Shown: positions 1-64,000 of the stretch, piece after piece
Layout of the letters: every line of letters begins with the position of its first letter
Numbering within the stretch: the stretch's first letter is position 1
Assembly: GCA_021822495.1 (NCBI GenBank)
Contig: JAKAQO010000002.1
Span: 97,044-161,043 of the forward strand
Direction: 5' to 3'
DNA: 64,000 nucleotides
From: a bacterium
Lineage (GTDB): Bacteria; Elusimicrobiota; Elusimicrobia; UBA1565; UBA9628
Notes under the pieces: generated by a model
The model's database searches: none
Told to the model about the DNA's origin: nothing
The model's input: the letters and a program-made list of their open reading frames with translations, nothing else
Position numbers and translations under genes: made by a program

Positions 1-830
1 TCCGATCTCAAAACGAAAAATCTTTCATTCTCTTTTTGGTTCTCGCCCTTTTATGCGCGGAAATGCTTTTGTCCGCTAATAAAAGTAAAAAAATTCTGCC
101 GTTTTTGTTTCTGATCTTATTGACCCTCCCGCCTAAAGCTGCGGCCGAGGATTCAGACGCCTTTATCTGGACGCAGCTGAAACTCGGCCCGAATTGGGAC
201 CCTTATCCCGACGCTTACTCTTCCATCCTCGCCTTTGTCTCGCAATTAACCAGCGTTCCAGTCTCTTCAAAAAGAAGGGTGATCGCGCTTGAAGATCCCA
301 AACTCTTTCTCTCTCCCATGCTCATTCTTGCCGGAGAAGAATCTCCCGGCCCTTTAAGCAAAAAAGAAATTCACATTCTTTCCGATTACCTTCGAGCGGG
401 CGGACTTCTCTGGATTGAGAATGACTCAGGCGTTGTCGGGGGCAGTTTCGAAGATTGGACAAAAAAAATCAGTAAGGAAATTTTCCCCCAGATTTCGCTC
501 AAACCGGTTGAACCAGACAATATTCTTTTCAAGACTTTTTTTCTGATGAAGGAAGCGGGAGGCCTGCACGCCAGAAATCCGGGCATAGAAACCTTGGACT
601 ATGACGGCCGCATCGCCATTATCTATGACCGCAACGATTTGCTTGGAGTTTGGGAGGAAGACGCCCTTGGAAAGCCTCTTTATCCCGCCATTCCCGGAGG
701 AAGCCTTCAAAGAGAACTGGGCAAGCGCCTGACCTTAAACATTATTCTTTATGCCTTGACCGGAGACTACAAGGCCGACGCGGTTCATCAGCCTTATCTC
801 ATGGAAAAAATGCGCTCTGGAATTCCCTGA
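1..830 (+). CDS. DUF4159-like protein (5' partial)
   Basis: The frame is open to the left edge, so the start lies outside the window; a TTG at 36 is the first internal start candidate. The visible protein begins with two hydrophobic stretches separated by a short basic linker (NKSKK), then a soluble domain with FIWTQLKL, a gap, LSDYLRAGGLLWIEND and YPAIPGG. This resembles DUF4159, usually found beside MoxR/DUF58/BatA-type VWA genes. The first hydrophobic helix looks like the C-terminal helix of a BatA-type protein, so this may be the tail of a fusion. The stop overlaps the start of the next gene (TGATG), indicating translational coupling. The biochemical role of the family is unknown. Confidence 0.6.
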   Translation, partial: RSQNEKSFILFLVLALLCAEMLLSANKSKKILPFLFLILLTLPPKAAAEDSDAFIWTQLKLGPNWDPYPDAYSSILAFVSQLTSVPVSSKRRVIALEDPKLFLSPMLILAGEESPGPLSKKEIHILSDYLRAGGLLWIENDSGVVGGSFEDWTKKISKEIFPQISLKPVEPDNILFKTFFLMKEAGGLHARNPGIETLDYDGRIAIIYDRNDLLGVWEEDALGKPLYPAIPGGSLQRELGKRLTLNIILYALTGDYKADAVHQPYLMEKMRSGIP

Positions 831-3037
831 TGAATTCATTTTCCGTCATCTGGAACGGTAATTTGTGGATTCAGATTGCAACGGTTTTTCTCATTTTGGC
901 TCTCATCCGGCATTTATTATCAGCGCAAAAAAACCCGGGGTTGATTTTTCTGCGAATACTCGGCGTCTTATTTCTTCTCGCGGCAGCTTTGGACCCGGAG
1001 ATTATTTTCAATCATTCCATTTTCGTCAAGCCTCGTATTTTCCTCCTCGTTGATCGCGCTCACCCCATGGGCGGCCCCGCCGGAAAACGCAACCGCCTTG
1101 GAACCGTCAAAGAATGGCTGTCAAAGAATAAAGCTCAAGTCAAAGGCGCCGCTGAGGTCTCTCTTTTTGCCCTCGCCTCCGACGCGAAGAACTTATCTTC
1201 ATGGAAAGAAATTCAAGGTCTTAAAATCTCCGAAGCCGATTTTTCTCCGCGAGAAGCCCTCACGGCGGTCCTGGCGGAATCAGAAAACTCAAAGCCCCAA
1301 AGAATTTGGTTTTTTTCCGATGGAAACGCCCCGAAAGAGGAACTACTGGCCGCCGCCGAGGCTCTCAAGATTCCGATTGATTCCATCGCCGTCGGCAGAG
1401 ATATAGAGAAAAAAGGTTTTCTCATCAGCGGCATCCAGTCTCCTGATTTCGCGTTTTTGCACGGAAAATTTTCCTTTGGGGTGAAAGTCGAGACTCAAAA
1501 TCTCAAAAAAACGCCTTGTCTTCTCAGCCTGTCAAAAAGAGAATCCAAAAAATCTCCCTGGGAAATTCTCTCTCAGTCGCAATTGACTCCCTCATCAAAC
1601 TATGAATCTTTTGAAGACAGCTTTACGGCGATCGCGGAGAGACTCAGAAGCGAAACCTACCGTTTTCAGTTGAAAGCGCCGGGAGTTTTCTCGGTCGAGC
1701 GGGAAATTACAATTCCCGTTATCCGGCAAAAATACCGGATCATGTATCTCGCGGGACGCCCCAGCTACGAATACTCATTTTTAAGAAGATTCATCAAAAA
1801 AGACCCTAGGCGGGAACTCGTCAGTTTTGTCATCCTCAGAAATCCGCAGAACCCGGTCTTTATTCCGGATAATCAGCTATCCCTGATTCCCTTTCCCGCT
1901 CAAAATATTTTTTTACGGGATATTTCCCAGTTTGACCTTTTTATTCTTGAAGATTTTTCTTCTCAAAAATTTAACTTGCCGCCGGTTTATCTTGAGTCTT
2001 TGGTCCATTACGTTAAAAAAGGCGGCGCTCTGTTGGTCCTTGGAGGCCCCAACGCATTCTCAGAAGGCGGATACAAAAACACTCCTCTTGAGGAAGTTCT
2101 TCCAGTCGCCTTATCTCCCCAAATTCCGGATTTCGTCTCCCAACTGTTTACCCCGCGCCCGGTTTCTTTCAAACACCCTCTCACCTCGCTTTACTCCGAC
2201 CCCGGCATTTCAAAAGCAGTCTGGGAAACTCTTCCGCCGCTTAAAGGTTTCGGGCTTTTCTCCGCTCTCAAGCCGGACTCAACTCCCGTTTTAATTCATC
2301 CTTCCGAAAAAATGCCCTCCGGAAACCCGCTTCCCATTATGGCGGTCAATAAATTCGGGCGCGGACGAGTGATGGTCATCAGCAGCAATTCTCTTTGGCG
2401 CTGGAAACTGGAAAACGCCGAAAAATCTCCAGGCCGAAATTTCTACAACCGTTTTTGGTCCCGCGTCATTGAATATCTAACCGGCACCCTCAATCTTTCC
2501 CATGTCAGGTTTTCTCCGATTCCAGATGAAATTCCACCGGTAGAGCCCGCCCGCTTTTTTTTCAGCGTTTTTGACCGCGATTTCTCTCCGCTTCCAGAAG
2601 GCCAAGCAGGCGTATCGGTCGAGTGGGGTCAACCGAATGGGAAAACTAAAAATTTAAACCCTCAAATGCTCAGACCCGGATATTTCAAAATCTCGCTTAC
2701 GGGAATTCCGCCCGGGCTCAACACCCTTAAAGCCGTCGCAAAACGCCATTCACGGCTTCTGGGAACAGACTCCTTGTCCTTTAATTGGAACCCCGGCAAG
2801 AACTATTCCCCGGTCCGAACCCGCATCCTTAAAAACTTATCTTTTGCCAGCGGCGGAAAATTTTTCGATCTCAAAACCGCTTCAGCCAAGGATTTATTAA
2901 GTCTTCTGCCGCCGCCAAAACGCCGCTATCAAATTCATCGCCGAATGCGTCCTTTCGCTTCTCCGTTTTGGCTCGCCTTATCCTGCCTAGTCCTCATTTT
3001 GGAATGGATATTGAGGAGAAGAAAAGGGTTGCCTTAA
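830..3037 (+). CDS. Membrane protein with VWA-like and class I amidotransferase-like regions
   Basis: This 735-residue protein starts at an ATG overlapping the previous stop. The open frame extends 60 codons further upstream but only inside the preceding gene. Two N-terminal membrane helices are followed by a VWA-like segment (FLLVDRAHP, later IWFFSDGN). Next comes a region starting YRIMYLAGRPSYEY with LLVLGGPNAFSEGGY, which resembles the non-catalytic glutamine-amidotransferase-like domain of large bacterial membrane proteins. A final helix (FWLALSCLVLILEWIL) precedes a basic tail. Such proteins accompany DUF4159 and MoxR/Bat genes. I see no catalytic Cys-His-Glu triad, so enzymatic activity is unlikely. 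The role is probably in the cell envelope. Confidence 0.6.
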   Translation: MNSFSVIWNGNLWIQIATVFLILALIRHLLSAQKNPGLIFLRILGVLFLLAAALDPEIIFNHSIFVKPRIFLLVDRAHPMGGPAGKRNRLGTVKEWLSKNKAQVKGAAEVSLFALASDAKNLSSWKEIQGLKISEADFSPREALTAVLAESENSKPQRIWFFSDGNAPKEELLAAAEALKIPIDSIAVGRDIEKKGFLISGIQSPDFAFLHGKFSFGVKVETQNLKKTPCLLSLSKRESKKSPWEILSQSQLTPSSNYESFEDSFTAIAERLRSETYRFQLKAPGVFSVEREITIPVIRQKYRIMYLAGRPSYEYSFLRRFIKKDPRRELVSFVILRNPQNPVFIPDNQLSLIPFPAQNIFLRDISQFDLFILEDFSSQKFNLPPVYLESLVHYVKKGGALLVLGGPNAFSEGGYKNTPLEEVLPVALSPQIPDFVSQLFTPRPVSFKHPLTSLYSDPGISKAVWETLPPLKGFGLFSALKPDSTPVLIHPSEKMPSGNPLPIMAVNKFGRGRVMVISSNSLWRWKLENAEKSPGRNFYNRFWSRVIEYLTGTLNLSHVRFSPIPDEIPPVEPARFFFSVFDRDFSPLPEGQAGVSVEWGQPNGKTKNLNPQMLRPGYFKISLTGIPPGLNTLKAVAKRHSRLLGTDSLSFNWNPGKNYSPVRTRILKNLSFASGGKFFDLKTASAKDLLSLLPPPKRRYQIHRRMRPFASPFWLALSCLVLILEWILRRRKGLP

Positions 3038-3039
3038 TT

Positions 3040-3045
3040 TATAAT
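3040..3045 (+). promoter_or_regulatory. Candidate -10 box (TATAAT) just before a GTG start
   Basis: A perfect TATAAT ends 8 nt before the GTG start at 3054. There is no ribosome binding site between them and no good -35 at 16-18 bp. It fits the leaderless pattern seen at other promoters in this window. Confidence 0.4.
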
Positions 3046-3053
3046 AAGTATAC

Positions 3054-5294
3054 GTGAAGAAAATAATTGAATTAAGGGTTCCGCTTGTTTTTTTCGCTTT
3101 TTTTGCGCTCTACATTTTTACTCTCCACCCCTCCTTGGCGCCTTACCGCGACGCCGGAGAAATGGCCACTAGCGCCTGGACCTTGGGCGTGTCTCACCCC
3201 ACCAGTTACCCTCTCTACATTCTTCTCGGACGCCTCATTGACTGTTTGCCTCTAGGAAACCCGGCCTATCGCCTCAACCTTCTATCGGCTATTTCCGCAG
3301 CCGGGGCCGTCGCGCTTTTATTTTCTTTTCTCTTTGATTCTTTCGGATTTCAAGCCGCGCTGGGCGGATGCGCTCTACTAGGTTTCAACGCCACTTTCTG
3401 GTCCATTGCGGTCGTTTCGGAGATGTACAGTCTATGGATTTTAGGCGCCGTTTTCCTTTTATCCTTGAGCTGGAAACTCAGCGAAAAGTATGACGATCGT
3501 CTCTGGTTTTTCTTTTGCTTTGCCTTTGGCGTCATTGTCTCAAACCGGCTTGATTTTGTCTTATGGGCGCCGGGACTGATCTGGTTGTCTCTTTCAGGAG
3601 CCGATGAAAAGCCCCTTTCTTTTTGGGCGGGATGGGCTTTTGTCGTTTGTCCAGCCCTCATGTTTTTTTTCGGACTTCACTGGCCCATCGCGGCCCTGGC
3701 TTTTTTTACCGCGGTCTATGACCGCAAGACTCAAAATCTTAACAGCTGGGTCATTAAATCCGCTTTTTTTTCCCTGCTGGGGTTTTCAGTTTATCTCTAT
3801 CTGCCGATTCGCTCTTCCGCCGGGCCCTGGCTGGACTGGAATCATCCCGCCCATTGGGCTAATTTCATCCAGTCCATCTTGCGAACCAAATACGGTGGCA
3901 CCCTGGATTTAATCAGCGAAAATTATGCGAAGGGTTCGCTTTTTTTGGGCAACATGATTCTATACGCCCAGCATTTGTTGCATAATTTTTCCCTATTGGG
4001 AATTTTAGCGGCTCTTTGGGGCTTAAGCGCTCTCGCCCGCTCAAAACCAAAATCCTTTATCGGGGTCTTGACCCTTTACTTTTGGAGCGGCCCATTTTTT
4101 CTGCTTTTGGCCAATATGCCGCCCAACCCCCACGCGATTGCCATTGTCGACCCTCATTATCTTCTCTCCGACACCGTGCTGATTTTTGGAGCCGCCCTAG
4201 GGCTCGCCGAATGGTCGAAACGCTCGAAAGCTCTAGCCCAAGCGGCTACTCTCTTCCTGCTTCTATTTCCATTTATTGCCGGACGCCTTAAAGAAGAAAA
4301 CCGAAGGGAGCACTTCTTCGATTACGACTACGCGCGAAATATTTTTCTCTCCGCCCCTCCGCACGCAACCATTATCGCAAAAAAAGACGTTCAGCTTTTC
4401 AGCCTTTGGTATTACCAAACCGCCGCCGGCTTAAGACCCGATCTTAATCTTGTTTCTCAAGGGCTCATCGGTTCTCCCTGGTATGAGAACTCTTTCGCCA
4501 AACGGGCTCCCAATTTATTTTTAATCCCGCTTCCCGATGCAAACGCCTGGAAAAGATTTCTCGCGGTCAATAGCCCCGCTTTCGCGACTCCGGATACCGA
4601 TATTCCCTCAAGCGTCGCCAACGCCTTGAGCCCGCGAGGGCTTTTAATGGGAAATGTCCCTGAAGACTTAAATGCCTCTCAAAACCTGTGGCATTTTTTC
4701 GCTTTTCGGGGCCATTATTCTTACGAGGCCCAGCCGGATTTTTTTACCTCGGATTTAATTGACGCTTATTCGCAAATGTCTTTTAAAGAAGGAACGGAAA
4801 AATTCAAACAAGACCCCGTCTCTTCTTTCGAGGATTTAAACCGCGCCTGGGCCATGCACTGGATATTTCCAGGCCCCCCCGCCTATTTAGGATATGCGGC
4901 TTATCTGAAACAAGACTACCCGGATGCGCTTAACTTCTATCAAATAGCCGTCAGCTTGGGAGAAAAACTCAATTTCCTGGCTCAAAAATACCGCGCCCTT
5001 GAAGACGCAGTTCAAAGCTTTAAGAAATCCTGCGCGGAAAATATGATCCAGGTCGGCGCCATCGAAGAAAAATTAGGAAAGCCAGAAAAAGCGCGGGACT
5101 GGTATTTAAAATCAATCACCCTTTATCCCTCCGCCCAAGCCCATTATAATCTTGCCGTTTTGACCTGGAACTCAAATCCGCGCAATTCGCAAAAAGAATT
5201 AGAAGAAGCTCTGGCCCTTGACCCACATTACGCTCCCGCCATGAAATACCTGCAAGTTCTGCAAAATCGCATGGCCGGATATGGGAAGAAATAG
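3054..5294 (+). CDS. DUF2723 family membrane protein with C-terminal TPRs
   Basis: A 746-residue polytopic membrane protein starting with GTG. The N-terminal region has the DUF2723 hallmarks: LAPYRDAGEM after the first helix, GVSHPTSYPLY and LPLGNPAYRLN. DUF2723 belongs to the GT-C-like fold that includes eukaryotic TMEM260 O-mannosyltransferases, so a glycosyltransferase role using a lipid-linked sugar is plausible but not shown here. About ten membrane helices follow. The last 150 or so residues hold TPR-like repeats (KPEKARDWYLKSITLYPSAQAHYNLA), probably exposed outside the membrane for protein contacts. It follows the VWA-like gene by 16 nt but seems to have its own -10 box. Confidence 0.75.
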   Translation: MKKIIELRVPLVFFAFFALYIFTLHPSLAPYRDAGEMATSAWTLGVSHPTSYPLYILLGRLIDCLPLGNPAYRLNLLSAISAAGAVALLFSFLFDSFGFQAALGGCALLGFNATFWSIAVVSEMYSLWILGAVFLLSLSWKLSEKYDDRLWFFFCFAFGVIVSNRLDFVLWAPGLIWLSLSGADEKPLSFWAGWAFVVCPALMFFFGLHWPIAALAFFTAVYDRKTQNLNSWVIKSAFFSLLGFSVYLYLPIRSSAGPWLDWNHPAHWANFIQSILRTKYGGTLDLISENYAKGSLFLGNMILYAQHLLHNFSLLGILAALWGLSALARSKPKSFIGVLTLYFWSGPFFLLLANMPPNPHAIAIVDPHYLLSDTVLIFGAALGLAEWSKRSKALAQAATLFLLLFPFIAGRLKEENRREHFFDYDYARNIFLSAPPHATIIAKKDVQLFSLWYYQTAAGLRPDLNLVSQGLIGSPWYENSFAKRAPNLFLIPLPDANAWKRFLAVNSPAFATPDTDIPSSVANALSPRGLLMGNVPEDLNASQNLWHFFAFRGHYSYEAQPDFFTSDLIDAYSQMSFKEGTEKFKQDPVSSFEDLNRAWAMHWIFPGPPAYLGYAAYLKQDYPDALNFYQIAVSLGEKLNFLAQKYRALEDAVQSFKKSCAENMIQVGAIEEKLGKPEKARDWYLKSITLYPSAQAHYNLAVLTWNSNPRNSQKELEEALALDPHYAPAMKYLQVLQNRMAGYGKK

Positions 5295-5328
5295 GCCGTC
5301 AATGTTATCAAGTCAGAGAATTTAAAAT

Positions 5329-5880
5329 TTAGGAGTTAATTTTGATAATCGTTTGTCCGAGCATAACCCCATTGGGCACCAAAATGCGTCTTTGGTCTTC
5401 AGTGGATAAAGTCGTGTACCCCAAAGATATCTGCTCAACCACGCCCTGATCAGCCCCGCCAGGAACGGAAACGCGAATTGTGTCGCCCACGTGAAAAGGG
5501 CGATAAATTAATATTGCCAATCCCGCCACCATATTCCCGAGAGTGTTTTGAGCCGCAAGCCCGACAGTCAGAGAAATAATGCTAGCTCCCGTCAAAAGAA
5601 AGGCGGCAATGGAATGAAGAGACGGAATCAACTGGGTGTATAAGACAAAGAAAAACCCATAAATTGACAGGACGCCAAATTTGGTCAGAAAAATCGCGTA
5701 GGTGCGGTCAATGCGACGGGCGGAATCTTTTTTCAGTATCCGCTCAACCGCCGAACGAAAAAAAAAAGCGAGCGCGCCAGCCGCCATGAAAAAAAGAACC
5801 CCGTAAAAGACGGCGTTCCAAAGGGAAACCAGATGAAAAAAATAGCCGCCCTGCGCTTTCAAACTATCCGCAATACTCAT
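5329..5880 (-). CDS. Minimal MscS-family mechanosensitive channel
   Basis: At 183 residues this is shorter than E. coli MscS (286). It has three predicted helices. The pore-lining helix and beta domain are recognisable: GLAAQNTLGNMVAGLAILIY, then RPFHVGD, then ILVPNGVMLGQTIIKINS at the very end. The protein stops right after the beta domain, so the cytoplasmic alpha/beta vestibule of MscS is absent. The family opens on membrane tension to release osmolytes; whether this short form gates alone is unknown. It starts 7 nt after the outer-membrane protein gene stops and is likely the last gene of that operon. Confidence 0.8.
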   Translation of the reverse strand: MSIADSLKAQGGYFFHLVSLWNAVFYGVLFFMAAGALAFFFRSAVERILKKDSARRIDRTYAIFLTKFGVLSIYGFFFVLYTQLIPSLHSIAAFLLTGASIISLTVGLAAQNTLGNMVAGLAILIYRPFHVGDTIRVSVPGGADQGVVEQISLGYTTLSTEDQRRILVPNGVMLGQTIIKINS

Positions 5881-5887
5881 ATTTTTA

Positions 5888-7222
5888 TTACCGAGGCCAG
5901 AAATTATAGCGAACGGCGATAGTTCCCAAAAGATCGTAACCGCCGCTAAATTTCAGAAAGCCGAGGTTAAAATCTGTTTTCAGATAATGACTGGCCTTAA
6001 GGTTAATGAGCATCGGGTGAAGCGCGGCTCCGTTAAACTGCATGGCCTCAAGCTCGATGGGGTGATTCGAGGTCGCCATGAAAATCGCGTTGACAAATGG
6101 AACCGTATGACTCATAACAGTCTGATTGGGGTCTTGGGCGTAAAACGTGAGGGCCGTGGGACTCAAAAAATTAGAAAACTGGGCGACCGCGTCTCCCCAA
6201 TCTCCAAACATCATCCCCGCGCTCAAGCGCGCGAAATAGATTTTCTTTGTCATCACTAAATAAGCGTCTCCCAACAGTTGAGTGCCATTATTATTGCTGA
6301 CTTGCGCCGTGACATTGGTCGATCCCGCGCCGGAAGCCGTCGGTTGGGAAGTATCCCGAAAAAGAAGCGTCCCTTGAGTTCCAAAAGCGACCGCCGGGCG
6401 AATATTAGTTTCCGATTGAAGCTGCATTTTCCCATCCGCCGACAACATCCACACTCCCACCTGGTCTAAATAATTGGTTTTTGTCGGGGAATTTTTAAAT
6501 GAGTTTTTTCCGTAAAGGCGCCCGATGATATAATCGGCGTTGATGTCGAGCCCCAAGCCGGGAGAGTTGTCTTGGTCATGACCGCGATAAGCCGTCGGGG
6601 TAAAGACGACTCCCGATAAAGGAGCAGGGGGCATAACTCTCAGGTTCTTCGCGGCCAACGGTTTTTTAGGCGCGGAAGAGGCCGGTCCAGCCCCGGGATT
6701 TTTCTCGGCTAATTTATAAACCAAGCGGACTTCACGTCCGACGACCGCGATCGTGGAAAGCTGGGAAGGAACCGGAGTCGGCATTTCATAGAGTTTGGGA
6801 ACGACTGCGGAAAATTGCCCAGTCGCCTCTATTCGCTTTACATCGTCTTGAATATCTTGCTCCGTGTAAAGGCTACCTTTGGTCGCGTGAGTGAGTTCCG
6901 TCAAGGTATAATCATTGGTGAACTTGCCCCCGCGAATAAAAAGGACTTCTCCAATCACCCAGGGACCTTTAGTGTCCAAGGACAAGGGAGTTCCAAGGCC
7001 CGTAGCCACCGGAGCGGAGGAAGCGACAACTGGCTGAACTTTTGGCGCTGAAAGCGCTGATGGAGAGGCGATTGAAGCGGAAGAGGGTGAAACTGCAGTC
7101 GTCAGGGCGGAAGTCGAAACAGCCGTCCCATTATTGACGGTCGCAGAAGAAACCGTCTGGGCCCAAAGAGGCCCCGAAAGAAAAAACGCTCCCAAAACGC
7201 TAAACGAAAAGACGCGCCGCAA
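5888..7222 (-). CDS. Outer-membrane protein with a POTRA-like domain and C-terminal beta-barrel
   Basis: This 444-residue exported protein has a signal peptide (FSVLGAFFLSGPLWA). A Ser/Ala/Val/Thr-rich low-complexity stretch of about 60 residues follows, then a POTRA-like module around residues 88-150 (VIGEVLFIRGGKF, then a GSLYTEQDIQDDVKRIEATG segment). The rest is beta-rich and ends GTIAVRYNFWPR, with an aromatic near the C-terminus as in outer-membrane barrels. It resembles a one-POTRA, BamA/TamA-like surface antigen but is too short for a canonical Omp85. The start is TTG at 7222, overlapping pgpA by 23 nt; a second TTG nine codons on is also possible. Confidence 0.6.
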   Translation of the reverse strand: MRRVFSFSVLGAFFLSGPLWAQTVSSATVNNGTAVSTSALTTAVSPSSASIASPSALSAPKVQPVVASSAPVATGLGTPLSLDTKGPWVIGEVLFIRGGKFTNDYTLTELTHATKGSLYTEQDIQDDVKRIEATGQFSAVVPKLYEMPTPVPSQLSTIAVVGREVRLVYKLAEKNPGAGPASSAPKKPLAAKNLRVMPPAPLSGVVFTPTAYRGHDQDNSPGLGLDINADYIIGRLYGKNSFKNSPTKTNYLDQVGVWMLSADGKMQLQSETNIRPAVAFGTQGTLLFRDTSQPTASGAGSTNVTAQVSNNNGTQLLGDAYLVMTKKIYFARLSAGMMFGDWGDAVAQFSNFLSPTALTFYAQDPNQTVMSHTVPFVNAIFMATSNHPIELEAMQFNGAALHPMLINLKASHYLKTDFNLGFLKFSGGYDLLGTIAVRYNFWPR

Positions 7223-7673
7223 GATTGGCCATCACCCCCGCGCAGAGATCATCGCAAACGACTCCGAACCCTCCCGGCAATTTTTCAAACCAGTTGCAGG
7301 GAAAAACCTTAAACATGTCAAAGACGCGAAACAAGACAAAGGAAAGCAGATAGGCCTTAAGCGTATGCGGCAAAAGAAAAGCCGCCAGCATCATGCCGAG
7401 AATCTCATCTAAAATAATCCGTCCATCATCATGATGGCCCAAGATTTTCTCGGCTTTTCCGCAAATCCAAAAGGCCGCGAGAGAAGCCAAAATAAGAGCC
7501 ATGAGAAATATTCTCGCATTTTTAGGCGCCATTAAGGACAAGGCAAGGCCTTCAAGACTGCCCAAAAATCCCTCGCCGCCGCGCTTTTGAACTCGGCCCA
7601 CCCGAGCCAACGCCCATCCAGGGAGATAGCTCAGATAGGCCCCGGTCGCAAAGAAAAGAATCGCTTGGTTCAT
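7200..7673 (-). CDS. pgpA: Phosphatidylglycerophosphatase A
   Basis: PgpA dephosphorylates phosphatidylglycerophosphate to phosphatidylglycerol at the inner membrane. The 157-residue protein has the family signatures DDGRIILDEILGMM, then VLFRVFDMFKVFP, then GGFGVVCDDLCAGV; the acidic residues bind the metal. Length and four-helix topology match the family. Its ATG overlaps the stop of pgsA by 4 nt. The two genes therefore supply consecutive steps of phosphatidylglycerol synthesis from one transcript. Confidence 0.9.
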   Translation of the reverse strand: MNQAILFFATGAYLSYLPGWALARVGRVQKRGGEGFLGSLEGLALSLMAPKNARIFLMALILASLAAFWICGKAEKILGHHDDGRIILDEILGMMLAAFLLPHTLKAYLLSFVLFRVFDMFKVFPCNWFEKLPGGFGVVCDDLCAGVMANLAARLFV

Positions 7674-8236
7674 TGCCAGGTTTTCTCAAGCATTCTTCTG
7701 GACTGCTTAAAGTAAAGGTAGGCGGAACTCCAAGATGAGATGACGCAAACAACCGTCAAAAAATAGGGAATTAAAAGAAGATGAATCACCTCCGCCGGAA
7801 AAAAATCCCTGATCAATAGAAAAACTAACATCGCCAGTATCGAGGCCGATTGAAGGCCCATTTTCCATTTTCCCCAACTTTCCGCCGATGGAACCACCCC
7901 GCCTTTCGCCGCTAAAATTCTAAGCCCCCCCATCAAAAGCTCCCGGATGATGATGAGAAAAATTCCCCACAGCGGAATCCACAGCCCGCTCCGAATGAGC
8001 GCGATCAGGGTTCCGATAACAAGAATCTTATCTGCAATAGGGTCTAAAACTTTCCCAAAGGAGCTGATGGTGTTGGTTGAACGCGCGATTTTTCCGTCAA
8101 ACCAATCGGTCAAAAGGGCGATGACAAAAAAAATAAAGGCGGCGGCGTCCCAAAACGCATTTTTTTGAATGAGAGCGGCAAAAGTCCCCAAAGCGAGGAG
8201 AATGCGAAAAACCGTCAAGCGGTTGGCCAAACTCAT
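7670..8236 (-). CDS. pgsA: CDP-diacylglycerol-glycerol-3-phosphate 3-phosphatidyltransferase
   Basis: PgsA joins CDP-diacylglycerol and glycerol-3-phosphate to make phosphatidylglycerophosphate, the substrate for the adjacent PgpA. The 188-residue polytopic protein carries the CDP-alcohol phosphotransferase motif DG-x2-AR-x8-G-x3-D-x3-D, seen as DGKIARS, then FGKVLDPIADK. Length is normal for the family. It lies 9 nt after rodZ and overlaps pgpA by 4 nt. Other CDP-alcohol transferases share the motif, but the neighbour and the N-terminal LANRLTVFRI favour PgsA. Confidence 0.9.
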   Translation of the reverse strand: MSLANRLTVFRILLALGTFAALIQKNAFWDAAAFIFFVIALLTDWFDGKIARSTNTISSFGKVLDPIADKILVIGTLIALIRSGLWIPLWGIFLIIIRELLMGGLRILAAKGGVVPSAESWGKWKMGLQSASILAMLVFLLIRDFFPAEVIHLLLIPYFLTVVCVISSWSSAYLYFKQSRRMLEKTWQ

Positions 8237-8245
8237 AGGGATTCT

Positions 8246-9139
8246 TTATTGCGCAGTTCCGGAAGAAAACGAAACAGTTTTTGGCGACAGAGCCGCGGGA
8301 GAAATAGCGGTTTTGGTTTTTCCAGTTGAATTATGTTTTGCCAGCGGCTTTAACGCCGGACGCTTCTTAAGTCTAACATGATAGTTTCCCTTGATATCCG
8401 GATGGTTAAGCGCATAAGGTTTTCCATCCAGAGAAACCCCAAGCGCAGAAGAAGAACTAGTCCAAAGAATGAACTCTCGTTTAGCCCACCAGGTTTGTTT
8501 GGCTCCAGTCGAAACAAGACCGCGAAACTTAATATTTCCATCCACGGAAACAACGAGATGATTCGGCTTAAGCGCATTAATGACCAGGAAGGATTCTCCC
8601 TTTCGCGCCAATACCGGCTTTGGCTCAGCCGGAACCTGGGCGTTGACGGCCTTAACCGCCTCTTTCTGAACCAAACTTTTTCTTTGAGCATTCACTCCGT
8701 GTTTGAGAAACAGACCCGCTACAACCAATATCGCAATCACAGAAACAATGACGATATTTCGCGTGTTCTCATCTAAAGCGAATGAAAAATGAGAGGCAAC
8801 TGATTTTAAATTTTCCGAGGTTTCGGAAAGATTTTTTGTTTGCTCATCCGCAAAAACGGTTTGAGATTCTTCGACAAAACCCAGCTCGTTAAAATCAATA
8901 TCCAAGTATTCGCAATACCCTTTAAGGAAACTTCTCAAATACGAACCGCTGGGGATTTCCTCGAAGCGATCTTCCTCCATGGCGGTAATGAATTTCTTGG
9001 ACATCCGGGTCTCTTGATTGACGGCGTCAATAGTTCGGCCTTTTTTAAGCCGCGCCGCCTTGAGTTTATTCCCGATAGACGGGACATTGCCCTGAACCTC
9101 GCCGGGTTTGGAGATAGATTTAGTTTTTTCGTCTGTCAT
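8246..9139 (-). CDS. rodZ: RodZ-like HTH membrane protein
   Basis: This 297-residue bitopic protein has an N-terminal HTH_25 domain at about residues 22-85 (IGNKLKAARLKKGRTI, later SGSYLRSFLKGYCEYLDID). One membrane helix follows (NIVIVSVIAILVVAGLFL), then a periplasmic domain resembling the DUF4115 domain of RodZ. RodZ links MreB filaments to the cell-wall elongation machinery and helps set rod shape. A ribosome binding site AAGGTGA precedes the ATG. It sits between lolA and pgsA, a common arrangement for rodZ near pgsA. No mre genes are in the window. Confidence 0.8.
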   Translation of the reverse strand: MTDEKTKSISKPGEVQGNVPSIGNKLKAARLKKGRTIDAVNQETRMSKKFITAMEEDRFEEIPSGSYLRSFLKGYCEYLDIDFNELGFVEESQTVFADEQTKNLSETSENLKSVASHFSFALDENTRNIVIVSVIAILVVAGLFLKHGVNAQRKSLVQKEAVKAVNAQVPAEPKPVLARKGESFLVINALKPNHLVVSVDGNIKFRGLVSTGAKQTWWAKREFILWTSSSSALGVSLDGKPYALNHPDIKGNYHVRLKKRPALKPLAKHNSTGKTKTAISPAALSPKTVSFSSGTAQ

Positions 9140-9161
9140 GATTCACCTTTTTACTTAGAGA

Positions 9162-9932
9162 TCAATTTGTTTTTCCGGTCCGTTCGTCAAACACCTGCGC
9201 CCCGGAAGGCGGTTCAAAATGAAATTCCGCGCTCGACAACGCTATATTATAAACGATATCAGAAAAGTGAGACCGCACCAAAACGCCTTTTTGGGCGAAA
9301 TCGCTTTCTATCGGGAAGAAATCCCGCGTATTAAAAAATAAGCGCAAGGAAAACTTTTCGGATGAAGACTTGGGGGTGAGCAAAAGCTCAATATTGCGGT
9401 AGCCGGACATTCCCCGGGGCGCCAAGGAATTATGAATGATCTTAATGTTATAGTTCTTAAGCATCGAAGCGTAATGACCGAAGTCCAGCAAGCCTCTGGC
9501 AAAAGGCTGGGTTTTAGCCCAATAAGCGAGTTCCATTTCAAGCGCTTCTTTTTTAGACGGACGCCAAATCCAAATCGTTTCGCCATCGGAAACCACCGTC
9601 TGTTTTTCTGGCAGTTTTTGATCGATATGAAAGCGCGAGCCTCTCGCGTATTTTAAGGAACCGCGGACATTTTGGGCGATTCCGGCGTCCCGAATGAGGA
9701 TTGTTTGATTAAAGCGAGCGGATAAGGTCTTGATTTTCGCTTCAACCGCGGATAAATTTTTGACAATATCCGCGAGCGTCAAGGGAGTCGAGGAAGGCGC
9801 AAAACTAAAATCTAAAGCGGAAGAGGAGACAGGAACCGTTGATGAGGAAGGCAAAACCTCGCTAGCCAAAGCGCCGGAAGCCGAACAAAGAAGCAACACT
9901 CCCGTGAAAAGCGTCAATTTTTCAATCACGAG
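9162..9932 (-). CDS. lolA: LolA-like outer-membrane lipoprotein carrier
   Basis: LolA shuttles lipoproteins across the periplasm from the LolCDE complex to the outer membrane. The 256-residue form starting at GTG 9932 begins with a clean signal peptide (LTLFTGVLLLCSASGALA). A longer frame to an in-frame start at 9986 would put 18 hydrophilic residues before it and overlap ftsK further. The mature part has the family pattern: LSAVEAKIKTLSARFNQT, then GSLKYARGSRFHID, then VVSDGETIWIWRP. The start lies 11 nt inside the end of ftsK, so translation is probably coupled. Confidence 0.75.
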   Translation of the reverse strand, partial: LVIEKLTLFTGVLLLCSASGALASEVLPSSSTVPVSSSALDFSFAPSSTPLTLADIVKNLSAVEAKIKTLSARFNQTILIRDAGIAQNVRGSLKYARGSRFHIDQKLPEKQTVVSDGETIWIWRPSKKEALEMELAYWAKTQPFARGLLDFGHYASMLKNYNIKIIHNSLAPRGMSGYRNIELLLTPKSSSEKFSLRLFFNTRDFFPIESDFAQKGVLVRSHFSDIVYNIALSSAEFHFEPPSGAQVFDERTGKTN

Positions 9933-12135
9933 TTTCCACGGGAACTTGGGGAAAATGTTGGCGCAAGTAATCTTCAATTTGGTCAAAATGGATATCCCAA
10001 TGGTTCGAGCCCTCCGGCTTATGAATTAACTCTTTCACCTCAAGCGCGCTCAATAAATTTGTCGCTCGCGCAGAGGAGCCAAAATGGGATTTCAAAAGGT
10101 CCTGAGAAACGCGCCGGCGTTCTAGCACTAATTTAAGCGCCTGGGAAAATTCCAAGGGTTCGACTCCCAAGGAACTTAAATCCGCCTCGGCGGATTTGGT
10201 CATCGTCTCAAGCGCCGGATAATCGGGCTTGGCCTGGGTTTTAAGATAGGCGACTAGTTTTGAAATTTCCGATTCCGAGACATAAGCGCCTTGACAGCGT
10301 TCCGGCTTTTGAGAACCCACCGCCAGATAAAGCAAATCCCCTTTTCCCTGCAAAGCGTCAGCGCCGGTAGAGTCTAAAATAACTTTTGAATCAACCTTGG
10401 ATATCACCTGAAGCGCGATGCGGCAAGGCAAATTAGCCTTGATGACGCCGGTGATAACGTCAACCGAAGGCCTTTGAGTCGCCAAAACCAGGTGAATGCC
10501 GACCGCCCGCGCCATCTGCGTCAGCCTTTGAATGGAATCTTCCACGCTGTCTTGGGCCACCAGCATCAAATCAGCCAGTTCGTCGATGATGACGACGACA
10601 AAAAATTCCCGGGGGCGTTTTTCTTTAACTGCGAGAGCATTATAAGCGTCAATATTGCGAACGCCAAAGAGCTGAAACTTCTCATATCTCTTTTCCATCA
10701 GACGGACCACCGCTTTTAAAACCTTGGCCGCGTCCTTGGGACTCGTAATCACGCTCACTTTTTCGGGAGAAGTCGTCGGATCAAAAAGATGCGGAATCCC
10801 CTCGTAAAAAGTCAGCTCCAAACGTTTAGGATCAATCAAGACAAATTTGACCTCATCGGGCCTGGTCGCAAACAAAATAGAAGCGATGATGGAATGAACT
10901 AGGATTGATTTTCCGCTGTTAGTGGCTCCGGCAACCAGCAAATGCGGCATGGTTTGAAGGTCCGCCGTTTTCGGCTCTCCATCAGCGGAAAGCCCCAAGC
11001 CAAATAAAAGAGGCTTTTGGGAATTCATGAAGGCCGGGCTTTCCAAAATTTCCCTCAAATACACCATCGCGGGTTTTGAATTGGGAATCTCAACTCCCAC
11101 CGCGCCCTTGCCTGGAATCGGGGCCAAGATGCGAATTCCCTTGGCCTTGAGCGCCAAGGCAATATCGTTTTCCAAAGCGGCGATGGAGCTGACCTTGACC
11201 CCAGGCCCCGGCGTCAATTCATAGCGGGTAATCACGGGTCCCGGAGAAACTCCGCTCACTCTTGCCTCAACGCCAAAACTTTTGAGCGTGGCTTCCAAGA
11301 CGGAAGAAGCGGCTTGAATTTCCGCCTCCGAGGGCTTTCCGCGATCCCTAGACGACTGCGGCGGCGTTAAAAGTTCCAGGGACGGCAAAATATAAGTGGA
11401 AGAAGAATTTTCCGCGTCCCGCTCTTTAACCCTGGAAGAAACCTTTTCTTTCTTCTCATTTTGCGCGGGATTTGGCGAAGTTTCGATTTTGAGCGGCTGT
11501 TTATCCACGGGTTTTTCCGCCGCCGCGGGAGCCATTTGAATGACTGGCGACTCTTTTTTCGCCGCTAGAACCTGGGCCGACAAAGTCTGATGTTCTTTTT
11601 TCCACGCGCGATATTCCGCCGTTAATTTTTTTAAGACCGATTCCGCCAGCTTAAGCCACGGAATCCTAAACAGGAAATGAAGAGCGGCCAGGAAAAAAAT
11701 CAGGGTAAACAAAACTCCGCCAAAACGGCCAAAAGCCGTGATCAAGGCCGCGCCGATTTTAAAACCGACGATGCCCCCGGCCCTTTGCCCCCAATCCGCT
11801 GAAAAAATTCCGGCGGTCAGAGAAAATAAAGACGCCAAAAAGACAAGACTTAAGAGAGAAAATAAAGCCCGCAGCCATCGAAGAAGCGGGTAATTTTTTT
11901 TTGCAAGTTCAAGAAGAGAATAAAGGAAAAAAACGGGAAAAAGATATCCCGTCTGGCCGAGCAAAAAATCGAGTTTGGATTGAGTCCAAATTCCGGCGCG
12001 GCCTGAATAGGCGGGAAGGTAAGTCAGCCAGGCGACATAAAGACAAGCCGCCAAAGCCGCGAACCACCAAAAAACCTGGGCGTAACCAGAGGACTTTTTA
12101 CGAACGGAACTTTTTTTTCCGCCGGAGAGACTCAC
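9922..12135 (-). CDS. ftsK: DNA translocase FtsK/SpoIIIE
   Basis: A 737-residue ATP-driven double-stranded DNA pump acting at the division septum to clear chromosomes. Four N-terminal membrane helices (from VFWWFAALAACLYVAWL) are followed by a Lys/Glu/Pro-rich linker, then the alpha-beta motor. The motor shows Walker A GATNSGKSI, FVLIDPKRLEL, and Walker B-region FFVVVIIDELADLM, followed by the LATQRPSVDVITG segment. The C-terminal gamma winged helix (VSQDLLKSHFGSSARATNLL) would read KOPS-like sequences. Length is normal for the short FtsK class. The ATG overlaps the accB stop by 4 nt. Confidence 0.95.
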   Translation of the reverse strand: MSLSGGKKSSVRKKSSGYAQVFWWFAALAACLYVAWLTYLPAYSGRAGIWTQSKLDFLLGQTGYLFPVFFLYSLLELAKKNYPLLRWLRALFSLLSLVFLASLFSLTAGIFSADWGQRAGGIVGFKIGAALITAFGRFGGVLFTLIFFLAALHFLFRIPWLKLAESVLKKLTAEYRAWKKEHQTLSAQVLAAKKESPVIQMAPAAAEKPVDKQPLKIETSPNPAQNEKKEKVSSRVKERDAENSSSTYILPSLELLTPPQSSRDRGKPSEAEIQAASSVLEATLKSFGVEARVSGVSPGPVITRYELTPGPGVKVSSIAALENDIALALKAKGIRILAPIPGKGAVGVEIPNSKPAMVYLREILESPAFMNSQKPLLFGLGLSADGEPKTADLQTMPHLLVAGATNSGKSILVHSIIASILFATRPDEVKFVLIDPKRLELTFYEGIPHLFDPTTSPEKVSVITSPKDAAKVLKAVVRLMEKRYEKFQLFGVRNIDAYNALAVKEKRPREFFVVVIIDELADLMLVAQDSVEDSIQRLTQMARAVGIHLVLATQRPSVDVITGVIKANLPCRIALQVISKVDSKVILDSTGADALQGKGDLLYLAVGSQKPERCQGAYVSESEISKLVAYLKTQAKPDYPALETMTKSAEADLSSLGVEPLEFSQALKLVLERRRVSQDLLKSHFGSSARATNLLSALEVKELIHKPEGSNHWDIHFDQIEDYLRQHFPQVPVETRD

Positions 12136-12647
12136 GTCTTTTCAACAATGAAGAGGTCTTGCCCGGCTTTAACCGATTTCCCATTTTCAACCAGCGCCTT
12201 GACGATCGTGCAGGGAAACTCGGCGCGCGTCTCGTTAAAGACCTTCATCGCCTCGATCATGCAAAGAACCTGCCCAGGTTTCACCGCATCGCCTTCCTTC
12301 GCAAACGGCGGGCTCGACGGAGTGGGAGCGCGGTAAAAAATTCCCATCATGGGAGATTTAATCTTGATTCCGGCGGGAGGCGGAGCTTCCACCGCGGCTT
12401 GAGCGGCTACGGGAGCGGAAGACGCAGGCAAAACTGATCCTTGGAACGCCGCCACCGGAACAGGAACAGGCCTTAAAGCCGGGTTTTTACGGCGCACCAT
12501 TCGGAGAGAAAAATCCTTTTCCTCAAGCTCAAGGGCGTCCAGCCCGTTTTCTTTCATGAAGGAATAGAAAGATTTCAGCTTTTCCAAGGGAGCAAATCCT
12601 TCGGAAGAAGGCTTCTCCCCATTTTTCTCCGTCGGCTTTTTAGGCAT
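12132..12647 (-). CDS. accB: Biotin carboxyl carrier protein of acetyl-CoA carboxylase
   Basis: AccB carries CO2 on biotin between the biotin carboxylase and the carboxyltransferase in fatty-acid synthesis. The C-terminal biotinyl domain has SPMMGIFYRAPTPSSPPF (the thumb insertion typical of AccB) and the biotinylation motif EAMKVFNE. The usual motif is EAMKxMNE, so the Met after the Lys is replaced by Phe here. An Ala/Pro-rich linker precedes the domain. I chose ATG 12647 (171 residues); TTG 12659, overlapping the pnp stop, would add MIKL. accC is not next to it in this window. Confidence 0.9.
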   Translation of the reverse strand: MPKKPTEKNGEKPSSEGFAPLEKLKSFYSFMKENGLDALELEEKDFSLRMVRRKNPALRPVPVPVAAFQGSVLPASSAPVAAQAAVEAPPPAGIKIKSPMMGIFYRAPTPSSPPFAKEGDAVKPGQVLCMIEAMKVFNETRAEFPCTIVKALVENGKSVKAGQDLFIVEKT

Positions 12648-12655
12648 AAGCTTAA

Positions 12656-14863
12656 TCAATGACGCGTTTTAGAGAATGAACCATCCGATTTTTTTGAGTC
12701 ATGACGGCGCGGAGGCTGTGAACCGCCGGCATTTTCCGAGCCCGGAGCGAGAACCGCCTTACGAGACAGGCGAATCTTTCCGTCCCCGTCAATTTCCAGA
12801 ACCTTGACCTCAACGGGATCGCCTTCCTTAAGGACATCCGTCACCTTGGCGACGCGGTTAACGTCAATTTGGGAAATATGTAAAAGGCCCTCGCGTCCGG
12901 GAAAGATTTCGACAAAAGCGCCGAACTCTTTAATCGAAACGACATGGCCCTTGTAGATTTTTCCAACTTCCGCTTCCATGGAAAGAGCCTCAACTTCCGC
13001 TTTGGCCTGATCGCAACCCTCAGCGTCTAAGCCGCTGATAAAGACCGAACCGTCGTCTTCCACGTCCACCTGAACGCCGTAGGTCTCAATCAAGCGGCGG
13101 ATATTTTTTCCGCCGGGGCCGATCAAGGCGCCAATTTTATCGACTGGAATATGAAGACGTATGATGCGGGGCGCGTTCGGGGAAAGCTCTTTTCTCGGAG
13201 CGGCAATGGCCGTTTTCATTTTATCGAGAATGAACATCCGGCCACGTTTGGCCTGTTCAAGAGCTTCCCGCATAATCGCAATCGAAAGGCCCTCGATTTT
13301 CATGTCCATCTGAAAACCGGTGATTCCTTTTTCAGTTCCCGCGACTTTAAAGTCCATGTCGCCGTTGTGGTCTTCAACTCCGGCGATGTCGGTGAGAATG
13401 GCGTGTTTGGAACCTTCCAAGACTAGCCCCATCGCGATTCCGGCGCAGGGAGCTTTCATCGGAACTCCGGCATCAAACAGCGCCAAGGAGCCGCCGCAAA
13501 CAGAAGCCATGGAAGATGAACCGTTTGATTCGAGAATATCGGAAACGAGGCGAATCGTGTATGGAAAATCTTCCTCGGCTGGCAATAAAACCGCCAAGCT
13601 TCGCCGCGCCAAAGCCCCGTGGCCGATTTCCCGGCGTCCCGGACCGCGTTCGGGTTTCACTTCGCCGACTGAGAACCCGGGAAAATTGTAATGAAGCAAA
13701 AAGCGTTCCTTATATTCTCCCTCCAGTTCATCCATAACCTGCATCTCGCCCGGGCTTCCCAAGGTGCAAGACACCAAGGCCTGGGTTTGACCGCGGGTAA
13801 ATAAAACCGAACCGTGGAGGCGCGGCAAAATGGGAAGTTGAATTGAGATAGGCCGAATCTCATCAAATTTCCGGCCGTCCGGACGCAACCCCTCGTTTAA
13901 GGTCAAGGCTCGGCTCTCGTGGTAGAGAATTTCCTCGATCACCGGCCCGACATGGGACATTCCACCCACAAAGGCGGCATCGGTTTTTGCTTTTTCCTCG
14001 ATCTCTTTTTTAATTTCGTCTTTAACGGCGTCAATTTTCTCATCCAAACCGGCCTTATCCAAACGAGACCGAAGAGCTTTTTTAATCGGTTCAAGGGCTT
14101 TTTGAGAAACCCACTCAACGACATTCTGCGGCCGGGAGACTTTCGCAATTTCGCGCTTGGTCACCACGCGCCCGGAAGCGGCGGATTTTTCGGCAAGCGA
14201 AATTTGCAAATCGCAAAGCCCGTCGATGGCTTCGGAGGCAATCTTAAGAGCCTCGGAAAAAAGATCCTCTGAAACTTCATGCGCGCTTCCCTCAACCATA
14301 AGAAGAGCGCCTTTTTTTCCGGCGACAACCAATTCCAATTCCAGGGTTTCGCGCTCTTCAAAAGTCGGAAATAAAACCCACGCGCCGTTTAAGCGCCCTA
14401 TGCGAACCGCGCCCACCGGCCCGCCCCAGGGAATATCCGAAAGCATCAGCGCCGCGGAAGCCCCGTTAATGGCCAGAACGTCGGCATCGTTTTGCAGATC
14501 AGAAGAGATTGTAATCGTGTGAAGCATCGTCTCATAGCGCCAGTTCTCATTAAAGAGCGGACGAATGGGGCGATCGATGAGGCGGGAGGTCAAAATTTCT
14601 TTTTCCCGCGGACGAGTTTCGCGTTTAAAAAACCCACCCGGAATGCGCCCTGCCGCATAGGTTCTTTCCCTATATTCGGAAGTCAAGGGAACAAAATCCG
14701 CGTCCTTGGGCGTCCAAGCCGCAGTGGCGGTAGACAAAACCACGGTTTCGCCCAAGTGAGCGGTGACGGCTCCCCCCGCCTGCTTGGCGATGGTGCCGGT
14801 TTGAAGGCGGATTTGTTTCCCGCCGAAATTTCCTTCTAACGAAATCTTTTGAATGGAGTCCAT
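12656..14863 (-). CDS. pnp: Polynucleotide phosphorylase
   Basis: This 735-residue 3'-to-5' phosphorolytic exoribonuclease is a core mRNA-decay enzyme that works as a trimer. Two RNase PH domains are separated by the helical domain. The second ends its catalytic part in GVEDHNGDMDFKVAGT. A KH domain (LIGPGGKNIRRLIETYG) and an S1 domain (GHVVSIKEFGAFVEIFPGRE) follow. A short Lys/Arg/Ser-rich tail ends the protein. It starts 2 nt after rpsO stops, the classic rpsO-pnp order, and in many bacteria PNPase controls its own level post-transcriptionally from this operon. Confidence 0.97.
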   Translation of the reverse strand: MDSIQKISLEGNFGGKQIRLQTGTIAKQAGGAVTAHLGETVVLSTATAAWTPKDADFVPLTSEYRERTYAAGRIPGGFFKRETRPREKEILTSRLIDRPIRPLFNENWRYETMLHTITISSDLQNDADVLAINGASAALMLSDIPWGGPVGAVRIGRLNGAWVLFPTFEERETLELELVVAGKKGALLMVEGSAHEVSEDLFSEALKIASEAIDGLCDLQISLAEKSAASGRVVTKREIAKVSRPQNVVEWVSQKALEPIKKALRSRLDKAGLDEKIDAVKDEIKKEIEEKAKTDAAFVGGMSHVGPVIEEILYHESRALTLNEGLRPDGRKFDEIRPISIQLPILPRLHGSVLFTRGQTQALVSCTLGSPGEMQVMDELEGEYKERFLLHYNFPGFSVGEVKPERGPGRREIGHGALARRSLAVLLPAEEDFPYTIRLVSDILESNGSSSMASVCGGSLALFDAGVPMKAPCAGIAMGLVLEGSKHAILTDIAGVEDHNGDMDFKVAGTEKGITGFQMDMKIEGLSIAIMREALEQAKRGRMFILDKMKTAIAAPRKELSPNAPRIIRLHIPVDKIGALIGPGGKNIRRLIETYGVQVDVEDDGSVFISGLDAEGCDQAKAEVEALSMEAEVGKIYKGHVVSIKEFGAFVEIFPGREGLLHISQIDVNRVAKVTDVLKEGDPVEVKVLEIDGDGKIRLSRKAVLAPGSENAGGSQPPRRHDSKKSDGSFSKTRH

Positions 14864-14865
14864 GA

Positions 14866-15132
14866 CTATTTTCTCAAGTCGAGCTGCTTAAGGATTTTGC
14901 CGTATCCTTCCGGATCCTTACGCTTGAGATAGTTCATGAGCCTCCGCCTTTGGCCGACGAGCATCAAAAGACCGCGCTGTCCGGCGTGGTCTTTTTTGTG
15001 CGTTTTAAGATGGGCCGATATCTGCTTGATTCTTTCGGTGATGAGCGCTGACTGCGCCAGCGCGCTTCCGGGATTTAAATGTTCTCCCGAGAACTTCTTA
15101 ATGATTTCTGTTTTAGTTTCTTTAGTTAGCAT
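14866..15132 (-). CDS. rpsO: Ribosomal protein S15
   Basis: The 88-residue protein begins MLTKETKTEIIKKF and contains the S15 signature (SALITERIKQISAHLKTHKK, then LLMLVGQRRRLMNYLKR). It binds 16S rRNA in the small-subunit platform. A frame extension to TTG 15147 adds five residues and is rejected because ATG 15132 gives the standard S15 N-terminus and length. No Shine-Dalgarno sequence precedes the ATG; instead a TATAAT lies 6 nt upstream. Confidence 0.97.
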   Translation of the reverse strand: MLTKETKTEIIKKFSGEHLNPGSALAQSALITERIKQISAHLKTHKKDHAGQRGLLMLVGQRRRLMNYLKRKDPEGYGKILKQLDLRK

Positions 15133-15138
15133 GAGTTT

Positions 15139-15144
15139 ATTATA
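15139..15144 (-). promoter_or_regulatory. Candidate rpsO -10 box (TATAAT)
   Basis: A perfect minus-strand TATAAT ends 6 nt before the rpsO ATG. The best -35 match, TTGGAC at 15165-15170, is 20 bp away, which is long. If used, the transcript would begin at or next to the start codon. Confidence 0.4.
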
Positions 15145-15305
15145 CAAAAATTTCGTAAGAGCGCGTCCAAATAGTTTTGGCCATCATTCCAGCGACCAAG
15201 CGTCGGCGAGGAAGTGTGACCGAGGATATCCCGAGGAAATGCCCTTTCCAGAATCTGCGGAAAAACGGCGCGCTTCCAAGTTCGTTGGGGAGCGTCCGGA
15301 AGCCG

Positions 15306-15326
15306 CCTGCCTTCCGGACAGGCAGG
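15306..15326. repeat. Inverted repeat after the ankyrin gene
   Basis: Two 7-bp arms (CCTGCCT and AGGCAGG) pair perfectly around a 7-nt loop, 13 nt after the ankyrin gene stops. No T-run follows on the minus strand, so it is not a typical intrinsic terminator. It could still stabilise the 3' end of the mRNA. Confidence 0.5.
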
Positions 15327-15338
15327 AAATCCAAGCCA

Positions 15339-18035
15339 TCATAATGCCCTTGCCCCGGCTTTGAGGAGCTCGGAAACGATATTCTTATATCCATGTCTAT
15401 TAGCCCTATCAAGCGCAGTGTAATCACACAAGTCTTCTTTGGCATTCACATTCGCTCCGGCTTTGATGAGTTCCTGAACTATTTCCAGATAACCTTCTTC
15501 AGCGGCCAAAATAAGAGCCGTATCCCCATCTTGATTCTTCGCATCCACATTTGCCCCAGTCTTGATAAGTTCCCGCACGACATTAAGATGGCCGTTTGCA
15601 GCTGCCATGTATAGCGCGTCATTTTTATACCCAACATTCATATCCGTCCCGGCGGCCTTAAGAAGTTCTCTCGCAATACCAAGATGTCCTTTCTGAGAGG
15701 CCCTTACGAACGCGATTTTGCCATATCTACTTTTCACATTGACCCCGGCTTTGATAAGTTTTTGTACTAACTCAAGATGCTCCTTCCCAACAGAATCAGC
15801 AACCGACAAAAGCGCCCTCTCACCATTTTCATTTTTTACATCCGCGCCCGCCTTGAGAAGTTCCTGAACTGTTCCCAGATGACCCTTCCCAGCAGCCCGC
15901 ATAAGCGCAGTGTTGCCAAACAAGCCCTCGGCATTTACATCCGTTCCGGCCTTGATGAGTTCCTGGGCCACTTCCACCGGAGCATCCCAAGCGGCCCGAA
16001 TAAGCGCAGTGTCGCCATCGTTATCCTTCAAATTCACATCCGCTCCAGCCTTGAGGAGTTCCTGAACTATCTCAAGGTGACCCTCCCCAGCAGCCCGCAT
16101 AAGCGCAGTACGACCATGCTTATCTTTGGCATTCACATTTGCCCCTGCCTTGAGGAGTTCCTGAACTATCTCAAGGTAACCCTTCTCAGAAGCCCCCATA
16201 AGCGCAGTACGACCATGCTTATCCTTCGCATTCGCATTCGCTCCAGCCTTAACAAATTCTCTCACAACCTCAAGATATCCTTTCTCAACAGCCTCGATGA
16301 ATGCGGCATTTCCAGATATACCTCTCACATTCGCTCCGGCTTTGATGAGTTCATGGACAACCCCAAAGCGGCCATACCGAGCGGCAAAGATGAGCGCAAT
16401 ATTTCCATATTCATTTCCCATCCCTAATTTGATGATTCTTCTGGCATCCCCTGCCGTGGTGGCCTCAATGAGTTTAATGCCTCTATTTCTCCCTTTGACA
16501 TCTGCGCTATTTTCGATGAGTTCCCTTACGCTGCCAAGATGGTCATTCTTAGCGGCCCGAATGAGAGCTGTGTCGCCATATCTACCTTTAGCATCCACAT
16601 CCGCTCCGGCCCTGATGAGTTCCCGAAGCGCTTCCACGCGGCCATTTTCAGCGGCCCGAATAAGCGCAGTGTCGCCATCTCTAGCTCGAGTATTCACATC
16701 CGCCCCGGCTTGAAGGAATTTTTTAAGCATTTTAAGGTTGCCATATTCAGCGAACTTTATGAGCGCGGTATCTCCGTCTTTGTTTTTAACCTTTACATTT
16801 GCCCCGGCTCTGATGAGTTCTCGCACAATATCAGAATCTCTCGCCCCCATGAGCGCAGTGTCGCCATCGTTATCCTTCACATTCACATCCGCTCCAGCCT
16901 TGATGAGTTTTTGAACTATCTCAAGGTGACCCTCCCCAGCGGCCCGCATAAGCGCAGTATGGCCCTGTGAACCTTTGACATTCGTATTCACTCCAACCTT
17001 GAGGAGCTCCTGAACTATCTCAAGGTGACCCTCCCCAGCAGCCCGCATAAGCGCAGTACGACCATGCTTATCTTTGGCATTCACATTTGCCCCTGCCTTG
17101 AGGAGTTCCTGAACTATCTCAAGGTAACCCTTCTCAGAAGCCCCCATAAGCGCAGTACGACCATGCTTATCCTTCGCATTCGCATTCGCTCCAGCCTTAA
17201 CAAATTCTCTCACAACCTCAAGATATCCTTTCTCAACAGCCTCGATGAATGCGGCATTTCCAGATATACCTCTCACATTCGCTCCGGCTTTGATGAGTTC
17301 ATGGACAACCCCAAAGCGGCCATACCGAGCGGCAAAGATGAGCGCAATATTTCCATATTCATTTCCCATCCCTAATTTGATGATTCTTCTGGCATCCCCT
17401 GCCGTGGTGGCCTCAATGAGTTTAATGCCTCTATTTCTCCCTTTGACATCTGCGCTATTTTCGATGAGTTCCCTTACGCTGCCAAGATGGTCATTCTTAG
17501 CGGCCCGAATGAGAGCTGTGTCGCCATATCTACCTTTAGCATCCACATCCGCTCCGGCCCTGATGAGTTCCCGAAGCGCTTCCACGCGGCCATTTTCAGC
17601 GGCCCAAATGAGCGCTGTGTCGTTATCCTTATCTCTGGCATTGATATCCGCCTCAGATTTAATGAGTTCCTGAACTATCTCAAGGTAACCCTTCTCAGAG
17701 GTCCACATGAGCGCTGTGTAGCCATATCTACTTTTAGCATCCACATCCGCTCCGGCCTTGATAAGTTCCTGAACTATCTCAAGATGACCTTCTCCAGCAG
17801 CCCGCATAAGCGCAGTGTGGCCATATATACCTTTGACATTCGTATTGGCTCCAACCTTGATGAGTTTTTGAACTATCTCAAGGTGACCTTCCCCAGCGGC
17901 CCGCATAAGCGCAGTGTGACCATGTTTATCCTTCGCATTCACATCCTCCCCGGCTTTGATGAATTCTTTGAGCCTCTCAGGGCGGCCATTCCGAGCGGTC
18001 TTAATCAACATTTCATTCTTATCGTTAATATTCAT
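15339..18035 (-). CDS. Giant ankyrin-repeat protein
   Basis: This 898-residue protein consists almost wholly of about 33-residue ankyrin repeats (pattern DGDTALIRAAENG, then a leucine-rich helix, then LIRAGADVDAK), more than twenty in series. There is no signal peptide or membrane helix, so it is probably cytoplasmic and makes protein contacts. A 598-bp block occurs twice in the gene, 948 bp (316 codons) apart. The ATG has a GAGGG sequence about 9 nt upstream and lies 23 nt after the MBL nuclease gene, as last gene of a seven-gene run. It may be a sensor or scaffold for the upstream AAA+ and nuclease proteins; that is inference. Confidence 0.9.
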   Translation of the reverse strand: MNINDKNEMLIKTARNGRPERLKEFIKAGEDVNAKDKHGHTALMRAAGEGHLEIVQKLIKVGANTNVKGIYGHTALMRAAGEGHLEIVQELIKAGADVDAKSRYGYTALMWTSEKGYLEIVQELIKSEADINARDKDNDTALIWAAENGRVEALRELIRAGADVDAKGRYGDTALIRAAKNDHLGSVRELIENSADVKGRNRGIKLIEATTAGDARRIIKLGMGNEYGNIALIFAARYGRFGVVHELIKAGANVRGISGNAAFIEAVEKGYLEVVREFVKAGANANAKDKHGRTALMGASEKGYLEIVQELLKAGANVNAKDKHGRTALMRAAGEGHLEIVQELLKVGVNTNVKGSQGHTALMRAAGEGHLEIVQKLIKAGADVNVKDNDGDTALMGARDSDIVRELIRAGANVKVKNKDGDTALIKFAEYGNLKMLKKFLQAGADVNTRARDGDTALIRAAENGRVEALRELIRAGADVDAKGRYGDTALIRAAKNDHLGSVRELIENSADVKGRNRGIKLIEATTAGDARRIIKLGMGNEYGNIALIFAARYGRFGVVHELIKAGANVRGISGNAAFIEAVEKGYLEVVREFVKAGANANAKDKHGRTALMGASEKGYLEIVQELLKAGANVNAKDKHGRTALMRAAGEGHLEIVQELLKAGADVNLKDNDGDTALIRAAWDAPVEVAQELIKAGTDVNAEGLFGNTALMRAAGKGHLGTVQELLKAGADVKNENGERALLSVADSVGKEHLELVQKLIKAGVNVKSRYGKIAFVRASQKGHLGIARELLKAAGTDMNVGYKNDALYMAAANGHLNVVRELIKTGANVDAKNQDGDTALILAAEEGYLEIVQELIKAGANVNAKEDLCDYTALDRANRHGYKNIVSELLKAGARAL
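16060..16657. repeat. Intragenic duplication, copy A
   Basis: A 598-bp block that by eye matches 17008-17605 base for base. It encodes about six ankyrin repeats. The copies are in the same orientation and 948 bp apart, so the frame is kept. The first mismatches flanking the block are at 16059/17007 and 16658/17606. Confidence 0.9.
17008..17605. repeat. Intragenic duplication, copy B
   Basis: Second copy of the block at 16060-16657. The lack of visible mismatches in such a repeat-rich gene suggests a recent unequal exchange or ongoing gene conversion. Confidence 0.9.
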
Positions 18036-18058
18036 GGCGTTTTCCCTCTAACAGCCTT

Positions 18059-19387
18059 TTAACTCCGTTTAGGAATCTCAAAAACCTCGTTATCTTTAAG
18101 AACATCGACGAAACTCCCAAACTCGTTATAACCTTCCGGTTCACAAGTGTGGATAGGGATGAGACGTCGGGGATTGAGCGCTAAAGCCAGGCGGTTGAGA
18201 TCTGCTGGTGACGCATGTCCGCTCGTGTGCGCATTTTCAAGAGCGATTTCATGTTTATCCAGAAAGGCTTGGACCTTTTTAAAAGAATCGTCCTTTTTAT
18301 AGCCCTCATACATCGAATAAATCATGACCGCGTCCTTAAAATTCTTGATAAGCTCAATTTTAGATTTCGATGTTTCCCGGTAAACCACGATGAAACGTCC
18401 CGGGGAACGGGCGATTTCTCGAAAGTTGATTTCAAAGGGATTACATTTTTTGAGAAATTCTTTGTGCTCGCTATTCAGAAGCTTCCTCGCATGAGGCTTA
18501 GTGTAAAGAACCCTGAAATTTTTCCAGCTGGAAGCCGGATGCGGCAAGGTGGAAACCTTGAGCGAGTCGAGAACGTAGGCGGTATAGAGATCAACGACCA
18601 AATGGCTTTTTGTTTGCAATGCCGCGCGGTAAAGGCCGACGATCCTATCGATATTTTGCCCTGAGACCATAACGAGCTTAAGGCCCTTATATTTCTTGAC
18701 GAGATAAATGATGTCTATTTCGATTTCCTGTTCGGTCTTGAATTTTTCGGCGCTTCGCCCCAGGGTGGTGCCTTCCATAATCAGCGCGTCCACCGGCGCG
18801 GGAGGATGGGAGATCAAATCCTCGAAAAGTTTGCTCTTTCTCCCGTGGGCGCGGAAATCCCCTGAGTAAAAAATGCTTTTGCCTTCGGCTTCGATTAGGA
18901 AAGCCATCGCGTCAAAAGCCGAGTGATCCATGAGGTATGGGGTCACGCGAAAATCTCCAATTTGAACGGGCTTTTTATTTTTCAGCGGTTTTCTTTGGAA
19001 ATTCCGAATATTAAAATTGGAGTGTGAAAACATACTCGACGCCTCGATCAGGACCTCGGTCTTGGAACCGAGGTAAATGGGAATCTCCGGATTGAGGTAT
19101 TCCAAAAATCCGTAGTGGTCCTGATGCGCGTGGGAGATGAGAACGGCTTGCGGCGGCGGAGCGTCTTGAACGTTTGCGTAGAGCCCCGGAACCTGCGGCA
19201 GGATTTTTTCATCGAGAAGCTGCCGCGGGGTTTTACCCCGAATAGAGAGTATCTCAAACCGCGCTTTTTTGTCTCCGGGGCTTACCAGCGGGACCCCCAA
19301 GTCGAGAACAATCCGGGATTTCCCCGAAGTAATCTCGACACAGGAGCCCCCGATCTCATGCGTCCCGCGACGGATAATGAGGTTCAT
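18059..19387 (-). CDS. RNase J-like metallo-beta-lactamase/beta-CASP nuclease
   Basis: A 442-residue MBL-fold protein. The metal site is seen as SHAHQDHYG (HxHxDH), YLMDHSAFDA and IFYSGDFRAHG. Beta-CASP features follow: VMVSGQN, HTSGHASP (the SGHA motif of RNase J) and a final LIPIHTCEPEGYNEF with the last His. RNase J is usually about 550 residues, so its C-terminal domain is missing here. The family are RNA or DNA nucleases. ATG 19387 overlaps the upstream stop (ATGA); a TTG nine bases earlier is less likely. It is coupled to a possible PD-(D/E)XK gene and followed by the ankyrin gene, so this is an accessory enzyme and probably not the housekeeping RNase J. Confidence 0.85.
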   Translation of the reverse strand: MNLIIRRGTHEIGGSCVEITSGKSRIVLDLGVPLVSPGDKKARFEILSIRGKTPRQLLDEKILPQVPGLYANVQDAPPPQAVLISHAHQDHYGFLEYLNPEIPIYLGSKTEVLIEASSMFSHSNFNIRNFQRKPLKNKKPVQIGDFRVTPYLMDHSAFDAMAFLIEAEGKSIFYSGDFRAHGRKSKLFEDLISHPPAPVDALIMEGTTLGRSAEKFKTEQEIEIDIIYLVKKYKGLKLVMVSGQNIDRIVGLYRAALQTKSHLVVDLYTAYVLDSLKVSTLPHPASSWKNFRVLYTKPHARKLLNSEHKEFLKKCNPFEINFREIARSPGRFIVVYRETSKSKIELIKNFKDAVMIYSMYEGYKKDDSFKKVQAFLDKHEIALENAHTSGHASPADLNRLALALNPRRLIPIHTCEPEGYNEFGSFVDVLKDNEVFEIPKRS

Positions 19388-20073
19388 TCGGGCCAATAAC
19401 CTCCAACATAATCAATTTTGCTTTCACTCAGGCGATCAGCAGAGGCCAATATAATTCGAGCTTCGGTTTTTTCAGCCATAAATTCAATGAGCTTAAGAGC
19501 TTTTTGGAGCCTATTATCTCTCTTTGATGTTGGGTAAAAGTATTTGTGTGGAGCTAACACCATTCCCCAGGCGCCTTTAAAATCTTTATCATTGAAAAAC
19601 TGTTTAACATTTCCAACATTTGCCCGAAGCATACGGACCTGTTGCAAGTTTTCGACAACGGCAAACCAAACATCATTCGCGGTTATTTTAACCTCAACCG
19701 CGAGTGGATGGCTGACTGACCTTCTATCTTCCACCCTCCCGAGACAATCCGGTATCACTTGTCCACGCCGTTGGGTTCCCAGTGCCATGTTATGCGCCAC
19801 TCCGTATATATCCAAATGCTTCTTGGGGAGCCGGGAATTGTTGACTAGAAGATGTTTTCTTTCCTCATTACCTATGTTTAGAAATTTATATTCTATGCAT
19901 TTTTCCCCTTTCACTTCCCCGCTTTTTCTATATCCGAAAATACCTTTCCATTCCTCCCGATTGAGTCCATCACGAGGACTAGTTTTCCACATTTTCAAAA
20001 CATCTTTATAATTGCCGGCATCTTCCCTAAGTTCTTTCCACTGATCAGACCAGTCCTTGAATTCCATTTTCAT
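19384..20073 (-). CDS. Unknown protein, possible PD-(D/E)XK nuclease
   Basis: I do not recognise the family of this 229-residue protein. Its central part reads VIPDCLGRVEDRR, then HPLAVEVKITANDVWFAVV, which fits the PD-x(n)-ExK active site (Asp in IPDCL, Glu and Lys in VEVK) followed by an amphipathic helix (ENLQQVRML). Many restriction-like nucleases look like this. The N-terminus is Trp/Lys/Asp-rich (KDWSDQWKEL) and soluble. The stop overlaps the MBL nuclease start by 4 nt. The fold assignment rests on the motif alone and needs structure-based searching. Confidence 0.5.
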   Translation of the reverse strand: MKMEFKDWSDQWKELREDAGNYKDVLKMWKTSPRDGLNREEWKGIFGYRKSGEVKGEKCIEYKFLNIGNEERKHLLVNNSRLPKKHLDIYGVAHNMALGTQRRGQVIPDCLGRVEDRRSVSHPLAVEVKITANDVWFAVVENLQQVRMLRANVGNVKQFFNDKDFKGAWGMVLAPHKYFYPTSKRDNRLQKALKLIEFMAEKTEARIILASADRLSESKIDYVGGYWPE

Positions 20074-20091
20074 ATTCCCTCCTCCTTTATT

Positions 20092-20433
20092 TTATTTTCG
20101 TTTATTGCAATGAAGATCGCATGAGACAAAAATCCCCGGGGAAACTTCCCGCATTTTGGGAAATAAAACGGAACCGCTCATGTCTCCCACCCGCCCGTCT
20201 TGAAATCTCACCAGAGGGCTTCTTTCGTTTTCAAAAACTGGCGACGGGCTTTCTCCGGAGGAAGCGGGCAAATAATATTTCTTGACGACGACCCGGCGAA
20301 TGACGATTGGGCGCGCGGCGGTTTTGTTTTCGTGGACGGCGATGCTCTCGGGATTTTTGCGCTGATTGACGAGCGCCCCGAAACAAAGAGTCGAAAAAAC
20401 GGCCCCAATAGACGCGATGACTTTCATATTCAT
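20092..20433 (-). CDS. Small exported or membrane-anchored protein
   Basis: A 113-residue protein starting MNMKVIASIGAVFSTLCFG, which looks like a signal anchor, followed by a basic Val/Arg-rich stretch (IVIRRVVVKKYYL) and a C-terminal part with two cysteines (VSCDLHCNKRK). A GAGGGAG sequence lies about 10 nt before the ATG. It lies 47 nt after the previous small membrane gene and 18 nt before the next gene, inside the same run. Family and function are unknown. Confidence 0.55.
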   Translation of the reverse strand: MNMKVIASIGAVFSTLCFGALVNQRKNPESIAVHENKTAARPIVIRRVVVKKYYLPASSGESPSPVFENERSPLVRFQDGRVGDMSGSVLFPKMREVSPGIFVSCDLHCNKRK

Positions 20434-20480
20434 GTTAGTGTGCTCCCTCTTTTAATGTTTGTCAATGTTTGTTTCATGGC

Positions 20481-20711
20481 TCAAAGCTTTTTGATAAATT
20501 CCTCGGCGGAATGGGACAAAATAAGTTTTTTTGCGAGCGTCCCAGACTCCGCAATGGGAGGGGTTTTGGAACGGCTCTTTTGCGGCTTCCCATTGACCAT
20601 CCAATGAACGAGCAAAATAGCCCCCGCGATCACGGGTCCGCCCATAATTGTGGCCAGCATAATGACGGCGCACGCGACGAAAAAGAAAAAACCTTTCCCT
20701 GTCTTTTTCAT
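20481..20711 (-). CDS. Small membrane protein
   Basis: A 76-residue protein: a basic start (MKKTGKG), a long hydrophobic region able to form two helices or a hairpin (FFFFVACAVIMLATIMGG, then AGAILLVHWMV), and a hydrophilic tail. It starts 9 nt after the AAA+ gene stops. A different frame at 20452-20724 also overlaps that stop, but it is Arg/Phe-rich and lacks a plausible domain. Function unknown; a membrane anchor for the AAA+ complex is possible. Confidence 0.55.
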   Translation of the reverse strand: MKKTGKGFFFFVACAVIMLATIMGGPVIAGAILLVHWMVNGKPQKSRSKTPPIAESGTLAKKLILSHSAEEFIKKL

Positions 20712-20720
20712 TTTTTTCTC

Positions 20721-22238
20721 TCATGCGTTGGTTCCATTTTCCAGGAAGTCCAACTTCGAGACAAACCTCTCATCTTCGGGCTCAAAGATGATTTCCTCGG
20801 GCTCATTTTGTCTTTCCCCGGGCTCTCGATTAAACAAAAAAGGCGAGAGATTAGACTCTAAAATTCGCTTAAGGCCGCGCGCCCCGGTTTTATTTTTGAG
20901 GGCTTGTTCCGCCACCCATTCGATCGAGGCGGGAGGAATTCTCAGATTGATTCCGCTGGCCTCAAACACGGCTTGATACTGGCTGATTAAATTATTTTTC
21001 GGCTTGGTCATGATATTGACGAGGTCTTCTTTCTCCAAGGAGTTTAAAACGATGAAATCGGCGAAGCGGCCGATAAACTCCGGCATGAAACCGTAGGCCT
21101 GAAGGTCTTCCGTTGAGACCTGGCTTAAGATATTTGCGTCGTTTTTGGCGTTTCTCTCGTTTAAAAATCCAATTCCGCGTTTTTGGATTCGAGCCTTGAT
21201 GATGTCTTCAAGGCCCGAAAAAGCCCCGCTGACGATAAACAAAATCCCGCTCACATCAAAGCTTTTTCGCCCCGAGACCACGATTTCGCCGTCTAGCATC
21301 TTCAACAATTCCTGTTGAACGGAAAGACCGGCGATATCGCGGCCATTTGAATTCTTATGCGCGATTTTGTCTATTTCATCAATATAGATGATGCCTTGCT
21401 CCGCCCTGTTCATATCATGGTTCGCCTTTTCGTAGAGATCATGGAGCATGCCGTCGACATTAAAACCGACGTATCCTGTCTTCGTGTACTGCGTGGCGTC
21501 GCAAAACGCAATGGGAACGTCCAAAACTGCCGCCAAGGCTTTGCAGAGATGGGTTTTTCCAGATCCAGTCGGCCCAATCATGAGAATATTGGTCTTTTGA
21601 ATCCTATCGAGCCCTTTTTTCTTTTTATTGAGCTTAGAGACTTGGAAATGTTTAAACGCCGCTATTGAGAGGGCTTGTCTAGCTTTTTCTTGTCCGCTTG
21701 CGTAGCGGCTGAGCTTCTCATAAATCGCGGAAGCCGAAAGCCGGCTTGATTTTGAGCGGGTCTTGGGAGACTTTTCTTCCAAAATATATCGCAGAATCTC
21801 ATCTTCAAGAACGAAATATTTCCCAACATAATTGTGCTCATTCAGAGTAACAATCTTTTTCTTGAGGAGATTGGATTGAGGGTACAGGTATTTCATAGCC
21901 GCGATATGTTCATCCGCCTTGTCATAAGCGATGAATTTTCTGAGGTTGTCCGCGCGATATAATTCCTCGCGCCCATAAACCGCCGCGAAAACGAGCGCCC
22001 ACAAAATCATGGCTTCCCCGTCGTCGAGTTTGTGTTTTTTGATTAGCTTTTCCATTCGGATATCCGCGCCCTTTTGAACGGCTTCTTGCGCGCGTTTTCG
22101 GATGTCAGCGCGGATTTCTTTGAGGGTTTCCCATTCCGAACTCTTTAAGGTTCTGGGACAAGAATCCTCTCTTGGTCCCAGAAAAAGGCGAACGAACGAA
22201 AAACAATCGTCAAGATAATTTCTATTTTCTTGGTTCAT
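20721..22238 (-). CDS. ClpX-like AAA+ unfoldase with a novel N-terminal domain
   Basis: The 505-residue protein has a C-terminal ClpX-type ATPase. It shows Walker A GPTGSGKTHL, the pore loop GYVGFNV, Walker B GIIYIDEIDKIA and the sensor-2 region TGARGLKRILE. The IGF tripeptide used by ClpX to dock ClpP is kept (KRGIGFLN). The ClpX zinc-binding domain is absent. In its place are about 170 residues of helical sequence (DGEAMILWALVFAAVYGREEL and onwards) that I do not recognise. The start lies 17 nt inside the upstream gene and has a GAGGA sequence. It may feed a target to ClpP, or unfold a partner encoded in the same operon. Confidence 0.85.
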   Translation of the reverse strand: MNQENRNYLDDCFSFVRLFLGPREDSCPRTLKSSEWETLKEIRADIRKRAQEAVQKGADIRMEKLIKKHKLDDGEAMILWALVFAAVYGREELYRADNLRKFIAYDKADEHIAAMKYLYPQSNLLKKKIVTLNEHNYVGKYFVLEDEILRYILEEKSPKTRSKSSRLSASAIYEKLSRYASGQEKARQALSIAAFKHFQVSKLNKKKKGLDRIQKTNILMIGPTGSGKTHLCKALAAVLDVPIAFCDATQYTKTGYVGFNVDGMLHDLYEKANHDMNRAEQGIIYIDEIDKIAHKNSNGRDIAGLSVQQELLKMLDGEIVVSGRKSFDVSGILFIVSGAFSGLEDIIKARIQKRGIGFLNERNAKNDANILSQVSTEDLQAYGFMPEFIGRFADFIVLNSLEKEDLVNIMTKPKNNLISQYQAVFEASGINLRIPPASIEWVAEQALKNKTGARGLKRILESNLSPFLFNREPGERQNEPEEIIFEPEDERFVSKLDFLENGTNA

Positions 22239-22764
22239 GGCTTGATTCCTCCTCCACTAAAATATCCCGGAGATGTTGATGGGCTGTTTTATCCAAGCGC
22301 GTAATTAAATTATCGCCGGGAATGCCGATGTCTTGCCAGATATCACGGTGGCTGATTCCCGCCCTTTTTCCGGCGCTGTCCATGGTCTTAGACATGGAGC
22401 CGCGACACCCCGCCAGGCTTTGATTTAAACCGTGTCCATCTTCCTTATTAAAAGCGTTCCAATGGTTTTTCCGCGCTTCCCTCATGGCGGCCTCGCGCAT
22501 CTCCTTGCGAGTGGCTTCTCCTTTTTCGGATTTCGCGAGCAATTTGAGGATCGCGATTTGCGTGGGAACTTTTCCGCAACGATCGACAATCTCTTGCATG
22601 ATTTCCCGGCTGACCAGCCCTTTTTGAGGTTTTGCCTCAGGAGCAGCCGCCGAAGGTAAAGCGACTTTCTCAACGATAAGCCGCGCGAACATCTCATGAA
22701 TTTTTTCGTCGTCTGACTCGATGTTGATGGTGGTGTCATTTATTTTTATCGTAGTTGTTTTCAT
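22222..22764 (-). CDS. Unknown protein, first gene of the AAA+/nuclease/ankyrin operon
   Basis: A 180-residue soluble protein starting MKTTTIKINDTTINIESDDE, a beta-type N-terminus like that of small DNA-binding or adaptor proteins. The middle (GKVPTQIAILKLLAKSEKGE, then ATRKEMREAAMREARK) could form a winged helix with a charged recognition helix. I recognise no family. It may be a regulator or substrate adaptor for the AAA+ protein whose start it overlaps. The ATG lies 10 nt after a -10 box, with no ribosome binding site, so the mRNA may be almost leaderless. Confidence 0.55.
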   Translation of the reverse strand: MKTTTIKINDTTINIESDDEKIHEMFARLIVEKVALPSAAAPEAKPQKGLVSREIMQEIVDRCGKVPTQIAILKLLAKSEKGEATRKEMREAAMREARKNHWNAFNKEDGHGLNQSLAGCRGSMSKTMDSAGKRAGISHRDIWQDIGIPGDNLITRLDKTAHQHLRDILVEEESSHEPRK

Positions 22765-22772
22765 AATGTTTC

Positions 22773-22803
22773 ATAGTGTAATATACTATTTTCACTTTGT
22801 CAA
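22773..22803 (-). promoter_or_regulatory. Strong promoter with overlapping inverted repeat
   Basis: Minus strand: -35 TTGACA (22798-22803), a 17-bp spacer, and -10 TACACT (22775-22780). An interrupted palindrome at 22773-22789 (ATAGT and ACTAT arms, 7-bp centre) covers the -10, a likely repressor site. Directly upstream is a hairpin with 6-bp arms AGGCCC and GGGCCT (22803-22819). The start codon is 10 nt past the -10. Confidence 0.7.
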
Positions 22804-23072
22804 GGCCCAAAAAGGGCCTAGATGATCCAGAAGCAAGCTGGCTTACTCGATGATTATATACGTTTGCCTCTAAAATTTTGCAAAAAAGAGGATATTTTTA
22901 GGGGAAATAAAAAAATCGTGGAGCTTTTACAGGCCCCAAAGGCCAATGGGAAGCCAGAAGACTAAGTATTTTTTCCTTATTAATATAAGGATTTGACTCA
23001 CTTTCTGTTAAAAACCGCCGGGCAAAGCGTTCATTCTACCGCAACTCCGAGAAAAGTATAAAAATCCCCCAT
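22804..23072. other. Intergenic region upstream of the operon promoter
   Basis: Together with the promoter this is a gene-free stretch of 308 bp. It is AT-rich. Besides the AGGCCC hairpin it holds an inverted repeat CCTTAT-TAAT-ATAAGG at 22975-22990. I see no ORF with protein-like composition, no tRNA and no clear terminator for the upstream DUF2130 gene. Confidence 0.5.
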
Positions 23073-24299
23073 TCATCGGATAGGTTCGGAATTTCCCGCG
23101 CTGTCAACTTCGTCATGCGCGGACATCTCAAGAGACGCAATGGGCGCAAGCTGAGTTCCGATAAGCCCCTGCAAATCGCCGTACATTCCCGAGGTATTGT
23201 GAATAACCCGCTCAATCTGCTTTTCCCGCTTGGCCCAGGTCCGTTCCATGGCGCGTTTTTCGGAATCGAGATCGCCCTTCATCGCCACGAAGGCTTCCAC
23301 GATGGCTTCAATCCGGTGCCGAAACTCCGACCCTGAAAGGTATTGGTAAATCAATTCCATCTTCTCGCCTTTGCCGGCCATGGCGTTTTGCGCCTGCGCC
23401 AGTTGGGCGATGCCGGCGCGCAACGCTGTCGCAAGTCCGACTAAAGACGCGAAATCCGTCACCCAAATGCCTTCATATTGTCCGATATGATGAATGCCTT
23501 TTGGCAGGACCGCGGAAACAATCACCCCGAAATCAGCCTTGGCCTCTCTCATGTCGTCCTTGAGCTTTTGAATCCAAGCGTCAGACCAAGCCTTTGTGCG
23601 CTTGGATTCCCAAAGAATGCTTCCATGAATTTTTCCGGAAGAAGAGCGCACTCGTTGAAAGGCGTCCGCGCCGCGCACGCCCTTGGCAACCGGCTCGATC
23701 TCGTCAAAACGGAAACTGGAGCTAAGAATTTCTTCCAGCGCCAGCTCTTGAACTTCCCCCTGAGACTGTTGCGAACCCTGCTCGGCTTTTCGTTTTAAAT
23801 CCTCAATTTGACGGCGCATGTCCTCAAGCTGCTTGTCTTTTTCGCGTTCGCGCAGATGATGTTCCTCGGCGGCCTTGGCGAGAGCGTCCTCGCGGATTTT
23901 AGCGCGTTCGGTATCGAGCTTTCGTTCAAGCTCCAAGGCCAAGCTCCGTTCGCGGTCTTCAAGCTCTCTTTGCTTCTTGCGCAAAGCGAGTTCTTGCTTT
24001 TGGGCCTCGTCTAAAAGTTTTGCCTTCTCGGATAATTCGGACCGCAAGTCCTTCATATCCTTGGCGAGAGCCTCTTCGGCCCGCTTTTTCGCGGCTTTTT
24101 CCAGAGCGGCGCGTTCCCCGGCGAGTTCTTGAGCGTGTTCTTTTTTAATGGCCTCGATGGCGGCTTCATGCTCGCGCTCTTTCCGTTTGTTCTCGGATTC
24201 AAAATCATTGCGAAGCTTTTCCTCGATGGGATGCGTCAACGCCTCGGTCAGAAGAATTTTCTTTCCGCAATGGGGACAAGTTATTGATTGGTCAGTCAT
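23073..24299 (-). CDS. DUF2130 family coiled-coil protein
   Basis: A 408-residue protein beginning with a half zinc-ribbon (ITCPHCGKK), then about 150 residues of highly charged coiled coil. The conserved DUF2130 domain follows (EIEPVAKGVRGADAFQRV, then GSILWESKRTKAWSDAWI, then ADFGVIVSAVLPKG). The ILWESKRTKAW segment carries the ExK of a PD-(D/E)XK-like core. The family is widespread and uncharacterised, often near DNA-processing or defence genes. A GAGAGG sequence precedes the ATG. It has its own intergenic regions on both sides. Confidence 0.85.
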   Translation of the reverse strand: MTDQSITCPHCGKKILLTEALTHPIEEKLRNDFESENKRKEREHEAAIEAIKKEHAQELAGERAALEKAAKKRAEEALAKDMKDLRSELSEKAKLLDEAQKQELALRKKQRELEDRERSLALELERKLDTERAKIREDALAKAAEEHHLREREKDKQLEDMRRQIEDLKRKAEQGSQQSQGEVQELALEEILSSSFRFDEIEPVAKGVRGADAFQRVRSSSGKIHGSILWESKRTKAWSDAWIQKLKDDMREAKADFGVIVSAVLPKGIHHIGQYEGIWVTDFASLVGLATALRAGIAQLAQAQNAMAGKGEKMELIYQYLSGSEFRHRIEAIVEAFVAMKGDLDSEKRAMERTWAKREKQIERVIHNTSGMYGDLQGLIGTQLAPIASLEMSAHDEVDSAGNSEPIR

Positions 24300-24844
24300 A
24301 AGAAACCTCTCATTTTATCCAAATGTTGATGGATAACGATCTTAAGCCACCGTCTTTTTACGATCTTTCTAAGTCCAAAGACGCCTTCCGCTTCTGCCGA
24401 ACCCGCCAGTTGCGAGCCCAGTCCAAGGCCGTATATCCTGATTTGTGCCGAAGGTCAAGCCTGTCCCCAGGGCCAATTAAGGTCAGAGCAATTTCCGCGT
24501 GTCCGCAGGGAAATTATTATAATGCCTCTTCCAGATTAAATTAGTATAAAGCCCAAACTGAATGTTGTCAATAGAAATTGCCTATCGCCGCTGGCGTCAA
24601 TGTAAATCTAGGCATCCTCCAAATGTTCGCGAACATTCAAAAACACCAAATGGGTCGCGTATTTGCAGAATGATTCCCTAACCTTAAAACCCAGGTTATT
24701 GCCGGTCGGTTCGGCCAAACACTACGTCGCAGAAAAGTCAAAAAGCTACCGGGCGGCCGCTTTCGGCGGATCGATCAACTCGCACTGGCGACGAAGGCCA
24801 ACTGACTCCCCCAACGATGCTACCAGGTCTTGAACGGGCTAGGG
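24300..24844. other. 545-bp gap holding a decayed DUF3800 gene
   Basis: No intact gene is seen. The only recognisable content is the minus-strand DUF3800 remnant at 24575-24700. The plus-strand frame at 24323-24544 has no recognisable domain. The left part lies upstream of the DUF2130 gene and probably holds its promoter (GGATAAAATGAG near its start). Confidence 0.6.
24575..24700 (-). pseudogene. DUF3800 gene fragment
   Basis: The minus-strand translation (GFKVRESFCKYATHLVFLN, then VREHLEDA, stop, IYIDASGDRQF) aligns with residues of the intact DUF3800 protein at 28675-29319 with about seven differences in 39, one being an in-frame TAG. Similarity ends at both sides. It is a decayed second copy in the same orientation. 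Confidence 0.85.
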
Positions 24845-26449
24845 CTAATCGATATTTACGCCGTTTCCCTCCAGGATTTTTTTCAACTCGGTAGCGTTAA
24901 TCTCAACCTCATGGTGCCACTCAATCAATTTCACTTTCGCCTTCCTACACTTCAGGCGTTTGCGCTGGTCCCGCTCCTGGTTTTCTCTAAATTGGCTCTC
25001 ACCTCCAAAATAATCCACGGCTTCAAAGTGCTGGCTCCCTTGGTATTCAATCGCAATGTCCAAGCTAGGAACAAATATATCGAGGTGCTGTGGGCTGAGC
25101 CATTTCGGACGAAAGTGCTGAAGGGCATCAGGGAAGAGCCCCTTCACCAAGTTAAATAGTCGAGTCTCTGACACCCAGCCCTCGCCGATCTTTGGCAAGC
25201 CATGCTTTTCCCGAAGTCGATTTTCGGCATCTCTCAAAATTTCATCACAGACATCGAGGAAGGGGTTGCGATCAAGCATCATGTACGCAGTATCGATGTG
25301 GTATCCGCTGTGCCCCCGTATAACCTCATAAAGTTTCTTTCCACCAATTTGGACGAAATTACCCGTGTAGGAAATCCCGTCCGTCCAGGCAAAGCTCTCT
25401 TTGACATCTCCGGCCTTTAGCTCGTTGAGCGGCACCTTCTTGTTTTTCCGGAAGCAACATTCTTCGAGCTTCGATACTTCATAATTTCGATCAACAACGA
25501 GTTTCTGATGGGCGCCCGGGGTGAGGACCACGAACGGTCTTTCGGGAACTTCACTCTTGAAAACATATCTCCGCGTACATAGAAAGGGATTAGGGAATTC
25601 GCCGAAAAGCCGACCTTCCTTGACTTCGCCTTCTTGGCAATAGGATCTGGGCGCCTGAATCAATGGAAGCTTAAATCGGTGAACATGCCCGCGTGAATCG
25701 ACCCGTACCGCCCTTCGGTTTCGTTCTCGGATATCCTTTTCGATCCCCTCCATAGTGGGAGCTTCTTCCATGAGGACATCCGTCGCAGTGGGTTTCCCAC
25801 AGGAATGTCGCTCTCTTAGTTCTGCGTCAATTTCCCGGACATAGGCATCGACGTTTTCAACAAGAAAGCGATCCATGGATGATTTCGGGCGAGAGAAAAG
25901 AATATCCCTGCCGGCGAGCTCTTTACCAGCCAAGCGCTTTAGGTAGACCAACTCGGGATGTAACGGACCGTAATACTCATTTCCGAGGTTCCTGTAGTAC
26001 ACCGTCAGCGCCGTCTCGTAGTCTCGTCTTTCGATAGCCTTCCGGATGACTTCGTAGTTACTGACCGGGTCGGGAGGCCGCTTTTCTGAAAACCCCAGCG
26101 TTCCGTAGTCGTCTATCACCTGGGCGTACCCGTGCGTGGCCAGTAGCCGCATAATATCCTGCTGTTTCTCGTAAAACAATCCGGGCCCGACGTAGACGTT
26201 ATTGCGGAACTCCGATTCGAACCATTTCCTCGGCAACCGATCATAGCCCAGCCGGAAGGACAGCTTGGAGATGAACGCAAGAAAATCAATATCGGTATCC
26301 TCAACGGTTAATTCGTAATAAAGCTTTTTGGGGTCACTCCCATTGACGATCCTTAGCCCACGATGCCCCTCAACGGCTTCCATGACTTGTTGAAAGCGCT
26401 TGCTCTTCGAAGGGCCAAAATAGAGCTTAAATTTTCCCATACCATGCAC
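24845..26449 (-). CDS. Unknown large protein with a C-terminal Vsr/PD-(D/E)XK-like nuclease domain
   Basis: A 534-residue soluble protein. The last 100 residues contain HLDIFVPSLDIAIEYQGSQH, then FEAVDYFGGESQF, then QERDQRKRLKCRKAKVKLIE. This is the pattern of Vsr-like or DUF559-like endonuclease folds: Asp in LDIF, Glu in IEYQG, then a helix with a basic patch. The first 430 residues are unfamiliar (GKFKLYFGPSKSKRFQQVM and onwards). The GTG at 26449 overlaps the stop of the upstream frame (TAGTG); ATG 26440 is an alternative start. It is probably a two-gene unit with the upstream frameshifted gene, and a defence role is possible. Confidence 0.6.
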   Translation of the reverse strand: MHGMGKFKLYFGPSKSKRFQQVMEAVEGHRGLRIVNGSDPKKLYYELTVEDTDIDFLAFISKLSFRLGYDRLPRKWFESEFRNNVYVGPGLFYEKQQDIMRLLATHGYAQVIDDYGTLGFSEKRPPDPVSNYEVIRKAIERRDYETALTVYYRNLGNEYYGPLHPELVYLKRLAGKELAGRDILFSRPKSSMDRFLVENVDAYVREIDAELRERHSCGKPTATDVLMEEAPTMEGIEKDIRERNRRAVRVDSRGHVHRFKLPLIQAPRSYCQEGEVKEGRLFGEFPNPFLCTRRYVFKSEVPERPFVVLTPGAHQKLVVDRNYEVSKLEECCFRKNKKVPLNELKAGDVKESFAWTDGISYTGNFVQIGGKKLYEVIRGHSGYHIDTAYMMLDRNPFLDVCDEILRDAENRLREKHGLPKIGEGWVSETRLFNLVKGLFPDALQHFRPKWLSPQHLDIFVPSLDIAIEYQGSQHFEAVDYFGGESQFRENQERDQRKRLKCRKAKVKLIEWHHEVEINATELKKILEGNGVNID

Positions 26450-27142
26450 TATTGGCCGCTTGTGCCTTCTGTAGGTTGGGGTGACTCAAAAATACGATCA
26501 CGTGCGATGACATATCGAATGAAAAAATTCCCAAGCTCCGTAACACCGTGAGTTCCTTCAACAGTTGAAGCTATTCCGAACTCCACCAGCAAACCGACAT
26601 TTTCAAGACTGGCGCGAGTTTCATTACTGAAATTCTTTGGTGTTGGATCATGTCCCAAGATCAAGAGATCTGGAAGAAACGCATGATCGATTACCATGAG
26701 GAAGCGTAAGAGCATCATTAGGTCGATTCTTTCCCTAATATACGCCAATATACGCCCCAAAGGCATTCGCCATCAACATAGGCTTCTCTAAATCATCCAT
26801 CCGGGAAAGAGACAAAAGCAATGCCTCACTGACACGCTTTTTGGTTCTACGATCATTATCCAGCTTCTGGAGGAATGTTTTTCTCTCAGACTCGGATACT
26901 TCCTTCAGAGACGTCAGGAAACGAATTATCTTGACGACAAATAAGCGTTCGCTGAGGCCAACACCCATTTGCCCTAGAGCAACCAAATTTTTGACTATCG
27001 GGACGTTGTGCAGGATACCATCTTTCAAGGTCTGATCGAGTAGCGCTTGGCTCGTGCTCGTCAGAATCTCAAACCCACCATCCTTGAGCAATGCGCTGAG
27101 CAACGAGTCTTCAGTTGAATCTTCCATCATCTCTGTATCCAT
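26449..27142 (-). pseudogene. Unknown gene frameshifted by a 10-bp tandem duplication
   Basis: Two overlapping frames make one protein if a single copy of a duplicated 10-bp unit (26737-26756) is removed: KPMLMANAFGAYI joins directly to RERIDLMMLLRFLMVID. The repaired product would be 227 residues, soluble and mostly helical. As read, translation ends soon after the duplication at residue ~135. I chose ATG 27142, which has AGGTGA 5 nt upstream. Family unknown. It directly precedes the nuclease-like gene, so the frameshift may also disturb coupling. Confidence 0.8.
26737..26756. repeat. 10-bp perfect tandem duplication
   Basis: AATATACGCC occurs twice in direct succession (26737-26746, 26747-26756). 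Because 10 is not a multiple of three, it shifts the reading frame of the gene on the minus strand. Confidence 0.95.
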
Positions 27143-27194
27143 AGCGTTCACCTAACTGACGTTCCCCAATTGACTGGAGCATTGGAACGCGAAC

Positions 27195-27242
27195 TCAATT
27201 GACATCGGAAAGTTCGTAAGATTCGCTTTGCGTTTTAGCCAT
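27195..27242 (-). pseudogene. N-terminal scrap of the same gene start as 28379-28576
   Basis: The 15-codon frame MAKTQSESYELSDVN matches the start of the 65-residue frame at 28379-28576 (MAKTQSEAYEFSDAE). About 39 nt are shared with three differences, then similarity ends. It is a duplicated 5' end of a probable type III methylase gene with no remaining body. Confidence 0.75.
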
Positions 27243-27244
27243 GG

Positions 27245-28318
27245 TCAACCCTGCATGATTTCCAGTAACTTGTGATTGATAAAGAGATGATATTTGCCCA
27301 CGCGCCGCTCCTTGAGGATTCCGCCTCGCACGAGATTTTGGAGGTATTTGCTGGCGGTCATATAGTGGATGTCTAATTTTTCCGCGAGCCGCGCGGGAAT
27401 GATGATAGGATAAGTGAAAAGGGCTTGCGCCAAGTCAGCGGAATAGATGACCTTGTGATCCTGTTTTAATTTCTGGCGCAGTTCCCCAAACAGAAGCCCA
27501 ATTTTCTCCAGAATAGCCGTGGTTTGTTCGGCCTGGTGGGCAAAACCCTCAAGCATGAAGGAAATAAACCCTCGCCAATTTTTGGATTGCGTCACCTCTC
27601 GCAACAAACGGTAGTATCGCGCGCGACGCTCGTTGATATAGCCGCTGATATAGAGAATAGGCAACGGCAACAACCCCTCCTGGACCAACTGGCAAACCAT
27701 CAGAATTCTACCCGTGCGGCCGTTGCCGTCTTCAAACGGGTGGATGGCTTCAAATTGGTAGTGGGCAATGGCGCACTTAATGAGCGGGTCAAGATCAGAC
27801 GGCGCGTTCACGAACTTTTCCCAGTTGCCCATCAAACGCGGTATTTCCGTTCGTAGCGGCGGCGTGTAGAGAACTTCTCCCGTCGCATCGTTGGCGATGC
27901 GGTTTTGCTGCTGCCGGTAGCCTTCGGCTCTTTTCGGAAGAAGAACTTTCTCGATTCCAAGAATGATCCGCGTTGAAATAGGAGCGCGTTTCATCCGCTC
28001 AAAACCCCAAAGAATGGCGTCCCGATAGCGCAACACTTCTTGATCGGGCTTGCGTTGTTCGGACTCAGGAAAAAGCTGTCCCTGAAGAGCTTCTACAATC
28101 GTTGTGTTGATGTTCTCTATGTTGGAACTGGCCACGGCTTCCTTTAAGATTGCAGGCGAGAGAAGCAACATCGGATTGGGATGAAAACGACAAGACCCTT
28201 TGAGTTCAGCCATAGCCGTTCGCGCTTTTAAAAGCAGGTCGACATAATCTCCGTTCGCAATAGCAGTATCCGGCGGCAAAAAAGACAGAGAGTGGGGATG
28301 GGTCGGGTCAAGCGACAT
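27245..28318 (-). CDS. Fic family protein with C-terminal winged helix
   Basis: Fic enzymes usually transfer AMP from ATP to target proteins. The 357-residue protein has the catalytic motif HPFEDGNGRTGR and an N-terminal inhibitory motif (S/T)xxxE(G/N), seen as SSNIEN, so it belongs to the self-inhibited class II. The N-terminal DUF4172-like part contains FHPNPMLLLSPAIL. The C-terminus is a winged helix (HYMTASKYLQNLVRGGILK) that may bind its own operator, which lies just upstream. Fic genes often sit within type I and type III restriction loci, consistent with the methylase and endonuclease remnants around it. Confidence 0.92.
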   Translation of the reverse strand: MSLDPTHPHSLSFLPPDTAIANGDYVDLLLKARTAMAELKGSCRFHPNPMLLLSPAILKEAVASSNIENINTTIVEALQGQLFPESEQRKPDQEVLRYRDAILWGFERMKRAPISTRIILGIEKVLLPKRAEGYRQQQNRIANDATGEVLYTPPLRTEIPRLMGNWEKFVNAPSDLDPLIKCAIAHYQFEAIHPFEDGNGRTGRILMVCQLVQEGLLPLPILYISGYINERRARYYRLLREVTQSKNWRGFISFMLEGFAHQAEQTTAILEKIGLLFGELRQKLKQDHKVIYSADLAQALFTYPIIIPARLAEKLDIHYMTASKYLQNLVRGGILKERRVGKYHLFINHKLLEIMQG

Positions 28319-28327
28319 ATCAATAAG

Positions 28328-28360
28328 AGTATATCGAAAATTTAAATTAATTTCAATATA
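28328..28360 (-). promoter_or_regulatory. fic promoter with overlapping operator-like inverted repeat
   Basis: Minus strand: -35 TTGAAA (28351-28356), 17-bp spacer, -10 TATACT (28328-28333). Ten-base arms at 28330-28339 and 28351-28360 form an inverted repeat with one mismatch around an 11-bp centre and cover both boxes. The ATG is 9 nt past the -10 with no ribosome binding site. Confidence 0.7.
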
Positions 28361-28378
28361 TCGTAATGCCCTGACTTT

Positions 28379-28576
28379 TCAAGCCATTCTCTGATACTCG
28401 GTAAAACTCGCGGCAAGAGCCGCGAATGTCCGGGGTTGATGCCGCTTAAAACTCTCCTGGTCAACGTAAAGAAAGCGGTGTTTATCGGGCAGCGGCTTGC
28501 CTTCATTAATTAACTTAATGATATCCCGCCTCTCGGCGTCGGAAAATTCGTAAGCTTCGCTTTGCGTTTTAGCCAT
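28379..28576 (-). pseudogene. N-terminal remnant of a type III DNA methylase gene
   Basis: The 65-codon frame starts MAKTQSEAYEFSDAERRDII and continues KLINEGKPLPDKHRFLYVD. From memory this matches the N-terminus of type III (Mod-like) DNA methyltransferases, which continue for hundreds of residues. Here the sequence ends in LAASFTEYQRMA, encoded by a 34-nt repeat that also ends the endonuclease remnant at 29313-29537. A TATAAT at 28605-28610 lies upstream. An intact small protein cannot be ruled out. Confidence 0.55.
28391..28424. repeat. Junction repeat, copy A
   Basis: A 29-nt perfect match (34 nt with one mismatch) to 29331-29364, same orientation. On the minus strand it encodes LAASFTEYQ at the end of the methylase remnant. 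Confidence 0.9.
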
Positions 28577-28674
28577 GCTTGGAAAATTATCCGTTCCTGT
28601 CTATATTATATGCTATACTGTCTTTAAGAACCTGAACTCCGAACTGCCACCCTTGGTGCGCGTGCCTGAAAGGG

Positions 28675-29319
28675 CTAGGACTCAGGTTCATCGTTTTTTA
28701 GACCCGGCCATATTTGCAACCCTGCTTCTCTCATACGAATCAGTCTGACATAGACCTTCGCGTCCGCTTTTCCGCTGTAACTTCGATGAATGGAACCCGA
28801 CACCATATCGGCCAACTGAATGAGATTGTGTTTCTTAGAGTCTAAGAAAGCAACCTGCTCAATGTGCCGCTTTTTATGATTGATTTTCTTTTTGAGGTAA
28901 GTGTTAATTTCCCTCCGAAACTGCCTGTCACCACTAGCGTCAATGTAAACCCGAGCGTTCTCTAAGTGTTCGCGGGCGTTCAAAAACACTAGCTGAGTCG
29001 CATATTTATAAAAGGATTCCTTTACTTTAAAACCCGGGCCATAGAGCCCTGATTTATTAATCACGATCCCATAATAAAAGAAGCCATACGGCGCCATCGC
29101 CTGCAAGAAAGCCATCCTATGTTCAGGCCGGCATTTATTGAACTTAAACTCAAATTGCGGATGGAGATTCAACTCTCTCCGGAGAAGACTAATTCGCTGT
29201 TCTACCGCTTTCGCGTCTTCCTGGTCCTCAAAAACTACCAAGGCAACCACGAAATAAGCCGATGAACCTTGTGCTAACTTAAGCCCCGCATCGCCGGATT
29301 CATCGACGTAAACTAACAT
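28675..29319 (-). CDS. DUF3800 family protein
   Basis: A 214-residue protein beginning MLVYVDESGDAGL, the standard N-terminus of DUF3800, which has an RNase H-like fold; a metal-dependent nuclease role is predicted but untested. Other conserved parts are FEFKFNK, VYIDASGDRQF and LIQLADMVSGSIHRSYSGK. Acidic residues in DESGD, IDASGD and LADMV form the probable active site. The longer frame to 29388 is rejected because it reads through the junction repeat. There is no ribosome binding site before the ATG. DUF3800 is frequent in defence islands. Confidence 0.85.
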   Translation of the reverse strand: MLVYVDESGDAGLKLAQGSSAYFVVALVVFEDQEDAKAVEQRISLLRRELNLHPQFEFKFNKCRPEHRMAFLQAMAPYGFFYYGIVINKSGLYGPGFKVKESFYKYATQLVFLNAREHLENARVYIDASGDRQFRREINTYLKKKINHKKRHIEQVAFLDSKKHNLIQLADMVSGSIHRSYSGKADAKVYVRLIRMREAGLQIWPGLKNDEPES

Positions 29320-29537
29320 GACGAAAGAGACTGATACTCGGTAAAACTCGCGGCAAGAGACGCGCCCGCGTAGCCAGATTCTCGCCAAGCGTGGACCTCG
29401 CGGCGGATGTTGGCGACCAAGGGCGGAATGAGTTTATCGTAAGCCGTGGCGCGCAAGGTCTCATCCGCCGGAAACCAACGCTCTTCGGGGATGAGCGGAT
29501 CATACGGCGAATTTGGAAAATTGGGATGAAGGGCCAT
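29313..29537 (-). pseudogene. N-terminal remnant of a type III restriction endonuclease (res)
   Basis: The 74-codon frame starts MALHPNFPNSPYDPLIP and continues EERWFPADETLR, then PPLVANIRREVHAWRESGYA. This is the characteristic N-terminus of type III restriction Res subunits, which should continue for about 900 residues with helicase motifs. It stops after GAS and runs into the junction repeat (LAASFTEYQ), then a stop. No helicase motif survives in the window. Confidence 0.8.
29331..29364. repeat. Junction repeat, copy B
   Basis: Second copy of the 34-nt repeat at 28391-28424. It lies between the truncated res frame and the start of DUF3800, marking the deletion or insertion boundary. Confidence 0.9.
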
Positions 29538-29630
29538 TTTTTAAATTCTATCAAATACCGCCGGACCAACTTCGCAGATAGAGCCGCTTCCGAGTTCAAA
29601 ATGAAGAGGCCGATTTATTCCCTGATGGAG

Positions 29631-30074
29631 TTACTGGAGGTGTTTAAGGGCTTTGAGGGCAACGCGCCTGACTTCGTCGCGTATCTCGCGGGAAGCGAGG
29701 TCTTTGGGTGAGAACCATTTCATGCCGCAACTTTCCTTAACTGAGAACTTTTCCCGGCCTCCAATGGGTTTGCAGAAATAAACGAGATCAAAATGAATCC
29801 CGTGTCCCGGAAGCGTTTCCATCTGGAAGTGATTGGGCGCGTGAAGAAAAAAAACGTCTTTTTCTTTAGGGGCGGGAGAAATAAGGGGCGAGATGATTTT
29901 GACTTTAAGTCCGGTTTCTTCTCTGACTTCTCTGAGTAGCGCTTCAACCGGGGTTTCGCCTTCTTCGATGTGTCCGCCCGGAGGAAGCCAGAAGCCTAAT
30001 TTCTTATGGAGTAAAAGAAGCGTTTTTCCGCCTTTAACGACATATCCGGTCGCGACAAAATGCGCGGGCATCAT
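29631..30074 (-). CDS. Nudix hydrolase
   Basis: A 147-residue Nudix protein starting at ATG 30074, overlapping the hydrolase stop by 4 nt. The Nudix box (GX5EX7REUXEEXGU) is complete: GGHIEEGETPVEALL then REVREETGL. It hydrolyses a nucleoside diphosphate linked to another group; the substrate cannot be read from sequence. The rest of the domain (HFDLVYFCKP, MKWFSPKDL) is regular. A longer frame to 30287 only reads through the upstream gene. Confidence 0.9.
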   Translation of the reverse strand: MMPAHFVATGYVVKGGKTLLLLHKKLGFWLPPGGHIEEGETPVEALLREVREETGLKVKIISPLISPAPKEKDVFFLHAPNHFQMETLPGHGIHFDLVYFCKPIGGREKFSVKESCGMKWFSPKDLASREIRDEVRRVALKALKHLQ

Positions 30075-30886
30075 GAAATAGCGAGTTTGCGGGTAAAATG
30101 GAGAATCGCCTCGGCTGTCTTTTGCGGCGCGTCCAAGGGCACGTGGTGATAGGCGTTCGGAATTTCTAGATTTTCGCTTCTGGCAGTTTGTTGGCAAACT
30201 TCTTGAATGTCGTTTTGATCCATGATAGGGCTTAATTGTCCCCGAACCATGAGACTGGGAGCTTGAATCTTGGGTAAAAGCGGCCAAACGGAATCATAAC
30301 GAATTAAAAAAGCGCGCCAATCGCATTTCCAGGTAAACCCATTTTTCCAAGGCTTGATTAGTTCTTTGGCCAATTCTCGCATCTCTATTTCCGAAAGAGT
30401 TGTTTCTCGCGGTTGAAGATGAAAGCGGCGGATCATCGCTTCTTCATCTGAAAAAACGGGTTGGCGAAGATTCGCTAATTTTGAAAAACGCGGGCTTGAT
30501 TCTTTAACGTGAGGCATAAAATCAATGGCGACAAGGCCCTCTAAAACAGAGCTGTGTTTCGCGGCGTATTCAACGCTAATTCGGGCTCCCAGGGAATGCC
30601 CGACCAGGAGAAATTTATCCCAATTGAGAGATTTTCGGGCTTCCTCGATGTTTGATGATAATTGTTGGGTTGTGTAGTTTCCGTCTTTGGACCAGGCGCT
30701 GTCCCCATGTCCCAGGAGATCTAGCGCCGCGACTTCAAAATCGGGCAAAAGAAGAGGCGCGACTTTGTCCCACCAAGCGACGCTGCCGGCGAGGCCGTGG
30801 ACGAAGAGAACCGGGCGGCCTTTTCCGCCCCAATGGGCGATATGAAGACGGCTTTTTTGAGTCTTAAGAGATTGGAATTTAGACAT
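30071..30886 (-). CDS. Alpha/beta hydrolase
   Basis: A 271-residue alpha/beta-hydrolase fold protein. It has the oxyanion-region VLFVHGLAGS, the nucleophile elbow VGHSLGAR (Ser), LDLLGHGDSA before it, and a C-terminal His in AYHHVPLD. It has no signal peptide. The family includes esterases, lipases and C-C hydrolases, and the substrate is unknown. It overlaps the Nudix gene and begins just 12 nt after the pilin terminator hairpin, so it likely depends on read-through or a promoter hidden in the hairpin region. Confidence 0.85.
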   Translation of the reverse strand: MSKFQSLKTQKSRLHIAHWGGKGRPVLFVHGLAGSVAWWDKVAPLLLPDFEVAALDLLGHGDSAWSKDGNYTTQQLSSNIEEARKSLNWDKFLLVGHSLGARISVEYAAKHSSVLEGLVAIDFMPHVKESSPRFSKLANLRQPVFSDEEAMIRRFHLQPRETTLSEIEMRELAKELIKPWKNGFTWKCDWRAFLIRYDSVWPLLPKIQAPSLMVRGQLSPIMDQNDIQEVCQQTARSENLEIPNAYHHVPLDAPQKTAEAILHFTRKLAIS

Positions 30887-30898
30887 TTTTAAGAAGAA

Positions 30899-30921
30899 GG
30901 GCCCCTCTTGCGGAGGGGCCC
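30899..30921 (-). terminator. Intrinsic terminator of the pilin gene
   Basis: A perfect 9-bp stem (GGGCCCCTC with GAGGGGCCC) and 5-nt loop lie 25 nt after the pilin stop. On the minus strand it is followed by TTCTTCTT. This would isolate the highly expressed pilin from the hydrolase gene. Confidence 0.85.
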
Positions 30922-30946
30922 TTGACCTTGTAGTGTGCGGAGATAA

Positions 30947-31420
30947 TTAGTAGGTCGTCCAGATCGTTCCGTGGGTATCGGTGTGCGTACAATCAACCCA
31001 CACGCCGCCATAGTTCCCATCGGTCGAACCGCTGTCATAGAGCCATTCAGCAAGGCCGCCTGTGCCAGGATCCGTCGCCGCTCCAGGGCCGCCGGCTGAT
31101 ATGTTTTGATCTAGTGACCCAGCTCCATGGTATGGAGGAACGTTCGCATTCGGGATGGCCGCCAGGTATTTCCCGTTGACCGTCAGCCCATAGAGATCCG
31201 AGGGATAAACCCCGGTATTGTCTCCGTAATAAATACTCAAGGCCGAGCGGATGCCGGACAAGTTCCCTTTTGTCGCTCCTTCCTGAGACTGCCTGATGAG
31301 GTTCGCGAACTTCGGTATGGCGATAGCCGCCAAGATACCAATAATAGCAACCACGATCATCAGTTCGATGAGCGTGAATCCCGAAGCGCGCGCCCCTTTG
31401 ACTGCTTTTTTTTCATTCAT
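30947..31420 (-). CDS. Type IV pilin / pseudopilin
   Basis: A 157-residue prepilin with a short basic leader (MNEKKAVKGARASG) cleaved before FTLIELMIVVAIIGILAAIA, the hallmark N-terminal helix of type IVa pilins including the +5 Glu. The globular part (SALSIYYGDNTGVYPSDL, then two Cys-poor beta segments) resembles type II secretion pseudopilin GspG or a major pilin. A GGGGG ribosome binding site lies 9 nt upstream. It is a single-gene unit with its own terminator, as expected of an abundant structural protein. No pilus assembly genes are in the window. Confidence 0.93.
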   Translation of the reverse strand: MNEKKAVKGARASGFTLIELMIVVAIIGILAAIAIPKFANLIRQSQEGATKGNLSGIRSALSIYYGDNTGVYPSDLYGLTVNGKYLAAIPNANVPPYHGAGSLDQNISAGGPGAATDPGTGGLAEWLYDSGSTDGNYGGVWVDCTHTDTHGTIWTTY

Positions 31421-31467
31421 GGTATGACCCCCTTTTCGCCGTTATAATCAATCACGGGGAAAAATAG

Positions 31468-31498
31468 CCGTATCGGCGAATTCTGTCACCCATGACAG
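31468..31498. promoter_or_regulatory. Two inverted repeats in the pilin upstream region
   Basis: GCCG-TAT-CGGC (31468-31478) and CTGTCA-CCCA-TGACAG (31483-31498) lie upstream of the pilin ATG. They may be regulator sites. I find no sigma-54 type TGGCAC/TTGC pair. Confidence 0.35.
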
Positions 31499-31525
31499 TG
31501 CTTCCAAAAGAGTATAGCCCTAAAA

Positions 31526-32950
31526 TCAAGCTTTGTCAATCCCCTCGAAGATGAGCTTGTTGACCAGGGCCGGATTGGCTTTTCCTTTAGAAAGTTTCAT
31601 GACCGCTCCCACGAGCGCCCCGGCGGCCTGCTTTTTTCCGCCCTTAACGTCGGAGATCGCCTGCGGATTTGCGGCCAAGGCCTCTTTGACCCAATCCCGC
31701 AAAATTTTCTCGTCCAAAACCTGGGCCAGGCCTTTTTCTTCAACTAAAACTTTGGGGTCTTTTTTTGATTCGCGGATTTCAGGATAAAGTTCTTTGGCTT
31801 GATTAAGGGTGATCGTCTTTTGAGCGCAGAGATGAGTCAAGGACGCCATTTGTTTTTCGGGAATGGGCGAAAAATCAGGGATGTTCATGATGAGTTTTGC
31901 CAATACCCCGGCATTATTTTGAGCTCCGGGCAATTTCAAGACTTGGATAAAATAGTCCGATACGGCCTGACTTGCGGTTAAGACCTCGGCTTCGTAAGGA
32001 GACAAATGATATTCGGAAACAAACCTTTCTCTTCGGGCTTGAGGAAGCTCGGGAATTTCTGATTTAAGCTTTTTAATCCACTCCGGCGAAAGATCGATGG
32101 GAACGAGATCGGGATCGGGAAAATAGCGGTAATCGTGGGCTTCTTCTTTGGAGCGCATGGAGACGGTTTCTTTTCCGTTCCAAAGACGCGTTTCTTGAAT
32201 GATTTTACCTCCGGAAGAAAGAATATCGGATTGACGGAGAAACTCGTATTCCAGGGCGTCCTTGACGTTTTTAAAGGAGTTGAGATTTTTAATTTCCGCT
32301 CTCGTGCCGAATTTTTCCCGGCCTTTGGGCCTTAAAGAAATATTGGCGTCGCAACGCATCTCGCCTTTTTCCATGTCGCAGGAAGAAACCTGGGCGTACT
32401 GGAGAATTTCTTTCAGGCTCGTCAAGTAAGCGTAGGCTTCCTCGCTTGAAAAAATCTCGGGTTGTGAGACGATTTCAATTAAGGGCACGCCTCCGCGGTT
32501 GAAATCAACCAGCGAATGATTGAGCGTTTGGGAACCGACCGCATGGAGAAGTTTGCCCGCGTCTTCTTCCATGTGAATGCGGGCAAGCTGAACGGTTTTT
32601 GTTTTTCCGTCTTTAAGACGCAGGAGAACTTCGCCCCCAAGACAAAAAGGTTCGTCGTACTGGGAGATTTGATAGGCTTTCGGGAGATCGGGATAGAAAT
32701 AATTTTTTCGAGCGAAAATAGATTTGTGAGCGAGTTTCCCGTTGAGAGCCAAAGCCGCCTTAAAGGCCAGTTCAACGGCTTTTCTGTTTAAGACCGGAAG
32801 AGCCCCCGGTTGTCCGGTGCAGACCGGGCAAACCCGACTGTTGGGCGGAGCTCCGAAACCGTCATTCGGGCAGGCGCAGAAAAGTTTAGTCTCGGTCTTT
32901 AGTTGAGCGTGAACTTCAAGCCCGACCACCATTTCAAAAGGCTCAGTCAT
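31526..32950 (-). CDS. gatB: Asp-tRNA(Asn)/Glu-tRNA(Gln) amidotransferase subunit B
   Basis: GatB binds misacylated tRNA and activates its carboxylate in the GatCAB complex. The 474-residue protein starts VVGLEVHAQLKTETKLFC and has the family's CPVCTGQPGALPVLN, RNYFYPDLPKAYQISQYD and FNRGGVPLIEIVSQPE. A C-terminal YqeY/tail domain ends with the SKGKANPALVNKL segment. ATG 32950 overlaps the Nudix stop (ATGA); a start 12 nt upstream is less likely. It is co-transcribed with gatA and gatC, with a Nudix gene in between. Confidence 0.97.
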   Translation of the reverse strand: MTEPFEMVVGLEVHAQLKTETKLFCACPNDGFGAPPNSRVCPVCTGQPGALPVLNRKAVELAFKAALALNGKLAHKSIFARKNYFYPDLPKAYQISQYDEPFCLGGEVLLRLKDGKTKTVQLARIHMEEDAGKLLHAVGSQTLNHSLVDFNRGGVPLIEIVSQPEIFSSEEAYAYLTSLKEILQYAQVSSCDMEKGEMRCDANISLRPKGREKFGTRAEIKNLNSFKNVKDALEYEFLRQSDILSSGGKIIQETRLWNGKETVSMRSKEEAHDYRYFPDPDLVPIDLSPEWIKKLKSEIPELPQARRERFVSEYHLSPYEAEVLTASQAVSDYFIQVLKLPGAQNNAGVLAKLIMNIPDFSPIPEKQMASLTHLCAQKTITLNQAKELYPEIRESKKDPKVLVEEKGLAQVLDEKILRDWVKEALAANPQAISDVKGGKKQAAGALVGAVMKLSKGKANPALVNKLIFEGIDKA

Positions 32951-33351
32951 AACTTCTCCCAAATTTTTAAGAGTTTTAAATCCGATTCGTATTTAAGTCT
33001 TTTGCGCGCGTTTTTTAGGCTCGTCCATTGAGCCGAGAGGATTTCTCCCGCCATGGGTTTTCCTGATTTTAAAAGCGGTTCCATCAAATACCAACGCACG
33101 GTCTTAGACACCGGCTTTTCATTTCTTTTAAAATTATAGCGGGCGATAAAGAGCGGGCGGATGATTTTACATTCCCAGCCGGTTTCCTCCCACACTTCCC
33201 GCAAGGCGGCTTTTTTGGGCGTCTCACCTTTTTCGATATGGCCTTTGGGAAAGGTCCAAACTTTTTGGCCCATTAGATTTTTGACGCGCACCAGCATTAG
33301 CTTTCCGTTTCTACTTAAAATGCCTCCCGATGATTTTTCTTGAGCGGTCAT
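32947..33351 (-). CDS. Nudix hydrolase inside the gat operon
   Basis: A 134-residue protein with a full Nudix box (GHIEKGETPKKAALR then EVWEETGW). SSGGILSRNGKLMLVRV, VWTFPKGHIE and YLMEPL resemble the diadenosine-tetraphosphate/bis-phosphatase branch. ATG 33351 is 4 nt after the gatA stop; longer frames read into gatA. It overlaps gatB by 4 nt, so it is translated with the amidotransferase. Its substrate is unknown; an Ap4A-type product of tRNA synthetases would fit the location. Confidence 0.9.
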   Translation of the reverse strand: MTAQEKSSGGILSRNGKLMLVRVKNLMGQKVWTFPKGHIEKGETPKKAALREVWEETGWECKIIRPLFIARYNFKRNEKPVSKTVRWYLMEPLLKSGKPMAGEILSAQWTSLKNARKRLKYESDLKLLKIWEKL

Positions 33352-33355
33352 AAAT

Positions 33356-34810
33356 TTAATTGAGTTGTGGGAAGTTGACGGCTTTCTCAACAGTAGCCGC
33401 AAGGGCCAGCAATTTTTCATCTTCAAAGGCCGGGGCAATCAACTGAAGCCCAATCGGCAAATGATCTTTATTAAGCCCGCAGGGGATGGAGAGGCTTGCG
33501 TTTCCAGCTAAATTGGACGGAATGGTAAAGATGTCCGACAAATACATCGCCACTGGATCAGCCGACTTTTCGCCGAATTTAAAAGCCACTGAGGGCGCGG
33601 TGGGAGTGGCCAGAAAGTCTACCTCCTTAAAGACGTTTTCAAAATCTCGCGCAATGAGAGTTCGCGCTTTTTGCGCCCGGTTGTAATAAGCGTCGTAGTA
33701 GCCGGAGCTCAAGGCATAGGTTCCCAACATAATGCGTCTTTTGACTTCGGGGCCAAAACCCTCGCCGCGGCTTTTTTCATAGAGTTCGGAAAGACTTTTT
33801 ATGTTCTGCGCGCGGTATCCGTATCGAACTCCGTCAAAACGGGCGAGATTGGAAGCAGCTTCAGACGGCGCGATGATGTAATAAGTCGCGACCGCATAGG
33901 AGGTGTGCGGAAGCGTGACGTCTTTGACCTCGGCTCCTAGCGTCTTGAGATAATCAACGGCGTTCCAAACCGATTTCCGAACCTCGGGGTCAAGGCCCTC
34001 GGCGAAATATTCTCGCGGAATTCCAATTTTAAGCCCGCGAACATTTTCAAGCGGCTTGCCCGAAAAACGGTTTTGAGCCTGGGGAGCGGAAGTTGAGTCC
34101 TTGGGGTCGTGTCCCGCAATCGAGGAAAGAAGAAGCGCCGCGTCTTCAACGCTTCTCGCCATGGGGCCGATTTGATCTAAAGAGGAGGCAAAGGCAATAA
34201 GCCCGTATCTGGAGACCGCTCCGTAGGTGGGCTTAACTCCCACCAAGCCGCAAAAAGAAGCGGGCTGGCGGATAGATCCCCCCGTGTCGGAAGCCAGGGA
34301 TAAAGGCGCCATTCGGGCTGCGACCGCCGCGGCGGAACCACCGGAAGAACCGCCGGGGACTGTTTCCAAATTCCAGGGATTTTTGGTTTTAAAGAAAGCG
34401 GAATTTTCGTTTGAGGAGCCCATCGCGAACTCATCAAGATTGGTTTTCCCAATGATAACGGCGTCTTCTTTTTTGAGTTTTTGGGTGATGGTCGCGTCAT
34501 AAGGCGCTTTAAAGCCCTTGAGAATTTTAGAGGCGCAGGTGGTCTCAACCCCTTCGACTAAAATATTGTCTTTGACCGCGACGGGAACTCCGGCGAGTTT
34601 CCCGAGTTTTTTTCCGTGAGACCTTTTGGAGTCAATTTCGCGGGCGGCGGCAAGCGCATTTTCTTCCAAAACCGTGATGAAGGCCCGGACTTTCGGATCC
34701 TCGGTTTTGATGCGCTCCAGGTGCGCTTGAACGACCTCTTCGGCTTTGAGATTTCCAGAAGAAACCTCTTCTGCAATTTTGGAGGCGGAAAGCGAAATTA
34801 TATTTTTCAT
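33356..34810 (-). CDS. gatA: Asp-tRNA(Asn)/Glu-tRNA(Gln) amidotransferase subunit A
   Basis: GatA is the glutamine amidase that supplies ammonia to GatB. The 484-residue protein has the amidase signature with the Ser-cisSer-Lys triad: Lys in VAVKDNIL, Ser in PGGSSGGSAAAVAA and nucleophile Ser in SDTGGSIRQPASFCG. MGSSNENSAF and YGLIAFASSLDQIGP are also typical. Length is normal. It overlaps gatC by 4 nt. Confidence 0.97.
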   Translation of the reverse strand: MKNIISLSASKIAEEVSSGNLKAEEVVQAHLERIKTEDPKVRAFITVLEENALAAAREIDSKRSHGKKLGKLAGVPVAVKDNILVEGVETTCASKILKGFKAPYDATITQKLKKEDAVIIGKTNLDEFAMGSSNENSAFFKTKNPWNLETVPGGSSGGSAAAVAARMAPLSLASDTGGSIRQPASFCGLVGVKPTYGAVSRYGLIAFASSLDQIGPMARSVEDAALLLSSIAGHDPKDSTSAPQAQNRFSGKPLENVRGLKIGIPREYFAEGLDPEVRKSVWNAVDYLKTLGAEVKDVTLPHTSYAVATYYIIAPSEAASNLARFDGVRYGYRAQNIKSLSELYEKSRGEGFGPEVKRRIMLGTYALSSGYYDAYYNRAQKARTLIARDFENVFKEVDFLATPTAPSVAFKFGEKSADPVAMYLSDIFTIPSNLAGNASLSIPCGLNKDHLPIGLQLIAPAFEDEKLLALAATVEKAVNFPQLN

Positions 34811-35106
34811 TCGATGATTTTGGGAACCTTGAAAAAAGGCCCGTCTTTTTCCGGAGCGTTGTCAATCAAGGCTTGATTTTTTTCAAACGGAATAGCCTGG
34901 TCTTCCCGAAAGGCGTTTTTAAGACCCAGGACAGAAGAAGTCGGCGGAACATTCTCGACGTTTAAGCGCGAAAGCTCCGCGATTGAATCTAAGATTTTCA
35001 CGAATTGGGATTGGTAACGGGAGATTTCATCCGGAGACAAGGACAGTTTGGCCAAAGAGGCGATTTTGCGGACGTCTTCTTCCGTTATTGAAGATGCTTT
35101 TTCCAT
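34807..35106 (-). CDS. gatC: Asp-tRNA(Asn)/Glu-tRNA(Gln) amidotransferase subunit C
   Basis: The 99-residue protein starts with the GatC pattern (ITEEDVRKIASLAKLSLSPD) and ends with the GPFFKVPKIIE tail. GatC wraps GatA and GatB together. ATG 35106 overlaps the helicase stop by 1 nt and the gene overlaps gatA by 4 nt. The three gat genes plus the Nudix gene form a tight operon behind pcrA. Confidence 0.95.
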   Translation of the reverse strand: MEKASSITEEDVRKIASLAKLSLSPDEISRYQSQFVKILDSIAELSRLNVENVPPTSSVLGLKNAFREDQAIPFEKNQALIDNAPEKDGPFFKVPKIIE

Positions 35107-37277
35107 TAAATAACCTCCAACGGCGCGTAGCGCAAAACGAGTTTGGCCACTCGCCCATTTTGAAAGCGAATGAGGGCCTTGGCGGCTTCGCCGCTGCCGG
35201 TTTTTTCAAGAACTTCTCCCGTTCCAAAAAGCGGATGGCGAACCCGGGAACCAACTCTGAGCGCAGCGCCCATTCTTTGATGAGGAACGCTTGAGACCGG
35301 GGACGCATGGGAGGGCGCAACCTGCGGCCTTTTTTGAGGGTTTGAGTATGCCCCTTCAACGCGCGCTTCCATAATAAAGCGGGAAGGAATGTTGGAATAG
35401 GTTTGGCCGAAGACCCGGCGGGTCGAAGCGTGAGTGAGATACAGCATTTCTTTGGCGCGCGTCATTCCGACGTAGCAGAGGCGTCTTTCTTCTTCCAATT
35501 CCTCCGGAGAAGAATTGTTAGACCCAATCGGGAATAAACCTTCTTCAAGCCCGGTTAAAAAAACGACAGGAAACTCAAGTCCCTTGGCGAGATGAATGGT
35601 CATGAGGGTGACGGATTCTGTTCCCCCCGAGATTTCGTCGCGGTCGGTTTGAAGGGAGATTTCTTCCAGATATTCGCCGAGAGTGAGGGTTGATCCGGCG
35701 GCTTGCCTTCTTTCTTCGTATTCCTTAACCGAATTTAAAAGCTCCTGAACGTTGGCGAGACGCGAAGCCGCCTCAAGATCGGTTTCGCATTCTTTTTCCA
35801 GCCAGGACAAATATCCAGATTCTTCCAGAATGCGCGCCATCGCCGTTCCGGCGGATAAAGACGGCAAATCAGCCTGAATTTTTTCGAGAAACAAACTGAG
35901 TTCCGTTAAAGACCTGCGACAAGAAGGCGTCAGATTGTCAATGTCGGGGGCGGCTTTAAAAGAGTCTAGCGCCCCGAGATTATTTAAATTCGCGTAGGCC
36001 TTGATTCTTTCAAGACTGGTTTTCCCAATTCCCCGCGGCGGCGCGTGGACGATGCGCATGAGGCTGACTTCGTCCTTGGGGTTTAAAATCACGCGCGCGT
36101 AAGCCAGGGCGTCCTTGATTTCTTGCCGTTGATAAAAGCGCATTGCTCCGATGAGGCGGTAATTAATTCCGGCGCGGCGGAGAGCTTCCTCAAAAGAACG
36201 GCTTTGCGCGTTGGTGCGGTAAAAAATCGCGAAATCAGAAAGAGACCTTCCGCCTCTTTTTTCTTCCTCTATTTTGCGGACGGTCCAGGAAGCTTCTTCT
36301 CTCTCATCCATCAGTTCTTGAACGTGGATGGCGTTCCCGCCTTCTTTCTGAGTCCAGAGGGTTTTGGCCTTACGCTTTCCGTTGTTGCGAATCACGCGCC
36401 CAGCAGCCTCAAGGATGGGTTTGGTCGAGCGGTAATTCTGCTCAAGAGTGACGACGCCGGTGTCTTTAAAATCGCGCTCAAATTCCAGAATATTCCGGAT
36501 GTCGGCCCCCCGCCAGGAATAAACGCTTTGATCGTCGTCTCCCACCACGCAAAGATTTTTGTGCTTGGTAGCCAGCGTTTTTGTGATGATGTATTGCGCG
36601 TGATTGGTGTCCTGGTATTCATCAACCAGAATATGCCGGAAATAATCCTGGTAGTACTCGCGAATGGAGGGATGTTCCTTTAAAAGGGAACAGACCTTGA
36701 GCAACAAATCTCCAAAATCAACCCCGCCTGTGTTTTCCAGCTTTTGTTGATAGAGCTTGTAGATTTTCGCGGCGGTTTTGCGGGAGGCGTCAATAGTCGT
36801 TTCGGCATAGATCGCGTAGGAATCCGCGTCCAGGAGATCGTCTTTGGCGCGAGAGATAATTCCGGCATACATGGAGGCCTTGGCCGTTTCCTTGTCAAAG
36901 CCAAGTTCCTTCATCGCCTCGGTGATGAGTCTTTTTTGGTCGGATTGATCGTAAATCGTGAAATGACGGCTTAATTTCGCGAGTTCGTAATGTTGGCGCA
37001 AGAGTTTCGCGCAAAAACCGTGGAAGGTAAAAACCCAGACCGCGCTTCCTTTTCCCGGAGCCAAAGACTCAATGCGCTGACGCATCTCCTCGGCGGCCTT
37101 ATTAGTAAAGGTAACGGCGAGAATTGTTGCCGGTGGAACGCCTTCTTCAATCAAACGCGCGATACGATAGGTGATGACCCGCGTTTTCCCCGTGCCTGCC
37201 GCGGCCAAGACCAAAAGCGGGCCTTCCTTGTGAAGGACCGCGCGCGCCTGTTCAGGGTTGAGAAGATTAAGATTCAT
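35106..37277 (-). CDS. pcrA: UvrD/PcrA-type DNA helicase
   Basis: A 723-residue SF1A 3'-to-5' helicase for repair and replication. It begins LNPEQARAVLHKEGPLLVLA (Q motif) with Walker A AAAGTGKTR and VTFTNKAAEEM. Further motifs are ILVDEYQDTNHAQY, VVGDDDQSVYSWRGAD, TLEQNYRS and VTLMTIHLAKGLEFPVVFL. The C-terminus (VGSRVRHPLFGTGEV) is the Tudor-like domain of PcrA that contacts RNA polymerase. Length is typical. It heads the operon leading into gatCA-nudix-gatB. Confidence 0.95.
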   Translation of the reverse strand: MNLNLLNPEQARAVLHKEGPLLVLAAAGTGKTRVITYRIARLIEEGVPPATILAVTFTNKAAEEMRQRIESLAPGKGSAVWVFTFHGFCAKLLRQHYELAKLSRHFTIYDQSDQKRLITEAMKELGFDKETAKASMYAGIISRAKDDLLDADSYAIYAETTIDASRKTAAKIYKLYQQKLENTGGVDFGDLLLKVCSLLKEHPSIREYYQDYFRHILVDEYQDTNHAQYIITKTLATKHKNLCVVGDDDQSVYSWRGADIRNILEFERDFKDTGVVTLEQNYRSTKPILEAAGRVIRNNGKRKAKTLWTQKEGGNAIHVQELMDEREEASWTVRKIEEEKRGGRSLSDFAIFYRTNAQSRSFEEALRRAGINYRLIGAMRFYQRQEIKDALAYARVILNPKDEVSLMRIVHAPPRGIGKTSLERIKAYANLNNLGALDSFKAAPDIDNLTPSCRRSLTELSLFLEKIQADLPSLSAGTAMARILEESGYLSWLEKECETDLEAASRLANVQELLNSVKEYEERRQAAGSTLTLGEYLEEISLQTDRDEISGGTESVTLMTIHLAKGLEFPVVFLTGLEEGLFPIGSNNSSPEELEEERRLCYVGMTRAKEMLYLTHASTRRVFGQTYSNIPSRFIMEARVEGAYSNPQKRPQVAPSHASPVSSVPHQRMGAALRVGSRVRHPLFGTGEVLEKTGSGEAAKALIRFQNGRVAKLVLRYAPLEVI

Positions 37278-37415
37278 CGTTGAAGTAAAAAGAATCGCAA
37301 GCTTTATTTTATCAAATCCAGGCTTTTGGCGGGCAACTTTGGACAGCTTGGGGTCCAGTAATTTTTACGCCTTTAATTCTAATGATTGACGAATGCAAAA
37401 GGATTTCCGAATCGC

Positions 37416-37421
37416 TATAAT
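37416..37421 (+). promoter_or_regulatory. Candidate -10 box (TATAAT) upstream of the leader ORF
   Basis: A perfect TATAAT ends 6 nt before the ATG at 37428. A TTGACG at 37386-37391 is 24 bp away, too far to be a standard -35. This is the only obvious promoter element before the formiminotransferase gene. Confidence 0.45.
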
Positions 37422-37427
37422 AAGGTC

Positions 37428-37487
37428 ATGACCGAGCCTAAGCGAGGAAATGGTTGGGTCCATATTCCGTACGAAAGGAAACCATGA
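37428..37487 (+). CDS. Possible 19-residue leader peptide
   Basis: The frame MTEPKRGNGWVHIPYERKP begins 6 nt after the TATAAT and ends in a TGA that overlaps the ATG of the next gene (ATGA). It could couple translation to the formiminotransferase gene, or be an attenuation-like leader. It has a single His (HIP), not a His run. No ribosome binding site precedes it. Chance cannot be excluded for such a short frame. Confidence 0.35.
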   Translation: MTEPKRGNGWVHIPYERKP

Positions 37488-38974
37488 AACTCATTGAATG
37501 CGTGCCGAATTTCTCGGAAGGAAAAGACAAAAGCAAAATAGAAGCCATCGTTTCCGCCGCCTCATCAATTAGCGGAGTGACGATTTTAGACGTTGAAAAC
37601 GACGCGGATCACAATCGTTCTGTGCTTTCCTTTATCGCCCCCGCCGAGGCGGCCTTGGAAGCCTGCTTTCAGGTCGCAAAAAAATCGGCGGAGCTTATAG
37701 ACCTCAACCATCACAAAGGCGAACACCCGCGCATGGGCGCGGTCGACGTCATTCCCTTTATACCGGTTTCAGATTCAAACTTAGATGATTGCCGGGCCTT
37801 GGCCAAACGGCTGGGCGAAAAAATTGGACGGGAACTCCAAATTCCGGTGTATCTCTACGGCGAAGCGGCGGTGAGCCCCTCCCGCAAAGATTTGGCGAAC
37901 GTCCGCAAAGGGCAATTCGAGGGCCTTAAAGAGCTCATCGGAAAAGACCCGGAAAGAGTTCCGGATTTCGGCCCCAACCACATTCATCCCACCGCCGGCG
38001 CGGTGGCCGTGGGAGCGAGAGAACAAATCGTCAACTTTAACCTCAACCTCGATTTGACCAATCTCGAAGCGGGAAAAGAAATCGCGAAAAAACTTCGGGC
38101 TTCCGGCGGCGGCCTTCCCGCGGTTCGCGGCAAAGAAATTTTTCTAAAAGCCCGAAATCAGGTCCAGATTTCAACCGTTCTTACCGATTATAAAACCACC
38201 GGCATGACGCGCGTCCTGAAAGAAGCTCAAAAATTGGCCGCGGAAAAAAACGCGAAAGTCTTGACAACCGAGATCGTCGGCCTCTTGCCGCAGGACGCGC
38301 TTGTGAATTTCGCCATTGATTCCTTAAATCTCGAAAATTTTAATCCCGATGGTCAGATTCTGGAAAGAAGGCTTAAAGCTAAAAGCGAGACCGAAAAATT
38401 AAATTGGCTTAAAGGCGGGAAAGCGCTCATTCAAGCCCTTGAAAGCGTCGAACCCACGCCTGGGGGCGGGTCAGCCGCCGCTTTGTCTGGCGCCATGGGA
38501 TGCGCCCTGGCTTTAATGGCCGCTTCCGTCACTCTCAAATCAAAAAAACTCGCCGCAGAAAAACGTCCGCTCATTGAAAAAAGCAAAAATAAAATTTCTG
38601 ATCTCAAGGTCCTTCTTGAAAACCTGGCCGAAGAAGACGCGAAGTCTTTCGATCAGGTCATGGCGGCTTTTGGAATTCCAAAAGAAAACCCAAAACGGCG
38701 AGAGCTCATTGACGCGGCCTTAATCCAAGCGGCACAGGTTCCGCTTAAAACAGCGCAAACATCCCAAGAAGCGATGAGACAGGCCTCAATGCTCAAAGAG
38801 CTCGTTCAAAGCTCAGTCTCATCTGATCTTAACTGCGCGCTTCACCTGCTTAAAGCCGGTCTTCTCTGCGCCGCTGAAAACGTGAAGATAAACCTTGATT
38901 CCCTCAGCGACTCAAATCAAGCGACCAATATCCGCAAAGCGCTTGAGAATTGCATGGACGAATGCTCGAAATGA
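37484..38974 (+). CDS. ftcD: Glutamate formimidoyltransferase / formimidoyl-THF cyclodeaminase fusion
   Basis: This 496-residue bifunctional enzyme links histidine breakdown to folate. The N-terminal domain moves the formimino group from formiminoglutamate to tetrahydrofolate, and the C-terminal domain releases ammonia to give methenyl-THF. The N-terminal half shows LIECVPNFSEGKD, HHKGEHPRMGAVDVIPF with the catalytic His, and VNFNLNL. The cyclodeaminase starts near PTPGGGSAAALSGAMGCALA. ATG 37484 has AAAGGA upstream; the frame upstream of it lacks similarity. No hut genes are nearby, so a broader one-carbon role is possible. Confidence 0.95.
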   Translation: MKLIECVPNFSEGKDKSKIEAIVSAASSISGVTILDVENDADHNRSVLSFIAPAEAALEACFQVAKKSAELIDLNHHKGEHPRMGAVDVIPFIPVSDSNLDDCRALAKRLGEKIGRELQIPVYLYGEAAVSPSRKDLANVRKGQFEGLKELIGKDPERVPDFGPNHIHPTAGAVAVGAREQIVNFNLNLDLTNLEAGKEIAKKLRASGGGLPAVRGKEIFLKARNQVQISTVLTDYKTTGMTRVLKEAQKLAAEKNAKVLTTEIVGLLPQDALVNFAIDSLNLENFNPDGQILERRLKAKSETEKLNWLKGGKALIQALESVEPTPGGGSAAALSGAMGCALALMAASVTLKSKKLAAEKRPLIEKSKNKISDLKVLLENLAEEDAKSFDQVMAAFGIPKENPKRRELIDAALIQAAQVPLKTAQTSQEAMRQASMLKELVQSSVSSDLNCALHLLKAGLLCAAENVKINLDSLSDSNQATNIRKALENCMDECSK

Positions 38975-39061
38975 GCTGATCAGTTTAATGAACCCTTAAG
39001 GCCGAGATGATGAGTCATGGAGAGAGACGCTGCTCACGCCGATAATCCTCCTCCTTGAATC

Positions 39062-39694
39062 TTATTGAAAGAAATAACATTCCCGCACGACATCGCCGCC
39101 TTTTAATTTGACAAGTTCCGAGAATAAATAGGCTCCATGCTTATGAATCCGAGCTTCATAATTTTTATCAAGGAGAACACCCCCATCCACGCGGCTATGC
39201 AGCCATATACTGTCCGCTCCGCTGGCATCGACAAGAGAGCCGACCCAAAAAGTTCCATCCAAATACGATTTTGAGGGAAAGAGCGGGCCATTATCTTCAC
39301 TCCGAACCATGGCTACATTGACCACGAGTTGGGCAAAATTCGGAAAATTTGGAGAATCCTTCTGGTAACATCGTCCATCGAAACTTCTCCGACCGAACGA
39401 CCCCACAAGATCGTTTTTACTCGGTCGATGCCCCTGGACGAATAGCTCCTTTAGTCTATCGAAACGACTTTTATCCGCCTTGTCCCCGAAAAGGGCTTTT
39501 TCGTCGGAGGACGCCGCCGTTTGGTAAGCCGCGTTCTTTTCGAAAGCGGCGGTCTTAGCCTTTGCCGCACGGACGACTGTCTGAACGCCTTGCCCTACTT
39601 GGGCCTCGAAGCTTAAACCGGAGATTTGCGCCGCGCTCAAAACTTGCGAGCCGAACATCACGACCACGACCAACGACACCACGATTTTTTTCAT
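39062..39694 (-). CDS. Exported protein of unknown function
   Basis: A 210-residue protein with a clear signal peptide (MKKIVVSLVVVVMFGSQVLSAA). The mature part has an Ala/Lys-rich helical segment (VVRAAKAKTAAFEKNA) and a beta-rich C-terminal half with WVGSLVDASGADSIWLHSR, ending RECYFFQ. A GGAGG ribosome binding site precedes the ATG. It lies 28 nt after the next exported gene's stop, so the two may be co-transcribed. No family recognised. Confidence 0.7.
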   Translation of the reverse strand: MKKIVVSLVVVVMFGSQVLSAAQISGLSFEAQVGQGVQTVVRAAKAKTAAFEKNAAYQTAASSDEKALFGDKADKSRFDRLKELFVQGHRPSKNDLVGSFGRRSFDGRCYQKDSPNFPNFAQLVVNVAMVRSEDNGPLFPSKSYLDGTFWVGSLVDASGADSIWLHSRVDGGVLLDKNYEARIHKHGAYLFSELVKLKGGDVVRECYFFQ

Positions 39695-39722
39695 TTCACG
39701 ACCTCCGTTTCTTATTTTTGAT

Positions 39723-41525
39723 TCAAATTAAGAGTCCGATCAGGGCGCCGACAATACCAATCATCGTTCCAACGGTCACGCAAAGAGCCGCTGTCTTTAG
39801 GATAGATTGAATCATCTCCTTAGCGGTTCCAAAATGAAGATTTTCCAGTCGCAAAAGAAACAGGGACAAAGCGACTCCAACCGCCGCGCCAACGCCGGTT
39901 CCCGCGAGGAGAGGTAATCCAAGAAACCCCACAAGGCCGCCGGTGATGAGACCGATGGAGCCGAAGGTCAAGGCCAGTGGCACGATCGCCATGTTTCTAT
40001 CGCTATCGCCAGCGACATGATTAGTCCATAGGACGGCGCTCAAAACGCCGAGGACAAAACCGCCGATTGCCTCTCCGACTCCAAAAAGCGCGTGATGAAC
40101 GGCCAATGTTCCGCCGACACCCAAGGTCGCCGCATGAGCGGCGGCTGGCGCGAACATGGCCCCAATGAAGAAACCGAGAATAGACCCCATCAGCATATTG
40201 ATGGAGTCATCTTCGCCTTTTTTCGTCATGGCCGCGCCCACCCCCGCGCCGATAATAACTCCAAAGGCGGCCAGCGGAGCGATATGAGAAGCCGCGACGA
40301 GCAAGACTAGCCAGCCGATGCCGAAAATAAGGCCCGTGTCAAGAGACAAAGACTGGGATTGCGCCGCCTTGGGAAAGGAGATCACGCTCGATGAAGATGT
40401 GGGACTTAACTTTTCAAGGGCCGCGTTTACGCCCAAGGCCTGTTTCTGGTAATCGCTTGAGAGCGTCCTCCATTCCGCGATGTCCTGAGCCGAGGCCTTA
40501 TTTTCCGACAAGGCGTCCGCAATCAGGGCGCTCGCCAATGACATATCCTTTAAGTCTTGAATCGCCGCTTGCCCCGCCTCTTTTAACTTCGCCCATTTCG
40601 CGGCGTCTATTTGAACGTTTTTTCCCTGTAAACCCTTCGCGACATCAGTAATATTCTGGACAGAGGGAATCAATTCGTTCCAAGCTCTGCTGTTGATAAC
40701 GTAGGCCGTTGTCCCCAACGCCCTCGCGTCCATGCCGCTCAAATCCGTCTTTAGCTTTAAATCCCTAATAACATCCTGAGCTGTTTGATAGACGCCCTGG
40801 TTTCTAATGATGAAGTTAATGGTTTGAGCTTGACTTATCGCGGTGTCAATCGCAGCCTCAAGCGCCGCGCTTCCATTAGAGGACGGCGCGGGAACAGTGG
40901 ACTCGGCTTTGGAACTATTGGAGGCATTATTGGCGCTCTCTTCCTTTAAATAAAGGTTTTTCGCCTCACGAGAGACACGGAGAAATGGCGGAAATTTCGG
41001 AATGGAGTTCATCCCATATCCGGGGTAAGCCGGTTGAAGCCTTAAGCCGTCGAAAAGACTCGACCAGTTCGCGATATGATCCTTGAGCGCTTGGTGGATT
41101 TTCCGGATCGTTTGGATGCCTCGCGTTGCATGCTTGGCGGGTGCGGCTTTGAGAACGCGATTAGACGTTGTCATCACTCCGGCAATTCGTAAGCCGGAGT
41201 CTATTGTCGTCGTTTCTGGATTCCGGCTTTCGCCGGAATGACGCAACAACGCTTTCGTCGGGGTAACGCCCAATAAAGGCTCATTGCCTTGCATCAAAGA
41301 ATCATTAACGGGCTTCTCGGGAGATTGTATGTTAAGGAAATTATCAGCGGAGTTAGCGCCAATATTTTGCATTTGCGCGTTCAGGCCCGCGGGCACGATG
41401 TCCATGTCCGCGCGCTTTCCCGAAACATCGGACAAGGCCGCGTAGCAATTAAGCCCCGGGCTCATCAAAATGACGGCTAATGATAGAGTCACTGATAAAG
41501 TCTTCGTTAAAGTTTGTCCTTTCAT
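39723..41525 (-). CDS. Large exported protein with C-terminal glycine-rich membrane segments
   Basis: A 600-residue protein. The signal peptide is SVTLSLAVILMSPGLNCYA. The central part is helical with Ala/Gln/Asp-rich segments (AAIDTAISQAQTINFIIRN). The last 200 residues contain six or more Gly/Ala-rich hydrophobic stretches (GVIIGAGVGAAMTKKGEDDS, ALTFGSIGLITGGLVGFLG), like glycine-zipper membrane proteins. Residues 94-119 are encoded by a dispersed repeat (RHSGESRNPETTTIDSGLRI) and are probably a late insertion kept in frame. Function unknown. Confidence 0.7.
   Translation of the reverse strand: MKGQTLTKTLSVTLSLAVILMSPGLNCYAALSDVSGKRADMDIVPAGLNAQMQNIGANSADNFLNIQSPEKPVNDSLMQGNEPLLGVTPTKALLRHSGESRNPETTTIDSGLRIAGVMTTSNRVLKAAPAKHATRGIQTIRKIHQALKDHIANWSSLFDGLRLQPAYPGYGMNSIPKFPPFLRVSREAKNLYLKEESANNASNSSKAESTVPAPSSNGSAALEAAIDTAISQAQTINFIIRNQGVYQTAQDVIRDLKLKTDLSGMDARALGTTAYVINSRAWNELIPSVQNITDVAKGLQGKNVQIDAAKWAKLKEAGQAAIQDLKDMSLASALIADALSENKASAQDIAEWRTLSSDYQKQALGVNAALEKLSPTSSSSVISFPKAAQSQSLSLDTGLIFGIGWLVLLVAASHIAPLAAFGVIIGAGVGAAMTKKGEDDSINMLMGSILGFFIGAMFAPAAAHAATLGVGGTLAVHHALFGVGEAIGGFVLGVLSAVLWTNHVAGDSDRNMAIVPLALTFGSIGLITGGLVGFLGLPLLAGTGVGAAVGVALSLFLLRLENLHFGTAKEMIQSILKTAALCVTVGTMIGIVGALIGLLI
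41169..41243. repeat. Dispersed double-hairpin repeat, copy 1
   Basis: About 75 bp with two inverted repeats: ACTCCGGC / GCCGGAGT and ATTCCGGC-TTTC-GCCGGAAT. Related copies are at 53739-53810 and 57247-57316. On the minus strand it encodes HSGESRNP and GLRIAGV inside the exported protein. Confidence 0.9.
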
Positions 41526-41639
41526 TTAAATTTCTTCGCGATCGCGACTTAAACCACGCTTTCACGCTTTATTTAATCATGAATTGCCTCAAATCCATAT
41601 GGGTCCAAAGACCTAGACGGCTTCCAGCAAAGGACCTAG

Positions 41640-41669
41640 TTTAGTGTGGGGATTATCCCTTTGGCAAAA
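41640..41669. repeat. Left target duplication and terminal inverted repeat
   Basis: TTTAGTGT (41640-41647) is the 8-bp target duplication. The 22-bp terminal inverted repeat 41648-41669 begins GGGGATTATCCC and is a perfect reverse complement of 43734-43755. Confidence 0.97.
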
Positions 41670-41705
41670 GGGGGATAAAATGAGTATTTTTGATAAACTT
41701 TGTGA

Positions 41706-42419
41706 ATGGAAGATAATATTACAAAAGAAGGTCTTCTTTTGCTCTTTGGGGTGTGCGAAGGAATATTGTGGGGAGCTACTGTGCTAATACCTGATAAGCT
41801 ACCAGGGTATTTATTACTTCTTGTTTCGACTGTAGGATTTATTGTTGAGATGCTCAGAAGGAAATACAATCTTTTTTATAAATGTGGGGCTATATTTCTT
41901 GTTGTTTTCATGTCACTTGGTATTGTTTACAAATCTCTTTCCGAAAAAATAGAACATCCGGCCCATGAAGAATTAAATAAAGAAGGACTAGATTTAATAA
42001 TGAAATTGACAAATGAAAACAAAATGTTAAATATCAGGTTATTAACTCTATTACCAAAACCCAAATATGTTGTCTCAGAAAAGCAACTTCATGAATTAAC
42101 AAATGCTATGAAAAATTTTAGTGGATTCCACATACAGGCACTTGTTCTTAATTATACCCAAGAATCTTATATCTATTCAGAAAAAATAATCTCTGCGATT
42201 AAAGACGCGGGGATGATTGTTAATGAAATTACAGGAGAAAAAATCGGTGGACCTCCCCCTTCTGGAATTTCTCTATCAATTAATTTAAAGGATAAAGAGC
42301 AAGTAGATATTGCGGAAGCATTGGCTAAGGCGTTAATGAAATCAGGCATTGTAAAAACGAAAAAGATGTCAGCGATCAACTCTGGATCAAATATACTACA
42401 GATACAAATAGCCCCTTGA
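41706..42419 (+). CDS. Passenger membrane protein of the IS element
   Basis: A 237-residue protein with three hydrophobic segments in the first 80 residues (LLLLFGVCEGILWGATVLI, YLLLLVSTVGFIVEML, CGAIFLVVFMSLGIVY). A soluble C-terminal domain follows (KQLHELTNAMKNFSGFHIQA, then GPPPSGISLSINL) that alternates beta and helix. AT-rich codon use differs from neighbouring chromosomal genes. It lies between the left inverted repeat and the transposase promoter. No family recognised. It has no known transposition function and is cargo. Confidence 0.7.
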   Translation: MEDNITKEGLLLLFGVCEGILWGATVLIPDKLPGYLLLLVSTVGFIVEMLRRKYNLFYKCGAIFLVVFMSLGIVYKSLSEKIEHPAHEELNKEGLDLIMKLTNENKMLNIRLLTLLPKPKYVVSEKQLHELTNAMKNFSGFHIQALVLNYTQESYIYSEKIISAIKDAGMIVNEITGEKIGGPPPSGISLSINLKDKEQVDIAEALAKALMKSGIVKTKKMSAINSGSNILQIQIAP

Positions 42420-42444
42420 CAAATATGTAATTTTATATTACAAT
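42416..42444 (+). promoter_or_regulatory. Transposase promoter
   Basis: -35 TTGACA (42416-42421), 17-bp spacer, -10 TACAAT (42439-42444). The ATG at 42451 follows after 6 nt, so the transposase mRNA would be leaderless. The -35 overlaps the stop region of the passenger gene. Confidence 0.8.
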
Positions 42445-42450
42445 ATAAGC

Positions 42451-43407
42451 ATGAAAACGATAAAGAAGATGCCAGGTATCCCAGAGTTCGCAATGGATGA
42501 GAATAAGGCGCGGGCTTGCGTTGAGGCTACTCTATGGCCTAATGGCCCCATTTACCCGCATTGCCAATCCGTCAATGTCTACCGTATGGCTATTAAAAAA
42601 ACAGAGTCCAAAAAACCAGGCCGCGTAGGGCTTCTTAGATGCCGTTCCTGCAAAAAGCAATTCACCGTAACAGTCGGAACCATCTTTGAAGGTTCCCATA
42701 TCCCGCTTACCAAATGGCTTATGGCTATTCATTTAATGACAAGCTCAAAGAAAGGAATATCCTCCCATCAACTTCATAGGATGCTGGGAGTTACCTATAA
42801 AGCCGCTTGGTTTATGTCCCATCGGCTCCGTTATGCCATGAGCCAAGAAGCTGTTAAAAACAAGTTAAGGGGCATTGTTGAGGTAGATGAAACCTATGTA
42901 GGTGGCAAGCAGGCTAATCGTTCGCTGGATATGCGCCGCCGTGGTATCATGCCCCGCAAGGTTCCTGTTATGGCGTTAGTTCAGCGCAATGGCAGGGTTA
43001 GGACATTCCCCATCAAAAGCGCAAATGCTCAGACTTTAAAATCCGCGATGGTTGAGAATATCCAAAAGAGCGCAAAAGTCATTACTGATAGATGGTAGGC
43101 CTATACGGGTGTAGGCAAGCAATTCAAAGGCGGCCATCATACGGTAAACCACTCAGAAAACCAATATGTCCGCCCTGGCAATATTCATACAAATACAGTG
43201 GAGTCCTACTTTTCGATTCTTAAGCGCGGGATTATGGGGACTTTCCATCATATCAGCAAAGAGCATTTATCCCAGTATTGCGCTGAGTTCGCCTTCCGCT
43301 GGAATTATAAAGACACCACGGATACGGAAAGAGCTTTTGCGGCCCTGTCTTCTACTCAAGGCAAAAGATTGGTTTACGGGAATCTACAGGCACAGGGGGC
43401 AATTTGA
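42451..43407 (+). pseudogene. IS1595 family (ISXO2-like) transposase with a premature amber codon
   Basis: The N-terminal zinc-ribbon type region has YPHCQSVNVYR and LLRCRSCKKQFTVTVG, then the ISXO2-like DDE domain. The first Asp is in VEVDETYVGG, the second in VITDRW, and the Glu in NTVESYFSILKRG. A TAG at 43096-43098 follows TDRW; reading through gives AYTGVGKQFKGGHHTVNHSE and a normal C-terminus to 43407. The gene is therefore interrupted by one base change between the second and third catalytic residues. Without suppression the element cannot move by itself. Confidence 0.93.
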
Positions 43408-43532
43408 GGGTCAAGACTCGAAAGAGGAAAGATAACGAGAAGCTCACGCTTAGCCCGTTATCATTTCAGGAAGCATTATCGGCAATACTCAAGGTTAAGC
43501 CACCCAAAAAGAAGCGGAGGAAAAAGGTATGA
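43404..43532 (+). CDS. 42-residue basic protein of the IS element
   Basis: Starts at a TTG overlapping the transposase stop (TTGA) and ends in a TGA overlapping the next start (ATGA). The product contains EKLTLSPLSFQEALSAILKV followed by PPKKKRRKKV. Short proteins with a similar L-x-PLxFEEAL-x-xxLKV pattern occur beside transposases and other mobile genes, from memory. The double overlap argues that it is really translated. Function unknown; the basic tail could bind nucleic acid. Confidence 0.55.
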   Translation: MRVKTRKRKDNEKLTLSPLSFQEALSAILKVKPPKKKRRKKV

Positions 43533-43720
43533 AGAAAAAACGCACAAAAAAGGCAAAGGTTCCTCCGCAAATAACGCTTGGCGGGGAGGTTGGGACTAAA
43601 GTTTGGAAACAGTTTATTCTGCCATTGATTAATGACGCTGAAAAATCAACGCGGGAGATAGGCGAATTATTGGGGGTCTCTCATAACACAGTGGCGATAT
43701 GGCGGAGAATCTATTTATGA
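43529..43720 (+). CDS. Small HTH protein of the IS element
   Basis: A 63-residue protein with a basic N-terminus (MKKKRTKKAKVPP) and a C-terminal helix-turn-helix (STREIGELLGVSHNTVAIWR). The start overlaps the previous stop by 4 nt. It may control transposition or the passenger gene. It ends 13 nt before the right inverted repeat. Confidence 0.65.
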   Translation: MKKKRTKKAKVPPQITLGGEVGTKVWKQFILPLINDAEKSTREIGELLGVSHNTVAIWRRIYL

Positions 43721-43733
43721 GCCCTTATCGTGG

Positions 43734-43763
43734 TTTTGCCAAAGGGATAATCCCCTTTAGTGT
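43734..43763. repeat. Right terminal inverted repeat and target duplication
   Basis: The 22-bp arm 43734-43755 is the exact reverse complement of 41648-41669. TTTAGTGT at 43756-43763 is the second copy of the 8-bp target duplication. Confidence 0.97.
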
Positions 43764-43889
43764 CCGCTAAATAACTATACTAACCCCTAAACCGCCCCAA
43801 ATCAAGCCTGCTTGCCTCATTAAAATTTTGGAACGGCTCGGGGATTTTAAATCACGCGTCAAAGAGTATTGTCTCGTTTTAACGAACGC

Positions 43890-44621
43890 TTAAGCCGCGT
43901 TTTGAAGGAAAGACTGAACCAGGGCCCAAGCCTGTGGCGCGGACTTAGCATGATAGTTCGCTCTCGCGTCGCAGAAAAACCCGTGATCGGCCTCTGAAAA
44001 TTCCACATTGACGAAGGATTTACCCGCTTTGCGCAACGCCTGGTTCACGGCCTGGGTCTGTTCCGGCAAAATGTGCTGGTCCTTGCCGCCCCATAAAAAG
44101 AGCATCGGAGCGCTGAGTTTAGGAACGCGGTCTAAAAGCCCCGGCCCCATCGGGCTTGGGCCAATGCCCGCGCCGTAAAATGAAATCGCCCATTTTAAAG
44201 GAAGAATGGAATTAGCGACATAGGCGGCTCGCCCCCCCATGCAAAACCCGACGCAGCCGATTCCTTCGGAACTTGCGGATGAATCTTTCTTCAAAAAATC
44301 ATAAGCGGCGCGCATATCCGCCTCAAGACCTTCAAGGGTCATCGCCTGCATGTGCGGCATGACAGCCGGAAAATCCGTATAAGACCCGGTAAAACCGGCG
44401 GGCGCGGAGCGGTGAAAGACCTCCGGTGCGATGGCCAGATATCCCAGCGCGGCAAAACGCCGAGTGACATCTTTAATGTAATCGTTGACTCCAAAAGCTT
44501 CCTGAACGACAATCATCGCCCGGGAGTTGGGGTTTTTTGGGTGCGCGACATAAGCCTGCATCGTTGTTTGATCGGATACTTTAAGGAAAACGAGTTCTTC
44601 TTTTTCTGTTAATTGGGACAT
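43890..44621 (-). CDS. Dienelactone hydrolase family protein
   Basis: A 243-residue alpha/beta hydrolase. The catalytic Cys is in GCVGFCMGGRA, the Asp in GGKDQHI, the His in SEADHGFF, and the Glu that locks the Cys in VVQEAFGV. These match carboxymethylenebutenolidase (DLH). In organisms without chloroaromatic pathways such proteins are general lactone or ester hydrolases, so the substrate is uncertain. A GGAGG sequence lies before the ATG. It is divergent from hisS and stands alone. Confidence 0.9.
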   Translation of the reverse strand: MSQLTEKEELVFLKVSDQTTMQAYVAHPKNPNSRAMIVVQEAFGVNDYIKDVTRRFAALGYLAIAPEVFHRSAPAGFTGSYTDFPAVMPHMQAMTLEGLEADMRAAYDFLKKDSSASSEGIGCVGFCMGGRAAYVANSILPLKWAISFYGAGIGPSPMGPGLLDRVPKLSAPMLFLWGGKDQHILPEQTQAVNQALRKAGKSFVNVEFSEADHGFFCDARANYHAKSAPQAWALVQSFLQNAA

Positions 44622-44683
44622 AAGACCTCCATGAATTTAATTATCCAATAAACTTTGATTAAGACTATTTAATAAAATAAACC

Positions 44684-45976
44684 ATGACTCTTTCATCTTC
44701 CCCCCCATCCGGGTTTCGCGATTTTTTACCAAAGAATCTCGAACTCCGCCAAAAAGTTTCTCAAACCATTTCCGCGATTTACCGTTCTTTCGGTTTTGAG
44801 GCGATTGAGACCTCGGCTCTTGAGAACCTTGAAGTCCTAACCGGAAAAGGCGGCGGCGAAAATGAGAAGCTGATTTTTAAGGCCCTTAAGCGCGGAGAAA
44901 AACTGACCGAGGCCCTTGAAAAAAAAGAAGAACTCGCGGACATGGGGCTTCGGTTTGATCTCACTCTTCCCTTGGCGCGCTTTTACGCCGCCCATCAAAG
45001 CCTTCTTCCCAAGCCTTTCAAGGCCTTTCACATCGCCCCCGTTTGGCGGGCGGAACGAGCGCAAAAAGGCCGCTACCGGGAATTTATCCAATGCGATTTA
45101 GATATTATCGGCGCGGAACACTGGAGCGCCGAAGTTGAAATTATCTCGGCCATCCTCAAAGTTTTTGACGAACTTAAGATTTCAGATGTCACTGTCTTTC
45201 TTAATGACCGCTCCTTGGTTGAAGAAGCGCTTCAAAAAGCCGGAGTTCCGGAAGAAAAAAGAAATGCGGTCTGCATTCTCCTGGATAAACTCGATAAAAT
45301 GCCGCGCGAGAAAATAGAAGAAGAACTCTCGACTCTTGTGGATAAACAAACCTCTGAGTCCATTCAAACTCTCCTTTTGGGAAAATCAGAAAACTCTTAC
45401 GCCGAGGTTTCGCCTGCCTCTTACGCGCGTTTAAAAGAAATTTCATCAAGCATTTCCCGCTTAAACCAAAATGCCCGCGTTCAAATTACGCCGTCACTCA
45501 TGCGCGGCTTTGATTATTACACCGGCCCAGTTTTTGAATTTCGTCATCCAAAACTCGCGGGCTCCTTGGGCGGCGGTGGAAGATACGACCGTCTGCTTGA
45601 AAAATTTGGAGTTCCTCAAATTCCCGCCTGCGGGGGCTCCATTGGCTTTGAACGCTTAATTTTACTTCTTGAGGAACTAGGCCAAATGAGCGAAGTCTCG
45701 GGACCTAAATTTTTTATCGCAGTTTTTTCGGAAGAGATGTTGCCCCGCTCTTTTGAACTCGCCTCCCAACTTCGCGCCCTGGGGCAAACGGTCGACCTTT
45801 ATCCGGGGCCGGCCAAGCTCAAAAATCAATTCAAATACGCCGATCAAAAAAAGGCCCGCTACGCTCTCGTTATCGGTCCCGATGAAGTCCGGCAAAACCA
45901 AATCCGAATCAAGGACCTTAAAACCGGCATTGAAAAGCTTGAGGATTTCGAGGCCGTCCTGAAGTTGCCGGATTAA
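44684..45976 (+). CDS. hisS: Histidyl-tRNA synthetase
   Basis: A 430-residue class II synthetase charging tRNA-His. The N-terminus has PSGFRDFLPKNLELR. Motif 2 is in FHIAPVWRAERAQKGRYREF, followed by the IQCDLDIIG element. The histidine-binding loop is RGFDYYTGPVFEF, motif 3 is GGSIGFERLILLL, and the C-terminal anticodon-binding domain follows. Length is normal. It is single-copy in the window and followed by a promoter for the next operon, so it is probably a separate unit. Confidence 0.95.
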   Translation: MTLSSSPPSGFRDFLPKNLELRQKVSQTISAIYRSFGFEAIETSALENLEVLTGKGGGENEKLIFKALKRGEKLTEALEKKEELADMGLRFDLTLPLARFYAAHQSLLPKPFKAFHIAPVWRAERAQKGRYREFIQCDLDIIGAEHWSAEVEIISAILKVFDELKISDVTVFLNDRSLVEEALQKAGVPEEKRNAVCILLDKLDKMPREKIEEELSTLVDKQTSESIQTLLLGKSENSYAEVSPASYARLKEISSSISRLNQNARVQITPSLMRGFDYYTGPVFEFRHPKLAGSLGGGGRYDRLLEKFGVPQIPACGGSIGFERLILLLEELGQMSEVSGPKFFIAVFSEEMLPRSFELASQLRALGQTVDLYPGPAKLKNQFKYADQKKARYALVIGPDEVRQNQIRIKDLKTGIEKLEDFEAVLKLPD

Positions 45977-45998
45977 TTCTCCAAGACTCTCTTTGGTA

Positions 45999-46027
45999 TT
46001 GACAAGTCCACAACTCTCCCCTACACT
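45999..46027 (+). promoter_or_regulatory. Promoter of the response regulator-stator operon
   Basis: -35 TTGACA (45999-46004), 17-bp spacer, -10 TACACT (46022-46027). Both hexamers and the spacing are the same as at the promoter of the operon starting at 22764. The ATG at 46036 follows after 8 nt with no ribosome binding site. Confidence 0.8.
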
Positions 46028-46035
46028 ATCTCCAT

Positions 46036-46422
46036 ATGAAACCACTTCAAAAAATCTTGGTGATCGAGGACGAACCGGATATTCAGGAAATCCTCGCGCA
46101 TATCCTTAAAGACGCGGGTTATTCGGTCCGGGCCGCTGGAAACGGGCAAGATGGACTGCGCGCTTTCGAGGAATTCGAGCCGGAATTAGTTATTTTGGAC
46201 GTTCATTTGCCGGACATGAGCGGATTTGAGATTTGCCGCAAGATCAGAGAGCATAAAAGCCGCCAAGATACGCCCATTCTTCTCTGCACGGTGCGCTCGG
46301 AAACGACGCGCGTGGCCGAGGGACTCGATTCCGGGGCCAACGACTACATTCTCAAACCCTTTGAAATCGACGATCTTCTCGCCAGGGTTCGCTCAGCCCT
46401 TGAGAAGAAATCTAAAAATTAA
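46036..46422 (+). CDS. Single-domain response regulator
   Basis: A 128-residue CheY/Spo0F-like receiver. Conserved residues are the acidic pair in VIEDEPDI, the phosphorylated Asp in LVILDVHLPDMSG, the Thr/Ser position in LLCTVRS and Lys in DYILKPFE. There is no output domain, so it would act by binding a partner. It is the first gene of a four-gene operon with an OmpR-type regulator and motA/motB homologues. By analogy with CheY it might bind the FliG-like rotor protein; this is inference. Confidence 0.9.
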   Translation: MKPLQKILVIEDEPDIQEILAHILKDAGYSVRAAGNGQDGLRAFEEFEPELVILDVHLPDMSGFEICRKIREHKSRQDTPILLCTVRSETTRVAEGLDSGANDYILKPFEIDDLLARVRSALEKKSKN

Positions 46423-47108
46423 TGGCGCTAATCGCGGTCGTAGACGATAATGAAGAATGGGGAGATTTGTTTTTAACGATTATCCGGGATTGCGGCCATC
46501 AAGGCGATTATTATTCGACGGCCGGCCAATTTCTCGATAGTCTCTCTAAAGCGAAGCCGGATCTCCTCATTTTGGATATGCAGCTTTCTGGAATGCACGG
46601 CCGAGAAATCATTCGCATCCTGCGCACAAACCGGGAAACCCAAAGAATGCTCATTATCGCCGTATCCGGACACGATATAGGAAGTCCGCACGTCATCAAG
46701 GCGTTCGAAGCTGGAGCGGATGAGTATCTGCCTAAACCCATCGACATTCCCCTATTAAAAGTTCGCGTCGAGGCTCTTTTGCGCCGCGGAACCGACGGAA
46801 AAAATCTGGCCTCCAAGGATATTCAAATCGGAGATTTGCGGATTTCTCCGGAAAGCCGATTGGTGGCGATGGGAAAAAAAACATTGCCCTTAACGAAAAT
46901 AGAATTTGAGCTTTTGACGGCTTTTGTTCGGCAACCCAACAGAGTTTTGACGCGCGGCATCATCCTGGAAACGGTATGGAAGGCCCACGCGGACATGAAT
47001 ACCCGCACGGTGGACAAGCATGTCGAGACCTTGCGAAAAAAACTTGGAGATTTCGGAAAAAGAATCGAAACGGTGATCGGCATCGGCTATATCTTTAGGA
47101 AAAAATAA
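46422..47108 (+). CDS. OmpR/PhoB-type response regulator
   Basis: A 228-residue regulator. The receiver has VVDDNEEW, LLILDMQLSGMHG with the phosphorylated Asp, and DEYLPKPID. The DNA-binding winged helix includes LTKIEFELLTAFVRQPNRVL, RTVDKHVETLRKKLG and IETVIGIGYIF. Its ATG overlaps the previous stop (TAATG), and its own stop overlaps motA in the same way. It probably controls transcription of one or both of the convergent operons. Confidence 0.92.
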   Translation: MALIAVVDDNEEWGDLFLTIIRDCGHQGDYYSTAGQFLDSLSKAKPDLLILDMQLSGMHGREIIRILRTNRETQRMLIIAVSGHDIGSPHVIKAFEAGADEYLPKPIDIPLLKVRVEALLRRGTDGKNLASKDIQIGDLRISPESRLVAMGKKTLPLTKIEFELLTAFVRQPNRVLTRGIILETVWKAHADMNTRTVDKHVETLRKKLGDFGKRIETVIGIGYIFRKK

Positions 47109-47902
47109 TGGACGCCTCAATCTGGATTGGATTTTTATCCATCATTGGACTAGTCTCCTGGGCGATATTCAAGGCTGGGTTTACCAGCTCCTCGACCGAC
47201 GTTTACGGCCTTATTCTCGTGATCGGCGGTCTTATCACGAGCATGATGGTCAACTGCTCCCTGGGCGATTTAAAAAGCGCCTTCATTCAGTTTTTTTCTC
47301 TTTTCATGCCGTCCAACGTACCCAGCCCGGAAGAAGCGATTGAGCAAATCATCGCCTTGTCCAAGAAAGCCCAAAAAGAAGGCGGAATTTTGGCCCTTCA
47401 GTCGGAAGAAACCAATTTCGCGAACGGATTTCTTAAAAAAGCCGTCTTGGTCGCGGTTTCAACCGGGGAATCGGCGGAAACCCGGCGCATCATGGAAACT
47501 CATATTCGCCGCGTGAGAGTTCAGCGCCAGGAAGACGCTAATACTTTTCGGACAATGGCGGTCCTCTCTCCCATGTTCGGGCTTTTGGGAACCCTGCTGG
47601 GCATGGTGCATGTTCTTCAATCCATGTCGGATCCGACCAAGGCGGCCTCTGGAATGGCTCTCGCTCTATCCTCCGCTTTTATCGGCATCGCCATCGCCAA
47701 CGCCGTTTGCGTTCCCATAGCCGGAAAAATTCGTCTTAACGCGATGAAAGAAACGATGGTTTTAGACCTGATACTCGAGGGCGTTTTGGATATCGCGGCG
47801 GGAAAGCCTCCCTATCTCATCGAAATGCACCTGGCGACTTATTCGGATAAGCGGCAAACGGAGAATGCGGCAACCGCCGCGGAGAACGTTCCCCCAAAAT
47901 GA
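47108..47902 (+). CDS. motA: MotA/ExbB/TolQ-type stator protein
   Basis: A 264-residue protein with four membrane helices laid out as in MotA: two N-terminal, a long cytoplasmic loop rich in charges (RRIMETHIRRVRVQRQED), and two C-terminal helices. The conserved core SPMFGLLGTLLGMVHVLQ corresponds to the MotA/PomA GxxGT segment. The family forms a five-subunit ring around two MotB helices and turns ion flow into rotation. The four-helix form and loop make MotA more likely than ExbB/TolQ. Start overlaps the regulator's stop. Confidence 0.85.
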   Translation: MDASIWIGFLSIIGLVSWAIFKAGFTSSSTDVYGLILVIGGLITSMMVNCSLGDLKSAFIQFFSLFMPSNVPSPEEAIEQIIALSKKAQKEGGILALQSEETNFANGFLKKAVLVAVSTGESAETRRIMETHIRRVRVQRQEDANTFRTMAVLSPMFGLLGTLLGMVHVLQSMSDPTKAASGMALALSSAFIGIAIANAVCVPIAGKIRLNAMKETMVLDLILEGVLDIAAGKPPYLIEMHLATYSDKRQTENAATAAENVPPK

Positions 47903-48528
47903 GTTCCTGGCAAGAAAGAGACGAGGAACTCGAGTCCCAACTCAATCGCGGAGCCTTGTGGGCGATTACCTACGGCGACATGATGAGTTATTTGATGATT
48001 TTTTTCATGATTCTCTATTTAGGAACGTCTTCTCGAAGCTTAAAAATGCAAATGAATTCAAAGTCTATTGAGGAACGTTTTGGAAAAAAAGGAACCGTCG
48101 TTTCGGAGCTCTTTTCTAGGAATGGCATACAGAAAATAGCGAAACTGGAAGTTGGAGAAAATAAAATCCGCATCGTCTTTCAGGCGCCCGTCCTTTTTGA
48201 CTCGGGATCCGCGAGATTAAAAACCGGTTCGTCCGGGGATCTCAAAAAACTGGCGGCGACGCTTAAGGAGCTTCCCAACAACATTCAAATCGAGGGCCAT
48301 ACCGATAATCAACCTCTGGGACCGCATTCCGGTTTCGCCTCGAATTGGGAGCTGTCGGCGGCGCGGGCTTTCGCCGTTTTGCGTTTTTTTGAGTCGCAGG
48401 GAGTCTCTTCCGCGCGACTTTCGGCCATCGGCTATGGAGAATTTCGCCCTGTCGCCCCCAATAACACCGATGCCGGCCGAGCGATGAACCGCCGCATCGA
48501 AATCAATATCATGCGCCGCGAGAAATAA
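47899..48528 (+). CDS. motB: MotB-type stator protein with OmpA-like peptidoglycan-binding domain
   Basis: A 209-residue protein with one N-terminal membrane helix (WAITYGDMMSYLMIFFMILY). The Asp in YGDMM matches the ion-carrying Asp of MotB. The periplasmic OmpA-like domain has FDSGSARLK, IEGHTDNQPLG, NWELSAARAFAVLRFF and AMNRRIEI. This anchors the stator to the cell wall. The ATG overlaps motA by 4 nt. It is shorter than E. coli MotB (308), so the linker or plug region is reduced. Confidence 0.88.
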   Translation: MSSWQERDEELESQLNRGALWAITYGDMMSYLMIFFMILYLGTSSRSLKMQMNSKSIEERFGKKGTVVSELFSRNGIQKIAKLEVGENKIRIVFQAPVLFDSGSARLKTGSSGDLKKLAATLKELPNNIQIEGHTDNQPLGPHSGFASNWELSAARAFAVLRFFESQGVSSARLSAIGYGEFRPVAPNNTDAGRAMNRRIEINIMRREK

Positions 48529-48544
48529 GAGCCCGTTAAGAATA

Positions 48545-50638
48545 TCAGGAAATGCTCGCGGGAGTTTTAAGCGGAATCCTAAATTTGAAATTGCTTCCTT
48601 TTCCCTCCTCGGATTCGACCCATATTTTCCCATTGTGAAGCTCAACTATTTTTTTGCAAATGGCGAGCCCCAGCCCGTAACCGGAACGTGATTGTTGCCC
48701 CGGGACCTGCTCGAATTTTCCAAATACGCTTTGAAGGGCGTGTTTGGGAATACCAGGGCCGGTATCCCTGACTGAAAATTCTATTTCCCGTGGCCCAGCG
48801 CTTCCCGCCATGACGGCAATGGCCCCTCCCTTAGGCGTGAATTTAAGCGCATTGCCAATCAGATTCATCACGACGCGCTCAAGAAGCTGTTGATCACAGA
48901 TAAATTCATGCGGCGGAGGGCCGACCGTAAAGGAAATCGAAATTTCCTTATTTTGGCCCTGGATTTCATAAAGGGCCCGCATATTTTCTAATATTTTTCC
49001 GATATGAGCGGCGCCCAATTGGAGTTCCAACGTTCCTGACTCCAGCTTCGCTATATCTAAAATATCCTTCATCATGGCCGCGAGGCGATCCCGAGCTTGC
49101 TCGGAATACCCCAGATATTTTTTCTCGGCATCCCCAAACTGATTGGATTTCCGGAGAAGATTAAAAAACACGGCGAAAGGCGTCAAGAGATTGCCAATAT
49201 CATGCGCGACGGAATGAAAAAAGTCCTCCTTCATCTTACTTAGTTGTTTTTCAACAGTAATATCTCGTAACAAAATGAGAATGCCGATATCCTTTTTCTC
49301 CGCGCTGACAATCGCCCCAGAAACCGAAAAAATTCCGCGAGCCTGCCCGGAGAGCGTTTTTAACTCAAGTTCCGCCATGGCCTGCCGTTTTTTGCGCCCC
49401 ATCAGTTCGGCGATCAAGGAAAGAATTTCCGGTTGTCTAAAAAGCCCTCGGATACCGCCCGGGGGAAGAGAATTAGAAAGCATATCCAGACCTAAAATCA
49501 ATCTTCCAACGGCGTTGATGTGAAGGACATTCCCATTAAAATCGGCCATGACGACGCCTTCCGGGATATTATAGACCAAGCTTAGAATGCGGGCTCTTTC
49601 TTCGACAATCTTTTCAACCTGCATTTCATGATAAGAACGAAGGGCTTGAGCCATTTGATTGAAGCTTTTCGCTACGGTCTTAAGCTCTCCCCAACCTTCC
49701 TCGGGAAGGCGAATATTGAGGTCGTTTTTAGCCGCGCGCTGGGAAGCGAGGGCAAGTCTTTCTAATGGCGGCGCTAGGCGTCCAGTCACCCACCACGCTC
49801 CCGCGGCGGATAAGACGAGAAGCAGAAAAAGAAACGAGAGAACTTTCTCCAAATATCCCTCGGGGCGGGCAAAAGCTTCGGCCCTGGGCTCGAGACTGAC
49901 AGCCCAGAGATTAAGAGCGGGAATCGCGGAGTAGGCGGCGACCAAGGTTCCCAACCGACTAGGAATGTCCGTATCCCAACCGGAATCCCTTGACAACGGC
50001 TTGGGCCATTTCCAGCCGGAACCGGGAAACCCTTTGGCGATTCCCGGTAATTTCTCTCCACGAGAATCGAGAAGGATAAGCCGCCCCGTTTTTCCAACGC
50101 GTATTTTTTTGAGTTTTTTCCAAAGATTCTTGAGTGAATATTCCACATAGAGGCAACGATTTCTAGAAAGAGGGTAGGCCAGGGAAATAAGCGGAATTTG
50201 GGCTTTCAACTCAACGGGACCAATCTGGATTTTTCCACTTTGCCGCGCTTTCTCCATCAAGGATTGAGAGGCGACAATGGTATTATTGCCATAAATATCT
50301 GGATCAGACAAAGGCGGAAACTCAGTCGAGGAAGATTTAAAAATGGCGAGATATTCCAATTCACTGTGTCCAGCCGCCGCTTGTTGGAGGATTTTATAAT
50401 CTAAAGACGCATGGGCGCTTTGGTTTCGCTCCAGGTCTTCGACAAAGCCCAAGGAACGGTTCATTTCCAAGGCCGCATTCTCCGCCATCTGGGCCGAAAG
50501 TTGGACGATTTGCTTGTGAAACCCTTCGGCGTTTTCGCGAACCCCGGCTGTCGAATTGAGCATCCAAATTCCGAAGATAATCGCGGGAATAAGGGCAAAG
50601 GAAACCAAGATAAGAAGAAAACGTTGAAAAAAACTCAA
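48545..50638 (-). CDS. Membrane sensor histidine kinase with HAMP and PAS-like domains
   Basis: A 697-residue kinase. The first helix (FLLILVSFALIPAIIFGIWML) and a second near residue 260 (VLSFLFLLLVLSAAGAWWVT) bracket a periplasmic sensor region. HAMP (LERLALASQRAAKNDLNI), a PAS-like domain (LVYNIPEGVVMADFNGNV) and HisKA with the phosphoacceptor His in FHSVAHDIGNLL follow. HATPase_c motifs are VVMNLIGNALKFTPKGG, VRDTGPGIPK and GYGLGLAICKKIVELHNG. It overlaps the upstream kinase-like gene by 4 nt and converges on motB, with only 16 nt between the stops. Confidence 0.9.
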   Translation of the reverse strand: MSFFQRFLLILVSFALIPAIIFGIWMLNSTAGVRENAEGFHKQIVQLSAQMAENAALEMNRSLGFVEDLERNQSAHASLDYKILQQAAAGHSELEYLAIFKSSSTEFPPLSDPDIYGNNTIVASQSLMEKARQSGKIQIGPVELKAQIPLISLAYPLSRNRCLYVEYSLKNLWKKLKKIRVGKTGRLILLDSRGEKLPGIAKGFPGSGWKWPKPLSRDSGWDTDIPSRLGTLVAAYSAIPALNLWAVSLEPRAEAFARPEGYLEKVLSFLFLLLVLSAAGAWWVTGRLAPPLERLALASQRAAKNDLNIRLPEEGWGELKTVAKSFNQMAQALRSYHEMQVEKIVEERARILSLVYNIPEGVVMADFNGNVLHINAVGRLILGLDMLSNSLPPGGIRGLFRQPEILSLIAELMGRKKRQAMAELELKTLSGQARGIFSVSGAIVSAEKKDIGILILLRDITVEKQLSKMKEDFFHSVAHDIGNLLTPFAVFFNLLRKSNQFGDAEKKYLGYSEQARDRLAAMMKDILDIAKLESGTLELQLGAAHIGKILENMRALYEIQGQNKEISISFTVGPPPHEFICDQQLLERVVMNLIGNALKFTPKGGAIAVMAGSAGPREIEFSVRDTGPGIPKHALQSVFGKFEQVPGQQSRSGYGLGLAICKKIVELHNGKIWVESEEGKGSNFKFRIPLKTPASIS

Positions 50639-52140
50639 GGGTTTTTCTCCGCGTTTTCCAGAGAAGGAATGCCGGGCTCTCCCGCCTTGGGAAGATAAAT
50701 TTCGACAATCGCGCCTTTCGTATCCCCGGTGGAGATTTCCAGTTCTCCGCCGTAACGCCTGACAATTCGTCGGGCCAAGGAAAGCCCCAACCCCAAATGT
50801 CCAGGGCGAAGCGAGATAAAGGGAACAAAAAGTTGGGACAAGGCTTCAGTTGAAAAACCCGGCCCATTATCCGCGAAAGAGAGTTTGAGTTGATTTCTTT
50901 CCAAGTCCTCACCAACGCTTATTTTGAGATTTCCCCCTTTTGGCATGGCTTCATAGGCATTGCGGAGAATTTGATAGATAACCGTGCGCAGGGAAAGAGG
51001 ATTGAAGAGAACCGGCGGAATTTGGGCGGGAACGCGGCGTGATATTAAGATGCGTTTTCGCCGGAAAGCCGCATCCCAAACAGCCAAGGAAGATTCTAAA
51101 ACGGCGTCAATTCGGCCGGAAAGGGCGACAGGACTAGTTTCTCCAAGGAATTCTTCTATCATTTTAAGAACGTCAAGCCCTTGGGAAAGATATCCCATGG
51201 CCAAGCCCAAAACCGCGCGCGGGCCTTCCGGGAGTTTGAGCGTAGCTAACTGTTTAATGCGAGAATACGCCGAGGACAATGGGTTTCTGATTGCGGTCAG
51301 AGCCTTCATCCATTCCGGCTCAAGTGAGGCGTCTAGAGAAAGAGGTACGGGCGAAAGAGGTTGCGAAACCTCGCTTAGGGAAGGGAAAGAAGTGTTTTCA
51401 GAATCCTCCTCCAAAGGTCTGGCCATTGATATCCTGAGCCCCGCATTCTCCGGCGGCGTTTTTTTCGCCTCCAGGAGTTCCTGCTTGAGGGAATCATTAT
51501 CGGCGCTAAGGGCAGCGAGTTCTTTTTCCAAGTTAGCGATCTTGGGCGCGATTAGATCATCTTCCTTAAGGAAAAGCGTCTGAACTTTCTCTTGGAGTTT
51601 GAGCTTCTCATTCTCCACAAGAGAAAGAGCCGCTTGTGATTTCTTTAAGTTCTCTTCTAGCTCATATTTTTCGCGTTCAAGGCGTTCAAGGCTTTCAATC
51701 TTTTCTTTAATTTCCGCGCTCGATTTCTCCGCTTGAGCGCGGAGCTCGTTCAATTCTTCCTCTTTCCGCTCGACCAGCCGCTTCTCCTCGGCTTTGAGCG
51801 ACTCATTCTCCGATCGCAACGCCGAAATTTCGGCCAAAGACCTCTTTTTTTCGTTCTCCAGGGCTTCCGTTTTGCGCCGCAACTCGTCTTCAAGAGAGGA
51901 GATTTTGTCCTGAAGAGAATATTGCTCGGATTTAAACCGCGCGGCGAGGCGGCGTTCCAAGTCTACTTTGATATTGTCCCTAAGTTCTATTTCAGAGGCC
52001 TTAAAACTCGCGGCTTTTTCCTCCAACAGCAATGCCATCTCCTCGATTTCCAATCTTTCGGTATTCAAGTCGCTTGTTTGCGCTAGAAAGGTCGAGATTC
52101 CATCGAAATAGTAATTTTCTGTTTCCTCGTCCATATTCAT
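50635..52140 (-). CDS. Coiled-coil histidine kinase-like protein lacking the phosphoacceptor His
   Basis: A 501-residue cytoplasmic protein. The first half is charged coiled coil (LEDELRRKTEALENEKKRS and similar). A DHp-like helix carries TAIRNPLSS where kinases have HEIRNPL, so His is replaced by Thr. The ATPase domain looks intact (VIYQILRNAYEAMPKGG, FADNGPGFS, GHLGLGLSLARRIVRRYGG). It may bind ATP and act as a scaffold or regulator of the other two kinases. It lies 14 nt after the FliF-FliG gene. Confidence 0.85.
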   Translation of the reverse strand: MNMDEETENYYFDGISTFLAQTSDLNTERLEIEEMALLLEEKAASFKASEIELRDNIKVDLERRLAARFKSEQYSLQDKISSLEDELRRKTEALENEKKRSLAEISALRSENESLKAEEKRLVERKEEELNELRAQAEKSSAEIKEKIESLERLEREKYELEENLKKSQAALSLVENEKLKLQEKVQTLFLKEDDLIAPKIANLEKELAALSADNDSLKQELLEAKKTPPENAGLRISMARPLEEDSENTSFPSLSEVSQPLSPVPLSLDASLEPEWMKALTAIRNPLSSAYSRIKQLATLKLPEGPRAVLGLAMGYLSQGLDVLKMIEEFLGETSPVALSGRIDAVLESSLAVWDAAFRRKRILISRRVPAQIPPVLFNPLSLRTVIYQILRNAYEAMPKGGNLKISVGEDLERNQLKLSFADNGPGFSTEALSQLFVPFISLRPGHLGLGLSLARRIVRRYGGELEISTGDTKGAIVEIYLPKAGEPGIPSLENAEKNP

Positions 52141-52154
52141 TTCTTGACAATGCT

Positions 52155-53849
52155 TTAGATAAATTCCGAAGCGTTTTTATCTCCGAGGGATATTTCCCCC
52201 TTGCTCGCCAGCGCCTGGGTCCTGGAAAGAATACGGGATCTCGCCTCTAAAACCTTGCCCCTGGGCTGTGGAGATTCAATACCTTCTCGCGCGAGAGATC
52301 GAGCGCCCTCTGGAAGAAGTCCAAGAACCGCGTCGATAAGGTTTTGCGGAGCCCCGCGCAAAGCGATTCCCCACTCCTGATAACTGGAACTCATGATGAC
52401 GCGTCTTAAATCCGCGTCTTTAAGAACTGCGATATCCTCAAACGAGAAAAGAAATTTTTCAAGTTCTTCGGTCGCCTGCGGGTTTTGAGGAGAAAGCCCC
52501 CCAACCAAGGCCTCTCGCTCATCGATGGGAAGGCGACTGAGAATTTTCCCCAATTTTTCCGGGCCTCTAACGCCAAACTCAACGATATTTCTAAGCTTGT
52601 TTTCCAAGGCCTCTAGCTTTTCGGGATCGGCTACGGTAATGTTCATCAAGGCTTGGGAGGCTTCTCTTTGCTTGTTCGAGGAAAGCCCTGAAAAAATCGT
52701 GGCGGCTGTTTCCGGAGCCGAACTGGCGAGGGCGGCCAGTAAAAGGGCGATGTCATCAGGGGTTTCCGCGCTCAATAAATCCGCTAATTCCGAGGGTAAT
52801 TTAGATGAAAGGAAATCAAAACGCTGCCCGAGGGAGAGAACCGTAGTTGCCGCGCCCTCCAAAGGCGCGGCTTCTCCGGAAAGGCCCGGGATACCGCCTG
52901 GAAGAATCTCTGGAATCTGTTCTTTGCCGGCTTCTATTCCCAAGTTTCCGCTTTGAGAGGGAGAATAGGAATTTTGCGCTTGCCGCGCTCGCGCAAGCTC
53001 GGCCACGAAAGTCTTGACCACCCGCATCGCCGTCGCGTAAAAAATAAACCCGAACAAAAGAGTTAGAATGAGCGCGCCCAAAAGAAAAGAAGCGGTCACG
53101 GCTGATTTTGAGCTGGCCGCGAAATTTTGAAGGGCCAATTTCCAAGCCGGAAGAAGGTTGGCGCGCAAGAGAGTGAGTTGATCTCCTCTGCTTGTATCCA
53201 GATGGAGAACCTTCGGGAGAAGGTTTTGAACTTCCTTGGCCTTCGCCTCCGAAACGCGGGAATCTAAGATTACGGAGACAAGAACTTTTTTAACGATAAA
53301 ACCCTCCGTGAAGTTTGAATCCTCCTGGGATTGATGAATTCCACCCTCTTGCGGCGATTGTTTTTGGGCGGTTTGAGCTAAAGAAGGCGGAGCGGGGCCT
53401 TGGGCGTAATTGGTAAATCCTTGAGGAACGATAGGAACTCTTCCGGATATCAGGCGTTCTCCATATCCCGGCAGATAAGCGGCCTTTGGCGTCGAATCGG
53501 ACGCTTTCGCCGCTTCGGGAGAAACGGCGATAGAAGTGAAATTTTGCGTACGGCGCATTTCTCCTGAGACCGAAACCGTGACCCGCGCTCTTCCAGGACC
53601 AAGAAGGGCCGTCAAAAAATCCATGGCCTGGGCGGAGACATGATCCGCAATCCCGGTCTCTTGAGGAATCTCCGCGCGGCAGGGAACGGAAAGCGAAAGA
53701 AAGAGCGAAAAGTAAAAGAAAGCAAGGGAAAGAGACATCGTCACTCCGGCAGTCCGTAAGCCGGAGTCCAGAAATACAAACCCTGGATTCCGGCTCTCGC
53801 CGGAATAACGGAGTGGAAGCGCCTTTTCCGCGACTTTCCGTCCTTTCAT
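52155..53849 (-). CDS. FliF-FliG-like fusion protein (non-flagellar rotor candidate)
   Basis: 564 residues from ATG 53849, which has AAGGAAAG upstream; GTG 53879 and ATG 53738 (start of a clean signal peptide, MSLSLAFFYFSLFLSLS) are alternatives. Residues ~65-235 match the FliF C-terminal periplasmic region (AMDFLTALLGPGRARVTVSV; VKKVLVSVILDSRVSEAKA; LDTSRGDQLTLL). One membrane helix lies at ~260-275. Residues ~340-440 resemble the FliG middle region (PSELADLLSAETPDDIALLL) and ~465-555 the FliG C-terminal torque domain (FSFEDIAVLKDADLRRVI; IALRGAPQNLIDAVLGLLP; KVLEARSRILSR). Joining the two replaces the FliF tail/FliG-N interface. A dispersed repeat sits in frame near the N-terminus. No other flagellar gene is nearby. 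Confidence 0.8.
   Translation of the reverse strand: MKGRKVAEKALPLRYSGESRNPGFVFLDSGLRTAGVTMSLSLAFFYFSLFLSLSVPCRAEIPQETGIADHVSAQAMDFLTALLGPGRARVTVSVSGEMRRTQNFTSIAVSPEAAKASDSTPKAAYLPGYGERLISGRVPIVPQGFTNYAQGPAPPSLAQTAQKQSPQEGGIHQSQEDSNFTEGFIVKKVLVSVILDSRVSEAKAKEVQNLLPKVLHLDTSRGDQLTLLRANLLPAWKLALQNFAASSKSAVTASFLLGALILTLLFGFIFYATAMRVVKTFVAELARARQAQNSYSPSQSGNLGIEAGKEQIPEILPGGIPGLSGEAAPLEGAATTVLSLGQRFDFLSSKLPSELADLLSAETPDDIALLLAALASSAPETAATIFSGLSSNKQREASQALMNITVADPEKLEALENKLRNIVEFGVRGPEKLGKILSRLPIDEREALVGGLSPQNPQATEELEKFLFSFEDIAVLKDADLRRVIMSSSYQEWGIALRGAPQNLIDAVLGLLPEGARSLAREGIESPQPRGKVLEARSRILSRTQALASKGEISLGDKNASEFI
53739..53810. repeat. Dispersed double-hairpin repeat, copy 2
   Basis: About 72 bp with the same two inverted repeats as copy 1. 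On the minus strand it encodes RYSGESRNP and GLRTAGVT between ATG 53849 and the signal-peptide core of the FliF-FliG-like protein. Confidence 0.9.
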
Positions 53850-53875
53850 TTCTTTCCTTATATAAAGGATATACA

Positions 53876-55219
53876 TCACAAAACTATTGCGGTCAAGGGG
53901 AGACGAAAATAGAAGCGGCTGCCGATTCCGGGCTTTGACTCAACCCCAATTTCCCCCTTGTGCATTTCGATAATGGACTTGGAAATCACCAACCCCAATC
54001 CGACGCCGGTGGCCTTGAGCGGATTTCTGATTCTTTCGAAGGGAGCGAAAATTTTTTTGAGGTCTTTTTCCTCGATGCCGATACCGGTGTCTTTAACCGA
54101 GCACTCGGCCCAGGCGCCGTTTTGGACTAGCTCAACGGAAATTTTCCCTCCGGGCCTGGTAAATTTGAGGGCGTTTGATATGAAGTTGGCCAAAACGTGG
54201 GTGATGAGATCGGGGTCCAGACTTATTGGCGGAAGTTTTGAATCGACTTGATATTCAAGACTCATCCCCGCTTTCTGGGCGGCGGAAACAAAAAAAAGCG
54301 CCCCGTCCTCGATGATGGGAGCAAGCGGGAGGTTTTTTGGCATGAAATCGAGTTTGCCTCTTTCTATCTTCGCCATTTGAAGAAGATTGCTGACGAAATG
54401 GCTCAAGCGATGGACGTTGGCGAGAATCAAGGAAAGGCTTTTTCGGTCATCGTCTTGAACGCAGTTCGCGGACAATATGCGACTGACATGGCTCTCAATA
54501 GCGCCCAAGGGAGATCTGAGTTCGTGCGTGACGGAGGCGACGAAATCTTTTTTGAGCCGGTCGATTTCATCCAGTCGTTCCGCCATTTTATTGACGCCCA
54601 AGGACAATCGCCCGATTTCATCAGTCCCCAGTAGAGGGATGCGTATTTGGTTTTTTCCTTCCCCGATTTTAAACACGGCCGCTTCAATAACCCTAATTCT
54701 CCCCGAGAGTCCCCGCCCGATGGGTACGGCGATTAGAATTCCAACCAGTATAAAAACTCCCGCCGTCTTTTCCATTTCGCTCAAAAGATCTCGCCTCATC
54801 CGGGCGGTTTTACCCGCGATGACGGCGCGAGAAAGCCAAATCTGGGCTTTAAGAGAAGCGAGAGTTCCCTCGCTTTTTCCCGGAGCGGCAACATCGAGGA
54901 TAATCGCTTTCTGTTCCTTAAGTCCAAACCCCATCCCCTTGACGTCTCGCCAGCGTCCGTTCATCCAAATCCGAGCGCGGCCGATTTCGCGGTGTTCCTT
55001 TCCCAGAAGACGTAGGTAGTCGATCAAAATGAGGGGATCTCCGGCCAACTGAGCCTCCCGGATAATGCCGGACACGCCGCTTTTCATCGCCTGTTCTGTT
55101 TTGCTTTCAGACTTTTTGACAAGGGAATATTCAATTTCAAGAAAAACAAACGAGGAAACAATCGTCGCCACGCCGATTGCAGTAGCCAGAATCAAGGCCA
55201 GTTTATGCGCGAGCCTCAT
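53876..55219 (-). CDS. Membrane sensor histidine kinase
   Basis: A 447-residue kinase with two helices (LALILATAIGVATIVSSFVF and GVFILVGILIAVPIG) around a periplasmic domain of about 120 residues. HAMP follows (IRVIEAAVFKIGEGKNQIRI). HisKA has His in FVASVTHELRSPLGAIE, and HATPase_c has VLANFISNALKFTRPGG, VKDTGIGIEEKD and GVGLGLVISKSIIEMHKG. It overlaps the PorV-TPR gene by 4 nt and the FliF-FliG frame is directly downstream, so its signal is probably sensed at the outer side of this machine. Confidence 0.93.
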   Translation of the reverse strand: MRLAHKLALILATAIGVATIVSSFVFLEIEYSLVKKSESKTEQAMKSGVSGIIREAQLAGDPLILIDYLRLLGKEHREIGRARIWMNGRWRDVKGMGFGLKEQKAIILDVAAPGKSEGTLASLKAQIWLSRAVIAGKTARMRRDLLSEMEKTAGVFILVGILIAVPIGRGLSGRIRVIEAAVFKIGEGKNQIRIPLLGTDEIGRLSLGVNKMAERLDEIDRLKKDFVASVTHELRSPLGAIESHVSRILSANCVQDDDRKSLSLILANVHRLSHFVSNLLQMAKIERGKLDFMPKNLPLAPIIEDGALFFVSAAQKAGMSLEYQVDSKLPPISLDPDLITHVLANFISNALKFTRPGGKISVELVQNGAWAECSVKDTGIGIEEKDLKKIFAPFERIRNPLKATGVGLGLVISKSIIEMHKGEIGVESKPGIGSRFYFRLPLTAIVL

Positions 55220-57342
55220 TGTCCGTTTCCCCTTTGCCCTAAGCGTTCAAGGGCCTTTTTGGCCTCGGCGTTGTTGGGATCAATTTGAAGGATACGCAGA
55301 AACGCCGCCGTCGCGTGGATATAATCTCCCGAGGCGTAATCATCCACGCCCCGTCGGTAGAGCCTCATGATTTCCTTTCTCTCGCGGCTATTGATGGGCC
55401 GAATGAAAGGATTAAGAGGTTTTGTCTCCGCTTGAACTTTTTTGGAAGGCGTTTGAACCGCGGGAGCAACCACGCTTTTCTCCGTGGGAGAAAGAACTCC
55501 CCCCGGCAAAACCGTCTCCTTATTTTTTGATTCTCCCATTTTTTCCTTGGCAAGTTCCAAATAATTTTTCAAGGATTCGATTTCTCCGGGATTAGTTTCG
55601 CCCTGAATGGCTTTTTCCCAAGCAGACACGGCTTCTTGATACTGCCCGGTAACGTAATCAACCGAACCCAGCCTTTCCAGCGCGACCGTGTCATTGGGCT
55701 CGAGTTCCAGGATATCCTTGAGAATTTGCTTGACGCGCCCATATTCTTGGCTGTCGTTGGCCGCCTCCGCCTGATAGAGAAGCTGTCCGATAAATCCCAA
55801 GGGGTTATCCGGACTGACTCTTCGCGCCTTAATCTGGGTGACGGTCTCAAGTTTGCTTAAAACGCGGGAGATTCGAATGTCCTCGGGATTGAGAGACTCG
55901 GCATAGGAAACATGGAGCATCGCGGGGCGGTCTTTCCCCTCGATAAAATATTTAAGACCCGCGAACAGGGTTTGATTCCAGCGCTCGGAATTGAGCGGAA
56001 GCTCGGGATAAAACTCGCCGATGAGGTCGAGGCGATCGAGTAAAACCGCATAGGTAGGGTCGCCTTTGGGAAGAGCGTGCATCAAATCTTTCATCATTTC
56101 ATAGGCGGCGCCGAAGCGCCCCTGATTAACGAGTTCCCGAATTTTCACGAGCCGCGGGTCGCTTAAATCATGAGGTTTGGTCGCCGCTCCGATGTTAAGG
56201 CCTATCGGGATGAGGCCGTCCCGAATTTTGCGAGCCTTTTCCATTAAATCCGCCGTGAGAACGTCTTGCGGATCTCTTTTTCCAAAACGCCAGGTAATGT
56301 CTACTTGCTGGGTTCCGGCCGTCGTCGCGATTCCGCCTATCGGCATGACAAAGGCGTAATCAAATTCTATCTTATTGATGATGTAGGAAGCTCCCAAGGT
56401 AATTTGCCTCCAGTATTCGCTCCCGTAGCCCAGGGAACCGCGCAGAGCGAATTCTCCCCAGTCTAATGTCGGAAAAAAATGCTCGCCAGCAAGGATAAAG
56501 TCTTGCCCCTGGGTTCCGTCCGCCAATTGATCGCTGTCAAGTTCCGCGCTTAAATTCATCCACAAGGCGCTATAGGCAAGCCCGGCGTGAATATTGAGCG
56601 GGAGTCTTTCCGTTCCGCTGAAAGCGACGTTGGGCATCATCACGTGTTGAACGTCGAGCCCCGCCTGGAGGTGATCAGGAGCGCGGTAGAGAAGACCAAA
56701 ATCCGCGTCCGGAGTTCCCTGAGCGTTTCTTCCCGCGAGAACCGGGTCAACCCCCAAATTACAGTTAAAGCCTTGGCAGGAATTGGTGGCCTCCGTTCCC
56801 GGCTGAAAGCTGTGGTAGAGATATTTCGCGTTGGCCCCTATCATCAGCTCCGCCCCGGAATTAAAATCCATGATTTTTCGGCCGTAGGAAAGATAAAAAG
56901 TTTGCTCGCTATAGAGTTGGTTGAGGCCAAATCTCTGATAACCCAAGGCCATCGTTCCTTGTTTTCCGCCGGCCAAGGGTTGGGCATAGGTCATTTGAGA
57001 AAGCCCCAAATTCGATCCGTCGGAAAGACCGGTCAGAAGCTGGGCGTAGGCGACGGACGCCTGGGCCTGGCTGAGTTGGGCCAGTCCCGCCGGATTATAA
57101 TAAGCCGCGTAGGCGTCATCGGCAATGGCCGTAAAGGCCCCGCCCATTCCCGCGGCCCGAGCCCCGGCGCCCAAGTCCTCGAAGTAAGCGTCGGCGGGAA
57201 TAGAGAGAATGAAGATAATGGGAAGGACGGAAACGACTGCTTTTGCCGTCACCCCAACGGAAGTCGGGGTCCAGGCTTTCACAACAAACTGGATTCCGGC
57301 TTTCGCCGGAATGACGACATAATGACGAATAAAATCTTTCAT
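55216..57342 (-). CDS. PorV/PorQ-like outer-membrane protein with C-terminal TPRs
   Basis: 708 residues. The barrel part begins YFEDLGAGARAAGMGGAFTA, then DDAYAAYYNPAGLAQLS, the signature of PorV/UPF0164 proteins. The barrel spans roughly residues 50-350. The second half is helical with TPRs (QYQEAVSAWEKAIQGE; GDYIHATAAFLRILQIDPNN), presumably periplasmic. ATG 57342 overlaps the upstream stop. A dispersed repeat (VIPAKAGIQ) lies between it and the signal-peptide core (VVSVLPIIFILSIPADA); GTG 57252 would give a normal signal peptide without the repeat. PorV in Bacteroidetes serves type IX secretion; no other such genes are seen here. Confidence 0.8.
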   Translation of the reverse strand: MKDFIRHYVVIPAKAGIQFVVKAWTPTSVGVTAKAVVSVLPIIFILSIPADAYFEDLGAGARAAGMGGAFTAIADDAYAAYYNPAGLAQLSQAQASVAYAQLLTGLSDGSNLGLSQMTYAQPLAGGKQGTMALGYQRFGLNQLYSEQTFYLSYGRKIMDFNSGAELMIGANAKYLYHSFQPGTEATNSCQGFNCNLGVDPVLAGRNAQGTPDADFGLLYRAPDHLQAGLDVQHVMMPNVAFSGTERLPLNIHAGLAYSALWMNLSAELDSDQLADGTQGQDFILAGEHFFPTLDWGEFALRGSLGYGSEYWRQITLGASYIINKIEFDYAFVMPIGGIATTAGTQQVDITWRFGKRDPQDVLTADLMEKARKIRDGLIPIGLNIGAATKPHDLSDPRLVKIRELVNQGRFGAAYEMMKDLMHALPKGDPTYAVLLDRLDLIGEFYPELPLNSERWNQTLFAGLKYFIEGKDRPAMLHVSYAESLNPEDIRISRVLSKLETVTQIKARRVSPDNPLGFIGQLLYQAEAANDSQEYGRVKQILKDILELEPNDTVALERLGSVDYVTGQYQEAVSAWEKAIQGETNPGEIESLKNYLELAKEKMGESKNKETVLPGGVLSPTEKSVVAPAVQTPSKKVQAETKPLNPFIRPINSRERKEIMRLYRRGVDDYASGDYIHATAAFLRILQIDPNNAEAKKALERLGQRGNGQ
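57247..57316. repeat. Dispersed double-hairpin repeat, copy 3
   Basis: About 70 bp; the ATTCCGGC-TTTC-GCCGGAAT half is identical to copy 1, while the other half is diverged (ACCCCAAC / GTCGGGGT). It is translated as PAKAGIQ and TPTSVGVT at the N-terminus of the PorV-TPR protein. Confidence 0.85.
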
Positions 57343-57755
57343 CGGATGACCACCACCGTTCCATCATAAACTTCGCCGCCCGAGGAAAGAACGTAAACAT
57401 AAATCCCGCCGAGAACCGTTCGCCCGTTGGAGGTTCCGTTCCACATCAAGCATTGGAGCGTCGGAAGACTAGGGCAAGTAGGAGAAGAAGCCGGGCTCAT
57501 CTCAGCGACGAGATGACCCTTGAGATCGTAAATTTTTCCCGTAACGCTGGAAAATTGCGGATTAAAAAAAGAGACGATGAAAAAATCATTTTTCCCGTCG
57601 CCGTTGGGAGTAATGACGCGGCCGGATGAGGCATTGAAAGTGAAATTGTCCGAAAAAACCTTGGGCGTTAAAAGAAAAATGAACTCGAAAAGCAAAAAAA
57701 ACGCGCGGATGCGGGTTTTGCTTTTCCTTATAACGACTGGTCTTCGGTCCACCAA
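57339..57755 (-). CDS. Small exported protein made of a C-terminal NGDGKND-type module
   Basis: About 138 residues from TTG 57755 (GTG next codon also possible). A basic start and signal peptide (AFFLLFEFIFLLTPKVFS) lead straight into a module with VITPNGDGKNDFFIVSFFNP, IYDLKGHLVAEM, QCLMWNGTSNGR, GGIYVYVLSSGG and a terminal VVVIR. It resembles FlgD-Ig-like C-terminal domains of secreted proteins in several phyla. The same module ends the protein at 57842-59386. It is the first gene of the operon leading to PorV-TPR, kinases and FliF-FliG. Confidence 0.7.
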   Translation of the reverse strand: MVDRRPVVIRKSKTRIRAFFLLFEFIFLLTPKVFSDNFTFNASSGRVITPNGDGKNDFFIVSFFNPQFSSVTGKIYDLKGHLVAEMSPASSPTCPSLPTLQCLMWNGTSNGRTVLGGIYVYVLSSGGEVYDGTVVVIR

Positions 57756-57820
57756 GAAAGTATAGGGAAACGGCTCGAAATATTTGTTTCAACGGTGCGA
57801 AATCCGTGCGAATTCTTGGG

Positions 57821-57841
57821 AAAAGGGGACTGTCCCCTTTT
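57821..57841 (-). terminator. Hairpin terminator between the secreted-protein gene and the motor operon
   Basis: Arms AAAAGGGGA and TCCCCTTTT (9 bp) with a 3-nt loop, touching the stop codon of the gene at 57842. It could act in both directions. The GGGGACNGTCCCC core is also a common dispersed palindrome in bacterial genomes. Confidence 0.6.
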
Positions 57842-59386
57842 TTAGCGGATGACCAGGACGGTTCCGGTGTAGGTTTTCCCCTCGCCCTTAAGTTGATAGA
57901 CGTAGATGCCGCCGGGAACGATTCGCCCGCCGGATTTGGCGTCCCACATCAGGCATTGAGAAGCCGGCTGATCGGCGCAAGGTTGCATGCCGGAAATCAA
58001 ATGACCTTGAAGATCGAAGACTTGACCGCTGATGGCGGAATATTTCGGATTGTCGAATAAAAACTCCACCGTGTCATTTTTGCCGTCGCCGTTGGGCGTA
58101 ATCTCGCGATTGGAAATCCCCGCTTCGTTGAAACTAAATCCATTCGTTCGCTCGGCGGTGCGAATTTGATACTGGCCCAAATACGGAGTTTGAATGATCA
58201 AGGTCTGATCCGTCAAATCTACCTTGCCGTAAAATTGAATCCAGGCGCGGCCGTTAAACCAGAAAATGCTGGAATTTTGCGGCGTCGGCATGACGCCGAC
58301 CCCCGAGGGAGTGATGAGTCCGCTCGAAGTTGAAATCGCATAATGCAGGCTTAACTCAGAGAGTCCGCCCAATACGAAGGCGGGATTGGGCGTTAAACCG
58401 CCTGAAAGAGCCTCAATCGAAAGATTTTTAAAGGTTCCGCCCTGGATGTCCAAGGCGCTGAGCGGAGCGCTGTCAAGCCCAAGATAATAATTGGAAAGAG
58501 AAACGGTGGAGCTTGCGGGAATATCGAGGGTGCTCATCGAGTCATAGGCGACGACCCAGAAATCTCCGCTTGGAAACGCCCGGATATTGGAGGGAATGGA
58601 ATCTCCGCTTAAATTCTCCGATACGACATAGTAATACTCAGGCGTTGAGGGACTGATTCCAAAATCCGTCCAACTAAGGGTCGCGGTGGATAAAAGTCCC
58701 GGCGATATCTCGTTCCATGGAGCCCCCACGGCCGCGGTCGCGCTAAAGACGCGGTAGCCGGTGAGTTCGAGAGCCGTCGGGGCCGTGCTGACGGCGAAAG
58801 GCGTTCCGGTCGAAAATTCCGTGACCGGAAGCCAGGAGAAAATGGCTTTATTGGAGAAGGTGGAAATGGCGACTCCCAAGGGCTCCATCGGCAAATGAGG
58901 AACCAAGGAATAGGCGCAGTTGTTGAGATTATACCCCTTGGCGGAGCTGACCAGCCAGGCCCCGATATTGACGGGAACGGCCGAGTCCTGCGCGCGCAGG
59001 GCGAAACAGTAAAGAATTCCCGTCGGAAGGTCTCCAACCGTCATAGTTTGAGGAACTCCGGTTGAGACCGAGGGGAGGGTAAAAGAAGAGGTAAAGACGG
59101 AAAGATTTTGCGCCGCGATAAAGGCTCCGGTGTTGAGAATTTCGCCCATGGTCGAAGCCTTCACCGTGTAAGACAGCGGCGGATTGACTCCGTTGTAAAG
59201 CGGCCCGGTCCAAGTAAGCGTAATTTGCCTCGGCCCGGGCCCCGGTGTCGCGGTCAAATTCGTGATGAGCCCGACGCCCTGAAAAGTGGCGTCAAAATTA
59301 ATCTGCGCGGGATTTGCGGCCCAAATGGACATGGCAAGGCTTATCATCGCGGCGACTAGCGCGAACCTCGTCAGTGTCCGTTTCAT
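57842..59386 (-). CDS. Exported Ig/fibronectin-like surface protein with C-terminal NGDGKND module
   Basis: 514 residues. The signal peptide (FALVAAMISLAMSIWA) is followed by ANPAQINFDATFQG, an N-terminal motif shared with the next two surface proteins. FnIII-like regions follow (ITNLTATPGPGPRQITLTWT; ALELTGYRVFSATAAVGAPW). The last 90 residues are the module seen at 57339-57755: ITPNGDGKNDTVEFLF, VFDLQGHLISGM, QCLMWDAKSGGR, GGIYVYQLKGEG and terminal VLVIR. It starts 1 nt after the gene at 59388 stops, so they are co-transcribed. Function is likely adhesive or structural. Confidence 0.7.
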   Translation of the reverse strand: MKRTLTRFALVAAMISLAMSIWAANPAQINFDATFQGVGLITNLTATPGPGPRQITLTWTGPLYNGVNPPLSYTVKASTMGEILNTGAFIAAQNLSVFTSSFTLPSVSTGVPQTMTVGDLPTGILYCFALRAQDSAVPVNIGAWLVSSAKGYNLNNCAYSLVPHLPMEPLGVAISTFSNKAIFSWLPVTEFSTGTPFAVSTAPTALELTGYRVFSATAAVGAPWNEISPGLLSTATLSWTDFGISPSTPEYYYVVSENLSGDSIPSNIRAFPSGDFWVVAYDSMSTLDIPASSTVSLSNYYLGLDSAPLSALDIQGGTFKNLSIEALSGGLTPNPAFVLGGLSELSLHYAISTSSGLITPSGVGVMPTPQNSSIFWFNGRAWIQFYGKVDLTDQTLIIQTPYLGQYQIRTAERTNGFSFNEAGISNREITPNGDGKNDTVEFLFDNPKYSAISGQVFDLQGHLISGMQPCADQPASQCLMWDAKSGGRIVPGGIYVYQLKGEGKTYTGTVLVIR

Positions 59387-59387
59387 T

Positions 59388-60092
59388 TTAATTTCCCGGA
59401 GCCGCGGTGACCGTGAGCTTGATCACTTGCGGCGTTCCGACAAAAGCGGTGCCTATCGGCATGTAAATGCGGGCGCAAAGCCCTCGGGTTCCGAAGCCTC
59501 CCGGTTGGGAAACAAACGGAATCATGTCTCCGTTTTGAGTCCCCGCGGAATAATCCGGATTTCCGGTTACTCCGCCAACCATATTCGGATCGCTAAAGAG
59601 ATTCGAAGTATAGGTTGCGGGGGAAGTCGAAACGACCGAGGCGTATTGATTCCAATCAGATGCCGTTGAAGACGACGGACATCCGCTCGACCAATTGGAA
59701 GGTTCATTTGAAAGCGAGGTTGCGCTGGAAATAAAGAGCGCCTGGAAGGCGTATTCATCGACATCGGGCGGCGTCGCGGTGCTGGCAAGCGCCTGCCAAT
59801 CGCCGCCGCCGGAGACGGTTGAGACCGAAAGTTCCCAAGTCTCGACCAGATTCCCATTGTTTTGAACGGTGGCCGAACTCGGCACGACTAGGGCGTTGGA
59901 TCCGGCGAGGAAAGTTCGAGTGCTGGAATTAAATCCATCGACCGAAACCGACAATTGTCCGTTGAAGGTCACATTGAGATCCAAATCCGCTTGCGAGGCG
60001 GCTTGAACGGAGGGAGGAGAAATAAACGCCCAGAGCCCCAATAAGAGACAAAGAGCCCCTGCTGGCCGAGCCATCTTTAGGAAAGAAGTCAT
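59388..60092 (-). CDS. Exported surface protein, paralogue A
   Basis: 234 residues from ATG 60092. The signal peptide (GALCLLLGLWAFISPPSVQA) is followed by ASQADLDLNVTFNGQLSVSV, nearly matching paralogue B at 60386-61201. Shared features downstream are VQNNGNLVETWELSVSTVSG, YAFQALFISS, GDMIPF, RGLCARIYMP and a final KLTVTA. An upstream frame to 60266 encodes a Pro/Gly-rich repeat and would hide the signal peptide, so it is rejected. All strands are probably beta. No known family; likely a secreted or pilus-tip-like structural protein. Confidence 0.7.
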   Translation of the reverse strand: MTSFLKMARPAGALCLLLGLWAFISPPSVQAASQADLDLNVTFNGQLSVSVDGFNSSTRTFLAGSNALVVPSSATVQNNGNLVETWELSVSTVSGGGDWQALASTATPPDVDEYAFQALFISSATSLSNEPSNWSSGCPSSSTASDWNQYASVVSTSPATYTSNLFSDPNMVGGVTGNPDYSAGTQNGDMIPFVSQPGGFGTRGLCARIYMPIGTAFVGTPQVIKLTVTAAPGN

Positions 60093-60385
60093 GGCGCGGC
60101 CTGTCGCGGTTGTGAATCCGCGTTTTTGAAGGCCTGGCGGCCTTCTTTTGCCCGGCGGTCCCGCTAAGTTCGGCGGACCAGCCTTATTGGGCGGGCCTAA
60201 AATGCTGATAGGCCCGGCCCTCGGCGGTCCAGCCCGGCTTTGCGGAGCCGCCCTGCTTGGCGGCATCGTACGCCTCTGGCTTTTCCGTTGAGACGAGAAC
60301 TTTCCTCGTCTCCCTCAAACGAGCCCCCCTTCCCCCAACGATGAGGGAAGGGAAGCTCCGTTTAAGGCGGAGGAAAAGCCGGCTT
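60093..60385. other. Gap with GC-rich repeats and hairpins
   Basis: 293 bp without a convincing gene. It contains a GC-rich stretch of imperfect GGCGG/CCGCC and GGCCCGG units (about 60130-60265), an 8-bp hairpin (CCCTTCCC / GGGAAGGG, 60327-60352) and a 14-bp palindrome AAAAGCCGGCTTTT (60374-60387) over the stop of the upstream gene. The palindrome may terminate transcription of paralogue B. Confidence 0.55.
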
Positions 60386-61201
60386 TTAACCGCCGATTGC
60401 CGTTATCTCAAGCTGAATCTCCTGCGCTACCGTGGTGGTAACGGCCGATGGCATCGTCACCCGCACGCAGAGCCCCCGTTTTCCGGTTCCCGCGATTTGA
60501 TCGTTGAGCGGGAGCATATCTCCGTAATTGGACTGTCCCGTCAAGCCTGCGATGCTTGAGTCAGGATAGCCGTTGCCTCCCAACGCGTTTATGGTTGGAT
60601 CCGCGAGTTCGGTCGAGGTGTAGACGGAGAAGTCCTCCGTTGGGTTTGCCGCCAAGGATGGGAAACCCGTATGAGCCGGTACCGTGCTGACATTGCCGTT
60701 CCAGTCCGAGGCGGTTAGATACGGACAGCCGTTCGCCGTTCCATACGCTCCCGCAGCCGTCATGCTGGAGACAAACAACGCCTGGATCGCGTATTGATTG
60801 GCGCCCGGGCATGTTCCTACACAGGCGATTTGCCCCTGGCCGTTGTTGGCCGGCGCCGCCGTCCCCGTGGCATCGGTCAATTCCCAATTGCCATTCCCGC
60901 TTTGGGTTGAGGCATCCACCTCCCATCTTTCGACGATGGAGCCATCATTGGTGACGGTATCCGAGGTGACTGGCGCCGCGAAGGCATTAGAACCCGGGTT
61001 GCCGGCAGTCGTAGCCGAGCCCGAATACCCATACAGCGTGACACTTGATGGCGTAGTCCCGTCCACCGCGACCGAGAGTTGACCACTGAAGGTCACCCAT
61101 AGGTCCAGGTCCGCCGGGTTTGCCGCCCGAGCGGATTTAACTCCAATTCCCAACGCCAGCGTTGCCGCTATTGCTAGGATTATTTTTTTTCTTGTTTTCA
61201 T
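60386..61201 (-). CDS. Exported surface protein, paralogue B
   Basis: 271 residues. The signal peptide (IILAIAATLALGIGVKSARA) precedes ANPADLDLWVTFSGQLSVAV. VTNDGSIVERWEVDASTQSG, YAIQALFVSS, YGDMLPL, RGLCVRVTMP and a terminal QLEITAIGG align in order with paralogue A. A strong AAAGGAG ribosome binding site precedes the ATG. Four cysteines may form disulphides. Like A it appears to be an envelope or extracellular structural protein of unknown family. Confidence 0.72.
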   Translation of the reverse strand: MKTRKKIILAIAATLALGIGVKSARAANPADLDLWVTFSGQLSVAVDGTTPSSVTLYGYSGSATTAGNPGSNAFAAPVTSDTVTNDGSIVERWEVDASTQSGNGNWELTDATGTAAPANNGQGQIACVGTCPGANQYAIQALFVSSMTAAGAYGTANGCPYLTASDWNGNVSTVPAHTGFPSLAANPTEDFSVYTSTELADPTINALGGNGYPDSSIAGLTGQSNYGDMLPLNDQIAGTGKRGLCVRVTMPSAVTTTVAQEIQLEITAIGG

Positions 61202-61228
61202 TTTTTTCTCCTTTCCTCCGTCTTTTTC

Positions 61229-61244
61229 CGGGACCGAGGTCCCG
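61229..61244. repeat. Inverted repeat between two surface-protein genes
   Basis: CGGGACC and GGTCCCG arms flank a 2-bp centre. It lies after the stop of the gene at 61269 and upstream of the ribosome binding site of paralogue B. There is no T-run, so a processing or attenuation site is as likely as a terminator. Confidence 0.4.
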
Positions 61245-61268
61245 TGAAATCCTTACGTCTTCGCTTCG

Positions 61269-62183
61269 TCATTTCTTCGTCCTCACGAAAATTTTTCCGT
61301 AGGCGTAAGCCGGGATGTCCTGCTCTAAAATCTCGGCGCGGACCAATAGCATAAAAGCCTTGCCGCGATACTCAGGTTTATCTGGAATTTTTAGTTCAAG
61401 GTTAAGCGGCGTAAAGGTAAAGCCCTCGGCCTTAAAGGTTTCTTTGGGAACCCTCAGCCATTTGGGGTCCGGAGCGGCTTGAAAACCGCTGGGAGCGTCG
61501 ATCGAGGTTTCCCAAATTCCAACCGGAATGACGCGAAAGTGATAGCTTGAGTCGTTCGGGTTCGAGAGCTTAATATCCGCACGAAAATTCTTGAGCTTGA
61601 TTTTCTTTCCAACGGGCACATTGTCGGCCAAAGCCTCCATCGGCGCGAAGCTGAAATTGAGATTGGCCACGCGCTTCTGGACGAATTTTTTCTTGAGTTC
61701 TTCGGCCGTCGGCTTCTGGGACGAAATCGAGATGAGAAGCCGGCTTTTGAGGCCCACGCCCAAAAAGCCCTTGTTTTGACTTTCCGACCACAAATAGGCG
61801 ATGAAGCGCCGTCCAAGAAGTTTGGGATCATTGGGCACCGAAATAACGACATCGGTAACTCCATCCATGCCGGGATAAATCGTAAAGGTACTTTGGGAAA
61901 GATGAATCCAATTTATGTTCGGGATGGGCTCGTATCCAGTTTTTCCCTCGCCATGTCTAGGCGGCCAAACCGAGACCTTGATGTCTATGGCCTCGTTTCC
62001 GGTATTGGAAATCCGTAGCGGGAAATTGACGAGATCTTGAAGCGAATAGGTCCGCCCGATTTTAAGCCCCTTGACCTCGACCTCGGCGAATTTCGTCGAT
62101 AGCCCGCGCGTGGCGAAAACCGGAGCGGAGAGTAATAGAAAAAATATCGTCATTTTCATGCCCTGAGCGTTTAATTTTTTCAT
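61269..62183 (-). CDS. Exported beta-sandwich protein, possibly chaperone-like
   Basis: 304 residues from ATG 62183, which has AAAGGAGA upstream; the frame before it lacks a signal peptide. The signal is MTIFFLLLSAPVFA. Two similar beta domains follow. Each has a motif of position, threshold and bounding phrase: VSVWPPRHGEGKTGYEPIP, INWIHLSQSTFTIYPGMD, VVISVPNDPKLLGRRFIAYL, and in the second PDPKWLRVPKETFKAEGFTF. This resembles DUF916-type or pilus-chaperone-like surface proteins from memory. It lies within a run of surface-protein genes and may help assemble them. Confidence 0.6.
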   Translation of the reverse strand: MKKLNAQGMKMTIFFLLLSAPVFATRGLSTKFAEVEVKGLKIGRTYSLQDLVNFPLRISNTGNEAIDIKVSVWPPRHGEGKTGYEPIPNINWIHLSQSTFTIYPGMDGVTDVVISVPNDPKLLGRRFIAYLWSESQNKGFLGVGLKSRLLISISSQKPTAEELKKKFVQKRVANLNFSFAPMEALADNVPVGKKIKLKNFRADIKLSNPNDSSYHFRVIPVGIWETSIDAPSGFQAAPDPKWLRVPKETFKAEGFTFTPLNLELKIPDKPEYRGKAFMLLVRAEILEQDIPAYAYGKIFVRTKK

Positions 62184-62193
62184 AAGTTCTCCT

Positions 62194-64000
62194 TTAATTC
62201 GAGCATACGCCTCCATCCGGAACGGCGGTCACGGTCACCTGAATTTCCTGTGGCGTACTGGTCGCCGCCGTTGTTCCCCCGTAAATTGAGGCCGTGGGCG
62301 ATAAGAGTTTAAACCACAATCCGAGACTCGTCGTGGGAAGAGTTCCGGCGCCGCTTTCTCCGTCGGCATAATTTCCACCGGAGGCTCCGCATTGTTGCGG
62401 AGTGTTGTCCACTGAACTTGTAACAACATCAAAGTCGGAGGAATGGGGCTGGACGGCGTTAAACAAGGCTTCTAAAACAGGGTGTTCGGCCGAGGGCTGG
62501 GTGCTTGCGGTCAAGGTCCAAATGGATCCCGGAGTGACGGTTGAGGCCGAGAGCTCGTAGGTCTCGGTGGAATTGCTGATGTTAGAGACGGTGATGGATG
62601 AGACGGAAATCGTGGAGACGCCTACTCCCATCGTAATCGAGGTCCCGCCGGGCGTGAAATTGTAGTCATTCGTCGAGACGCTAACGGCCAAGAAGGAAAC
62701 CGAGGTCGAGGCTTGACGAGTTTGTCCTGTCGAACCCTGGTTCGGCACGCAACCATTCGGCGCGGGTTCTTTGCCAAGCCCATCCGGCCCCGTGGTTGTC
62801 TCCGTGGGATCGGCGGCGTCTATCGTTGGAGATGTCTGAGAGTCCTGAGTCCATCCAGAACAAGTTGAGAAATAATCGCCTGCGGGTCCCGTGCATCTTC
62901 CAGTGTTAGTCCCGCTTCCCGCCGACATCGGGTGAAAGTCCTCAACGCCTGAAGACGGGTTATACCACAGAGGATTTGAGGCGATAGAATGAGCATCCGC
63001 GCCCGCGACCAAGGCCTGCCAGCCGGAAAGGGTGTTAGTTGAAATCGATCCCCAAACAAAACTGTTCGCGGAGTTGGAGCTGAACCAATCGTTGTAATCG
63101 GAATTAAATCCGGAGGTCACGTCGGCGGTGAAGGTAGCCGATGAAGTGGCCGTAACCGAGCTTAAGAAAATATTGTCGCGGATCGTGACGGTTGAAGCCG
63201 CAAGCTGCATCAAATAGGCGTTGGTCAGTCCTGTTCCCGTCGAATTGACATCGTTAAATTTAAAGGTATCGCCGGTGGACCCCGTGAAATAAGCCCCGAC
63301 ATAGCTTCCGCCGGTAATCATGCCGGGTTCGTTGATTCGGTTGTGATGGAAATTAAGTCCTTGGGTGGATTGCGCGTAGAGGCCGTAAGACGTGTTGCTT
63401 CCCATCGTTCCCGAGCTTCGGTAATAAATCCCGTTATTATAAATCGTGGCGCCGGTTGTGAGGTTGGAAAGTTGGATTCCTATCGTGTTTTGGGTCGTCG
63501 CAAGAATGGGGAGGATGGTGTTTGAAGATATCCAAATTTGAGTTCCCGCGTTTTGAGTGGTAATGGAAATTCCATATTCCGCGCCGGAAATGGTGTTGGT
63601 CGAAATAAAGAAGGCCCCAAAATTATTTGGACTCACTCGGATTCCCACGCCTTGCGCTCCACCAACGACAATGTTTGACAAAAGCGATGAATTAGAACTT
63701 CCCCCTGATATTTGCGCCCCATACGCGTAAACGCTTGTCGCGGTGACGACGCTATTTTCTAAAATTGTGTCGGTTGATCCGTTGATATCGATGGCCGTTC
63801 CGGGGAAAGCTCGGATGTAATTCCCGTCCAAGGTGTCGGAAGAGGATCCGCCAAGATAAACGCCGTTGTAACCGCCGGCGGCGATGCTGCTGAGCGTTAC
63901 CGCGTCTTGGGAATCTCCCAATGTATCAATTCCGTCAGCGGCCCGGGGCGCCTCAATAAGGCTTTGCGTCAGAGTGTTTGATGAGGAACCGGCAAGCTCA
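62194..64000 (-). CDS. Parallel beta-helix surface protein (5' partial)
   Basis: The frame is open to the right edge; at least 600 residues are present. Most of it is right-handed beta-helix repeats (YNGVYLGGSSSDTLDGNYI; NSSLLSNIVVGGAQGVGI; GLNFHHNRINEPGMI), as in pectate-lyase-like or NosD-like folds. A Ser/Thr-rich linker leads to a C-terminal domain related to paralogues A and B (VSNISNSTETYELSASTVTP; VLEALFNA; PQEIQVTVTAVPDGG). It is probably a large adhesin or polysaccharide-binding protein. Confidence 0.75.
   Translation of the reverse strand, partial: ELAGSSSNTLTQSLIEAPRAADGIDTLGDSQDAVTLSSIAAGGYNGVYLGGSSSDTLDGNYIRAFPGTAIDINGSTDTILENSVVTATSVYAYGAQISGGSSNSSLLSNIVVGGAQGVGIRVSPNNFGAFFISTNTISGAEYGISITTQNAGTQIWISSNTILPILATTQNTIGIQLSNLTTGATIYNNGIYYRSSGTMGSNTSYGLYAQSTQGLNFHHNRINEPGMITGGSYVGAYFTGSTGDTFKFNDVNSTGTGLTNAYLMQLAASTVTIRDNIFLSSVTATSSATFTADVTSGFNSDYNDWFSSNSANSFVWGSISTNTLSGWQALVAGADAHSIASNPLWYNPSSGVEDFHPMSAGSGTNTGRCTGPAGDYFSTCSGWTQDSQTSPTIDAADPTETTTGPDGLGKEPAPNGCVPNQGSTGQTRQASTSVSFLAVSVSTNDYNFTPGGTSITMGVGVSTISVSSITVSNISNSTETYELSASTVTPGSIWTLTASTQPSAEHPVLEALFNAVQPHSSDFDVVTSSVDNTPQQCGASGGNYADGESGAGTLPTTSLGLWFKLLSPTASIYGGTTAATSTPQEIQVTVTAVPDGGVCSN

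Follow-up and report, generated by a model that had tools for sequence, protein, structure and literature searches.

The question raised by this locus is which of seven closely packed genes form the working core of their operon, and what that core does. The window, that is, the whole stretch of 64,000 nucleotides analysed here, comes from an elusimicrobial genome and carries seven minus-strand genes which, in order from the promoter, encode P180, a ClpX-like AAA+ protein, TM76, TM113, N229, a metallo-beta-lactamase-fold (MBL) protein and ANK898 (Table 1). All genes were located and their spacing was checked, and the compact arrangement reported in the initial annotation stands: every gap between genes is below 50 nt, and the reading frames of P180 and the ClpX-like protein overlap by 17 nt. 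The start of the MBL gene was moved from TTG 19396 to ATG 19387, giving a protein of 442 aa, because the N-terminus then agrees with those of its relatives and the N229 stop and MBL start overlap as ATGA; the two nuclease-like proteins were correctly described as having overlapping reading frames. A DUF2130 gene lies upstream of the operon, while ribosomal protein S15 and PNPase are encoded downstream. The “strong promoter” with a palindrome on its -10 was recovered in part. Both sequences are present, with the hexamers TTGACA-17-TACACT at 22803-22775 and the imperfect palindrome ATAGT-N7-ACTAT at 22789-22773, covering the -10. The strength, in turn, denotes a consensus match only, since promoter-like sites in the region barely exceed those of shuffled sequence (14 found versus 9.6 +/- 3.0 expected, a slight excess).

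Table 1. Features of the operon and its surroundings (positions in the window).
Feature	Position	Strand	Description	Basis
P180	22222..22764	-	Predicted winged-helix protein with N-terminal beta-hairpin	AlphaFold model, structure comparison, G042 homologue
ClpX-like AAA+	20721..22238	-	N-terminal winged-helix domain PF22977; IGF and GYVG loops	
TM76	20481..20711	-	Small; hydrophobic stretch	Sequence
TM113	20092..20433	-	Small; N-terminal hydrophobic stretch	Sequence
N229	19384..20073	-	PD-(D/E)XK-family; predicted active site E57, D109, E127-x-K129	
MBL	18059..19387	-	Beta-CASP metallo-beta-lactamase-fold protein, 442 aa	
ANK898	15339..18035	-	Ankyrin-repeat protein	Pfam Ank families, internal duplication
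Promoter-like TTGACA-17-TACACT with palindrome over -10	22773..22803	-		Consensus match
Accessory block	15149..29640		Operon, DUF2130, endonuclease-like gene, Fic, DUF3800	Sister genomes compared

The ClpX-like protein is one candidate for the centre of the system. It shares with ClpX the AAA+ architecture, with Walker A (GPTGSGKT, 222), the pore loop GYVG (255), Walker B (IDEID, 286), the IGF loop (356) and sensor-2 (GAR, 452), and the Gly-Phe of the IGF loop is invariant in four homologues. It differs from ClpX in having no CxxC in its first 160 residues, hence no zinc domain, and in carrying at its N-terminus the winged-helix domain PF22977 (33.1 bits, cut-off 27) in place of it; its scores also fall below both curated ClpX equivalog cut-offs (334.9 versus 359 bits; 302.6 versus 370.75 bits). 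The earlier description of an AAA+ protein that retains the IGF and pore loops and has lost the zinc domain is therefore accurate. In the genome of the window this is the single ClpX-like protein found, with no canonical ClpX and with two ClpP-like genes. The closest homologue (46%) is encoded in another genome, G023, in a different operon, beside CHAT-like and sigma-like genes assigned by eye. Farther along the same G023 locus (L033, 2161-10912), a beta-CASP MBL is fused to the CRISPR-associated Cas_APE2256 domain. The ClpX-like protein was rejected as a conserved centre, because the relatives yield mainly ordinary ClpX proteins or AAA+ proteins that are only distantly similar, and its nearest homologue belongs to another operon.

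The AlphaFold model of P180, analysed by structure comparison, contains a beta-hairpin and a winged helix, and the protein is probably the regulator of the operon. A homologue with 41% identity was found in one other genome, G042, where it stands upstream of a PD-(D/E)XK and MBL pair and the ClpX-like gene is absent. Neither the 294 genomes searched from the phylum nor the viral contigs contained further relatives, and P180 was thus rejected as a widespread marker. The G042 promoter region bears a different palindrome, ACAATATT-N4-AATATTGT, at a different position, and an operator common to the two P180 loci is not supported. Regarding the small proteins, neither TM76 nor TM113 matched a family in the model collections searched; TM76 probably forms one membrane helix, and the N-terminal hydrophobic stretch of TM113 may be an anchor or a signal. 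The ankyrin gene contains an exact 598-bp duplication (17605-17008 and 16657-16060, 948 bp apart), in keeping with its earlier portrayal as “fast-changing”. This duplication overlies 99-bp repeats, and may represent either a recent expansion or a question of assembly. PADLOC matches of ANK898 to PDC-M72A and MzaA were dismissed as generic ankyrin-repeat similarity.

The constant member of the adjoining gene pair is the MBL protein. It matches Pfam Lactamase_B_2 at 2e-16 and RMMBL weakly, and its closest solved structure is the uncharacterised EF2904 (2az4, 3e-29), followed by RNase J and CPSF. The metal ligands (HxHxDH and a further His and Asp) and the beta-CASP motifs A, B and C are kept in 80-81 of 81 sequences, which supports a beta-CASP nuclease-type protein with predicted nuclease activity. 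Although it shares the MBL fold and these motifs with RNase J and CPSF73, the protein, of about 440 aa, reaches only 61.8 bits against the RNase J model TIGR00649, for which the curated cut-off is 400, and is not an RNase J by score. The motif C residue is His, as in RNA-type beta-CASP enzymes. No other RNase J-like protein was found in the genome of the window, and none above the curated RNase J cut-off.

The gene preceding it encodes N229, which alone matched no family in Pfam or the other family model collections searched. Among 67 diverse aligned partners of MBL proteins, however, the sole invariant columns are D109, E127 and K129 of N229, and the acidic residue E57 of helix 1 is conserved in at least 90%; since these residues form the catalytic signature, the family is assigned to PD-(D/E)XK. 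Individual partners match the Pfam models PDDEXK_9, YhcG, HSDR_N, EcoRII, NucS and Shedu, and the partner-family profile matches the solved chains of NucS and Shedu (8ps4) at 8e-5. The AlphaFold model of N229 has the alpha-beta-beta-beta-alpha-beta order (H56-66, E88-94, E110-115, E121-128, H135-151, E169-174). Its confidence is moderate (mean pLDDT 69, core 74-89), so the fold is claimed mainly because motif, profile and model agree. By structural alignment the top matches are NucS (Z 9.6, 2.5 A over 108 residues) and EndoMS (Z 9.5), below which mostly PD-(D/E)XK enzymes follow, including Shedu at Z 5.9. Used on its own, Foldseek returned nothing significant for the N229 or P180 models, and the structural conclusions are drawn from the conserved motifs, the profile matches and a comparison with VIA-align. 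The earlier suggestion that the 229-residue protein is nuclease-like gains from the expected topology, the NucS and EndoMS alignments and the invariant catalytic residues; a PD-(D/E)XK-family protein with a nuclease-type fold is supported, and nuclease activity is predicted.

To follow this pair across genomes, 84,980 species genomes were scanned with the MBL alignment, and the best 80 of 381 relatives, from many phyla, were examined by using a partner profile built from genes upstream of MBL. In 67 of these 80 best loci (of 381) a PD-(D/E)XK-family gene directly adjoins the MBL gene: it lies upstream, ending just before or inside the MBL start, in 60, and directly downstream in 7. Nearly all upstream partners (57 of 60) fall between -25 and +40 nt relative to the MBL match start, with an overlap usually of 1-13 nt. 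Six of the seven downstream partners constitute an independent test of the profile, because they were left out of its building; the seventh, L055, a gene of genome G003, was included. The simple motif D..ExK is present in 54 of 68 upstream genes versus 50 of 343 other neighbours. A partner was undetected in 13 of the 80 loci (best 80 of 381), some of which are broken by contig ends. Co-occurrence across genomes had been put forward as the check on the proposed operon, and it holds for the PD-(D/E)XK and MBL genes, while P180 and the ClpX-like protein are mostly found apart. Judged on gene content and sequence, the core of the operon is the overlapping pair of N229 and MBL, and not the ClpX-like protein.

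Other genes recur beside the pair. Three unrelated loci have a metallophosphoesterase-like gene that overlaps the MBL gene (L131, 10215-10859; L132, 10455-11024; L114, 6207-7004), and DUF2130 (RmuC-like) genes are near the pair in three loci (the window, 23073-24299; L062, 9624-10964; L110, 5248-6486). In the sister species G003, the pair has as its neighbour a separate operon (L044, 9100-13406) that encodes a further PD-(D/E)XK protein, an AAA+ protein and an ankyrin-caspase (Peptidase_C14) protein; this operon also stands near a truncated second MBL copy. The accessory genes of the window (P180, ClpX-like, membrane and ankyrin) are, as far as these gene neighbourhoods indicate, variable additions, with similar kinds of parts recurring without a fixed set.

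These comparisons bear on the idea that the whole operon is one integrated seven-gene device with the ClpX-like unfoldase as its central effector. The close gene spacing and single promoter are compatible with it, as are the retained IGF and pore loops in a genome that has ClpP and no canonical ClpX, and AAA+ genes whose winged-helix-like N-domain scores just below the Pfam cut-off do occur downstream of the pair in L052 and L053. The parts, however, mostly occur separately: P180 and the pair are together in G042 without the ClpX-like gene, G023 has its ClpX-like gene elsewhere, and most loci have the pair only. An integrated device is thus very unlikely, and the fixed sensor, unfoldase and nuclease device first proposed is not borne out, the ClpX-like, P180, membrane and ankyrin proteins not being constant partners.

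The two genes of the core also appear to differ in their inheritance. In four comparisons (L098/L088, L090/L107, L110/L097 and L054/L058) the MBL proteins are 84-88% identical and their partners have little or no detectable similarity; the DNA similarity of these loci, of 82-89%, begins at the MBL start. Considering all 69 locus pairs with MBL proteins at least 68% identical, which draw on 22 shared loci, mostly of metagenome-assembled genomes, and are not independent, partner similarity is undetectable in 51, and each of these 51 has a DNA alignment that begins -16 to +6 nt from the MBL match start. The data agree better with a replaced upstream gene than with gradual divergence, given that other locus pairs, such as L090/L098, retain both genes. 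Hence, the PD-(D/E)XK gene appears to be exchanged wholesale between genomes while the MBL gene stays constant, with the reservation that, as most loci are metagenome-assembled, some apparent exchanges and cross-phylum identities may reflect mis-binning. A constant MBL with a swapped partner suggests an immune or conflict system.

The genomic context of the pair is mobile. Plasmid copies occur near restriction-modification genes, near TniB/TniQ and CcdAB, and near WYL and DUF262 genes, and 6 of 8 plasmid loci have a profile-detected partner adjoining or close to MBL. Viral contigs carry one pair that is flanked by tail genes and two that have serine recombinases as neighbours. Tail-gene regions are a place where phages often carry additional defence genes. 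The pair amid tail genes is that of L136 (region 1510-9900). The 14.5-kb block 15149-29640 of the window is missing where it would be expected in two sister genomes; in the sister G004, the gene positioned at 37480 in the window comes immediately after S15. Rearrangement as well as insertion is indicated, because the block at the right edge sits elsewhere in the sisters. The accessory block also holds a Fic gene (27245-28318) and a DUF3800-IX RNA (Rfam RF02968, 28629-28692) that overlaps the end of a DUF3800 gene (28675-29388). Across loci, known defence genes around the pair include restriction-modification, reverse transcriptase, PsyrA, AbiEi and WYL genes, with housekeeping genes too, and enrichment is not claimed since the neighbour list has no background set for comparison.

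Two overlapping genes in mobile, plasmid or phage locations, together with the likeness of P180 to a winged-helix regulator, would also suit a toxin-antitoxin or plasmid/phage addiction pair, in which one nuclease, most simply the RNA-type MBL, is toxic and the other protein or P180 restrains it. We regard this as unlikely. Catalytic residues are kept in both partners, whereas antitoxins are usually not enzymes, and partners are swapped without co-variation of the MBL, whereas toxin-antitoxin pairs normally co-evolve.

A second alternative is a pair for DNA repair or nucleic-acid processing whose mobility is incidental, composed of a NucS-like endonuclease and an SNM1/Artemis-like or RNase J-like processing enzyme. 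NucS/EndoMS itself is a single-gene mismatch-repair enzyme, not known to have an MBL partner or partner exchange. The structural proximity of N229 to these mismatch endonucleases, along with a sequence profile match, agrees with such a role, and so do the DUF2130/RmuC-like genes that the window, L062 and L110 have close to the pair, and the lack of another RNase J-like protein in the genome of the window. Yet patchy presence, plasmid and phage carriage, and a PD-(D/E)XK partner that diverges extremely and is replaced are unusual for repair enzymes, and the motif C His is that of the RNA-type beta-CASP enzymes. A repair pair is likewise rather improbable.

Among defence systems, Shedu (SduA) resembles N229 in its PD-(D/E)XK core, in the 8ps4 profile match and in being highly variable outside the catalytic core. 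Nonetheless, the NucS matches are equal or stronger in both sequence and fold, N229 is paired with a separate beta-CASP gene, and SduA_C gave no Pfam match for N229 and one among 67 partners, at 0.0046. The nearest published idea is that of HamM and protease pairs. In Hachiman, AVAST, Lamassu and DRT systems, HamM is the MBL-fold nuclease that accompanies a trypsin-like protease, and, as in the window, an MBL-fold nuclease gene pairs with a partner gene; HamM has been acquired repeatedly (PMC12799240). It differs in its likeness to ComEC-type MBL hydrolases and its protease-fusion partner (PMC12799240), whereas the pair described here combines a beta-CASP MBL with a PD-(D/E)XK protein. No family of PADLOC-DB 2.0.0 matched N229, MBL or P180 at E 0.01, neither PADLOC nor NCBIfam has a model that refers to the pair, and a full-text literature search drawing mostly on papers outside subscription yielded no description of it. 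From these searches and comparisons, the nuclease pair is widespread, mobile and apparently undescribed.

The core is read as a mobile two-gene nuclease module, most likely serving defence against phages or other mobile elements, a reading in which we place about even confidence; the best reading would be a modular anti-mobile-element system. More tentatively, the core may be a widespread and so far unrecognised immune module in which a constant beta-CASP enzyme accepts interchangeable PD-(D/E)XK partners and recombination at the gene junction changes target or trigger specificity, with a single effector retained. The pairing, active-site conservation, partner exchange and mobile context are read directly from the sequences; that the proteins are active nucleases, form a complex and serve defence we infer, as we do each step of regulation in the following scheme. 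The exchangeable PD-(D/E)XK protein, here N229, would be translated together with the constant beta-CASP MBL and would set what is recognised, either cutting invader nucleic acid or signalling to the MBL. The latter, RNase J/CPSF-like and with the motif C His, would degrade the product or cellular RNA. P180 probably represses transcription of the operon, and the winged-helix ClpX-like unfoldase, with the ClpP of the cell, would probably remove P180 or another inhibitor upon a trigger, while the membrane and ankyrin proteins may sense or scaffold. The place of P180 and the ClpX-like protein in this scheme is weak because they are rarely found with the pair.

If this proposal is true, the pair would represent a module for defence or conflict that many bacterial phyla share and current tools miss, because its MBL member reads only as “MBL fold metallo-hydrolase” and its partner has diverged until just a few residues are invariant. 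The clean swap of one enzyme ahead of the other would offer a direct way to test how immune specificity changes hands, and the version with the ClpX-like protein would be an example of a proteolytic unfoldase joined to a module of this kind.

Follow-up and report, generated by a model that had tools for sequence, protein, structure and literature searches.

The window (the whole 64,000-nucleotide stretch analysed, from an Elusimicrobiota genome of 2.2 Mb) contained a locus of two convergent operons whose stop codons lie 16 bases apart and in which most neighbouring genes share a few bases. The locus had been described earlier in a sequence-only reading, as an operon with two response regulators, MotA and MotB that faces another with a PorV-TPR protein, a histidine kinase, a FliF-FliG fusion and two further kinase-like genes; all of these were found where that reading placed them. 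The features were as follows:

46036..46422, plus strand: stand-alone receiver-domain response regulator (CheY-like, 128 aa; Pfam Response_reg 6.9e-32)
46422..47108, plus strand: OmpR/PhoB-type response regulator (Response_reg and Trans_reg_C)
47108..47902, plus strand: MotA/PomA-type stator subunit (Pfam MotA_ExbB 8.5e-22; best NCBIfam match PomA, 2.1e-43)
47899..48528, plus strand: MotB stator subunit with plug and peptidoglycan-binding OmpA domain (MotB_plug 1.7e-10, OmpA 1.4e-20)
48545..50638, minus strand: membrane histidine kinase with HAMP domain (profile match; PAS and Cache matches weak)
50635..52140, minus strand: coiled-coil protein with C-terminal HATPase (profile match, gene order)
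52155..53879, minus strand: FliF(RBM3)-TM-FliG(M,C) rotor fusion (profiles, AlphaFold model; likely true start ATG 53738)
52185..52496, minus strand: FliG C-terminal (torque) domain, residues 462-565 of the fusion (Pfam FliG_C 6.8e-17)
52587..52796, minus strand: FliG middle domain, residues 362-431 of the fusion (Pfam FliG_M 5.9e-7)
53043..53099, minus strand: transmembrane helix, residues 261-279 of the fusion (hydropathy maximum 2.37; model helix 260-302)
53154..53681, minus strand: periplasmic RBM3 ring-building motif, residues 67-242 of the fusion (VIA-align)
53876..55219, minus strand: membrane histidine kinase immediately upstream of the rotor gene (in another subtype, kinase and rotor are fused)
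55216..57342, minus strand: PorV/FadL-type outer-membrane barrel with C-terminal TPR domain (NCBIfam PorV/PorQ 8e-16, and TPRs)
57339..57755, minus strand: small exported protein, mostly a T9SS type-B sorting domain (Pfam CHU_C 7.7e-10)
57842..59386, minus strand: exported 514-aa protein with C-terminal CHU_C-like domain (CHU_C 2.4e-5, just below cut-off)

The PorV/PorQ subfamily match of the PorV-TPR protein scored 58.5 bits, under the curated cut-off of 90. The protein at 57339-57755 had been recorded as small and exported; it is present at that position and is more exactly a sorting domain, and the 514-aa protein is likely a cargo or adhesin. The FliF-FliG fusion was likewise confirmed at 52155-53849, with a corrected start: this is probably ATG 53738, rather than 53849 or 53879, because a dispersed repeat occupies the part upstream of it. 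The CheY-like regulator keeps its place beside MotAB in loci of the window type, and the coiled-coil HATPase gene occupies, by gene order, the slot of the coiled-coil gene in other subtypes.

Rotor, stator and their pairing

The fusion starts with a secretion signal, followed by RBM3 (Pfam YscJ_FliF_C 2.9e-6), one membrane helix, FliG-M and FliG-C. When the fusion was compared with solved structures by means of a 13-sequence profile, FliG-MC was matched at 2.4e-46 and FliF at 8.5e-9. The AlphaFold model agreed with FliF rings and with MotAB-bound FliG: RBM3 was aligned by VIA-align to the S-rings 8z5v, 6scn and 6sd1 (Z 12.1-12.3, rmsd 2.4-2.6 Å, 94-95 residues), FliG-M to 4fq0 (Z 11.3, 1.9 Å over 80 residues) and FliG-C to FliG bound to MotAB (8ucs_H; 1.7 Å over 86 residues). 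The assignment of the C-terminal half to FliG, a point on which the sequence-only reading could have failed, was thus borne out by both profile and predicted fold. OsmC/Ohr proteins also matched the RBM3 part in the structure search (Z ≤9.1, under the FliF rows), which we read as shared alpha/beta topology.

The window MotA matched the MotA of PDB 8ucs at 3.8e-33. The channel aspartate of MotB (D32 equivalent) was kept in 66/69 family members, the window MotB among them, and the MotA prolines (P173/P222 equivalents) in all 62 sequences (62/62). MotAB would act as an ion-driven unit rotating against FliG. A Zorya defence system was considered and rejected: the window MotA had no ZorA match, and the match of MotB to ZorB is expected for a MotB homologue.

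Across 62 loci, rotor and stator distance matrices were correlated (r=0.92) and the two trees mirrored each other; when stators were shuffled within genomes, r fell to 0.24 ± 0.08 (maximum 0.59), and 0/2000 shuffles reached 0.92. This co-inheritance of adjacent genes shows linkage, not contact. Two torque contacts, R90 (MotA)-D288 (FliG) and R90-E289, are named in PMC12505986. The R90-D288 contact was kept as K/R-E in 23/23 loci of the TPR subtype, and the short subtype kept R90-E289 (9/9). The E98-R281 charge pair was mostly missing on both rotor and stator sides. The kinase-fused subtype has FliG Q288/M289 and MotA Q or H at position 90, without the usual charges, and therefore its torque contact must differ. 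Overall, the rotor-stator core (FliF-FliG fusion plus MotAB) is well supported by sequence.

Distribution and flagellar genes

A single such locus had been implied; the host genome carries three FliF-FliG fusions, each adjoining its own MotA/MotB. The three MotA proteins are long, and the five other MotA/ExbB proteins of the genome are short and ExbB/TolQ-like. The neighbourhood search recommended with the original description recovered the same gene set at about 70 loci, spread over some 35 genomes, with up to several copies per genome in Elusimicrobiota, nearly all of whose genomes lack flagella. Loci counted as well covered when the fusion gene had 6 kb of flanking sequence in each direction (45 loci); the rotor is adjoined by MotA and MotB in 41/45 (the remaining 4/45 have no MotA nearby), and PorV-TPR lies nearby in 43/45. 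Kinase and rotor share one reading frame in 14 loci (the kinase-fused subtype), and the kinase stands beside the rotor in the window type. No kinase lies near the rotor in the TPR subtype, which is the most frequent one in the mapped loci; when 84,980 species were scanned for this subtype with short, non-exhaustive patterns, only Elusimicrobiota and MAGs of unnamed bacteria matched.

The lack of flagellar export and switch genes noted for the window held for the whole host genome, and a full flagellar set was not found elsewhere in it. FlhA (PF00771, FHIPEP) gave 0 matches in the host genome and was matched in four control genomes; the injectisome export gate SctV, of the same family, was likewise absent from the host. 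The FliM/FliN C-domain (PF01052) gave 0 matches in the host, and the FliF N-terminal domains (RBM1/RBM2, PF01514) were found in 0/38 relatives, host included. Across the phylum, FliG_C was present in 120/295 genomes and the FHIPEP family (FlhA) in 3/295; FliM/FliN exceeded cut-off only in the same 3/295, so that nearly all of the 120 FliG_C genomes have neither. The genome G236 combines a complete flagellar FliF/FliG/MotAB set with a separate fusion module. In the FliG tree, the fused proteins group in a clade of their own, distinct from the flagellar ones (UFBoot 97). The EHPQ FliM-binding motif was discarded as a sign of FliM loss; it is uninformative, as flagellar FliGs of the same phylum also diverge there.

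Proposed machine and alternative readings

Together these observations suggest a rotary machine, so far undescribed, whose task would be to move some component at the cell surface. The locus probably encodes a non-flagellar, ion-driven FliFG rotor and MotAB stator, coupled to PorV-TPR and moving or exporting surface adhesins. We infer the assembly of the ring, its rotation, the coupling to PorV and the task at the surface, which would proceed as follows. Copies of the fusion would join through RBM3 into a periplasmic ring, each anchored by one helix, and the FliG-M/C arms would make a cytoplasmic track. MotA5-MotB2 stators, tethered by MotB to peptidoglycan and powered by the PMF, would push on the FliG C-domains in the way flagellar stators do, with no FliM/FliN, rod, export gate or filament involved. 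On its periplasmic side the rotating ring would engage the TPR domain of the PorV-type protein, the barrel of which would carry or release exports that bear type-9-like sorting domains. This would result in movement (gliding) or in the export of surface adhesins, and the histidine kinases and receiver proteins would control or sense the motor.

It is possible, if less probable, that the same motor powers export or surface anchoring of proteins with C-terminal sorting domains (CTDs), through or by PorV, instead of cell movement. Both this and the main reading draw on the PorV-TPR model, whose best Foldseek matches were PorV subunits of T9SS translocons (6h3i_F, 1.2e-9; also 8gl6_F), one with bound substrate. 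The main reading also draws on giant exported proteins with a type-9-like CTD, which stand at the start of many operons, ahead of PorV-TPR. CTD genes precede PorV-family genes at several motor-free sites of the host genome (for example C3:8276/8646, C3:60961/61320, C15:198843/198176, C5:43285/42851, C13:2822/3539), and this genome had 8 Por_Secre_tail matches at E ≤0.1, 7 of them above cut-off. However, most PorV/CTD pairs of this genome have no adjoining motor, and SprA_N, from the T9SS channel SprA, was not matched in it and only weakly in 4/38 relatives (control genomes gave no match either), a point against the main reading as well. GldM was matched in none of 38 genomes searched, nor in the control.

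A sensory device, in which the kinases would respond to the load on the stator or the movement of the ring and so detect surface contact mechanically, appears unlikely: the kinase is in frame with or adjoins the rotor in the loci described above, but the TPR subtype has no kinase nearby, and a signal-peptidase-like site (ARAQ) in the kinase-fused form may separate kinase from ring. In another reading, which we consider improbable, the fusion would serve as a scaffold that does not rotate, and MotAB would simply transduce ion-driven force, as Tol and Ton do. In favour of this, the charge contacts are partly lost and FliM/FliN are missing that could shape a C-ring; against it, the stators belong to the long, flagellar PomA class and co-vary with the rotor they accompany. 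The view of the module as a flagellar relic or accessory, for which the clear homology to FliF, FliG, MotA and MotB would speak, was rejected on the genome counts of FliG_C versus FlhA and FliM/N and on G236, and is also contradicted by the separate FliG clade and the conserved stator channel residues.

Comparison with known systems

No description of such a system was found in open-access literature on FliG, FliF or MotA with Elusimicrobiota, PorV or non-flagellar, and Elusimicrobiota are unmentioned in a 2025 survey of MotAB homologues across 205 genomes. Ion-driven rotary motors have been counted as three in a review: FoF1, the flagellum and the T9SS (PMC9127263). If the proposed rotary machine is real, a FliG rotor with its own MotAB and no flagellum would be a further one, a small subset of flagellar motor parts (RBM3, one helix, FliG-M/C) would suffice for torque, torque generation could be tested in a setting that naturally lacks FliM/FliN, and a phylum known mainly from metagenomes would gain a candidate motility or adhesin-transport system. 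The module also bears on the recruitment or release of flagellar parts in evolution. More tentatively, it might be a separate kind of motor: a minimal FliF-FliG rotor with dedicated MotAB, driving surface adhesins via PorV-TPR for gliding or adhesin transport independent of flagella and GldLM, with several paralogues in each cell, among them one whose rotor incorporates its sensor kinase.

With the flagellar motor the module shares homologous RBM3, FliG-M, FliG-C, MotA and MotB and retained channel residues, but it lacks FliF RBM1/RBM2 and the first helix, a recognisable FliG-N, FliM, FliN and the export gate; its rotor is one polypeptide, and where a flagellum has rod and filament it has outer-membrane PorV-TPR and CTD proteins. 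FliF and FliG also lie in one chain in the Vibrio structure PDB 8z4d, which is a 945-residue FliF plus FliG chain, whereas the module has a natural, shortened rotor in genomes without a flagellum. ZorAB, AglRQS, ExbBD and TolQR (5:2 motors) likewise use a MotA/MotB-type ion channel outside flagella; to our knowledge, none of them has a FliG-type rotor. The T9SS/gliding machinery of Bacteroidota (GldLM, PorV, SprA, SprB) resembles the module in its ion-driven motor, PorV-type barrel, large CTD-sorted exports and two-component control. It differs in SprA, which gave no match in the host genome of the module (or in controls), in its motor, which is GldLM instead of MotAB and FliG, and in its PorV, to which the module has fused a TPR domain.

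Layout of the window locus and its fusion protein

Positions 46036-59386 hold two convergent operons; the gap between the motB stop codon and that of the minus strand's final kinase is 16 bases:

Plus strand: a pair of response regulators followed by motA and motB, their ends abutting or overlapping
Minus strand, from the far end: 514-aa exported protein; small exported protein; PorV-type barrel with TPRs (PorV-TPR, 55216-57342); histidine kinase; FliF-FliG fusion (52155-53879); coiled-coil HATPase; second membrane kinase

Both exported proteins carry type-9-like sorting domains (CTDs) and, from the small exported protein onward, most genes of the minus-strand operon overlap by a few bases. 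A dispersed inverted repeat, ATTCCGGCG(A)AAGCCGGAATCCAG, was located at 53730-53879, 57230-57345 and 41188-41230. Because it overlaps the 5' ends of both the fusion and PorV-TPR frames, translation of both probably begins further downstream than predicted; for the fusion, whose annotated start is likely too early, ATG 53738 lies just behind the repeat.

The fusion frame (574 aa) was divided as follows:

From about residue 43: hydrophobic signal or anchor segment
Residues 89-237: FliF C-terminal domain (PF08345)
Residues 261-279: single, strong transmembrane helix
Residues 362-431: FliG-M
Residues 462-565: FliG-C

The sequence-only reading had proposed a FliF-FliG fusion with a FliG C-terminal half, and this was borne out by profile matches and an AlphaFold model. 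A 13-homologue profile matched FliG-MC structures (2.4e-46) and FliF (8.5e-9) in a PDB set. The model (mean pLDDT 72; about 92-97 in FliG-C and mostly 85-96 in the RBM3 core) fitted FliF S-ring RBM3 at 2.4-2.6 Å over 94-95 residues, FliG-M at 1.9 Å over 80 residues and FliG-C at 1.5-1.7 Å over 86-87 residues, with FliG of the MotAB-FliG complex 8ucs among the matches.

Forms of the module

The neighbourhood search suggested with the sequence-only reading recovered the same gene set repeatedly (about 70 loci mapped). The module is conserved and has four forms:

Type 1 (window): CTD protein, PorV-TPR, kinase, fusion, coiled-coil HATPase and kinase; MotAB and two response regulators convergent
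Type 2 (kinase-fused): single frame, about 810-840 aa long but 944 aa in the host genome, with HisKA, HATPase, RBM3, TM and FliG
Type 3 (TPR): about 660 aa, FliG then TPRs, followed by genes for a long coiled-coil protein, MotA and MotB
Type 4 (short): about 480 aa, with MotA, one or two MotB-like proteins and a TPR protein

Types 1, 2 and 3 all occur in the host genome, each paired with its own MotA (259-264 aa); the remaining five MotA/ExbB frames there measure 202-216 aa. Among 45 loci in which the fusion gene had at least 6 kb on each side, MotA and MotB lay within 6.5 kb of it in 41, and PorV-TPR lay within that distance in 43. Since the host genome has just about a dozen PorV-family genes, the latter proximity is not due to chance.

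Histidine kinase and rotor share one reading frame in the host's kinase-fused locus (L005, 7289-10123) and in 13 further loci. Several type 2 members have no methionine between kinase and ring, and therefore yield one translation product. A conserved ARAQ sequence between kinase and rotor may be a signal-peptidase site; the frame could encode either a sensor built into the rotor or a polyprotein.

Additional genes were judged by eye. Directly 3' of motB in the host's TPR-type locus (L004, 2975-4564) is a caspase-like exported protein; in two same-genus loci (L076 and L078) this position is taken by a gene of similar length (531 aa). After motB in L005 (12735-15766) come an exported HEAT-repeat-like protein and one that is probably CHASE2/adenylate-cyclase-like, a possible second-messenger link.

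Flagellar genes in the host genome and the phylum

The window locus is not a flagellum. In the host genome (2.2 Mb, 94.7% complete), all three FliG_C copies lie within such fusions, and searches for FlhA, the FliM/FliN C-domain and the YscJ_FliF N-domain found none, with control genomes matching in every search; the earlier remark that flagellar export and switch genes were not visible extends genome-wide for FlhA and FliM/FliN.

Across 295 genomes of the phylum, mostly draft MAGs, FliG_C was present in 120, and FlhA and above-cut-off FliM/N in the same three. In two of the three, G069 and G236, a FliG on its own sits close to flagellar genes. G236 combines flagellum genes and module in one genome: FliF (495 aa), FliG (320 aa) and MotAB of a flagellum occupy one contig, and PorV-TPR, the fusion and a MotAB pair are on a second. 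In a FliG-MC tree, 63 fused proteins split from four flagellar FliGs (ultrafast bootstrap 97). The phylum carrying the module is Elusimicrobiota, from the titles of matches in a single pattern-based scan of 84,980 species with one subtype (Elusimicrobia/Elusimicrobiota MAGs, the rest titled merely bacteria). In family f7, whose genomes are small (mostly 1.2-1.7 Mb), FliG_C was almost wholly absent among the entries listed; its presence may track lifestyle.

Rotor, stator and probable outer-membrane partner

Distance matrices of the fusion and the neighbouring MotA correlated at r 0.92 (62 loci); within-genome shuffling of the stators gave a mean of 0.24 (s.d. 0.08, maximum 0.59), and 0 of 2000 shuffles reached 0.92. 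This shows stable pairing of rotor and stator; operon linkage alone could give the same correlation. MotB Asp32 was kept in 66/69 and MotA Pro173 and Pro222 in 62/62, which leaves the stator channel intact. Two torque contacts have been described (PMC12505986), MotA R90 with FliG D288/D289 and MotA E98 with FliG R281. The first is retained as K/R with E in type 3 (23/23) and as R with E289 in type 4 (9/9). The second is gone on both sides in types 1, 3 and 4: R281 is G in 6/8, 23/23 and 9/9, respectively, and most have Q or A in place of E98. Neither contact survives in type 2.

In the predicted PorV-TPR model, TPR helices follow a barrel of the FadL/PorV kind. Foldseek ranked PorV of the type 9 secretion system (T9SS) translocon highest (6h3i, and 8gl6 with a substrate CTD bound); in a second alignment, FadL-type barrels scored as high. 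Many loci encode a giant exported protein (1,300-2,900 aa) 5' of PorV-TPR, ending in a conserved FlgD/T9SS-like domain. SprA and GldM searches gave no match in the host genome or in any control genome.

At five motor-free places on host contigs C3, C5, C13 and C15, CTD-protein genes lie directly upstream of PorV-family genes. PorV and CTD protein therefore seem to form a general pairing; the motor would be a later addition to it.

The core is very probably a non-flagellar rotor paired with a MotAB stator. RBM3 would assemble a periplasmic ring, which MotAB would rotate by pushing its FliG arms; the motion would be handed on to PorV-TPR and a surface protein, and two-component proteins would set or read the motor. 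Coupling to PorV is favoured with some reserve. Gliding or adhesin movement is a tentative assignment of its task, and export is a somewhat less likely one. Compared with flagellar FliF and FliG, the fusion has neither RBM1 nor RBM2, lacks the first FliF helix and shows no recognisable FliG-N.
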